Below, one piece after another: positions 1 to 64,000 of a stretch of 64,000 bases of DNA (positions are counted from its first letter, which is position 1; each line of letters opens with the position of its first letter). The stretch comes from Lucifuga dentata (lineage: Eukaryota; Chordata; Actinopteri; Ophidiiformes; Bythitidae). Under the pieces are notes generated by a model that was given only the letters and a program-made list of their open reading frames with translations, was not told the DNA's origin and searched no databases. Where the stretch lies: NCBI GenBank assembly GCA_014773175.1, contig VXCM01002615.1:186001-250000 (forward strand), written 5' to 3'. Made by a program: the position numbers and the translations under genes.

Positions 1-87
1 TCTGTTTAGAGGATGGTGTGTGAGTCCTCCATCAGCAGGTCAGGCTTCATTCCTGCAGCCGTGAACCTAGTGACAGCAGTCTCACGT

Positions 88-127
<40 letters not shown>

Positions 128-1418
128 CTTTCTCTCCAACTGCCAGGCTGTGGAATGCCTATGACTGAAGGGTCCTTGAGGCTGTCGACGGACAGGCCTG
201 TGTGCAGACACACCAGACCCCCGCTCACCTGCACAGAGCTGATCCTCCCTGCCCCCCAAACCGAGACCACAGTACACCACAGTGTTTGTCCTTGCTGCCT
301 GTTTCTGCTTTTAGACAGCTACTATATTGGCCCACAACAACATCCACTGAGCGGATCTTAAATAAGACTTCTGAAGAGTTCATTATTCATTTACTCCATA
401 CTGTGATAGTGTTACATGCTCTGCATCGTCTTTGGGTATTAATTAGGTTCATGTATCGGCTTCTTGGCTGGATTACGGGGTAATACTGGATCAAGAACCC
501 TGAGTCACATTTCTCCTCATTACCTGAAATAGAAGTGGATAATCAGCTCACCTTAAGCTGTGTGTATGCAGCTGAACATGAAATTAAATGAGAATGACAG
601 CTGCAAAACAAGTCCAGCATCATAAAACTCTGCTAGTAAAACCCCAGTCAATGGCGATAACGTTCTGCTCAGCCTTGTTTTTGCAGAATGTGTGGTTGTT
701 TTGGCAGTTTCATGTGCATCCACAGGCTCAGGTCAAGATGTGTTAACTCCTGTTAAGTGTGCAGCCAGTGTGAGCTGGTGCTGCGATGTATCATGTGAGC
801 TCACAGCATGGGCCCTACATCTTCCAGAGCTATTTAAAATCATAAAATCCTGAGAACCACTTTAACTAACATGAGGCTGGTAAGAGGGTAATGCCTCAGC
901 TCTGCACATGCCAGGTCTCCAACAGTTTGGCTGCATGTTTCAAATGAAAATAGATTTCTCTCTTTGTTCTAAAACTGATGATTGGCTGCTGGAAGTTTGA
1001 CCCTCCACACAGTGTTTCAGCGTTAAAGCCATGATGGAAGTGACAAAACCCCCTTTACAATAGCCTTTGTGAGGATGTGGAATGTCCAAACAAACACTTT
1101 CCCAGGGTTTGGGTAATTCAGATCCCTACAGGCTGACAGGTTGAACTCTGCAACTCATTACTGACTATGCTGAGCTGATTTACAATCACAGCATGCTATA
1201 ACTCGGGTTAAATTGCTGTTTTATAACACTTAGCATTGTAATCAATTACACTAAACGTAGCTTAGTCCACAAATAATTAGCCATGGATTTGTCTCTGCCA
1301 GATGTCTGCAAATGGATCTATATATCAAATACTTGTTCCAGGGAAAGAGAAAAAAAATGTACAAGTGCCATTATAAAGAGCATGGTGAAGATTTGATTAG
1401 TTTATAAATATTTCTTTC
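1..1418. other. Intergenic DNA downstream of wnt11
   Basis: No reading frame here looks like a real gene. The short frames at the left end come from a CA microsatellite and its flanks and show no family resemblance. The stretch is ordinary AT-rich non-coding DNA beyond the apparent 3' end of wnt11. Confidence 0.6.
90..125. repeat. (CA)n microsatellite
   Basis: An uninterrupted run of about 18 CA units. It produces artefactual Thr-His and Cys-Val repeat peptides on the two strands. Confidence 0.95.
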
Positions 1419-1424
1419 TTTATT
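1419..1424 (-). terminator. Candidate polyadenylation signal for wnt11
   Basis: TTTATT on the plus strand is AATAAA on the coding (minus) strand, about 930 bases beyond the wnt11 stop codon. That distance is a plausible 3' UTR length. It is the first clear signal noticed at the end of the non-coding tail, but alternatives nearer the stop were not excluded. Confidence 0.35.
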
Positions 1425-2276
1425 TCAGTATACAAAATAACAGTATGTACACCCACACAAAAGTGGTTTACAAAATCCATGAGTTCAGCTCATATGCTCT
1501 GAAAATAGAATATATTTTGAACTGCCTGCATGTCAGACATAAAGGAGATAATGCACTATTCCACAAACTGAAAAGTTCTTTATTCTCTTCTCGCAATCCA
1601 CAAGGGCGCAGGCATGACCCATGTGAAGATCCGCACGGGACACGTGGTGAGAGTCCAAAATGTCAACCACAAAAATGTTTCCATGATTGAAAAGTATTTT
1701 AAGTTCCCTTTGTGTGTTCCTTTGTTCACTCTTGTCCATTGCTCCAGAGAAAAAAATATTTATAGTACCTAAGAAAAGTACCATGCGAGTTTCATGTATC
1801 CAACAGAACCCTTGGTTTTCCGCGTAATGGTTCTGAAGCCAAATGTCAGTCCATATAATGAGGAGAAAAGACAATCCATCTCCTCCAGCGGAAAATCCAA
1901 TATTATTTCTTTTAGTACAGATATAATAAAAATAGACTTTTAATTTCCTTGTTGGGGAAATTTCAAATCACTTACAAAGAAAAAGGAAATACCCAGGAGG
2001 ACGGCGGTCTCCGTATAAACCGACTGGCACTGTCAGCAAAACACTCCACCATCAGGTTTGTGAAGCAAAAAACAAAACAAAAAAAAAAAAAAAANAAAAA
2101 AAAAAAAAAAACTGAACAGCCAAATTGGCAGTTTGGAGATTGGATACAAAAATATACTGACACGAGAATAGATCATTCTTGTTGAAATAAACATGCTAAA
2201 GCTTAAGACAGAAGTAAGCTTTCTTGGTATTGGAGTGCTTTGGTTATCTGTAGCGTTGGGAGTGGAGAACTGTGTG

Positions 2277-2407
2277 GCGGGGGTTCATTTGCAGACATAT
2301 CTCTCCACCATCCGCTCGCACTTCTTGCAGGTTACGTAGCANGCGGGGGTTCATTTGCAGACATATCTCTCCACCATCCGCTCGCACTTCTTGCAGGTTA
2401 CGTAGCA
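2277..2407. other. Assembly duplication around a single N at the end of wnt11
   Basis: The 65 bases at 2277-2341 and at 2343-2407 are identical as read, separated by one N at 2342. The repeated block contains the last codons and the stop of wnt11, so a gene caller could miss or double the true stop. The stop used here is in the second copy (TCA at 2351-2353 on the plus strand), which is continuous with the rest of the exon. This looks like two contig ends that overlap but were not merged. Confidence 0.85.
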
Positions 2408-5400
2408 GCACCAGTGGTATTTGCAATGGCAGCGCTCCACCAGCTTCTCCGAATACGGGTTGTAGCCTCGGCCACAGCACATCAGGTCACAGCTGTCACT
2501 GCCGACAGAGGTTTTGTTGCATTGCCTGGAGTTTGCACGGGCAGAAACAGAAAATAGAAGATATTAAGTCAGATGTGTAATTTGTTGCAACACTGCTACA
2601 TTGTCCTTGAGTGAGATAGAAAAGAAGGAGACAGAGCAGTTTTTCTGACTGTGGTGGCAGCCGTGAACGCCAACATATTTCCACTTGGAAACACAATTTG
2701 GTTTCCTGCCTGAAACAATTAAGTTTACAGCTTCAATCTAAAACATTTTGTCTGTATAATCTCACAGACCATGAGGAGCCTGCAACACTCCTATAAAAGG
2801 GCTGGACCAGTGTGTTTTTGTGAACTCATTCATCTGAACATTTTCCCCTTTTTTCTTTCATTTTCTTTTTTGTTTTGCCGTCTTCAGATAGCGGATATTT
2901 CGGAGCCTTTCGATTTAGAAAGCCTGGGGTGTCTTGAGTGAGCAGAGAATAGCCTCACCGTAAATCACATGAACACACAGGGTGGCCCTCCCTCTCTTTA
3001 GCTTGCCCTCTCCACATAATTGCATTGTTTTATGATGGCAGAGTGTTAATGACCAGCACGGCGAGAGAGACACCAAGTCGATTACTGGTGCGGGAGTGAA
3101 GGCGACGGAGGAGGGACGGGAGTCATTTAGAGTGTAGGACAGGCTTGTTACATTGTGGGAGCTGGAAAATAGAGAGAAACCCCCNGGAGTCATTTAGAGT
3201 GTAGGACAGGCTTGTTACATTGTGGGAGCTGGAAAATAGAGAGAAACCCCCCACACGGCTATATTTTGTCAGTAAGAAGATCTCCTTCTACTCCTCCTGC
3301 TGTAAATGGAGCAAGAAGACATAACTGTGCCCACTGCATTCACATTTGCTGCTTTAAGGAAAGACACAATAATGTAATTTAAGACCAAAGTACAGACTTT
3401 AAGCTAGTCTCCTTTTGGTTCCAGTGATCACACATTACTCATTAGTAACTGCTGCCAAGATTCACTTTGTCCTTGTCCTGGATTCTTTGCTTGGTCAAAA
3501 CCGCAGTCAGTGTGTTTGCATGCACACTATACTCAGACTTTTGTCTGTACTGACTAAAGGACCATACCAGCCATTTTGCATGTTTGAGCCTAATATATTT
3601 GATTTTCATACACGTAACGTTCTTGACAATCATTTCCCAAAGCATACTACTGGAATGGTGAATTAATTTTTTTTTTTTCCTACATCTTCCAGACCGCTTT
3701 TGGTTTCAGTTCATTCTACGCTATTAAAATCAACTTATTGATACTTGAAACCTTCTTGGGATAGGTAATCCATCATTGTGAACAACACATGTATTTAGTT
3801 TTTTTTTCAAAGTTACATAATTTTAGCGTTTAAGCGCAATAAAAAGTGTGGAGTAAATGTATGTCTCCACTGCGGAATATAATCCCAAAAGAAGACCTGC
3901 GTTTATCGAAAAATTTAAATGACTGTGACTTCAAAACCAAACTATTTGCAGGCGAAACATGGATTTTTAAGGTGGGTGTATCACTTGAATATTTGATTTT
4001 GAAAGATTCAGAGATTTTGCAAAACATCAGGAAAGCTGAAATACAGTTTTATCCTTTGGGAAATGATTATCAGTAATGTAACATATAAAAATTGAATATA
4101 TTAGGCTCAAACATGCAAAATGGATGGTATGGTCCTTTAAGGCACACATTTATAGATGTGTAGAATTAACAGGATTCCTAGCTACTTATGGAGGTTTGTG
4201 AAGGATTGCAGGAAAACAGGAGACTATGTGATCAAGTGTTGGGGTGGTTTGAACATCCTTCAGATATGACGACCCTGTAGAGCCACATGGAAACAGTTGA
4301 AACACGTGCGCATACACTCAGAATTACTCATACACACACACACACATCAGCACACATTTGATATGATGACAGCCATGGACTGGGGTCCTTGTGACTTGGC
4401 TGCAGCACTAAATATGCTGCAGACTGGACGTGTCTGCTGTGTTATCAGGACAGAGACATGCTGGGCCCAGTGTGTGTTTGACATGAAGCATGTTCTCTGA
4501 CTGAAGGACACATGACATGACAGTCATATAATGTAGGACATTTATGACATACATCCACCTCATGTGCATTTAGTGGATGCGTTTACCCAAGTATGCATGT
4601 ACACAGTACCATGATTGCTGGCTGCTTCCTATGAAAAGCTATAATACCTGAACAGTAGTAAGTACATTTAGTACTGGATTTTGACACTGCAAGTACAATT
4701 TTGAGGTTTGTATTTCAAAGTACAATTTGAGCATTTCTATTTTGTGCTACTTCCTACTTTTACTCCACTACAATTATCTGCTGTTACAAATTACTTGGAA
4801 GATTAAGAAATTCTAGACATTTAATGTGAGATCAATAATTCTGTTGTCGGGGTAAAAACCTCAAATCTGAGTCTAGTTTTAACTCGATGGCATGTTGCAG
4901 TGTAGATTGTACCTAAGAGAGAGAATAAGTTCTAAAGTCATCCTTATGTCTTAACGTCTGGGTGAAAAACTCTGTCTCCAATTTAGGGAATTTTTAAGAT
5001 ATTATTCCAAAATTTTTATTATCTCATTTCCAAGTCTCAGAAGACGCAAGGGTCTCACAACGTTGGAGGAAAAACCTTAAGTTTATAATTTTGGCAATTT
5101 TCATCAAAGATGCATTAACAAGTACCTGCTACATGTTATAACTCTGACAGGGGCCATTCTTCACACTTAGTCCTATCACATTTAATACATTTTACTGCGA
5201 AAATGCATTACGTAGAATCTGAATGCAGGTTTGTTTGGTTTTTTTTTTTTTTAGTCATAACTGAATCTCCTTTCCTTTGTAACATTAGTTCTTTTACTTC
5301 TGTAAAGGATTTGAGTACTTTTGCAACTTATGCACAGAATTTTTCATTTATCCTTATTATCTTAACAAAGCAGGCTACACCAGTTTCAAAATCTAACAAA

Positions 5401-8400
5401 TGATTGGTTGGGTGATGCTGGTGGAGTTACATGGGGTCAAATTTGCAGAGAAACCTCAGATGGCCTAGCAGTCACCCTTAAAATGTGCCTTGTGTGTCAT
5501 GCAATTCAAAGCTGAATAACACAGCCAAAGATACCATCAAAGCCCTTCTCTCCATGACATTTAGGGAAAATTGGAAAATTCAATAAGTCTGCGAGATATC
5601 ACTGCATATTTGCTCCACATTTCTCTGATATTGAGATCAGTGTGAGTCAGAGCCTCAGACTAACGGGCTCCTTGCTGCCCACTGAGTTCTCACAGGGCAA
5701 AGCAACAGCATAAACCTTGTCCCAACTAAAACACTGCAGCTGAATGCTGCAAGTCTTTCTTTATCTTTAAGGGACCATTAGCTATTTCCTATTTGTGTGG
5801 CACTCTCAAATCAATATCAGCTGAGTGCACTCAGTCCCAAGAATAACTGCATTAGTCACTGGTTCAGATAGCAGCACAAGAACCCCAGTCACAATGGCCT
5901 TTTCTGTGACACGTGCTCAGACATGTCACAGACAGAGCAATCTCAGGGGCCACTGGCTGTTATCAGCACACCAAACAAAACGGAGCCACCAGGCAGGCCG
6001 GCATGTCACTAAAGTCAACATCCTGGATGAGCAGACAGGCAGAATTAGTCATTTCCTATTTGTCTGCTGCATTTGTCTGTCTTGATAATAACCTCAAACA
6101 ATAGAAAACTGTCATTACTATCAACAACTTCCATAATTCCCCCCATCTCACACACACTCCTGTCACGTTTGTTTTACGTTTACCTGCCCGGGGACTGCAG
6201 ATGGAAATGAACTGATAGTTAAATCTGGCACAAAGCATCTCTTCTCACTTTGAGATCAATGTATTTTTTGTGCATGGCCCTTGTCTAAATAAATGAGTAA
6301 AAAATGAACGACAGTCTCACCTGTCCTGTGTGCCGACAGAGCCCTGCTTTTCATTTTTGGTGCAGAAGTCCGGTGAACTCTGCAGATAGACCAGCTCGTT
6401 CTCCCTCACGGGCCTGATGTCAATGTCTTTGGGTACCAGCTGCTTGCGTGTCCCCATGGGCCGGTGAACCACTTTGGTGGCAGACAGGTATTTAGTCTTC
6501 AGGTCCATGGCAATGTCCCTCAGGTCTTGTAAGCCTCTCCAGCAGGTCCTTATGGAGCAGGAGCCAGACACACCATGGCATTTACACTTCATCACCACAG
6601 CATCTCTTAAAGCCTAGACACAGGACATGGGGGGTTAGACATTTGAACAGATCAGACACAGTGAAGAGAAAAATAATGAAAGAAAATTTAAATCACCTGT
6701 CTCCCAACTTCACTGTTGTGTAGGTGCATCAGTTTGTTGGCATGGGAGCCTGCACGCTTCATCTTCATGGGAGCATCAGAGAACTTAGAGCCCATGATCA
6801 GACCGTAGTGTAGGTTGTCTGCACAGCCACCCCAGCGATAGCCAGGCTCTGGGATCTCTGCAGGGATCGGACCGCACGAGCATAACCGCAAATCCCCAGA
6901 AGTGCACGCCCGCGCTATGGTGTGGCTGATAGTCGCAGCAGATAGGGCATAGACGAAAGCAGCCTCCCTTGTTCCTGAGAAAACAGGTAAGAAACCTGTT
7001 AAATACTGCAGGTTTAAAGGGAATACCCTGTATATTTGGGACCTTGTCTCATTGCTCAAGAGAACATAGCCAACAAAAGTATTTTAAGAGTGTCCCCATT
7101 ACATAATTTTCTGTACCGTTCTATTCTATAAATTACTTTGGGTAATCACCAGCATTTTTCAGAAGTCAGGCCAACGTTTTCATTATACAGAGATATCAGT
7201 AGCAAACCTGCAAAGCCACAAATTCAATGAAATATTTACTCTATATGGTTGGTTTTGGTAGTTTGACACAACATATTATTTTTATATTATTTTTTGTAAC
7301 TTTTAATGGTATCCTATGGTTTTGAGAAAATGCTACTGGCCTGCTATCATTAGTTTAAATGTATTGCAAAGTGTTGGTATGAAGCAGTGGATAAACTGAT
7401 CCACTGGAGACATGTGGAAAATCACTTTATCCAATATGGAATAAGAAAATTGATACCAACTATCTATGATCTTATTTTGTAATGGATATGGTGACCTCGC
7501 AGATCCCGCCATACTTCTGCCTACAGCATGTCTGTTAGTGTCAGACGGTCACTTAAGTAATCTCTTTTGCACGGAAAATTGAATTATCTGTACTCAGAGT
7601 CAAAATAGAGGGTAGGAGTCCTCCTCTGGAGCCTCATGAACCCCTGACTCCTAAAATCAAGTCCTGCCGGAACCTTTCTCTCTAATTTCCCTCTTGCGCT
7701 TTGACCCTCTCGGCTCTCCTACAGTCTCAGAAAGAAAAGAGAAATGAATCGTGCGCATTAAATGTAACTGTCAAACACAGTCCATCACTGTTCTTCCTGC
7801 GCCCTAGACTGAGCCTTGATGTAGTTGGTAGTGATGTGTGTACACGGAGAGCGCATATGCTAAAGGCCCTGGAGCAAATGGAAGGAAGGGGAGAATCATG
7901 TATAACCATGGGCAGGTTTGATCAAAGCCATCCCTGGTCAGTGATGAGCCATTTCCTGTTCAGTTCAGACTGCGTTGGGCAAATCGCAGCCATGTTAAGC
8001 CCCCAAACCACAACCCAATGACTGTCTCTGCCAGATTCAAGGTCCTTTTGGCAACAGAAAAAGCAAAGTCAGACTGAAACACAAGCAGGCGTGCAGTCGG
8101 ATAATACTGGGGGATTTCGGAAATAGCAAGCCAATTATTAAATCATACAGAATGTACACATATGTTGTGGAAAGAGGGATTCTCAAACAACTCTCTGTTG
8201 CAGCTCTTTAACATGTTAACTAGAAATCAATCTGTTTTTTTCTTTATGACACTTCTTTTCATACCGATCGATTTAATATCAATCGCTTGTGCGGTCGATA
8301 TGATACGAGTGTGAGCCCAGACATAATTAAGATCAAATAAATAATTAAAAAATGAATTGAAAAAGATGTAGCACTTAAAGATATGACATAAAATAAATGA

Positions 8401-10683
8401 CATAAGAAAGAGGGAAAAACAAAGACAGAAACTGTTCTCTGATCTCTTCCCTTCACGTCTTTCCCCAGGCTCCAGTTGGTTAGTTTAGGGTTTGGATATC
8501 AACAAAGCTCTCCAAGCCATTAAGCATGGCCATAAACATTAGACTCTTGTGGATAAAAAAACAAAAAAAACAAACTTGAAGCAGTTTTCTTCTTTGATGC
8601 CAAACTATTCATGACCATACCTCGGTCGAGGTCTGGCCGATACTTCGATGCATCAGCGGGGATGTCGATGGAGGAGCAGTTCCAGCGCATGTCGCCAAAG
8701 GTCTTCTGACATGTTTTCTTGACTTCGCGGGCAGCCTGGATGATGGTTTGCATGAGCTCCAGGTTACTGCGGCATAACTGGGCTTGAGATGACACCAGGC
8801 CAGGCAGCAGCTTACAGTGTTGGGTCTGGTTGATGTGTAATGATGCAGGTGTGTGTGATAGTGCTCTGCAGTGGGAGAACAATGAAACAAAAAAAAGGAG
8901 GATGAGGTCATCATACACTGTATAGTATGTACTCGGTGGTGATAACAAGGGTGATGACTGCTTCATAGCTGGTGGATTTTGGTTTTACGAGAAGTGAAAC
9001 TGGTATTCTTATGGGAATCGTAAAGACTGTTGCAAATTTTATTATTAACAGCAATGTGAAGCAATTTACTTTTTTTTTATGTATACATGCAGTTCTAACC
9101 TCTGGACAAATCTGCCTGGAACAAACAACTGAAAAATTGAAACAGCTAAAGCTGGAGGCAAGAAAATATTTTGGCATGCATCATAGCAAAGAAGCATCTT
9201 ATCACTGCAAAAACCTAAAGGAAAGTCAGCTGTGGATTCATAAAACATACAGTACGAGACATCTTCTTGGCGCAAGATTTTTCTTTTGTTTAAGTGCAGA
9301 TGACACCAATATTGCCTTCAATATCTGCCAAAAATATAAAAACATCCATGAAATTCAACTGTATAAATCCTTCACCATTTGCATTTTCCAAATGAACGGT
9401 CGCATCCTCTGTTGCCCCGGTTTGACATGACTCATCTATTTACACACCATTGAAGGGTTACCAGATTTAATTTAAACAATTTAAAGTTATTGAGGATTAA
9501 TTTAATAGAGAAAACTGGAGGAGTAGGTCAGCTCTGATCTCTGCTTTCTGTGTCTTGCACTCTGCTGAGAGTTCGTGAGAACCAGTCAACTCCGCCAGCC
9601 TCTTGGCCTGTTTTGCATTAGGGGCCTGGGGGCCACCACTCTGTGCCCAATGATAAGCTGTGAGTCCCCTGTGCTCGTGGTAAACCAGCACTCATAGGTG
9701 TTTACAGCCGCATCTGTTTTGCATCGCAGCGCTGTGTATGATGAAGACTGTGAAAGTCCTTGCTTAGATTTAGCACATGCCATCTCCAAGTCTCATGGGT
9801 GCATCTGCTCGAGTCTTCCCGCTACGTGCCTTACAACAACTCATTCTGATGAGAAGTTATGGATATTTAGTGAGGCTGATCCAAAACATAATGCTGAACC
9901 CTCTGAACCTTAGGTTTTCACATTAGTCAGACATAAAAGAAAATGAATAAAAACTCAAACTATGAGAAGGAAAAAATATGGAGAGAACATGATCACCAAA
10001 TTGTGCAGAAAACCCTCAGAGTTTATAAGACTCCCAAACAAGCTCATCAGACATCTCCAAATGAATAAACAAATCCAACAAGAACATGGGTAGCTTATGG
10101 ATTTTCCAAGCTTTTAGCCAAATAAAGAAGTTTACAGTTGTACAAAATCCTTGGAAAAGACTAATTTAATAGTACCATGTCGTCTCACTGGTCTACACAC
10201 AGTGGGAGTGACATAAGTCGCGCTTCTCTGCCACTATGACACGTCATCTTTATTCCTGCGTTCATCTTCAATAGAATCTGAGATCCTGCATTGAAATATA
10301 GACGCCATCGCCTTTTACTCCTTGTTAAAGTTTCCAACTATAACCTAAAGTACTTCCAGCTAATCTACTCTCTCTTTAACCACTTATATGAGTACAGAGA
10401 ATGCAGACTTCATCAGAAAAAACATGAGTAATCTTAGGGGACATTTGAAAAGCTGCCATGGGTCTTTCACATTGAAACACACAGCAAAGACTCACACAAT
10501 ATCATGTGTCCTCATTGTGTCATCTGAGTGGACACAGCTAGAATGTAAGGGTCTGTAAAGGAGCGGAAAGATGCGGAAAAGCCTAGCTGAGAATACTTAC
10601 AGCCATTTGATGCCAGAGCAGACCTGAGACAGCAGCAGAGCTGTGAGCACACCAAGAGGCAGAACATGAGAGCTGCTCCTCAT
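2351..10683 (-). CDS. wnt11: Wnt11, secreted Wnt ligand (five coding exons)
   Basis: A secreted, lipid-modified ligand of the non-canonical (planar polarity) Wnt pathway. Coding exons on the minus strand are 10683-10601, 8865-8621, 6974-6697, 6613-6321 and 2525-2351. All junctions are GT-AG, the phases agree (2, 1, 0, 2), and the total is 1074 bases, or 357 aa, the usual Wnt11 length. The start codon opens a signal peptide ([20 protein letters not shown]) followed by GIKWLALS as in mammalian WNT11. The palmitoleoylated-serine motif [14 protein letters not shown] lies in exon 4, and the Cys-rich end ([13 protein letters not shown], final ERYVCK) in exon 5. The sequence ([18 protein letters not shown]) is much closer to mammalian WNT11 than to what I recall of zebrafish silberblick, so this is the WNT11-orthologous copy. 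The start of exon 5's 3' UTR is disrupted by an assembly duplication at 2277-2407. Confidence 0.96.
3119..3251. other. Assembly duplication around a single N in wnt11 intron 4
   Basis: About 66 bases ending at 3184 are repeated directly after the N at 3185. It has the same signature as the duplication at the wnt11 stop codon and is best explained by unmerged contig ends rather than biology. Confidence 0.85.
3558..4136. mobile_element. TTAA-type MITE, copy 1 (wnt11 intron 4)
   Basis: A non-autonomous DNA transposon of about 579 bases. The left end begins AGGACCATACCAGCCATTTT and the right end is its inverse complement with a few changes; the inverted repeats stay recognisable for more than 45 bases. 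The right flank is TTAA (4137-4140); the left flank is CTAA (3554-3557), a one-base decay of TTAA. No transposase frame is present. The same element recurs inverted at 25767-26318 and degraded at 45691-46230. Confidence 0.85.
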
Positions 10684-11388
10684 GGTTGGAAAGTGGCTCC
10701 AGTTCACACAGGAAACAAATTCAGCGGGATGTTGGGCTTCTTGGCTCAGACTCAAAAGTCAACTGTCATGGCACGGCCTCCTCTTCTAAACACTGTTACA
10801 AACATAAAGGACTTTGACACACCACAACTGTAATATTTCCTGATTTTGAGTGTATTTGCTTGAAATGTTGAGGAATACTTTTTAGGGATCACTGTGAAAG
10901 TCATTATGTGAGCTTTGCAAACCACCTTAAAAAGAAAATCTGAAAAAGTGCAATTATCTAACCTAATTCTCTGACAGTCGGCAATCTTATAAATCTTCAA
11001 CACATTAAATGTGTCAGAAATGAACACAATGGCTGTCCTTTTCTAAGAAATGCTTTTTAAAACAGTCCACTAACACCAATTTAAGTTTTCAAATACACCA
11101 TGGTTGCACACTTTCTACATGCAAGTAAACACATAAGCATGTGGGTGATTGTATTGTCCTGAAAAATAAAGTCTACTTCCACTGTGTTGATACACACAGT
11201 CTCTGCAGACATGGCACAACTTTAAGCTGACTTTATTGGAAATTTTTATAGCTCTTATGGTATTACACAAAATATTCTTCGATAAAACAAATAATTTATA
11301 GCTAGTTGTTTAAATCTTTTCTATTTGTAGTTAGATTTGGCATAAAACTGTAGGCTATTCTGCAATCTTAATTTTGCTAAACTTTATT

Positions 11389-11390
<2 letters not shown>

Positions 11391-11443
<53 letters not shown>
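11391..11443. repeat. (AG)n microsatellite ending at an N
   Basis: About 26 AG units, nearly pure, running into a single N at 11444 and then a T run. The abrupt change from AG to T at the N suggests a collapsed or mis-joined low-complexity gap. Confidence 0.9.
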
Positions 11444-11662
11444 NTTTTTTTTTTTTTTTTGGCAGTTGCTGTAAAAGCAGTTAGTAATTCAATCTGGTGT
11501 CACGTGTGGAAAAATGCAAAGAATTTTAGATATATTGACAATTGTGAGACATTAGGTGAAGGCAGTAGCCCCCAGTGCATCAGAAGCTCATTATCTGATT
11601 GAGCTCCGTGATAAGAAATCTCTTTGAAGAGATTTGAACGCGAAAATAGCTGATAATGTCTC

Positions 11663-11704
11663 TTTATAAAGCAGAGCTGCGTTCCGGTCCTCGTCGCTGA
11701 TTGG
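11663..11704 (-). promoter_or_regulatory. CCAAT + TATA core promoter candidate inside the wnt11 5' region
   Basis: Read on the minus strand, a CCAAT box (ATTGG at 11700-11704 on plus) is followed after about 31 bases by TATAAA (TTTATA at 11663-11668 on plus). This is the usual order and spacing for a core promoter firing toward wnt11. It lies about 1 kb upstream of the start codon, inside the intron implied by the donor at 12410, so it could be an alternative promoter. The TATA sequence is palindromic (CTTTATAAAG), so direction rests on the CCAAT box. Confidence 0.35.
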
Positions 11705-12409
11705 CCAAAACGCCTACGAAACTTTGGTAAAATCACTGATGAACGCGCACCTGCGACCATATAACAATTATTGACAATATTAATGCGCGAGCTAGAAATC
11801 ACAAACCGAGTCTGATCTGATATCGCCACGAGGAACTGTTTTTCGAGTTGTAAAATGCTGAACTGCAGACTAAAATAAGACGTGATTAGGCTTTTATTAT
11901 CTATTATAGCCGATTAAAAATAAATTTTAAATTTTCTAAGTGTTACCGCTTGGCGTCTTGGTACTCTAACCATAAGCGGCGGGCTAGTGGCTATTAAAGT
12001 TACATTTGGTCAAAGTGGCCTCAATAGTAGATCTATTAGCCCCTAAAAGATAAAGACTGATAGCCACACGGTCACACCATCCGATGTGTCTTTAAAGATA
12101 AGAAGAGCTATAGCGACTGACTGGCATTTTAAGTGGGCTATTAATTATATTTCCTCATGATTAATGGCTATAACCAATGCAGCCTAATGGAAAGACATTA
12201 CCAGGGATGTTTTTGGCACAATTGGTTACAGCGTATTGAAAATAAACTATAAAAGATGTGGAAAGAAGACGTAATCTTGGGTTGAATCTGGAACTAATTT
12301 ATTTCACCTTATCAGCCACTCGTGACTAAAATGTGGTCGCCTTTTATCCACTTAACACTATAGAACATCCTGCGTAACTTTCCTTTGAGTCAAAAAAGTT
12401 TCAACTCAC

Positions 12410-12661
12410 CGTTCAGCTTCACAGATGAATAACAAAAAAACAGAAGAAACAAATCTGATCGGGTCGAATATCCTTTCAGGGTGTTCCTGTGTCGCTATCA
12501 ACCAGATGAACGCGTAAAATCCAGTTTGGGGTGATAAAATAGTTCCGCACAGGTACGCATGGTGTGTATCAGAGGGCTGTCGGTGAGTGTGTGTCTGAAT
12601 GTGTGTGAGGGAGGTTTAGTGGTAAGTGGGACTCAGTGGGGGCAGATCAGCTCTAAAATAC
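12410..12661 (-). promoter_or_regulatory. Probable wnt11 5' UTR exon and promoter
   Basis: On the minus strand a good splice donor (AACG|GTGAGTTG) ends at 12410. About 245-250 bases upstream is a TATA-like TATTTTAGAGC (plus 12651-12661) behind a C-rich stretch. A non-coding first exon joining to the exon that carries the wnt11 start codon is the simplest reading. The matching acceptor upstream of 10683 is not obvious, so this is tentative. Confidence 0.35.
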
Positions 12662-15600
12662 CCCTGCCCCGCTTTGATCTCACTGCTGATGTCAGACCAG
12701 TATTAGCATAAGAAAGCAGGACCAGCAGAGGTATTGCAGTTCTACACGGAATGTTATGAGGCTGATATGCTAGAATATCCCCACAGGGACATGGAGTGTG
12801 TTGTGTCTGTGGAGCTATATGCTTATCATATGACCTTATATTGTTTCATGTAGCCTATATTTCAATATTTCCAATTATTCTTATATTAATGTGTGGAGTA
12901 TGAGCTCTAGTTAATATTTCTTTAAAATCTAAAAATTCATTGCTACAGTCAAGTGTAATGATATGAAGTGTGTCATAGTGTGGGTACTGAAAACTTTAAG
13001 ATTTATTCTTAAATATTTTCTCATATTTCCATATAATTCTTCCCACAGTTCTTAATACTGGGTTTTAGTGACTTTATTGTGTTTAATTGTATTTGCACAC
13101 ATAGTTTAATATCTCCAGTTATTCCTCATTTACAGGATAATAATAAAGAGTGTAAAGTTGCATTAATTAGTTTTTGGAAATACTACCAGTGATATTTATT
13201 GCATTGAAAACTAATTTATCATCTGACCTTATTCTTTGGAAAAACTGAGACTCATTTATAAAATATTGTCTTTTTTCAGAGCCCAGAGCTAAAACAATAA
13301 GCTTATTTCTCATTAATCATGAAATCATTACCACTCTATATAACAGGAGTCACAATGGTGGAAAAAGTTATTGATGAGATAGACATCAGTTTATTATAGC
13401 CTATTTTATATTTCATCTTAAGCTCTAAAAAGACAGAATTTATTGAAATTTTAATGGCAAATGTGACAAAAGTGGTATATGCTGATTTGGTCCAGTTAAT
13501 AATACAAGAGACCTATTCTTTTGTTTAAAATTTATAATCATGGAATGATTAAAAAGATAAAAGAAATTAATAAGTCGCGTTACAAAAACAGAAAATGTCC
13601 ACAACCATGCTGCACATTCAGATCCATTCAGAGCTGTTTGGTATTCAGACTTTGTTTCAATCTTTTTTAAACGTTTAAAATTCAACAATGGTTCTGCTTT
13701 CTCTGTAATTTGCTTATTACTTTCATAATGTTTTCTACAATAAATATTTACAGAAAATGAAAAATAGAAAATTTGTAATTCTAAAACAATCTTCTTGCAA
13801 GTGCTGTGGCATTAAAAACACAATTTGTGTATTAATATGGATATCATACATATTATAAATGTATTGTAACACATTGCAATATGGTATTGTAGTATTCACA
13901 CATATGCACACACATCTGGAGTACACTTCTCAACAAATGTTTCTGTGAGAAATTTTAAATAAAACCTTCCTAAAGTTACATCTACTTTTCCTGCGCTATT
14001 AACCGCATGGTAAGTGATCTGCTGCTGAACCAGCTGTGGGAACATGATGTATAGGTTCCCTGAGAATCTGCTGCACCTCCAATGCTCAGACAAAGGCAAT
14101 AAAGAGCCGTTGTCCAGACCTTGACCTTGTGCGCGGTGTACCTAACATGGCTGAACTCTTACACCACTGGCTGCTCCTCTGGGAACAGCAGATCAGGTGT
14201 TGTGGAGCTGTCTCTGGAGCACACACACATACCACAACAAGCCTGCTTCCTCTGGGAACACACATATCTCGTGTCTGAATCAGGATCCGGCACTTTGCAT
14301 GCAGTATGACAGCCACATATGTATGTATTTTATTTACAGTGGGGGCCGTAATCCTGGTTCCAGAGACTGAATAGGTTTTACATGGCAGTCAACTGCGAAT
14401 GGGCACTGGCTGGAGCATGTGGGCGTCGTGGTGCTTCCAGTGGAACGGGGCCCGTCTGAGACAGAAGCTTTTTACACTCAGGCTCTCCATTCCTGAGCTT
14501 GGATCAACACACGGCCCCCTTGATCTTCACATCTCACCTTCTGAGCAACACAGAGGGGGGAAGCGTTCTGGGGGGCGAGGGGGCAAGAAGGGAGCCACAG
14601 GAGTATATGATAATGACATAAATCATCAGATACACACACAACAGCAAAGTGAGAGCTGAGCTATGACGAAACATCATGATCAAAAATTTTTAAAGATATG
14701 GTCACAGTTACATTGTTCTTTTTGTCTTTAAGATGCTGAGATTATTGATGAAAAACATTCCAATTTTAGTGTAAGGAGATGGCTTATTATATTTAATAAT
14801 TAGAACAAGTATCTTAGGGAACAAATTTATTCTTTTAAACTGTTTTGCCAGCATGTCAGCTACATTTTGGATAATTGGATAGATTTTCTGTAGTCTTTCT
14901 TTCTATATAATTTACCCAGAAGTGGCTGGTTTATTTTAAGTCCAGTCATTTTCAATAAGTTGCATAAATAACTTTGGCATATCAGATATATAAATAACAG
15001 ACTGCGACAAAAATGTAAATGTGGGCAAAATACAAAAGGGAGTTGATTTGCCTTTGTTAAAACAATGTGCTTTCAATTGTTTCACATCAGGCTGAATATG
15101 ACTGTTGTCATGCAAAAATGTTTTCACTGTTTGAATGTTAAAGAAATAATGCAGTTCTTTGACTTGACTGAATAAAGAGTTAAATCAGTCTAGCTCTGCA
15201 TGAATACAGTGATTCCTCTGACTCAGTACTGAGCCATTGTCCTTCGTATCTCAAGAGGATCAAGGCAATATCAAGAGTCCAGAGGCTTCCCAAGGGGGGG
15301 TTAGGACACTCAACTTTCACCCTGGAGGATCAGGGCCTGAATGGGTGCGGAGTTCCTATTGTACTGCTGGAGAATCCTCCCATGCACTATGAAGTTAAAC
15401 GGAGGTATGTCAAGGAGTGGAAATGAATCTACGTCATCGTTCTTCATTGCTGTAAAAATCTGATTATACATAGCTTGAGTTCCTTGTATTTATAAATTAA
15501 ATTATTTCCCTGTGTTAGTTTTATTTTATCAACATTAAAATGACCAAAATATGTTAACTATAATGATAAATCAATAAACATTTAACTCAGGCATGTAAGC

Positions 15601-16588
15601 TTAACGTACAGGCCTGCATTTCTGACTCTGAAATGCCACATTGCCTGTCCTCTATTAACAACTAATCCATTAGACCAGCGGAGAATTTTCAAATAAAAAT
15701 TAAAAACAGAAGATTGATCAACAGTGAAAATAAATACAGTAAAGTGAAGCAAGAACATAAAAGAGAATGTTCAGATGGAAACAATCTGTGAATCAAATCC
15801 TGAACGGTTAGTTTTCATTCGGCCTCTTATCTACAACCGAATTGCTGAACAGTAGAGGGATCTGCTGCCAGCTTATATTGACAAATAACAAGAACATTAT
15901 GGATTTTTTATTTTTAAGCATTTTTAAATGGTAAATGCTATCAAGCTGCACCAACAGCCAGGGGGCAGTTACAGCTTCGGCTCATACATGTGAAAAACCC
16001 ATCATCCTCTGGTGTTCCTCCTGTGAGAGCTGCTGTACCTCCCAGTGGGGATCGTCGCAGAAACAACAACCTTGGGTCCAATCTGTGCTCCGCAGGACAA
16101 GACTGGACCCACATCTTTTGTATACCATTTGTTTATAACCTCTCTTCTATTGTGCTTTGAGGACAGAGCTCTTTCAAGTGACAGATGGGTGGCACTTTTG
16201 AACATGTCATGTGGTCTTCCAGGATAGCTCAGACTGCACAACAACCTACACCATGAACTGTGTGGGACTGTTTATTCATCTTTGAAGCCTGCAGCAAATG
16301 TACTGCCCAAGAGTTTAACAGCACAGGAGGATCAGTTCCAAAAAACAAAACCATGACGGCTGCTCTGGTTAGGGCTGACGTTATCACAGCTGAAAAGAGT
16401 ATTGATTCCAGTATTACAACTAAATATAGTCCAGATATCACCAACTGACCTAACAATTCAGTTCTACTGAAATATGCATTATTTTCCTTAAGGCATATAT
16501 AAAATTGGAACATAAATATTGATTGGCCTGATAAATAATACAGCAATGAGTTCACACATGGGCTTTACATATATACTCACATACACTA

Positions 16589-17170
16589 CAGGCAAGAAGT
16601 TTGAGGCCACCCACGGATTAAAAAATAAAAAATAAAAAATCACCAATACACTGTTTGTTTTACAATTTATTGCACAGGAAATGACAAAAACATATAAAAT
16701 AAATGTAACTAATTAGTTTTCAATGTCAACAAGAGCATATGAATGAATGAATGATTTTTTTTGTGTGTGTGTGTGTTATACATACATATATGCCCAACTC
16801 ACATGGGCTTACAAGACACTATTTACATTCATACCAGGTATAATACAATTTATACAGATACAGTGACATTATTTTTCATTAAAGAACATAAAAAAGAGCA
16901 AATAAGAATTTCTTGTACATTGTAGTCATTAAACATATTAATAAAATAAACCATTATGTAGCCACTATAGCTTAAGGAATGATTTTTAATGAAGGCATGT
17001 CCAGTCTGTATTAGTGCACTGGCACTCCAGTTGTGATGTGTTTTGTGCTGATGTGTTTTAACATTCTATTCAATAGCCTGCTGTCTGCCTTCTCCCAGAT
17101 CATTTTGTGATTAACTTGCTACACAGTCTGGTCATGCTAAATCTGTGGGTGGCCTCAAACTTCTGGCCTG
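16589..17170. mobile_element. Tc1/mariner-type MITE with 34-base inverted repeats
   Basis: The left end reads CAGGCAAGAAGTTTGAGGCC and continues ACCCACGGATT. The right end is the inverse complement with two or three differences. Both ends are flanked by TA (16587-16588 and 17171-17172), the Tc1/mariner target. The 582-base interior is AT-rich with no transposase frame, so it is non-autonomous. Confidence 0.85.
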
Positions 17171-17319
17171 TAGCATATATTCTATGAATACACTCACATA
17201 CAGATGAAACTGTTTATTAGTGATGTTCATTTCTTTGAGTTTTATGGCTTGGTGGTAAGGATGGGATTAGTTGGTGTTTGTCATCCAGCTGCTAGTGCTT
17301 CATCCTCTGGATTCTTTTG

Positions 17320-17800
17320 TTTCCACGTGAAAGCATCCGGATTGCTTTGGGATAATTTCACAGTTATGCTCTGTAAACCACTTTTGGGACTTTTTGCAGA
17401 CTCAAAGATGCTTGTAGATTAAAGAACATACTTAAAAGGAAAAAATACACACAAAAACTGAATTTATTTTGTGTTATTCATGATCATTTTTGATTGTAAA
17501 GCCATTTCTACAAGTATTAAGATAGGTATCTCCTTAGCAGGAAATATAAACCTGAATCTGGATCGCTTTAGGACAAGTGTCTCCAGAATTTCATAACTGT
17601 GCTCTGCAAACCATTTTTTGGGACATTTACAGGCTCAAGAATGCTTGTACATTAAGGAACACACTTAAAAGGAAAAAATACACTCTAAAGCTGCATTTAT
17701 ATTGTGTTATTCATTATGATTTTTGATTATGAAGTCAGACTCTACAAGTATCAAGATCAAAGTATCTTCTTAGCTGCAAATATAGACCTGAATCAATGAA
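17320..17800. repeat. Tandem duplication of about 245 bases
   Basis: Two adjacent copies (roughly 17320-17562 and 17563-17800) share long matching blocks, for example TGCTCTG followed by AAACCA, ACTTAAAAGGAAAAAATACAC and TTGTGTTATTCAT. The copies differ at many positions, so this is an old local duplication, not an assembly artefact. It begins just after the TA of the neighbouring MITE. No coding content. Confidence 0.75.
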
Positions 17801-18275
17801 GTTTTCAAGTTTGGACCATGGGACTCAATCTGAGAAAAGTCTTTGCTAAGGATACTATTCAGCTAAGTTTGATCTACATACAGACAGGCAAAACTGTAAA
17901 CTAAAGATGTGCCCATATTACAGTAAAATCAGTATGGGTGATTTCAGTTTCCTTTGTTCCATTATTCACCATCTGTGGAGAAGCTCCAGGATTTTGTCTC
18001 GATGACGTCATCACTACAGTCTGTCTCAGCTTAATGAGACACTGGTTCACAAACTAAACCTGAACTGTTCTCTGCTAGAAAAACAACATACAAATTCTAA
18101 TTTGGTGTTGATTTTCTCTCAAAGATAAGAGACGTTGCTTTCAACGTCAAGGGTGGCAGCACTGTCTCACACAGGTCTTTTATCACCTTGTATGAAGCCA
18201 TATCGCTGATTCTGAAGAGGTGTTGCTGAAAGAGGAGCAAAAGACATTGAGGGGTAGGGTGGGGGGTGGTAGTGG

Positions 18276-18390
18276 NNNNNNNNNNNNNNNNNNNNNNNNN
18301 NNNNNNNNNNNNNNNNNNNNNNNNNNNNNNNNNNNNNNNNNNNNNNNNNNNNNNNNNNNNNNNNNNNNNNNNNNNNNNNNNNNNNNNNNN
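18276..18390. other. Assembly gap (115 Ns)
   Basis: A run of N bases flanked on both sides by G-rich sequence. Reading frames that appear to cross it are meaningless. Confidence 0.99.
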
Positions 18391-21284
18391 GGGGGTGATA
18401 ACTTGAGCAGAGTCTTGGGCATCCCTTTCATTCACAGATGTCTCTCTTCTTGCACCTCATGGGTGAACATTAAGCCAAAGTGGGATGGAGGAATCTAACT
18501 TACAGGCGCCAGCAGTGCTGCAGACCTAAACAATAGATTCATTATGGAGATACACCTGTTTCTTATAAATTTACACCTTTTAATAACACCAGAGTAGCTT
18601 TACAAATGACTTAAGTGTATTTCTTTAAGAACTCTAAAAGCAGGAACCTCCCAGTCAAAGTCAGAGCTACAGTGCTGCCCTGTGTCCTCTGTGAAAATGG
18701 AATAATCTCTTTGGTATGTATATACTGGGTTTCTCAGTCAGTGAGTTCCAGCCCAAAATGGGTTCTAAGCCCTCTTCTGAATGAAGGTGTGTGGACGCGT
18801 GCCTTGATGAATGTGATGAGATTAGCCTCTAATACACTTTAGTCATGGTTAAACACATTAATCAGTGCCATTTTCTCACATTTACATTTAACTGTTTTAA
18901 TCAGATTAGCTTTTGCAAAGGCAGGTCAGAATAAACTGGATTTTAAGGCTACAATCAACAACTTGACACCTAAATAAGTCAAACCAAAAGCTTTGTTTGT
19001 AGTAGTAGGAGGATCTGATTCTTGCTTGTGCTGCCAATTTTCCCTGAAAGGAACCTTGAAATAAAATACACTTAAGCCCTATGTCTTCTTCCCCTCCAGA
19101 GTGTAGTTAAATCCTGGCTGTGTATGGACATGATTAGAGTGCCACAAGTCTTATATCAGTGCACAACCTTGACTTCCAGCAGGAACCTGGTGCATGGGTC
19201 AATTATGGCAATACCTTGTTTTGCTCAGAGGCAGAGGATATTGCCCCAATGGTAAAACACACAGGATGCCCCTGAGTTTCATCCTCCACCAACATCCACT
19301 CCCACAGCAAAAATGCAACATTAAAACCTGAAGGAGGTATATATCACTTTTGGCACTGAGTATCTAGATGGGGTTATGAAATGATGTTGGTATGCTCCTG
19401 TGCTACATATGGCCACAGCGAGGCCTGAACTCAACTCCTTCCTGCAAACAGAGCTGCACATCAGGCAGATGAGACATGGAGATGCCCTCTTCACACTGAG
19501 CTGAGCACCAACAATCAGGGCTTTGTCAGGGAGGGATCTGCTGTTACAGCTCACAGGAAGAATACAAGTCTCTTTAAGTGCACTCACAGGGGTTATCACT
19601 GTTAAATATAGGTACGGCTCATGTCAACAAACAAAAAGTTGTCTGAAAGAGATTTGTACTGTCATTTATCTGGTAGGGTGTTGTCAGCAGCATAGTGTCT
19701 TTTCACAGCCACATTATATACAGTGTAAAGAGTAACAAAACTATACAGTGATTCTTATAAAATTCTGAGGTGTTTAAGAAAAATCATCACATGACAAAAT
19801 CATTGTGTAGTAGCTTTGAAGCTTACACTGTCACAAATAGTTTTCTGGGAAACAAAGACTGGCCAATACAAATACACCGCAATTTAGTTATTGTCTAAAA
19901 TGGGCAGTTTGTCAGTTAAAATTAAAATCCACTAAATAAGTCTATGAACAAGTTTCTACTATGGTACTTTGTATACAGTAGCTTCAGTTAGGTAATAAAA
20001 GCATGCCAGTTTTTTTTTTTTTTAAACTAGGTTTTCATAAGTAAACTTGAATATAATGTATTTTGAACAGTCAGGGAACTTTTAGACATCTTAAATTCTA
20101 CGGCAAAATCTGGAGGGCTGTTGTCAATATTAATCATAATTTATATAAAACAAAATTATCAGGCCAAATAAAGCTGTAATACGTATGGTGCAGCTGCCTT
20201 GCTTTTCTACTTGGCAAAAGGTATTTTTGGAGACCTTTCGTAAAGGCTCAGCGACCACCACACTGGAGTTCATGGCAAATAATTGACAAGACTGGCAGCC
20301 ACTGTCCTACTCTGATCACGTTCCTATAAATTACATATTAACTACATAACAATAGCAGCAACAATGTCAATGCACAAAGTGGTGGTTTTGCACTACTGCC
20401 ATACAATGCCACACCTATCAGACATACTCAGCATTGTGGAAGCCCTACACCTCAATTGGGGCAAAAATTTATTGCAAAATAAACATGTACCAAGTACATA
20501 GAGATAATGTGGTTATATAACTTTAATGTCCCTCCCTCTCAGCACACATAACTGTTGATTCATTAATGAATTATGCTATAATTTGTATTTACTGCATTAT
20601 GCCCAAGAGGATAAAGTGCTTACTTTGAGGCAGGCAATCAAACTGTTTGAACAATGTACAACTTCAGCCTCTATATGATGTGTCATGGCCAAATGTGGAG
20701 ACATACAACTTTAAGTGACTGTAATAATATTTCACATTAGATTTTTTTTTTTTTTAAATGCTACTTCACAGCCTTGTGTAGCTCTTCAAACTTCCACTAG
20801 TATGCATCTAAGAGTAAACTGCAACTTCACAACGCCATCTTGTGTTAAGTTACAGACTTGACTACATAAGAACAACCTTAAAGTAATAAAATCACAATCA
20901 AAAACCTCTTTTTGGAGCATTTTATTACTTTTTTTGACAAATATATATGAAGGGTTTCCTACTGAGGAAACATTCTTTCAAAGGTACGTTTACAGCAAAT
21001 TCATTCCTGCAAAGATACAGGAAACATGGGAAATCATCAGAAGACATGATAGAACTAACCATTTTTATTTGTGCCAAGAAAGGTTGCATTTCATAATTGT
21101 AATGAATAAAAGTAATATTGAAGTCAGTCTGGTCATTTTTTGGACATGACAAAAACAAAGTTGATTCAAATGCCAATGGGACATCTATAATTTCATGATA
21201 CAGGGTAAAATATTAGTTTTGCATCAAGGCACACAAGCATTGATAACCATCAGTTGAGCACTGCTTTTTTTTCTTTCTTTTTTT

Positions 21285-21290
21285 TTTATT
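21285..21290 (-). terminator. Candidate polyadenylation signal of the THAP12-like gene
   Basis: TTTATT on plus (AATAAA on minus), about 230 bases past the stop codon of the four-module gene. It sits next to a T-rich run, so a chance match is possible. Confidence 0.3.
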
Positions 21291-21519
21291 TGCCAAGACA
21301 TTGGTCCCATTGGGCAGTTCTACTGTACAGAGTTTAAAAAAAAAAAAAAAGGAATTTCTTTCCAGGATAACAAAATAAAATATTAAAGAATTCAGATCAA
21401 TAATGTACATAGAAATATCAGGTGCATTCAGAAACTGGGACTAAATTAAGGTTGAGGATACATTAGGTGGCATATGGTGGCAATGACATCTCAGAACTAT
21501 GACGGAAGACCTGCAACTA

Positions 21520-23042
21520 TTACAGAGAATGTAGCTCAGTGAGGGATCTCTTTTCCTGCTGTAAGAATTCCTGCAAGCTTCGTTTTCCCTGCCTGAAGTT
21601 GCTCTCCCTCCTTGCGAATGGCAAGATGACCTGGAGTCTGAGAAGAGTTTCAATGTTACTAAAACTTCTTATCTGTGATGTCTTGAGTGTATCAAGCACA
21701 GTAGTCGGGAGATAACCTGCCATGGGATCCAACCATTTCTCCTTCCATGACTTCATCTCAGAGGGAAGGGAGATTTGATCTGGCAAATCTTCCCTGTACA
21801 AGCGGAAAACAAGACCACTAAGAATGCTGGTTTCTACTTTGGACATTGCATAAGGCACAATCTCAAGACACCGCAAGGTATCCATTACCTTATCTGTGAA
21901 GAGGTCATCAATTTCAGCTATTGTGTACTCTACCACTTTCATGCTTACTGATTCTTTGTAAAACTCGCTCAGCGGCTCCAGAAGCACTGAATGTAACATT
22001 GTTACTTGGAGTTTAGAAGCTAATGTGACAGCTTCCTCAAAGCAGGCCCTGTGATGGGTGTCAATGTCACTCTTCAGTTTACTGAGGGATGCTCTCACAT
22101 CAGGCAAAATATTCACAGCAAGCAACATATCTAAGGGTTTACCCTGAAGAGCCTGACTCAGCTTTTTAGTTACACTCAGGATATTCTTCTGCACCACTGT
22201 TGAGAAGATGAACTCAAAGTTTCTGATTGCACTGAAGAACTGTGCTGCTTGTTGCTGGTTTGAAACAGTCCCTTCCCCCATCAGCTCATTCAAGCAGAGC
22301 ATGATTGCTTCTAAAAGCTCTACCATCACCTCGTGCATATCATGACTCTTCTCCCAGTTTTTGATGAGTTTGTCCCTCAGCTCATTACCCTTTCCTTCAT
22401 CGTGTTGAAACAAATAAATGATTGTTTCTTCCAGTCTGTTCTGGCGTTGTGCATCCTCTGTGAGCCACTGCAATATTTTAGCTATCAAAACAGAGCCATC
22501 AGCTACTTCTTCTGCAGGAGAGGATTTGGCCAGCCACACATTAAGGGACAAAGTGGAGCTAATGGTTCGTATAGCCTGGGGGTATTTCTTAGCTATTGCT
22601 ACACTAACAGCCCTCATCTGAGCTCCTAGTTCACCAACACTCAACAAGGCCTGTCCTCTACAATATTCCATGTTGAGCCCCCACTTCTCTGACAGTGAAG
22701 TCTCAATAGCATCTGCAAGCACAACTGGATCTTCACTGAAATGGATGAAAGCCAAGGTTTCCTCACATTGGATGTCTTCTTTGTTCAAGAACCTGATGCA
22801 CAGTGGTACATACAGCTCTCCGTCAATTTCCACAGCTTGCTCAGTTATAACTGTAAAGAAATGCGAGTCCCACAGTTCCTTGAGGATTTGTTCACGTAGT
22901 TGTGGGTCATAGAAAGACAGTGTTTGTCTTGGTCCTGGAATGACCTCCAATGTAACATCCTCATCCAATTTCACCTCTCCATCAGTGGGCTCCTCAGCTG
23001 CATTGGAGGCTTGTGGTTCTGTTGTTGCCTCTTCAGTGCCTC
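21520..23042 (-). other. Module 4 terminal exon of the THAP12-like gene (C-terminally short)
   Basis: A 1523-base last exon including the TAA stop. It has FFTVITEQAVEI, EYCRGQALLSVGEL, FEFIFSTVVQKN and EMKSWKEKW, then SNIETLLRLQVILP, and stops after SLTELHSL. The final stretch of 70 or so residues present in modules 1-3 and in single-body thap12 is missing. It is preceded by a 37-base micro-exon (23635-23599, VMETLQILKFNS). Confidence 0.85.
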
Positions 23043-26000
23043 CTGATTAAAAAATAAAATAACGTTAATGTTCCAAACTTTCAAATCAAAACATTTCTGC
23101 CTATTGCTAATTTCTGCTTGTTACTGGTTATGATTTAAGGCTGCAGTATGCTTCCTCTGACATGCCTATCAGAGAGTTTCATTCCAATGGTCAATTAACT
23201 CTGCCACTCCACCAGGCATACCTGCTTCACACAGCAATTGGCCAGGTGTGGTGAGGCATGAAAGAGGAGTTTTAATGTCTCTCAGGCTCTTTTTTTTCTT
23301 TCCATCACTGTTCATGTTCCGTGGAGAGAATTAAAAGTTAAACTGTGCTGCTATACTCATTTATATCCGTTTATAATCGTGTGGCAATCACAAAAATACA
23401 CAAAAGACAGAATTCTTGGAATGATCTCTCCTAAAATGAAACTTTGTGCTGTTATTGATGATGTAATCATGCTGAGATTACAAAATGCGCACACACACAC
23501 ACACACACAGCCCTCCCCTCTCTGACAGCAGCTTTTCACAGGCCGGGTCAGATGAAGCATACTGTGGTCTTAAGTTTTGGCAATCAGAATGCACTTACCA
23601 CTGTTGAACTTCAGTATTTGTAATGTTTCCATTACCTAAAACATAATAAACACAAAGTTATGTTTTTTTATTTTTGTTTGTTTTTTTATCAATTCTCTAT
23701 TATGAAATACTGATTGGAATGATAGTTTAAAAAAAAAAAACACCACGAGTATATTTTATTACATATTTTCTGCAATATTAAACATGTTTAAACAAAATAT
23801 GACACAAAGGATGGTACTTTGAGTTTACCTGGGAAACACACGGACTGCTCTCTGGATTGACCTCTATACACTTCTCAATGACCTCTGGCAGTCGTTGCAG
23901 TGTCACTGAGTGAGAAAGGAGCATCACACGATCCATTCTGTTACCCTTACTAACAGTGTTTTTTAAGAGGTCCCTCATGGAATTCAGAGTGGTCTTCATT
24001 AGGTCACATTCGATACTGACACTAGGCAGGACAGCTACAAGCCTAAGCAGTAAGGTAATAGTAGGATGACTTTTTGCCTCAGGATGGAGTAGTGTTTCAG
24101 AGATGGATGTTGGAAGAGCAACATCTGGATATTTCTCTGTCCAGACAGCAGCCCAGGCATTGACTTCCTGCTCAGCTGCATCAGGCTCAGGAAGGTCTGT
24201 CAGATAGAGGCTGAATGGTTTGTCCGTGGACTCTGGAAGAATGGGCTGTGGATTACATGAGGGTAGCAAAGACAGGACTGACAGAGCCTTCAGGTGGTTG
24301 TCTGAGAAGCTGTACTTCATTTCATCAATGAGACTCATCAGGAGAGGAACGCTGAGGTTTTCCCTGTAATATACTTCTGGGGACTCATAGCTGCTGGCTT
24401 CCTCTGAGAAACACACTTGTTCAGGAGCTACCTTAATTGCTAGCTGGAAGGCCTGCTCAAACCAAGGAGTGTGCACAGTGCTTATGCTTTCCAACATTTT
24501 GTGAAGGGTCTCTATGATTGAAGGGATTTTTTCCACTTCACAGAGGATATCAGCAGGGTTTCCACAGCGGAAGACAGTGCTGCAGTTTCGTAGAGGAGCG
24601 CACGCATTCTTCAAAATCACAAGAGTGACAATGAAATCCATACTTCTCAGAGCAGTAGAAAGAACTTGCGCATGAAATGACTTGGCACCTGAGGCACTAG
24701 AACTAACAGCATCCAAGCAGCTTAGGATACCCTCTAACGTGTCGACAAGTATGTCAAAGAAGTCCTCTCTTTTTTTCCACCTTGAGCAGCATGTTTCTGG
24801 AATTTCCTCCAGAGCCTCCCTTGGTGTGTTCAACAGCCCATCAACAGCCTGTGCTAGCTGTCCCTCCAAATCAGGAGATTCATCAAAGAACAGCAGCAGG
24901 TCTTCCGTGATATCCAACATTTTTGCTACAGAAGGGCAAGGCACACTTCCTGCCAGCCAGTGGGCAAGACCACAAGACTCACTAGGTGTTACAACAGAAA
25001 GAGGATAGGTTTTTAGGAAATCCAGAGACATTTTCTTCAGGCTTTGGTAACCCGAGCCCAAGTGCATGAATGCTTGTCCACGACACTGAGACATTGGTAA
25101 GCCCCAGTCTTCAGTGAGAATTTCTGCAAGCTTCTTCGCTTGTTTGTCAACATCACAGTTTTCATCAAATGGTAAGAAACCAATGAGCTCAACTTTTGGA
25201 GCAGATTCTCCAACATACCTGATAAAAACAGGCAGATGTGTCTTCTCAGCAATTTTAACTGGTTTGTCTGTGATAAGTGAGAAGAATGGAGATTCCTGTA
25301 TTTCCTTCAGTATCACATCTCTGATTCCCTTTAGGAGTAGTTTCACCATTTCGCCCTCACTTATGTTAGGTGTGCATTTGCTTTCGCTAAACCAGTGGCA
25401 CATGCTAAGCTCCTGGATGAAAAACTCTCGATCCTCTTCTGAGATTTCAGACAGACTGATATTCTTCTTCCCCAGGGTTGCAGCCAATCTGAACACCGTC
25501 TCCAGACTTTGACGATTATCTCCTGCGTGCCCATTCTCATCTGCTGGTTTCATCTCCTGGTCCTCGTTTTTGTCAGGAGATTGATAAACCTTAAGGTCCT
25601 CAGCTTCTTCTTTGTCACAATCAACTGCATATGCCAGGGAAAAAAACAATGTAAGAGAAAACAGCACAACAGAGAAAAGGATCATAGTGTTTAAAAAAAA
25701 AAAAGTTTGTTTAATTTCACTAGCATTACATTCATATTACTTAAATAACATAATAACAGCACTTAAAGGACCATACCGGCCATTTTGCATGTTTGAGCCT
25801 AATATATTCAATGTTACTGACAACCATTTCCCAAAGGATAAAACCATATTTCAGCTTTCCTGATATTTTGCAAACTCTCTTCATCTTTCAAAATCAAATA
25901 TTCAAGCAATACACCCACCTTAACACTGATGTTTCGCCTGCTGATAGTTATGCAGCCTTATGAAGTCACGGACTATATTCTCCGGTGGAGACATACATTC

Positions 26001-29000
26001 ATTCCGCACTTTTTATTGCACTTAAATACTAAAATTATTTAACTTCGAAAAACAAAAACAAAACAAAAAAAAAAAAACCCTGAATATACATGTTGTTCGT
26101 AATGATGGATTACCTATCCCAAGAACATTTCAAGTATCAATAAGTTGATTTTAATAGCATACCAGAATGAACTGAAACCAATGGTGGTCTGGAAAGTAGG
26201 GAAACAAAATTAATTCACCATTCCAGTCGTATGCTTTGGGAAATGATTATCACTGATGTTACATGTATGAAAATTGAATATATTAGATTCAAACATGCAA
26301 AATGGCTAGTATGGTCCTTTAACTAGTAACAAAAACAACTTGTGCAAATAATTTGCACTTAACATAATGGGAATTTATCTGTAAGATTTTCAGTAAATGT
26401 ACACATGAACATATCATATGGCTTAAAATACACTGTACTGTAGAAAAAGAGGGTAGCATGCAGACAGACTCATGTAAACTACTTCTGAGTCATTAATACA
26501 TGTATTAGAAAACTTGGGTCAAAAAAAACCATACCTTCCATGTTATTTTCAGAGTTCTTGATGAAACGTTTTGATTCCTTGTCCTGTGAATATATCCAGG
26601 TAGATAAAAATTAATCCCACATTAATTTCATTAATAAAATTAATCATTTGGAGCCATGATAAAGCACTTACCAAACAGATGCCCTCTAGGGCTTGAGGAG
26701 TAACCTTCAAACACTGGGTAACCATGCGGTCTAGGTCTCTGCTAAAGTCTGTGCCCACATGTAGCATGGCCAAGCATGGGGACCTGTCCTTGGGATTTGT
26801 ATTTCTCAGGTATTCTTGGAACCTCTTGTGACGCATTACTACACCACAGTCCTCAAGTGCTGTGCTGGGTAACACGGCCATAATCCTCAGCAGTGCATTG
26901 ATGTTCCCAAAGTACTGCATGAGGGGTAGACGCAAAGTGTGAAAAATAGAGCTTGGGATGGTTACTGATGCAACTTTAGTCTTCCATGTTACTCTCCAAC
27001 AACAAAGTTCTGTGAAGAAGTTGTCAGAATCAGGAAGATCACTGCTGTACAGAGGAGGTTTCGACTTCAGGCTTTCAAACATGTAACTCACTGTGACAGA
27101 GGATGGGACCAGGGAGAGGAAGTTCAGAGCTTCTTTGTGGTCATCTGAAAAATGGTCCTTCACAGCATTGATCAAGTTATCTACTAGAGGCACGCTCAAC
27201 CCATCTTTGTAGAAACCACTTGGCTTTATCATGCCATCCCTTGGTAAGGAGTTTTCAGGCACTTCGATCTGCACTCTTAGACTCTGAGCCATTGCACAGG
27301 CTTCATCAAACCAGTTCTGGTGAAACACCTTCATGTTTGTTTTCACTCTGTTCAGTGTAGCCACAATCCCGCTGATTTGGCAAAGTTGGGAAGCAGCACT
27401 GAAGTGGTCCTTCTGGAGACCTGCACTCAGTTCTCTGGTAAAAGAGGATGCATTCTTCAAGACTACCATGGCCATGATGAAATCAAAATCCATCACCTGG
27501 CGGACGAGTGTCCCAGCTTGTTCAGACACATGATCTTTCCATCTCTGTGGGTTACTCTTGATTTTCTCCAGAGTTTCGACTAGGGGCTCTAGCATCTGCA
27601 CAAACACCTCATATGAATCATGCTTTTCTTGCCAAAGGGCACAAAATTTCCCTTGTAACTCTTGGACCTTTTCATAGCTCTCCCTTAAGCCAACAGCAAT
27701 TACGTGGTCTAGCTGTTTTTCTAGAGTAGTACTACTGCCAAAAAACATCAAAACTTCCTCTAAAGTATCCAGGGCTCTTTTAACAGCAGGCACCGGGATG
27801 GATTTTGACCACCATGTGTTGAAGGAATACGAAGAGCAGTGTGTGCTAATAGCAAGAGGATACTTTTCCTGGATTTTGCAGGCAAAGGCTTTCAACTTGT
27901 AGGAAACGTCACCTGAGCCTAGGTATGCTTGACCTCTGCAGTTCTTTAAATCAAGACGCCACTCCACTGTTAATATTTCCATGAGACGTTGTACCAGAGC
28001 TTCACAGTCAAGATCGGCCTCAAGAAATCCCATCAGCTCCAATCGCATAACATCAAAACTGTCCACAAACCTTAGGAAGAGCGGAAGATAGTCTTTCTCC
28101 CCCAGCTTCACAACACGGTCGATGAACAAGGAAAAGAATGAACTCCCAATTTCTGTGAGATTTCTCTCCCTGATGACATTCTCGCATACAGTGAGAACTT
28201 CTTTCATTTCAGACTTGGTCACATATTCAACTTCACCATCCTGAGCAGCAGAAACCTCGCAAGGTTCCCTGCTTTGACTGCTACAAGCAGTCATCACTGC
28301 AGCCTGCAAAGCACATTTAAGAGCTTCTCTATCAGTCTCGGCACACTTCATCTCCACAAGCCTTTCAGCATCCATTTCTAGGTTTATGCGTTGTAATTCT
28401 TCTTCAGCATCCTTTTCAGCATGGTTTCCATGGATTGCCCCTGGAATGAAGAGGTGGGAATAATCTTGTAAACTAAGGTCACAGTTAGTTTTTAAATTAG
28501 CAAAATTAGTGACAAGTACTGGAAGGTAATTTGGTTAAATATGCATACTTAAGATTTAAGAGCAGCACTTAACTAGTAACAAAAACAACTTGTGCAAGTA
28601 ATTTGCACAAGTTGTTTTTGTTGTAATTAATGGGAATTAATCTGTAAGATTTTCAGTAAATGTACACATGAACTTTTCATATGGCTGAAAATACATTCTA
28701 CTTTAGAAAAAGAGGCAACATGAAGACTGACTCATATAATCTCCAAAAAAAACCACTTCTTCACTTCAAGCAATGTTTTCCAGCAAGGTCTTCATCAGGC
28801 AGACATCCACGTAATTAATACTGCATATAGTCTTTGAGAGAAATAACTCCACCTACAACCAGCTGATCACAAGACACAAAAATATATCTACTTCTGACAG
28901 TCCTATGACACTGGTCATAAACAAGGAAATAACTTACAGACACACAATACATACAGAAGATATAGACATGAAAGGACAACTATCTCATAAAAATGTCATC

Positions 29001-32000
29001 GTTAACAGGCAGAGAAAACTGAGGAAAAATACAATGGTAATGGTTTAAATTAAGCATCAGAGGGACATACCATGAGATGGGTCAGGTAACTATATTGTTA
29101 CGTTATTGTTTTAATATCAAAATGCTTGTTTAAAGCATTTCCTTCCAGGTCAGCATCCCAGGGGATTTTTTTTGACTTGTTCATTTACAACGCGTCATAG
29201 AGAACTGAAGTTTTCCGCCTGTGCCACATGTCTGTATGTAAGAAACTAATATATTCTCATTTTTGCCTATCATTTTATGTCATGTTGTCATTAGTCAAAA
29301 GTTGGTATTATCTGCTTGTATAAAGTGTTTGTGTTTTTGATAGCTTATAAAACTCAGTGTGCAGGATCATCTCTTTTTTCTTTACTGTAGTGTGCTGATT
29401 TTGTCCTGCACTTGATCCTAACTCAGGTTGGATTTGCACACTATCCATCTTATACTATCAAAATGCATTGTAGTCATTGTACTGCGTGATATCCATAACC
29501 ATGTACACTGCTAAATTAGAGCAAATAACTCAAGATAGTTTCTCACCTTGGGAAGGCTTTTCTTTTGTGTACTCATCCTGTAAGACATAAGAACAATATA
29601 ATTTAATTTCAGTTGGAAGAATTACCTTTTCACTAAACTGGGACATGTCATTTCAAGGGTTTTCTACTTAAGAAAATCAACTTACCATTTGCAGCAACTG
29701 CAAAACGTCTGGATGCTTTTGCACATAGGATTCCACCATTTGTTCAACATTGAAGTGAACATCTTGGTTCACAAAGACATAGGCCATGCTGCACTGTCTT
29801 TGGTCCTTTGGTGTGGCGCTTAGGTAGGAGTGGCACCGCTCCAGTACCATATGGTACTGTCCATACACATCTGCTTCTGCATTCACACATGGAACAGTGC
29901 CCAATACCCTCAGCAAACTCTGCACATTTGGGTAAAACCCAATATCTGGGATCTTCAGAGTTGCAAAGACAGTGGTTGGCAGGATTCTGCGCTTGCTGGC
30001 ATGTCTCCACTTCACTTCCCAGCACCCAAGCTCTTCATAGAATGTGTCAGGCCTTGCGAGGTTGTTCAAGTTGGCATCTGCTACCTTATCCCTGCGGATA
30101 CTGAAATTGTGGTCAGCCATGTAAGATGGCACCAAAGAGAGCCATCGGAGAATCCTCACCATCTCTGTGCTGAACACTCTTTTGACCTCTGCAACAAGAT
30201 ATTGCAAGATGGGCCGGCTCAGACTTTCTCTGAAGAAGTCATCCAGTGGTGTCTCAGTTGTGTCTCCTTGGGCCATTTCTGGTTTAGTAACTTCAACTCC
30301 CAGCTTCTTTGCACGGCCAACTGCATCTGAAAACCATTTTCTGTGGAATATTGCAATGTCCTGTTGGTATTTGCTTACCAGCTTTAAGGCATTGGAAATT
30401 TTATACTGCAGAGTACTACTGATGCTGATTATTCCCCTGAGACTCGTGTTGAGTATGCTCACACAACAGAGGGTGTTCTTCAGAACAACAAGTGTGATGA
30501 TGAAATTGAAATTCTTCAATATTGGCTTGAGCTTTGCCAGCTGCTCAGCAGTATCTTCATCTACTTTTGAAATCATCTCATTGATGCAGTTAAGGAATGG
30601 CTCAAGAACATCTAACATGGTCTGGAAAGCATCAGTACCGTATTCCCAATTTCCACTGACAGCTGCCTTGATTCTGTCCGCTTCTCCTTTAATATGTCCA
30701 TATGTCATCTGAATCTTTCCATCCAATCTTTTGCACAGCTCTGGTGTTCTCCTGAGTAATGCAGCAACCTCCTCTACAGTGTCTGCAACACTTTGGATGG
30801 CGGGCACAGGCATACAGCGAATAATCCATATGTTGAAGGCATAGGGGTCACTTGGTGACAGAACTACCTGTGGGAACTCGTGAAGAATCCTGCAAGTAAG
30901 GTCTCGCATTTTTTGACACATACTGCCTGTAACCACATAAGTCAGTCCTCTGCAATGTTCCATCCTCAGCCCACACTTATTTTGTAACTCTGAGAGAAGT
31001 ATGTAAAACAGATCATCAGCACTTACATCACAGGGAAGGAACCCAATGAGGTGCTTTTGAGGGAAGCCATCTAGTGTGACAGATCTAATGAAAACTGGAA
31101 TCTGCTCCTTCCCTTCTATTTCTGTCACATCCTGAAGCAGAACAGAGAAGAATCGGGCCAACCTGAGGCTGTTTTGAATCTCCTCACGTATGAGGTCTTC
31201 ACTGACATGAAGGATTTCTTTCTTGTCAATTTTCTCCACAAAGACAGGATTGAGAGTCTGCTGACCCCTTGCACCTCCAATCGGTTCATCTGCGTTTGCA
31301 CCATTAATGCTGAATCCAGTCAGGGCCAGGATTTCCTTGAAATACATTTTAAGAGTCTCTTTTGCATTGGAGGTGGCTGCATCCTCCTCTTGTGTTTCGT
31401 TATCTCTTTGCAATTCAGGTGTTGCACTGTTCTCTCCAGACACTTCCTCTGTCTGCACAGTTACTTCTGGTGTTTCTGTGTTTTCTGATGAAAAAAGAGT
31501 TAATGTTGTTTGTACAGTTGAAACAGTAAAAAATGATCAAGTTCCAGGCTAAAATGCATAGAAGACAGAAGCTATCAAAACATCCCAGATAGTGTTACAT
31601 CATGTTTTGCAATAAAACATTTTTTTTAAAGAATGTCCTGAGACAAGTTAGTGTACCTTTTGTTTTTTTCACTGATGGGGGTTCCTCTTCTGTCTGCGTA
31701 GATGAAAAAAAATAATTGGTCAAATGAAAAGCTTGCATTTCCGTTCAAGAATTGAAAAAATAAAATAAAAATGCAAAGTAACTTCAAATGTTAAATTAAA
31801 CACTTACAGGATCTCTAGTCCGTTTCCTGCTGTAGGTTGACTGATTGTTTCCTGGTGTGGTGAAATCAAATATTGTTGGAACTGCATCTTCCTTCAAGAC
31901 ATAACTGGAGGTGCTCTGAAAACATAAACCAGGCAATCACACCTTCAAGCTACTCTTCCATGAAATAAGTAATTCCCATAGTCCATTAATGTTATTATTG

Positions 32001-34367
32001 TATAATACTGAGATTAAAGAACTCTGCATCCACAATAGCACTGGGTTACATACAGAAATGTTCAAAAATTATCTAAAAAGTGTATTTTGACAGTTCAGCA
32101 GATGATATCACTTCTGTGTTACACTCTTTATTGACCCACTGCTTTTCTTCTACAAACAGCCTAATTAAGGTTAATAAAGAACACCAATCTAAATTAAAGT
32201 CATGTTGACAGGATGGAGGTTGCACAGAGATTGCTTGGACAAATTGATTAATGACGAAAATAAAACTAATTGGATGGCTTCATTAGTGTCTTCCAACATC
32301 AAAATAGGGTGGCAGATAGCTCACTCAGAAGAACACCGGTTACACATTGATCAGATAGTGAATTCTCAACGACATGATCTGATCGAAAACTATTTTGTTT
32401 CAATAAAGTGAATGTTTCAATAAGCTGCATCAAACTATGTATGCTACTTGGTAATACAATTTTGGCAGGTATAAAATGAATAGTTAGCAGTAGTTAGCCT
32501 GTAGTTTTCAATCACTTGAAAAAGATCAGTGCAACAAGGTTATCATAATTTGTTGTTGCTGTTCATACCAAACTTACTCCTCAGAGTGAACAAGCATCAA
32601 TTTTTTTTCTTACCTCTTGAGAGATCAGAGAGGGCTCAAAGTGCTTTGCACAAAGGCTGTACTGCTTGTGCAACTGCTCAGGAGCTTCTGAGGCCAAATC
32701 CTGGCGATGACAGTTGTTCAACCACTGTTTGCAGCTGTAAAATACAATAAAAAGGCATCAACTGTTGGTATCAACAAAATAGTTTTTAAAATACAACAAC
32801 AATACACCAGTGTTTTTTTTCCTGAAGGGTGCCCTACAGATCGACATGAGCAAGACTCTTCACTTAGGCTGCTTTTTTGTCTAGTTAATTAGGTTATTTC
32901 AGATCAACTCATGAAAATGAAGGGAAAAAAAAATCAAAAAACCAAAGTATGGCAGATTGTAAGAAAACAATGCATCATTCAAAGAATATTTCAAGGTGAA
33001 AATCTTCTCATTTTTGAACAAAATCCTTAAAAAGGCAAGACATTTAGTGGGTGTAATGAAAATACAAGGCTCATGTTATTGCATGTATGCAGACAGACAC
33101 ATGCATGCGCGTGCGCACACACACACACACACAATATTCTTGTGCTATTAGACCAAAACAATGAATATTTGTTATGTTTGGCTTATTTCTGCAATGTGGG
33201 CACATGATCATCCCCCAAGTATGATGATGCTACAAATATGTTCTATGTATTGTATGTCAACACTGTATGAAAATATTAACATAATGTTTTGAAAGTATTA
33301 GGAACATAAACCCACCTCTACAATGGAAATGTTAACAGAAAAACAGAAGCTATGACTGACTGCTGTAAAAGTTTTCCTAAGTTTATATCAAGTCTTTTCC
33401 TTCTTCATGCTTTTCCTCCTTTCTACTTTCATAGATATATGTAAGAGAGAAGGGAATTTCAGATTTGAGAAAGAGATTTAGTCAATTTCCTTCAAGTTAA
33501 ACAAATTCATTGAATGTGTCCATGAAAAACAATCACATTCTAAAGGACATATATTATTTAGAGCATCACAACCTGCAACCTGATATTTCCTGCATAAATT
33601 CCCTGTTTAAATTCATCTGAGAGCATCATACATTAGTTTGGTGTCACTATAAATTATTCTTTGAAAAACAGAGCCATCAATTAGGCCACAACAGCTCAAC
33701 AGAGGGCGCTGGACTGTGATTCTACTGGTCACATTACCTGTTAAATAGCATAAATACAAGTATTACTGCTATTGCTATTATTATCAATGTAAGATATAAT
33801 ACTTTTTTTTTTAACTCACTTAATACAGTAAAGTGAATAATGGCCACATAAATCCCGAATGCGCTAACCGGAGGTGTTGCTAAGCTAGCTCATCTAGTCA
33901 CGTTACCGCACTATTCAGACGGTAGGTGTCGTTTAACGATCATGGCGATTTAAATTACAGCACAAAAAGTTTTCGAGTCTGATTTTCAATGAAGTAATGC
34001 ATGAATGCACACGAAGATTAACTAAAAGATCCAGTGACACCCTAAGCGCCGGTCACAAAGTCTGAATGAGTGAACAGTCTAATTGCCCGGGACTTTTCTT
34101 CCAGGAGTAACGATAGTCTGCGCCATTTTCAACAGAGTTGTGTCACTCTGTTAGCTAGCATGATATGAAGCTAACAGAGGTGCTAAAGGCGGGTAGCTAC
34201 TACCATATTCTTTTTGCACACTCAGCGGCTCATTTATATTTCAAATTTCAATGAAATAAATGCAGCTCTTACCGTTCGGGGTCCAAAGGAAAGCTAAAAA
34301 GCGGGGTGGTGACATCGGATTGATCTCGGTGATAGCCACAGTTCGCTGCAGCGCAGCAGTCAGTCAT
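21520..34367 (-). CDS. THAP12-like protein with one THAP finger and four tandem transposase-derived bodies
   Basis: Eleven coding exons on minus: 34367-34273, 32734-32614, 31915-31808, 31693-31657, 31484-29686, 29577-29547, 28440-26672, 26583-26535, 25624-23829, 23635-23599, 23042-21520. All junctions are GT-AG. Lengths sum to 7365 bases (2454 aa plus stop) with consistent phases. Residues 1-90 form a C2CH THAP DNA-binding domain (CAAANC at the start, LCAKHFEPS near residue 60, DAVPTIF in exon 3). Then come four copies of the body that THAP12 (p52rIPK, a repressor of the PKR inhibitor P58IPK) carries once: residues about 121-720, 731-1320, 1337-1935 and 1948-2454. Each shows an FFS/FFT..D/E block, CRG(Q/L), and a (F/M)xFI...LKN helix; the fourth stops early. 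It lies head-to-tail downstream of ordinary thap12, so it arose by gene duplication followed by internal exon duplication. Function is unknown. Separate genes are unlikely because modules 2-4 lack starts and THAP exons. Confidence 0.85.
23829..25624 (-). other. Module 3 body exon of the THAP12-like gene
   Basis: One 1796-base exon starting at an acceptor (TATGCAG|TTGAT). It has SPFFSLITDKPVKI, SQCRGQAFMHLGSG, MDFIVTLVILKN and VNAWAAVWTEK. It is preceded by a 49-base micro-exon (26583-26535, DKESKRFIKNSENNME). Upstream intron sequence happens to stay open and would add a hydrophobic leader (MILFSVVLFSL...), which is intronic. This module has lost more of the Cys-Trp signature than modules 1 and 2. 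Confidence 0.85.
25767..26318. mobile_element. TTAA-type MITE, copy 2 (intron before module 3)
   Basis: A 552-base element flanked by perfect TTAA repeats (25763-25766 and 26319-26322). Terminal inverted repeats start AGGACCATAC and match each other and copy 1; its interior is inverted relative to copy 1. The homologous intron before module 2 carries the undisturbed site (CAGCACTTAACTAGTAAC), confirming insertion boundaries and target duplication. Confidence 0.92.
26323..26490. repeat. Intron repeat, copy A (partner at 28573-28745)
   Basis: About 165 bases that match 28573-28745 at roughly nine in ten positions by eye, including the AACTAGTAACAAAAACAACT start. Both copies lie in the intron between a micro-exon and the next body exon; the shared TTAA site sits about 139 bases from the body acceptor here (before the MITE inserted) and about 129 bases in the other copy, so they are positionally homologous. 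Confidence 0.8.
26672..28440 (-). other. Module 2 body exon of the THAP12-like gene
   Basis: One 1769-base exon, same phases as module 1. It has SSFFSLFIDRVVKL, NCRGQAYLGSGDV, DFIMAMVVLKN and ELCCWRVTWK, with FGNINALLRIMAVLP near the end. It is preceded by a 31-base micro-exon (29577-29547, DEYTKEKPSQ). By eye it is roughly one-third identical to module 3, so the modules are old. The N-terminal part before the FFS block is acidic and differs between modules. Confidence 0.85.
28573..28745. repeat. Intron repeat, copy B, containing a perfect 19-bp hairpin
   Basis: Partner of 26323-26490, without the MITE. It contains an exact inverted repeat: arms 28579-28597 (ACAAAAACAACTTGTGCAA) and 28603-28621, loop GTAAT. 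The other copy has only the left arm and loop, so the right arm was created after the copies separated. Confidence 0.85.
29686..31484 (-). other. Module 1 body exon of the THAP12-like gene
   Basis: One 1799-base exon, entered in phase 1 and left in phase 0 at a strong donor (ATG|GTAAGT). It has the DUF4371-like core: RFFSVLLQDVTEI, then MEHCRGLTYVV (Leu replaces the usual Gln), NFIITLVVLKN, and a complete hAT-type C-terminal region (ELGCWEVKW, FYPNVQSLLRVLGTVPC). Reading through the donor meets TGA within three codons, so intron retention would give a one-body protein. The preceding micro-exon (31693-31657, 37 bases) encodes TEEEPPSVKKTK. Confidence 0.85.
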
Positions 34368-34379
34368 TTTGGAACTGCA

Positions 34380-36000
34380 ATGTAGCTAGCTAGCAAGTTA
34401 GCTAGCTTAGCTGGCGATAGCAAGGTGATAAGCGTACTGTGTGAGCAAAGCTGCAGAAGAGTCTACAGATTCATGTCTGGGGCAGAAGCTGCAACCGACA
34501 CAGCTGAGTGTCGACGTTACTTCTTTTCGCTGAAAACCTCTTTGTTAGGTAAGGAACCGACCAAGTCCATGCTTTCAAAAGTTGATGTTGAGTGGTGAGC
34601 CGAAAGCGTGTTATCACAGCAACCAGGAACTAACCCGTGCTATGCAAATATTAACCAGCAGAGGGCAGAGTGGAGCCGTCAGCCCTGGCCAAAGAGCTTC
34701 ACTGTCAAGATAGTTCACGTCCTAAAATTATCATATTGCAAATTATCACAACCCCTCTGCTGTCACTAATTTTTGGTGTTTATAATTGACAGTTGATTAA
34801 AATGACTACTTGCTTGTGCTCATCTTGGTTCATTTTTTTTGTGTGTTAACCCAACTGTTGTATGGACTATGGGCATGATTTTCATTACATGATAACATTC
34901 ATTACATGATAACATTACTGTAGATGTTACTTTGCTTCCATTAAATATAAACCTCTCGTGAATATTAAAGTAATTATATCTTCATTCATATGCATTTTTG
35001 ATACCAGCAAAGCGGGTATAGACAATGGATGTTTGGATTAAAAAAAAAAAAAAANNNNNNNTTTTTTTTTTTTTAACGTAGATTTGGTTCATCTCATGCT
35101 TAGTGGTGCCCTCCACAGGAAGTGAAATCTAAATTTAAACAAATATCCCTCAGAATGGATAATTTATAAATAATAAATCTAACTGACCTTGTATTTCTGT
35201 TTTAACCTAACCCATCTGAAAGCACTAAATTCTTTTGCTATCTGTAATATCAAACAAAATTATCAGTCAAGAGTATATTCTGTATATACCGTATACATAT
35301 GGCTGAAAATGTTTTAAATAATGATTCTGATGATAACCTTGCGTTAAGTGACACACTCCATACAACAAAACAAAGCTCTCTGCAGGGACATTCCAAGCAA
35401 TCTCACCACCCTGTTACTCTGAGAAGGAATTTAAAGTAGCTATAGAAATAAAGCACTGCATTATGTGAAATACAAATTATGGTTGAGGTAACTGACTCTC
35501 ATAACCAATTTTGCACCAGTATTTTCCAGTTTGGATCTCCTGAGATTTAGCTAAATTTAATTCCTTGCTTGCTTATTGTAGTTTGTCTTAAATAACACAA
35601 GTCACTGGAACAGAATTCTTGAGTTTTATTAATATCAATTGTAGATTTCAAAACATGTTTCAAAACTTAGTTAAGTATAAAATATTCATACACTTTGAGT
35701 TGATGACCACAAAATGTTATTAAACCCAAGACTACTGCATATTTAATACAATGATTCTTGACAGTGGAGTCAAGGAATGAAATAGAATATTCATTACTTA
35801 ATTACAACTGTGAATATTCTTTACTTAACACTGCTGGAACAACTCATTTACTGTCATTCTAAACTAAAGAGAAAACTGACTCACCCCACAAAAGACAGAA
35901 ACATAAGAGCAAGAAAGTTAAAAAGTACTATTTAAAAAAAAAAAAATCTCNTTTTTTTTTTTTTTTTTTTTTTTAAACCAGATCATTAAAACGTTTGAGA
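34380..36000. other. Interval between the two THAP12-family genes
   Basis: Contains the presumed promoter of the four-module gene just above 34367 (with several GCTAGC-like repeats and higher CpG) and the 3' flank of thap12. A 7-base N gap is at 35055-35061 between an A run and a T run, and another N is at 35951. No coding exon was seen. Confidence 0.5.
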
Positions 36001-36014
36001 CACCAGCACTGTAA

Positions 36015-39000
36015 TCACATATTCTTCCTGTCAGGATACATCTTGACGTACATCTCAACCATTGAATCCAGGTCATGGTCTGCATTGCAGTTTATGTTCA
36101 ACAGAGCAAGGCTTTTTGATTTGAGTTTGTCTGGCATGTTCTCCATGTACATTTTGAAGCGCTGAAAGGCATCATCACATCTGTCCTCCAGAACAATGGC
36201 GGGCAGGGTGCCAATCGCTCTCAGGACTGCAAGCATGTTTGGGAAGAACTTCACATCAGTCAGTTGCAGTGTTTCCTGCAGACTGGAGGGCACAGTGTCA
36301 CCCTTGCTCGTGTGGCTCCATTTAACCCACCAGCAGTGCAGCTCCGCAGGGAGAGTTCCTGCATTTGGGATGTCAATTTTATACATCTGTACATTTTCCT
36401 CCTCAGGTTCAGTAGACTTATTTTGCCCTATGATTGAGGGGATCAATGAGAGACATCTCAGAGCCTTCAGGTGGTTCTCAGAGAAGAGTTCATTCAACTC
36501 TTTGAAGACATGGTTCACCACAGGGACAGACACATGCTCCTTGTAATAACTCTCTGACCGAATCACACATCCAGGTTCTGACTGGTGTTTTCTCAAGAAT
36601 GACCGAGGAACCTTGACAGGGATCTCAAGCACAGCAGCTAGGTTAACGGCTTCATCATGCCAGAACTCATGATACACATCGATATTGTCAGACACTTCCT
36701 TCAGGGAGTGCAATACAGCTTTTAAACTGTTTGCAGCAAAATGGGCCTCCGTCACATTCCCCTGAACATTCCTCCCTAATGCCCGAGTTAGTGACAGAAT
36801 GTTTTTCAGCACAATCAACGTCATGATGAACTCAAAATCAGCTAGTGCTTTTGAAATCGCTAATGCTTCATGTGTGGCTTGATCACTCCACCTCATGTCT
36901 TCGTTGTCATGCACACTGTCCACACAGAGCAGTAACGCCTCGACGAGTTCAACTGCCACTTCAAAAGCATCATGTCTTCTGGTCCAGTTGGTGCGACAGA
37001 CTTCCTTCAGTTCATTAGCTTTCTCCTCTTTGTCTGGGTAGAAGATTGAGATGGCATGCTCCAACTCCAAATGCAATGAGGAGGATTGACTAAAGAATGA
37101 CACTATCTTCTTCAAAGTTGACATGACAAGCTGAACCCCTGACAAAGCCATACCACTGGCCAGTGACATATTCAACGTACAAGTAGATCTTGGTGTAAGC
37201 ACTGCCATTGGATATTTCTCCGTCAGTTTGGCGGCAAATGCTTTTATTTTATTAAAATGAGTGCCAGAGCAGGAGTGAGCCTGACCTCTACAGCGTTCCA
37301 TGTTCAAGCCCCATTTGTCAGTTAGATCAGACAATAGTTTGTTTTCATCTCCTTCAAAGGACAAGAATCCAGCAAACTTCTCCTGTTGGCAGTTCGCCTG
37401 GTCTACATAACGCAAAAAGATGGGAAGGTACCACTCTCCTGAGATTTTAACTAAATCATCAGTTATTAATGAGAAAAGGTTGTTTTTCTTAACTTCCTCC
37501 AACAGATTACTGTGGATGCATTCCTCACACACCTCAATCAACTGATTCAGCTGCGCTGAGGAGCAGAACTCCTTATTCTCAGGGTTTGCATCATACCTCT
37601 TCTGCAGGGCTTCATCTCCGCAATTCATGCGATATTCTAATAATGCCTGAAAGTTGCTCGAAGCGAGTTCATTCTGTTTATTATCAGCAAGCCCTAAAGG
37701 AATGTTTTGCTCTCCCAACAGTACAAGAACTTCAAATAAAGATTTAAGGTACTCTTTGTATTCCTCTTCCTCTGGGATTGTCTGGGCATCATCATCATCA
37801 TTACCTGTCTCTGCCTGAGTCTGTTTGATTTCTACAGGGGGAAAAGAAATTGTTGTGAGAGGGAAACCAAATCTGTTATTCAACTTGTGGGAGTTGGATA
37901 ATATCTTTCACTGACCAGCAATAAATTTATATAAGCGTAGCACATTATAATTATGAGGTATGGAATAAGGCCATAATGAGGCAATGACCTAAATAATAGT
38001 AATTAAGAGTAGTCAGCAAATTTAATGATATTTCTACTTACTTTTCTTCCTTTTGCTCTTGGTTTCATCACCTTTGGCCTACCATATTAAAACGACAAAT
38101 TGAAAATCTGCTTTATTCAAAATAGATAAATGAAATTATAGTGATTCTTCTTCTTAATTTAAAGATTTTTACCATCTCTTTCCGCTTCAGTTGTCCATTC
38201 TGAGGTTGGCTTGGCACATCAAAGACTGTTGGTATGGCATCGTCCTTCAACACTTTACTCTGAGATTCCTGAAAACAAATTCAAGCCAAAAAAAAAACAA
38301 AACAAAACAACTATTTATACAGATAAAGGTTGAATCGAGAATATCATTTATGTAACCCTTGCATTAAAATTAACTATCTATATTAATGTGCAATAAATAC
38401 TGCAACTTACAAAATAATAACTGATAAAAGTTGCAGGGCTGATTTAACCCTTTTTATGATCTCATGGCATTTACATTTAAAGCTCTGGAAACTCTGGGCT
38501 CACTCACTGCATGTGCATTTTGTAAACACAGCTTACATTATCAATCGAAGACGGTTCAAAATGTTTTCCACAAAGTCTGTAGTATTTGAAAAGCTGCTCT
38601 GGTGATTTTTCTTGAAGATCTTGCCGACTGCACTTTTCAACCCATGTCTTGCATCTGAAAAAAAGAAATCAAACCAAATGAGTTAAGTCAAATTTAGATC
38701 TAAGCTTCAGAAACAATTATTTCTGATCTTTAAAATTAGCTTTCCACAGTCATTTCGATTTAGATAGTAGTGTGCAGGATATATATGAATACAATGAAAC
38801 ACCAACAAAGCTACATAAAAATGCATTAGGGTTTCCCATACAAAAATAAAGCCAATCTAAGAATAATGAAATTATTAGCTCATGCATGAGAATTATATTT
38901 TTATATTATATATCATGAAATATATGATTGATATATGATATCAAGAAATATACATGATATATATTATATATCATAACATATAATATGAAACAATGGAAAT

Positions 39001-39684
39001 AAATGAATTTGATGAAAAACAATGAAAATTGTTAAAAATCGTAACTGGTATGAAGTAGCAATGCAGGCAGTTTTTTTTTTTTTTTTTAATTAATGCTAAT
39101 ATTTAAGGCACCCTTCAGTAGTTATTCACTAAGTGACCATTTAATTCACGTGTACAAATTTATTTTTTTCCAATAGACTCCTTGCTGCTCTCTTTAGCCC
39201 AGCTCGTTGTAATTCAGTGAAAAAAAAATAGTAGAAATGTGCTTTTATTACCAACTTTATCAAACATTCTAACACTGAAGAAAGTTCAGGTTATGATGTG
39301 CCACTTGTGCACATTTTAGCATTTAGATTTGGCAATATTTAATACAGGACCTGTTACATATCGAAACACAATCATTAAAATGCTGTAGAAATAACATTCG
39401 TATGTTATATATGCAATCTATATGCCATACATTGCACGTATAACATATACATCTAAACATTTTTATAGTTTACCCAAAAATAAGCTTGGCTTTAACCTAG
39501 ATGCTTAGACATCTTTCCATCTGCAAATGACTGCAAAAACTGTGGCTCCTGCTAGCTTGACAGAAGCTTGTTAGCATTGGCATCGATGTTAGCATTACCT
39601 TTCTGGGTCCCGGGGAAACCTGAAGAGAGGCTCAGAGGTGGATTTGCCGCTAGTGCAGTTCGGCGCAGCGCAGTGGTTTTGCAT
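36015..39684 (-). CDS. thap12: THAP12 (p52rIPK), single-body form
   Basis: A nuclear THAP-domain protein known in mammals as a regulator of P58IPK, the inhibitor of the kinase PKR. Coding exons on minus are 39684-39599, 38654-38537, 38268-38173, 38078-38042 and 37831-36015. Splice sites are GT-AG, phases agree, and the total is 2154 bases, or 717 aa (human about 760). The THAP finger reads CAAPNC, RFPRDPERCKTWVEKC and LCGKHFEPS, followed by DAIPTVFD. The fourth exon is 37 bases and basic (KSKRKK). The body has FSLITDDLVKISGEWYLPIF, MERCRGQAHS, FEFIMTLIVLKNILSLTRA, ELHCWWVKW and FFPNMLAVLRAIGTLP, all close to human THAP12. The C-terminus is shorter than in human. It is the upstream neighbour and probable parent of the four-module gene, sharing its exon layout up to the body exon. 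Confidence 0.95.
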
Positions 39685-40294
39685 GATAAGTTTGTGTCAT
39701 CAACCTGTTGGTTTAATTTTAGATCTTTAAGCTAACTATTAACTGTAAGATATCTTAAGCTAGTAGCTATCTAGCTAGTAAGCTATCTTCCCGGAACAAC
39801 AAAACAACATCCGGTTGATGTTTTCAAAACAAAATCCACATTGACAAAAAAATTTCAAACTGAGATGAAAATTTGGGGAAACGTCGTGTAAATCTACAGG
39901 AATCCGCAATATGAAATGTGACCTGCTTTTTTTTTTTTTTTTTTTTACAGTTTGTGTAATCTAAAGCATTAACTACCTAACATTATTTTTGTGCTGCTCA
40001 ACTAAGTTATGTTACATTATCAAAACCCATCAACATAAAAAATGAAAGTAATAACCCACCAGAAAATTCAGAGAGATTCATTTAATCTTATAATGGTATA
40101 TTTGTTCCTAAAGCCTACATACAAGCGATACAAGCAGCCTAGCAGATAACTCTTGTATAAACTTTAGGTGTTTTGATTTTATTTTGAAGGCAAAGTTTTG
40201 GACAGCTTGATGGCTGTTTGGTCTGCAGCGCGCGTTTTGTCTCTATCCCACAATCCTTAGCAGTCTTTTCAAACCAGGGTTGAAGGGAGGCACN

Positions 40295-40326
<32 letters not shown>

Positions 40327-40657
40327 GCAGTAATGATTGTCTTACTGACAGCGTGAAATGAAGTGAAAAACCAAATTATGCTCATATGATTAGAATACAA
40401 ACATTTGTATGAATGTGTCACTCTGGAAAATCATGAAACAACTTTTACATTTCTTTAATGCATGTGCAGTGTCTCAAAATGTGCAGCTTGGCAGCCATTG
40501 AAAATCAGCATGTTAATCAGCTGCTTCATATTTAAGAGAAAGGCTTTATTGACATATTCCCACTGCCCAACCTGAGAGAATAACAGAAAAATATGGCATA
40601 TACACTAAAATAGTATTCACAAAAATAATCATAAACACAAAAAGTGACTATACTTTT

Positions 40658-41026
40658 GTGTGTGGCACACATAATGAGCTAAGTTTGTGTCTGCATGATA
40701 CATTTCCTTCTCATTCTGGGAAGCTCAGCTGCTCAGTAGACCTGAAAAAGGAGCTGCAGAGGTGGTCCACTGGGTGGATGGTGGAGTTGCCTCTCAGACA
40801 AAAGGAAAAGGTAGAGAAGAAGAAAGTGACAGAGAAAAAGGACAAAGAGGACAAGAGTGGGTACAAGAAGGAGGACAAGAGGAAGGTCAAGAAGGAGGAA
40901 AGGAGGAAGAGGAAGGAGGAAAGGAGGAAGGGTAAGCAGGAAGAGAGAAAGGAAAAGGAGGAAAATAGGAAGAACAAGGAGGTGAGCAAGAAGTGGACAA
41001 GAGGTCCCTCTTGGCTTCCTTCTTAA
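40658..41026 (+). other. Lys/Glu-rich open frame of doubtful coding status
   Basis: A 122-codon frame whose second half is made only of K, E, R, D and a few other residues because the DNA is a GGA/AAG-rich purine tract. Such tracts stay open by composition alone. An AATAAA sits at 41025-41030, at its end. I recognise no family. It could be the last exon of an unseen gene, but chance is more likely. Confidence 0.15.
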
Positions 41027-41067
41027 TAAAGGATGACATGGTATGACTACATCCCTGTGTCTTTTGC

Positions 41068-41115
41068 TGCAACACACACACACACACACATGCATGCACA
41101 CACACACACACACAT

Positions 41116-41158
<43 letters not shown>
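41068..41158. repeat. (CA)n microsatellite, interrupted
   Basis: A long CA run with a few TG interruptions (ATGCATGCAC and ATGCAC). It generates artefactual Thr-His frames on plus and Cys-Val frames on minus. Confidence 0.95.
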
Positions 41159-41160
<2 letters not shown>

Positions 41161-41629
41161 CATATCAAAGTCTTCTCATAACCCTGGTGAGATGCATACG
41201 CAATATTTCATCCACAAATGTTTCTGCAGCACATTGATAAAATAATATTGTATATATTATTGTATTATGTACCGTATATTAATTAACTAATGTATTATAT
41301 TGTATGTAATATTGTAATTGTTTGCATGAATTACTAACTTTGAATTATGAATTATTAAGATGAATTATTAATTATTCTTATTAATTATTAACTAACATGT
41401 TTTTTAATGTTTTTAGAATTATTACAGTTTTTGTTGTGTTGTTTGTTTGTTTTTTAACAGGATGCTTTTGACATCTGGCCAGGGACTACAGGTGAAAATT
41501 AGCCTTTGGCTAACTCTGGTATATTTACAGAAATGTTTATTAATGTACATTGCTCCTGCAATAAATAAATAAATAAATAGCTACAAATTGAGAAATTTAT
41601 CTACATTGTCTATTTGTATATTTACAATT

Positions 41630-41664
<35 letters not shown>

Positions 41665-41977
41665 AGACTTTTCATTTCCTGAACACTGGATAGGCTTGAA
41701 GAAGGCCAACAGTCAGTTCTTTGGTTACCACTTCTTGGATTGTTTTTTACTGACCTTTGTTAAGATTATTTCCCTCATGATAACCGATTGAAGTCATACA
41801 TTTTGTGAAACACTAAATCAGTGTATTGCAGTGAAAGGGTGTGTAGCTGAACACAAGGACCGGTACCAAAAGAATCCTATTTGCGTTCAAACATTCAAAG
41901 AACAGCTGAATCCTTGTTGGAGCAAAGAGACTTGAAGCTCCGCCTCCTCCACCCCGCATTCGATTTGGAGACATTCT

Positions 41978-42043
41978 ATTGGTTGACTCTGTTCTCTGGC
42001 AATATGAATCCAACCAATTGCAGTGTAGAAGCGCCAAGTCAAA
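41978..42043 (+). promoter_or_regulatory. Cell-cycle type promoter of the CKAP2-family gene
   Basis: Two CCAAT boxes lie about 36 bases apart (ATTGG at 41978-41982 and CCAAT at 42014-42018). An E2F-like GCGCCAA (42031-42037) is followed immediately by GTCAAA (42038-42043), the complement of the CHR-like TTTGAC. Spaced CCAAT boxes plus E2F/CDE and CHR elements are typical of promoters active in G2/M, which fits a mitotic microtubule protein. A 5' UTR exon seems to end at a donor near 42151 (GTTG|GTATGA). Confidence 0.5.
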
Positions 42044-42778
42044 TTGAAGGGTTTTTCCGCAAGGAAAGGAGACGGGCTGATCTGTTTACTGCTTCGCTGT
42101 TGTGGAAATAGTTTCTCCCCGTGTTTTACAGCGAAAGAACACAGCAGGTTGGTATGATTTTATTATTTTAACGTCTTCTTAAATATAGCGGTATAATAAG
42201 CGTTTTACAGCTAAATTATAGACAACGCTAGGAACCGGTTCATCTGCTCGATCACGACGTTAACGGTTTACCGGTTGAGTAACATTCAGCTAATGTCAAC
42301 ACAAGCTAAGGTTTTGTTAGTTTTCGACAAAAATATCATTGAAGTCATTGTTATTAACTTCAGGTAACTCATCAATGAGTATTTGATTCTGTTAAAATAT
42401 CATCCAATGGGACTGGGACACACTGCTGAGTGCAGACAAAAAAAGAAGAAGTTTGAAACACGATAACACCGCATTCAGTTAGTTTATTGAATTGAAGAAT
42501 GGCACAAGAATAGAACAAATCTTCACTCATAGCACTCAATGAGATGTGTAAAATAAAAGTCTTCTGTAAACCTTGATAATTTCTCTGCAAGTATTGACAG
42601 CGTGAGTTGTTTCGTCAGAGCTGTCATTGATATTAACATGATAGCCACCCATGGTTTGTAAAATGAACTAGTTACAATTTAATGGTTAAATATTATATTG
42701 CAGTGGGTAATTTAATGCACGCACGCTGCCATATTCATCTTCTAGAAATCTCCATTTGGTCCTGATTGAGGCTACACA

Positions 42779-45302
42779 ATGGACAACGTTGCAGTTTCAA
42801 GACGAAACTACAGCAGTAAAAAAGTGAGTCATAAGAAAGTTAATGATATTCACCAAACGTTTGTTTGTCTTAGTTGCTTTGACTCCCGAGCTAGATCCTA
42901 AAATTGGCTATCTCAACCTAATCAGATGTTGTTTCTTCTTCTTTTTTTATTTATTCTGATAGGGAAATAAAGAGAACGCCCAGCCCACACATGGAAGCAA
43001 ATCTCTTCTCAAAAAAGATGTACCTAAAACAAAAACCACCTCTGTGACGCCATTTAAAATAAAAAGTAATGAAAAAGAGGCGACCTTGACAAAAGATGGT
43101 GCCCATAAAGTGAAACAGAGCAAGATGAAGCTCACATCTGAAGAAACAGTGAAAAAGGCGAGGACTGTGCAGAAAGATGGGAAGGGAGGTGGTGCTAAAC
43201 CACAAACTTACAGTCAGGCCTTCCTCACTGACCAGGCTGTGAAACACAGAAAACTTGTTGCAGAAGCTCCAAAACCGCCTGCTACTGTGTCCTCATCAAA
43301 ATCTGCTCCAGGCATGTACAAAGGCAAGATTGTCCAGTCGAAAATTGGATCAATTTGGAAGTCAAGTGCCACAGTGGGAGAGGCCGGTCCAAAACCAACT
43401 GCAAAACCATTAGCACCCAAAACAGAAAGTCAGAGGTTTGGAAATCTGACAAGCAGGCCCAAATCTGTTTCTGACATGCCTGGGTGTGGCATGCAAAAGC
43501 CAAAATCTGCACCTGCAAGGTCCAAGTCGGTGTCAGATGGACCTGCTCCAGTGTCCAAGCCTGCTGCCTCCAGCCGTCCCACTGCTGGATTTTGCTCTGC
43601 TTTGGCTCCTGCCAGAACTATTCCAGTAACACTAAAAGGTCCCAGTTCCAGAAGTACAACTACGGCTCCCAAGGGAAGAGGGATTGAAAACTCAAAGCCA
43701 AAGATTCCAACAGAGAAGAAGGTCAGCAAGCCTCCTGTCTCAAGCACCCTCAGCCAATACAGACTTAACACGCAGACGGCCGAGGAGAGAAGGTAAGCTT
43801 TTGGTACACACACACACTCATCAGCAGATGTTTGCCTCACTGTTCTCTGCATATGAGCAATACCTCAAAATGTTTTTGCATTCCCACCCCAGAGCAAAAC
43901 TGGCCGACTGGCAGGCTTCCAAGGGAAAGACTCTGAAAAGACCCTCCACGACAACGGCAGCACCCCCAAAAACCAGAACAGCCATGAAACCTGGGAATTG
44001 TCTCGAATCCCAGCCTCATCCTTGTGTCGCAGCGCAGCCTTCTGTCCAGTGTGACCCTGAACCTCTTCTGGATGATCAAAGGTCAGACACTGCTGCTCAG
44101 TGTGCAGACACACAGGAGGCAGAAAGAATGACACACAACTCAAGTCAGCTGATCATGAACACCACCCTGGACCTGCTAGAACACTCAGATGTGGATCTGC
44201 CAGTTGACCCACAGACCAGAGTGGATGATGTGAGCAACAGTCAGGACTTCTTCTGCAGTTTCAGCTGGATTAAAAATGTTGGTTTTCACTTCAGTGACAC
44301 TCCTGGTCTCACAGTGACGCTCCTGGTCCTTCTGTTTATTTTGTTTTACAGATTGTGATAAACTTGTGTGAAGTCTTGGAGGCCATGGTGACACCTTCTC
44401 AGTGTGAGGATGGTAAGTTTTTTGGGTTTTTTTCCCCCCTTTAATTTAATAGAGATTGAACAACTGGTGTCCTGATTCATTTGAAGTACTTCGTTATTAT
44501 TTGGAAATTCCGCTCCAGTAGAGCATTTCAATAAATCTAGTGGTATTTATTTTCTATCTACCATCAAGTCTTTTTTCTGATTGCAGTGTTATAAATGCTA
44601 AAACAGAATTCTTTTTTGATATGCTGAAGGTCTCGTGATTTACATCAACACTATAATTTTTGTCTCTTAAGAACCTCCACAGATGAAAGATAAGTGTCGT
44701 GATGCTGAAATGGTGGACAATAAGCCAAAAGACGAATGTGAAGAGTTGTCAAATGTAGTACCTGAGGACGGTGTTGAGGAAATGGAAGATGAAGCAGGAA
44801 GAAATGATGACCTGAAAGTGGAGAAGGATGTTGAGGAAGATGATAACAATGATGACAAGAGTGTGATTAAGAACACACCGCAGATGGAGGAAGCTTCAGT
44901 GGTAAAATACAGTGTGAAGACCACTCCATTCCTGCAAAGGTGAGATCACTTTGTTATCCTTTGACACAATATTCCAAACTATTTCAATTTGTCGCATTTT
45001 TTATTGCAGCATTTCAAATGTTTGCCTTTTCATTTAGTGTTAAAAGGACGATTGAAGGTGAAGCCAGCACACGTCAATCCAGACGAAAGAGCAACATCAA
45101 GGATCTGAAGTTTCTGACTCCAGTGCGCCGTTCCTGCCGCATCCAGCGCCAATCCTCCCACCTGCCTGCCATGCTGGTTGATCACGACCCGTGTGTGTCA
45201 TCGCTGGCTGAGCTGGTGAAGCTGGATGATGACGCCAATGCCTACATTTACAGAAGAAACCCTGCACTTCTGGATGACCTGCCAGACCAGGAGAGGCCAT
45301 GA
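42779..45302 (+). CDS. CKAP2-family spindle microtubule-associated protein
   Basis: Cytoskeleton-associated protein 2 family (CKAP2 or CKAP2L), proteins that bind and stabilise spindle microtubules and are removed by APC/C at mitotic exit. Coding exons on plus are 42779-42823, 42963-43792, 43893-44229, 44352-44412, 44672-44939 and 45038-45302; total 1806 bases, 601 aa, consistent phases. Acceptor 42746 begins the exon with the start codon. A KEN degron (GNKENAQ) lies at residues 16-22. Residues about 25-290 are Lys/Ser/Pro-rich and disordered. The family signature AEERRAKLADWQASKGKTLK spans the second and third of these six coding exons. An acidic segment (VEKDVEEDDNNDDK) precedes the C-terminal TPVRRSCRIQRQSSHLPAML...CVSSL motif. 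I cannot decide between CKAP2 and CKAP2L; the short N-terminus lacks the usual CKAP2 start. Opposite in direction to its neighbours. Confidence 0.85.
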
Positions 45303-45374
45303 AAGTATCATGAAGCGTTGTTTGAAGGAGTTCCAAGAAATGGGACTGCAACTAATGCACATTTACACTATTTT

Positions 45375-45380
45375 AATAAA
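45375..45380 (+). terminator. Polyadenylation signal of the CKAP2-family gene
   Basis: A canonical AATAAA 73 bases after the stop codon, in a short AT-rich 3' UTR. Confidence 0.7.
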
Positions 45381-45690
45381 GCTTTGCTGATGTACAGAGG
45401 AAAAAATATTTCTACATCAGATCAAAAAGTTTTAAATGTCACTTGTATTGTTTGAGGTGTAACATACACTAATAATTCCTGTCTATCCTGTCTTTTCTGT
45501 TCTGAATTCTATTATAGCTGAGTTGTTAATTTTAACTGTAAACTGAGAGTGTTGCACAATAAAATAATTTTCTGCTTTATCCCTAAAAGATTTTTTTTTA
45601 CTAGACTGTTCAAGTAAAATCATAGAAATATACATATTGTGATCACACTTTTTACTAGTATTTAGAACCATGAATATCCCAAACCTTTAA

Positions 45691-46230
45691 AGAACCATAC
45701 TGTCCATTTTGCATATTTGAGCCTAACATATTAAATTTTCATACAGGTTACTGACAATCATTTCCCAAAGCATACTACTGGAACGGTGAATTTTAAAAAA
45801 TGTTCCTACCTTCCAGACTGTCATTGGTTTCAGTTCATTCTGGTACGCTATTAAAATTAACTTGTTAATACTTGAAACTTGTTAACATGTATGTCCAAAT
45901 GTAGAAAGGACAGTCATGAATGTCTCAGAAAAAAAGCTGTCTTCTGGGACTGTATTCCTTGGAAGAGATGCATTTTCTTCCATGCAGCTCTGTTGGGCCA
46001 GTTAAATAAAATTAGTGAAGTATTTTGTCAAATACTTTGACAAAAAAAATTTAATAGATATTGTGTATGCTGTGATGCATCTCAATCGTGTTTGAAGGCT
46101 CTACAAGTTGATTTTGACAGCATTATGCAAGCTGAAACCAAAGTAGGTAGGAAAAACAATTCTAATATTTATTGCTCCAGTAATATACTTTGGGAAATGG
46201 TTGTCAGTGATATAACTTGTATGCAGGTAT
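45691..46230. mobile_element. TTAA-type MITE, copy 3 (degraded)
   Basis: Starts after TTAA (45687-45690) with AGAACCATACTGTCCATTTT, a diverged version of the other copies. Shared subterminal blocks follow (CATTTCCCAAAGCATACTAC, TGGTTTCAGTTCATTCTGG). The right end retains the inner inverted repeat (CTTTGGGAAATGGTTGTCAG) but lacks the terminal part. About 200 bases in the middle are unlike the other copies. Confidence 0.7.
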
Positions 46231-46642
46231 ATATGTATATATTGTTTCAGTTTCTTCTGTAATTTTAGGAAGAAAAACTACAGACAAATCACATTTTTTT
46301 TTCACATTTAATCCCACTTTAATTGAACACATTGTAAAAATCCTAAATGCTCTTATCATTTTCTTTTAGCCACTTAATGGCAAATAATGCTTGCTGACAT
46401 CAAGACTGGACATTATTTTGACACCAGTTCCCTCTGATCCCAGATGAGACATTTTATCATAACAAAATAAATGAAAATCATCCACAAAAAAAAAAAAAAA
46501 AANAAAAAAAAAAAAAAAAATCTGAATGCAATTCTCTTCCCCTGATCAAAAGTATAAAAAGTATTCTTTTTCCACTCATCTGCAGACCACAGGGAAAGGT
46601 TCAGTGCTGTTCGCTTAAAAGGGCGTTTGCTGTCTGAAGGCT

Positions 46643-53263
<6,621 letters not shown>

Positions 53264-54065
53264 TTTGACGAGGTTAGGGACAGCTAACCGTACTACCTAA
53301 TGGAGGGAGAACAATCCCTGTGAGACTGCATACAGACCTGTGCAGGAAAGCACTGCAGAAGACTCTTTAATGCAGAACTAAATATCAAAAACGAAAAAAA
53401 AAAAAAAAAAAAANAAAAAAAAAAAAAAAAAAACTGACTTCAACGTCGTTTTAAACAAGCCAGATAAGCTAAATAAAGCACAGTTAAGAGAGTCAACTTA
53501 AATGTCCAGCCCAACCAGATAAGGCCACGCACAGATGTGGCGTAAGGAACCAGGAAGCACACTGTGGAAAACCTCTGCAGGAATTTTTGTCCGAATTCTA
53601 CTAATGTTGGATCCAAAACAGAATTCCAGTCTTGCAAAGATTTTAAAAAGCCAACCACAAAGCAAAAGGGACTGTATTTAATGCTAATTACCATAGTAGT
53701 AGGACCTGAGCTTTGAACTACCTACAATCTCAGAGAAATTAGCAGCAGTAGTGGTATTTAACTAACCAACAATACGCTCCATGTGCACTTTTAATATGAA
53801 TGTAAGCACTGTTATTTAAACGTTCTATAGCTGGTTGGCATCATGCTGGCTAGTGATGCAGCTTCCATTCAATATTAACGTCTGCTTGAAGTGTGAGAGG
53901 CTAAGCTAACCTGCTAGCTGCTGTATAATGAACAGTGCGACCTGGCACCTCCTCTCAGATTTATTTTGAAAACACAAGTCGTTCTCATGTGATTAAATGT
54001 TAAAAGTCAAATTTATTCTCTTAAAAAACTCACAGGTTTCATATTTAAAGCTAAGTAAGACTCAC

Positions 54066-54187
54066 CCGCTCCGCTCCTGTTACTCATACGCTTTTCACGC
54101 ACAACCTTCACCATGCACTAAATCCCGCCCATCATGCGTCTATTGGCTAAACGTAAGTGAACGTAAACTCCATACGTGTCTGATTGG
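54066..54187 (-). promoter_or_regulatory. stt3a promoter and 5' UTR exon
   Basis: Reading toward stt3a there are CCAAT boxes at 54187-54183 and 54146-54142, then a GC box (GGGCGGGA, 54130-54123). A short exon ends at 54066 at the donor GCGG|GTGAGT. This is the usual arrangement of a TATA-less housekeeping promoter. Confidence 0.55.
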
Positions 54188-54713
54188 TTGTTTGGCTGTC
54201 ATTCAAATTTAGTTCCGGATCTGCTGCAGCTCCTGTTGCTGCTGTGGTGTCGTGACGTGTCCTTAGTGAGGGGAAGTCGACTTGTCGCCCTCTATTGGTC
54301 AAAAACTCACCAGAATTTCACGTAAAGACAATAAAAGTTCATTTCATTTCATTTCAATAGCTAAATATTAACATATTAATTTATCTCTAGTCCACTGAAT
54401 TCTTTCTTTTATTAATAAAACATTCTATATATAGACATGATATTTTACAGGCTTTTCATGATTTGTGTTGTCTGATGATATTTCGTGTAGGAAAGAATAA
54501 AATTTATGGTTGTATAACTCCACACAGACGCAAAAAACAAACAAACAAACAAAAAAAACAAAACAAAAACTCAGAAATACTCATCTTGCAACTTTCTGCT
54601 AAATTCTGATAAAACTTGGAGGGGAAAAAATAGTTTCCCTGAGGAAGTTGGTCTGGAAAATACAAGAAAGAGGTCCAGAAACATTTTAAAATTTAACAAA
54701 GCGTGAGCTGATT

Positions 54714-54927
54714 ATGATGAGGAGGATGAGCGGCGGTTCTGGGAGGAGGATCCACTGACCCTGTTCATGGACCAGCAGCNTATGATGAGGAGGATGAGCG
54801 GCGGTTCTGGGAGGAGGATCCACTGACCCTGTTCATGGACCAGCAGCAGGAGGCTGCAGTACCAGCAGCTTCTTACCAGCAGTACAGAGTCCTTCAGGAT
54901 CCACCGTCCTCCAGATACCCCAGGTAC
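54714..54927 (+). other. Possible orphan coding exon
   Basis: A plus-strand frame reads YDEEDERRFWEEDPLTLFMD, then a Gln/Ala-rich part, then QDPPSSRYPR, ending at a donor-like CCCAG|GTACTG. The composition looks protein-like, unlike nearby AT-rich DNA, but there is no start codon or clear acceptor, and a stop lies just upstream. The first half (about 67 bases) is duplicated around the N at 54780. I do not recognise the family. It may be an exon fragment of a missing gene or a decayed copy. Confidence 0.25.
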
Positions 54928-55004
54928 TGAAAGCCCGGATCTGTGAGGTGAGAATCATCAGAATTCCATGTCAGGACAGAGAGCTCAGACTCTCTGAGCC
55001 TCAA

Positions 55005-55007
<3 letters not shown>

Positions 55008-55054
<47 letters not shown>
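55008..55054. repeat. (TC)n microsatellite ending at an N
   Basis: A pure TC run ending at the N at 55055, followed by a T run. Same low-complexity gap signature as the AG run at 11391-11443. Confidence 0.9.
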
Positions 55055-55867
55055 NTTGTTTTTTTTTTTTTAATGCTTGTTGTGGTTTTATTCCATACAG
55101 ATGTATTCAGCAGACAAACCTTACATTTAAGAAGTATTTGTAGAGAGTTCATCTCTTAGTTTTAGGATTGATTATATAGACATGCTTCACCTTCAACCAG
55201 AGAGGTGGAGCCACTCAGTGAAATCACCTGCTGTCACTAAATAATCTGCTCCAAATAATCTTGGTTCTCTCTTGAAATGGATGGATCAGATCTGCTTCCA
55301 CATCCAGGATTTCATTTATGATGCAAAGGTATCCTGCTATATTCTTTAACGGAATGACAAAAGCTGTCAAATCGTTCTGCTCGGCATAATTTACCAAAAC
55401 ATTAAAAAATATATGTCAGCACAGCCAGTGAATAACACTTGCAAAATATCATTTACACTCATAGATATTCTTGTTACATGTGCTGACATTTGAGTTAAGT
55501 GAAATAATAAAAACAGAGAACTTACCTGCTCAAGTTTATCAAGAGTGGGAAACGTGAAGATCCATCTTTATTTTGGCATCCCAACCCACCTATTCACATT
55601 GTTTGGGAGTTGGCACAGAATTTGGGTCAGATTGTGAGTTAGCATGACAGTGGAGGCAAAAATAGCTTTTTACATGTCTGGCNCAGAATTTGGGTCAGAT
55701 TGTGAGTTAGCATGACAGTGGAGGCAAAAATAGCTTTTTACATGTCTGGCTCTGTCTTTTAATGATCTTATTGTGAAATTCAGGCTAGATCTCATGAACA
55801 CTCTGCTCATAAAAGATCTTATCAACACAGAACATGAAGATATGGAATTGTGAGAAAGCTCCTCTTT

Positions 55868-57569
55868 TACAGTTTTTCCCCAATCATTTAAACATGTTTC
55901 CTGAAACTATAGATCAATTTCTCAAAAAACTCTACACACAATACTGAAAAGAGTTAACCATTTTGTCAAAACACCACAAATCTGCAAAACGAAACAATGC
56001 ACTCAAAATCATGTTCTCTCTTCTCAAAACTGATTCTTTCCATCAAAACGACACACACAGCTATCATATGAATATCTCTGACAGAGCATCAGTTAAACAC
56101 TGGTGTGATAAACACTTCCATCAAAATACTGTTTATATATGGTTTGGCTTCATGAGGCCATGTTACATATTTAAATGTATAAAACTGTGTAAAAGTTGTT
56201 TCCTTTTTCTCCTTTTTAAAGTTTAGAGTTTTTTGTCCCAAAATAGGTTGAAATTTTATGTTACATACAGTATAAAGGCTGTTGCCATATTGCATATTGT
56301 AGAAGAATACTGTGAATATATCATATAAATATTCCATTGACACAATCATTGTATCAGAATAGGATATAATGCACATTTGTCTGTCCAATGAGCTGCAACT
56401 GAGCTAAACTTACAGCAGCTTCCAGAGTCGTACTGTAAACTTAGAGTTGATGCTGCAGTGTTACAGAGTTCTGAGATACACAAATGTTACCTATTTTGGC
56501 AAAACTCAGAGTAATTGCTCTGATAAGTAAAATGAAAAACACTACAGTAAGAACATGTTTAAACTGTCTTTCTGGGGATGTCATGATGAAATCAGTGCAC
56601 AAATACAAAAAGGTAACAAAGCAAATATTNTTTCTGGGGATGTCATGATGAAATCAGTGCACAAATACAAAAAGGTAACAAAGCAAATATTTATTTACTG
56701 TAATACAGTAAAATGTTCAGCTGATTCAACTGACTGCAAAAGAAAAAAAAATGTTTTTCTTAGGCCCACAAAAAATAAAAATATACAATGCAGTGAAACA
56801 GATCTACATGTAAATCAGTCCTCCTCCTCTTCCTCTTCCTCTCTGTTCTCCATGCAGCTCCATTTTTTCCCCAACAAGCAGAGGTCACCTGAGGCTCTTT
56901 ATGCTCTGACACATGATTGAAGCGTTTTGCCCATTGAGTTTGGTGATTGTGAGACTAATTGGTATTAATCAGGGTGTGGCATTTTGAAGACCAGTGTTTT
57001 CCAGGTGAACAAAATGTGCTAAATGATGTGATTTATGCTTAGAGTTTTGCAAAAGTGATTTGAATTTCTATTTGAGTGAAAACAATGGGATTGTGCTTAG
57101 AGTTTAGCAGTCCGGAGCCTTGTTGATACATGAGCTTCCAGTTTTCAGACTTGTGTGCATAGTTCCATGTTTTGTGTGCATACAATGGAGAAAAACTGTA
57201 ATTGTTTGTTCAAAGGAACACTTGAAATAAGATGGTACAAATTATTAAATTGAGGGAATGAAATAAGTAAACTGAGAAAATTGTTTGTAATTAAAGGACA
57301 TAAACATTTAATTTGAGGAACGATTCAAAAACATTTACCCTGGCAGCTTCTGCAGTAAACAGAACTGCAAAAGTACTTTTTGTGCTCTGTCAGAGATATT
57401 CATGTGTGTATGATTTTGGTGAAAAGAATCAGTTTTGAGAAGAGACCAACATGATTTTGAGTGCAGTGTTTCATTTTGCAAAATATTTGTGGAGTTTTGA
57501 CAAAATGGTTAACTCTTTTCAGTTTTGTGTTTAGAGTTTTGAGAAATTGAGCCATAGTTCCAGGAAAAA
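55868..57569. mobile_element. Nested, inverted Tc1/pogo-like non-autonomous transposons
   Basis: Outer ends TACAGTTTTTCCCC (55868-55881) and GGAGAAAAACTGTA (57187-57200) are near-perfect inverse complements with TA at each edge, giving a 1.33-kb element. A second arm at about 57383-57569 is the inverse complement of about 55894-56088 (both contain CTCTGTCAGAGATATT, GTTAAC and TTTCTCAAAA-type words). So part of another copy lies inverted just to the right. On minus, an ATG at 56863 begins an Arg/Gly-rich peptide (MELHGEQRGRGRGGG) that soon stops, possibly a relic of a transposase start. An assembly duplication at N 56630 lies inside. Confidence 0.7.
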
Positions 57570-58196
57570 TGCTAGCTAGTATTCTCTGCTCTATTCTCTC
57601 AGTAAACGTCAAAATAACACAACAGTAGGCATAAAATAAATACATGATTTTATATGTTCTGAATACATTTAATCATGCTTGAGTCTGTTTACTGCAGTTA
57701 GTGTTTGTTTTGTTTGTTGGTTGCTATGGTGATCAGAGGGTTTAAACAGAGTTGGACTTAAAGTATTTATACTCTGTATGCCTACGTAACTTTACCAAAT
57801 ATTTTATTTTTGTACATTTTAGCTACATACCTACATTTACCTCTTTAAAAAATTATTTTTTTCCCTTCTCATCTAAATTTTAAAATCCTTTTCTATGTAT
57901 TTGAAACAGATGATATTCAATTTTATGTCATTGTACAATGACAAAGAAAACCTTGATCTTGAGTCTTGGTACTTTAATATTTTACTTTTGGCTGAATATG
58001 TAATTTGAAGATACACAAAATTTGCTAATCCACGTTCATTGAACTCAGTTAAAACTTAAAATCACATTTTTTTTTTGTGTGTGTTTAAAAGGTTTCCCTT
58101 CGATCCTGTGGGGTCTTGAGATGATGTGATTGATTTTAACAATAGCAGGAAAAAACCTGAACAAGACGGTGGTCAAAAAGTTGAATACTGACAAGT

Positions 58197-58202
58197 TTTA
58201 TT
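58197..58202 (-). terminator. Candidate distal polyadenylation signal of ei24
   Basis: TTTATT on plus, AATAAA toward ei24, about 1.3 kb beyond the stop. A second candidate is at 58655-58660. Which one is used cannot be told from sequence. Confidence 0.3.
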
Positions 58203-59526
58203 GAAATTAAATGTATTACTTTTACAAAACCTCACTCACAAATATCAGTCTGCACAAACACTATGCTCTTCATCCATTAATCACATCGTTTGAAAAACAT
58301 GGCCTCTTCCATGACCCAACAGCAATGAGTGACAGAGGTTGGTGATGGGGTCACCAGTGGTTGCGGCAGGATTCTGGTAGAACATTCAGCACATTAATAT
58401 TATATACAGCACAAAATCCATGAGGCCAACAGTCTGTAGGGACTAATTATAACAGGGAAACTACTGTAAGATCATCAAGACTATTTTTCTATTTGAAGAG
58501 AACGCCAAGCTTGAAATGTGTGGCTCATTCCGATATCACAGAGTTTAGCTCTATATTTGTTAAAGTGAATTAACAAAAGTTAAATGTAGCTTGGCAGTGA
58601 AATATCACCCCTCATCTGACAAATACACAGACTGAAAAACATAATTCAATAGGCTTTATTTTGCTTTATCACCTCCTGACTTGCGATACACACATCTCCT
58701 CAGACAGTGGAGTAAGATGCGAATTCGGGATGAGACACTGGGCAAAACTGTCAACCCACTGATGAGTTATTTTGATATTTGGATTTAATGACTTAAGGTC
58801 ATTACACTTTCCATAGCAACTTCTTAATTGATTTGTAAAATTTACTACAAACAAATCTGTTACATGATAAAAAAACAAAACAAAAAAAAACAAACCCTTT
58901 TTAACTGTACAGGGTTACTCCTGGAGTTGCTCGGATGCCATGAGAGAGAAACATATTTCTGTGCAAGAAAGCATTCAATCTATGAGGAAGGAATGTGGCT
59001 TGCAACATTGAGAAACATGTAAGTAAAGCAAGAAAATTAGTGTGCTTTGCCTCTGAATGCAAACAAGCCCCTTCAATGTCAAAAAATTCCTTCCTTTAGT
59101 CACAAAGTTTGTTTAAACATGATTTCTTGTGCTAAATTTTTTTAAAGGAGAGTCAACCGAATGGCACATTATACATTAAAAATAAAACAAACAAACAAAA
59201 AAAAACTTATGAAAGAAACCAAGAGAAGAACTGAGAATATAATATGTGTTTTGAGCAGTTCATTTTTTTTTCCTGTCATAATGAAAATGTGTCTGTGGGT
59301 TCCACAAATTAAAAAACAAAAAGGCCATGGATTAATTAAAAACATGTAAACCCTTTATCCTATGTCACCTTCGTTAAGAGAAATCCTTCCAAAACAAAAA
59401 AAACAAACAAACAAAAAAACCAAAAAAAAAAAAAAAATNAAAAAAAAAAAAAAAATCACTTTTTCACATTGAGTGACAACACTCTGTAACTGCTCCCCTA
59501 CAGTATATCCCCTTCAAGTGGATCCA

Positions 59527-63507
<3,981 letters not shown>

Positions 63508-63509
63508 CT

Positions 63510-64000
63510 GAAAGACAAAAAAACCAACACGACCATCGTTACAGAACATTCAAATCAATTCAGTTCAAGTAGGAAGGTTTACAGTTTTTTGTAAACAATT
63601 TTACTAGCTTTAACAGTATGTTGACAGCGATCTTTACTTGGATCAGAAATTTCTCACAGTTGACATTTTGACTTATTATAAGAGGAACATCACAGGTGTA
63701 GCTAATAACATTAATGATGGCTCTGTTCCATTTATATGACTCAGTGAGCCAACACACACAATGCCAGGGCCCTGGCACACCTGCATTAAATTAAAGCTTT
63801 AATGTTATTAGTTATACCTGTGTTTGACAAGTCCAAACTTTCTGCTATGAGTAACATCTGTTAGCAACTCCTCATCTAAACAGTCAATTTGTCCTAAGCT
63901 ACACATTGTCATTTACACATTTCACTAAGATTTGTAGGACGTAATCATAACTGTAACCTTCTGTAAGTTTAACAGTTTCATTGGTGGAACATTGTTGGTA
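63510..64000 (-). other. ei24 intron running off the window
   Basis: AT-rich DNA upstream of the first visible ei24 exon. No match to the basic N-terminal exons of ei24 was found, so they must lie further right. Confidence 0.6.

What the first reader, a model, noticed from the sequence alone, without database searches (positions are those of the whole stretch)
21520..34367. A single gene encoding one THAP finger and four tandem THAP12 bodies (about 2454 aa)
Four large exons, each equivalent to the single body exon of THAP12, are joined through micro-exons with matching splice sites and phases. The summed coding length is exactly divisible by three and has one start and one stop. THAP12 is normally about 720-760 aa with one body. 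A four-headed, transposase-derived protein with one DNA-binding finger is an unusual architecture that I do not know to have been described. Because the bodies are divergent yet all open over 500-600 codons, the array appears to have been maintained by selection for a long time.
Basis: partly seen in the sequence, partly recalled or inferred. Interest (0 to 1): 0.92.

Follow-up and report, generated by a model that had tools for sequence, protein, structure and literature searches.

The report
Four-bodied THAP gene of ray-finned fishes
This piece of a cavefish genome holds one gene for a giant protein with a single DNA-binding finger and four linked, probably inactive transposase-like bodies; the same gene is found in fishes from bowfin to tuna, and what it does is unknown.

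Summary
Observation confirmed. The protein is identical to a deposited Lucifuga dentata model, LDENG_00052380. It is not peculiar to this genome: three searches yielded 135 distinct long relatives, 132 of them with four bodies, from percomorphs, eels, bony-tongues and herrings to bowfin; many bear the name si:dkey-250d21.1, 'uncharacterized'. Eighteen contigs of 7.7-10 kb carry one unbroken four-body frame with no room for the introns, so they are probably transcripts. One paper's proteomics table lists the zebrafish protein. Bodies 1, 2, 3 and 4 each form one clade in 17 sampled fishes (100/100 support) yet are only 23-31% like each other or the THAP12-like body next door: the array was complete before teleosts and holosteans split. 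The bodies look like dead hAT transposases. Best reading: a nuclear, DNA-anchored scaffold or transcription regulator. Structure and age are well supported; function is inferred from THAP12. The gene model is known; I found no description of the architecture in ten paper searches.

The parts
34273..34367 (-). exon 1: start codon and first half of the THAP finger (C5, C10 zinc ligands)
   Evidence: Pfam THAP residues 5-88, E 8.2e-17
32614..32734 (-). exon 2: second half of the THAP finger (W36, C60, H63)
31808..31915 (-). exon 3: end of the finger (AVPTIF) and start of a basic linker
31657..31693 (-). exon 4: 37-nt micro-exon before body 1, with a second basic cluster (KKTK) of a bipartite-NLS-like stretch
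29686..31484 (-). body exon B1 (about 600 aa); the most conserved stretch of the protein is in its C-terminal half
29547..29577 (-). micro-exon M1, 31 nt
   Evidence: rank 1 of 27 candidates, 0 of 200 shuffles as good
26672..28440 (-). body exon B2 (about 590 aa); the body with the best DUF4371 match
26535..26583 (-). micro-exon M2, 49 nt
   Evidence: rank 1 of 22, 8 of 200 shuffles as good; 53% identical to bowfin
23829..25624 (-). body exon B3 (about 599 aa)
23599..23635 (-). micro-exon M3, 37 nt; the matching stretch is about 690-1350 aa long in the otophysan proteins examined
   Evidence: rank 1 of 19, 0 of 200 shuffles as good
21520..23042 (-). body exon B4 (507 aa) with the only stop codon at 21520-21522
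36015..39684 (-). neighbouring single-body THAP12-like gene (five exons: 39684-39599, 38654-38537, 38268-38173, 38078-38042, 37831-36015; 717 aa), paralogue and probable THAP12 orthologue
   Evidence: same five exon phases, finger 60% identical over 84 aligned residues, body 25-31% identical

Best explanation
One protein-coding gene, head to tail with a single-body THAP12-like gene, makes a protein of about 2,450 aa: a zinc-binding THAP finger, a basic NLS-like linker, then four non-equivalent THAP12-type bodies joined by short linkers that are encoded by micro-exons. SHOWN here: the exon structure, the deposited identical model, four bodies in 132 of 135 relatives retrieved, one-to-one orthology of each body across 17 sampled fishes, intact zinc ligands, loss of one hAT catalytic acid in all four bodies. 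INFERRED: that it arose by repeated duplication of a [micro-exon + body exon] unit behind one THAP-encoding head, before teleosts and holosteans split; that it no longer transposes anything; that it enters the nucleus, that the single finger picks DNA sites, and that the four bodies, above all bodies 1 and 2, are docking surfaces for partners and for self-association, so that the protein works as a promoter- or chromatin-bound scaffold, as its single-body relative THAP12 is reported to do in human cells.
For: Gene structure and phases. Identical deposited protein and 170-171 long hits per search, 120 listed each; 132 of 135 distinct retrieved have four bodies. 18 of 18 contigs labelled only 'lgn' (7,662-9,973 nt) hold one unbroken four-body frame with 342-1,147 nt to spare, against 5,483 nt of introns in the window gene. 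Zebrafish protein in a proteomics table and its mRNA changed by several flame retardants. Module clades 100/100. Zinc ligands C5 123/125, C10 122/124, C60 128/128, H63 127/127 of the sequences that have the column. Basic clusters RKR...KKTK in the seven proteins printed, with an isoleucine/proline variation in bowfin. Bodies 1 and 2 keep more near-invariant sites (263 of 600, 247 of 590) than the finger (21 of 88). Human THAP12 binds promoters and activates genes, and only the nuclear form rescues (preprint PMC13404843, sections read); THAP12 is proposed to tether LDOC1 to chromatin (PMC12853606, passages); THAP0/PRKRIR is reported to homodimerise through residues 1-488 (PMC6402169, passage).
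Against: No direct functional datum for the four-body protein. The Lucifuga record is probably an annotation of the same assembly, hence not independent. The meaning of the source label 'lgn' is not given by the tool, and 7 of the 18 lgn frames start inside exon 2 with no THAP match, so finger-less products are possible. Three of 135 relatives have three bodies (P0115, P0120, P0133) and at least two counted as four have a broken body (P0121, P0122). The finger is less conserved than bodies 1 and 2, so DNA binding need not be the main role. No HCF-1-binding motif [DE]HxY in 133 of 135. The structure model of B2 itself is poor (mean pLDDT 56).
Confidence: 0.62

Rival explanations
1. Mutually exclusive or terminal body exons: the THAP head (exons 1-4) is spliced to one body at a time, giving several single-body isoforms, and the four-body product is minor.
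For: All four body exons start in phase 1, so exon 4 could be joined to any of them in frame. Body 1 is followed by an in-frame stop just past its donor (read-through frame ends at 29677). Syngnathus isoform X2 (P0120) has only three whole bodies.
Against: 18 contigs without room for introns carry all four bodies in one frame; annotated models in many fishes are about 2,450 aa; the micro-exons keep phase and are the best candidates in their introns. AATAAA signals also lie in the introns after bodies 2 and 3 (26017, 23760, 23672) but that hexamer is common by chance.
Confidence: 0.1
2. Transposon antagonist: the dead bodies bind transposon ends or live hAT/P-type transposases and block them, a domesticated repressor.
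For: DUF4371 proteins are hAT-type transposase relatives that often carry a THAP finger and a hAT dimerisation region (PMC3985635, passages); catalytic acid lost but fold apparently kept.
Against: Slow, species-tree-like evolution of every body with no sign of an arms race; no transposon ends were tested; bodies 1 and 2 are the most conserved, which suits a fixed host partner better.
Confidence: 0.12
3. Cytoplasmic stress scaffold in the PKR/P58-IPK pathway, the older proposed role of THAP12 (52 kDa repressor of the inhibitor of the protein kinase).
For: One relative is named that way in public annotation (P0079); the preprint reports human THAP12 in nucleus and cytoplasm.
Against: The preprint's outline heads a section 'THAP12 regulation of Complex I biogenesis is independent of PKR signaling' (section not read) and reports that the cytoplasm-restricted form fails to rescue. 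The zinc ligands of the DNA-binding finger are kept in the four-body protein.
Confidence: 0.06
4. Annotation or assembly artefact: separate genes or decaying copies joined on paper.
For: The exact protein comes from a predicted model; the window assembly has N runs elsewhere (8 N in 34368-39700).
Against: No N in the gene; the same order of four bodies in 132 of 135 relatives; one-to-one module clades; intron-less contigs.
Confidence: 0.02

Closest known systems
si:dkey-250d21.1 / LOC... 'uncharacterized protein' of teleosts and bowfin
   Same: The same gene: orthologous over the full length, 55-87% identical over 100% of the query for the full-length listed models; identical deposited protein for Lucifuga dentata.
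   Different: Nothing essential; otophysan models have an extra low-complexity stretch of about 690-1350 aa between bodies 3 and 4.
THAP12 (THAP0, PRKRIR, DAP4, P52rIPK)
   Same: N-terminal THAP finger, same five-exon head with identical phases (compared with the neighbouring single-body gene), homologous body.
   Different: One body, about 717 aa for the neighbour, against four bodies and 2,454 aa; the bodies are only 25-31% identical to the neighbour's.
DUF4371 / hAT transposases, structure example Hermes
   Different: One catalytic acid replaced by a hydrophobic residue in all four bodies (motif position recalled); four bodies in one chain; host gene with introns and long conservation.
THAP9 and P-element transposase
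   Different: Body is closer to Hermes in the structural list; four bodies.

Membership tests
THAP proteins | N-terminal C2CH THAP zinc finger with the AVPTIF end | tested here: met
   Pfam PF05485 E 8.2e-17; ligands and P/T/F positions near-invariant; match to solved THAP domains of THAP2, THAP1, THAP11
THAP12-type proteins | Body homologous to the THAP12 body | tested here: met
Alignment to the neighbouring single-body gene, 25-31% identity.
THAP12-type proteins | A single body after the finger | tested here: not met
   Four bodies; the neighbouring gene has one
hAT (DUF4371) transposases | DUF4371 / RNase-H-like hAT body | tested here: met
   DUF4371 above cut-off in P0001 (47.9 against 32.1 bits, body 2) and in the neighbour (32.4 bits), but only 3 of the 5 window bodies match at E up to 1 and bowfin and Paramormyrops fall below the cut-off; Hermes heads the structural list for the neighbour's body, at a Z that the tool calls middling for helical models
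hAT (DUF4371) transposases | Intact catalytic triad (D, D, E) | tested here: not met
   The site after CRGQAY, where hAT enzymes have the second D (recalled; consistent with the Hermes alignment range), is L, L, M, L in bodies 1-4; first D kept in B2 and B3, Q in B1, E in B4
hAT (DUF4371) transposases | C-terminal hAT dimerisation domain PF05699 | tested here: inconclusive
   No Pfam match; divergence may hide it
hAT (DUF4371) transposases | Terminal inverted repeats and 8-bp target duplications around the gene | not tested
   Not examined; long single-locus orthology argues against mobility
THAP-HCF-1 regulators | HCF-1-binding motif [DE]HxY | tested here: not met
   Absent from P0001 and the neighbour; 2 of 135 relatives have it

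The most novel reading that the evidence does not exclude
A covalent transposase oligomer turned regulator: hAT transposases such as Hermes act as multimers (recalled), and here four dead, specialised hAT-type bodies have been fused into one chain, so that self-assembly is built in and each body could hold a different partner while a single finger anchors the whole to DNA. If so, this would be a hard-wired, asymmetric version of a transposase assembly, kept since before the teleost/holostean split as a multi-partner chromatin hub.
Probability: 0.2. Interest if true: 0.8.

Novelty: new variant of a known kind. Interest (0 to 1): 0.58.

Why it matters
Domesticated transposases usually give one DNA-binding domain and one body (general knowledge). 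A protein that strings four diverged bodies behind one finger, in a fixed order since before teleosts and holosteans split, shows that transposase-derived parts can be built up into large multi-module regulators. It is present in zebrafish and medaka models, so its function can be tested directly, and it sits beside a THAP12-like gene whose human counterpart is reported as a disease gene and regulator of mitochondrial complex I (PMC13404843), which gives a concrete first hypothesis.

Tried and rejected
Structure of body B2 with 32 orthologues: mean pLDDT 56, pTM 0.48, not used. Foldseek alone on the neighbour's body model: no match at E 0.001 or better; best rows were Spt6 and a transposase (ISCth4, E 0.058), Hermes not among the 50 listed; only the VIA-align second look put Hermes on top. 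Sequence search of solved structures with the body profile: no credible match (best E 0.048, KIF3A). NCBIfam: nothing. Non-neopterygian relatives: none among the names in the three lists, but at least 36 of the 171 hits were never listed, so absence from sturgeon, bichir, sharks or tetrapods is not shown. Gar's model has three bodies (P0133); I cannot tell loss from an incomplete assembly. dN/dS could not be computed: no nucleotide sequence of relatives was at hand. Order of the body duplications: not resolved; the tree warns of long branches meeting. Separate-gene and alternative-exon readings are set out under rivals.

Paper searches (10 of 10 used). Only two papers hold 'dkey-250d21.1'; I saw one passage of each. 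Subscription journals are mostly not in that library.
Full report
WHAT IS THERE. On the minus strand between 34367 and 21520 lie 11 exons that splice into 7,365 nt, 2,454 codons and one stop. They encode a THAP finger (exons 1-3), a basic linker (exons 3-4), and four large body exons joined by micro-exons of 31, 49 and 37 nt. Phases repeat: every micro-exon, exon 4 included, starts in phase 0 and is 1 mod 3; every body exon starts in phase 1; bodies 1-3 end in phase 0. A search of each intron for bridging exons put the called micro-exon first of 27, 22 and 19 candidates, and shuffled introns did as well in 0, 8 and 0 of 200 trials (weights from memory, so M2 in particular is not strong on this test alone).

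IT IS A DEPOSITED, WIDESPREAD, UNNAMED GENE. The full-length protein is identical to hypothetical protein LDENG_00052380 of Lucifuga dentata, which also identifies the window as that ophidiiform cavefish (lineage). Three searches, with the Lucifuga, Albula and Amia proteins, gave 170, 170 and 171 hits at E 0.001 or better, 120 listed each: 135 distinct proteins in all. With a body profile built from the four Lucifuga bodies, 132 of 135 have four bodies; P0115 (goby), P0120 (pipefish isoform X2) and P0133 (gar) have three. Pieces of one body were merged for this count; P0121 and P0122 have a damaged body. The named sources are ray-finned fishes, among them eels, Albula, Paramormyrops, clupeiforms, Chanos, salmonids, cod, tunas and bowfin. 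The bowfin protein is 60% identical to Albula's over its whole length.

EXPRESSION. Eighteen of the 135 proteins come only from a source labelled 'lgn', on contigs of 7,662-9,973 nt. All 18 have four bodies in one frame, leaving 342-1,147 nt; the introns inside the window gene's coding region total 5,483 nt. I infer that these are assembled transcripts; the tool does not say so. Seven of the 18 (P0034, P0052, P0053, P0056, P0087, P0088, P0092) start at a methionine inside exon 2 and have no THAP match, so a finger-less product or an incomplete 5' end cannot be excluded. In zebrafish the gene's mRNA changed with several flame retardants (PMC8063052, passage), and a proteomics table of PMC5595969 lists 'Uncharacterized protein si:dkey-250d21.1', as I read the row under accession F1QRG5 (passage).

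AGE AND SELECTION. A maximum-likelihood tree of 67 bodies from 17 fishes plus the neighbouring THAP12-like body puts all B1, all B2, all B3 and all B4 each into one clade (100/100, in 100% of 200 bootstrap trees), with holostean bodies at or near the base of each clade. So the four bodies were in place before holosteans and teleosts split and have not been homogenised since. The bodies are 23-29% identical to each other and 25-31% to the neighbour's body, while Lucifuga and bowfin keep 67, 64, 45 and 48% in B1-B4. Near-invariant sites (97% or more) make up 263 of 600 positions in B1, 247 of 590 in B2, 154 of 599 in B3, 66 of 507 in B4 and 21 of 88 in the finger. The bodies thus diverged early and then were held, B1 and B2 most strongly. 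This is purifying selection by inference from protein conservation; dN/dS was not measured.

ORIGIN. A second THAP gene, 39684-36015, same strand, ends 1,647 nt upstream; it has five exons with the same phases 2, 0, 0, 1, 0, one body and 717 aa. The two fingers are 60% identical over 84 aligned residues. I take it as the THAP12 orthologue (architecture, DUF4371 match, and recalled WNT11-THAP12 synteny; the wnt11 reading at about 8520-8984 is by eye). The repeating [micro-exon + body exon] unit suggests that tandem copies of the last two exons of a THAP12-like gene were spliced together behind one head. The order of the duplications is not resolved, since long branches meet in the tree.

HOW IT MOST LIKELY WORKS. 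Shown: an intact zinc finger and basic clusters of NLS type, four conserved bodies. Inferred: nuclear entry, site choice by the finger, docking of partners by the bodies. The model is human THAP12: promoter-bound activator of complex I assembly genes, with only the nuclear form rescuing (preprint PMC13404843, abstract and sections 10, 11 and 13 read), proposed chromatin tether for LDOC1 (PMC12853606, passages), reported homodimer (PMC6402169, passage). The HCF-1 motif used by THAP7 and THAP11 (PMC6944463, passages) is missing in 133 of 135, so partners must differ. That the conserved surface lies in B1 and B2 rather than in the finger argues for a docking function that matters at least as much as DNA choice.

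NOVELTY. The gene model is public, so the gene is not new; the protein is named 'uncharacterized', and ten searches of an open-access library found no paper that describes its architecture (listings seen, a few papers in part). I file it as a new variant of a known kind: a THAP12-like, transposase-derived host protein with four bodies in one chain.

Noticed in passing
25763-26322: An inverted repeat (53-nt arms, 91% complementary, 454 nt between) with TTAA at its outer ends sits in the intron before body 3; it looks like a small non-autonomous DNA transposon.
   Followed up: no
26319-26452 and 28569-28715: A block of about 130 nt is repeated at 92-98% identity in the introns before bodies 2 and 3, far more alike than the bodies; a recent repeat or conversion, not a relic of the old duplication.
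   Followed up: no
window 23599-23635 (M3); P0119, P0123-P0127, P0129, P0131, P0132, P0134, P0135: Otophysan relatives (characiforms, catfishes, electric eel, cyprinids) have about 690-1350 aa of low-complexity, acidic, repeat-like sequence between bodies 3 and 4, where Lucifuga has 12 aa.
   Followed up: partly
P0034, P0052, P0053, P0056, P0087, P0088, P0092: Seven contig-derived proteins start at a methionine in exon 2 and lack most of the finger, a possible alternative 5' end.
   Followed up: no
42963-44358 (+) and about 47000-53000 (-): Reading frames that look by eye like a CKAP2-type protein and an STT3-type oligosaccharyltransferase; not tested.
   Followed up: no
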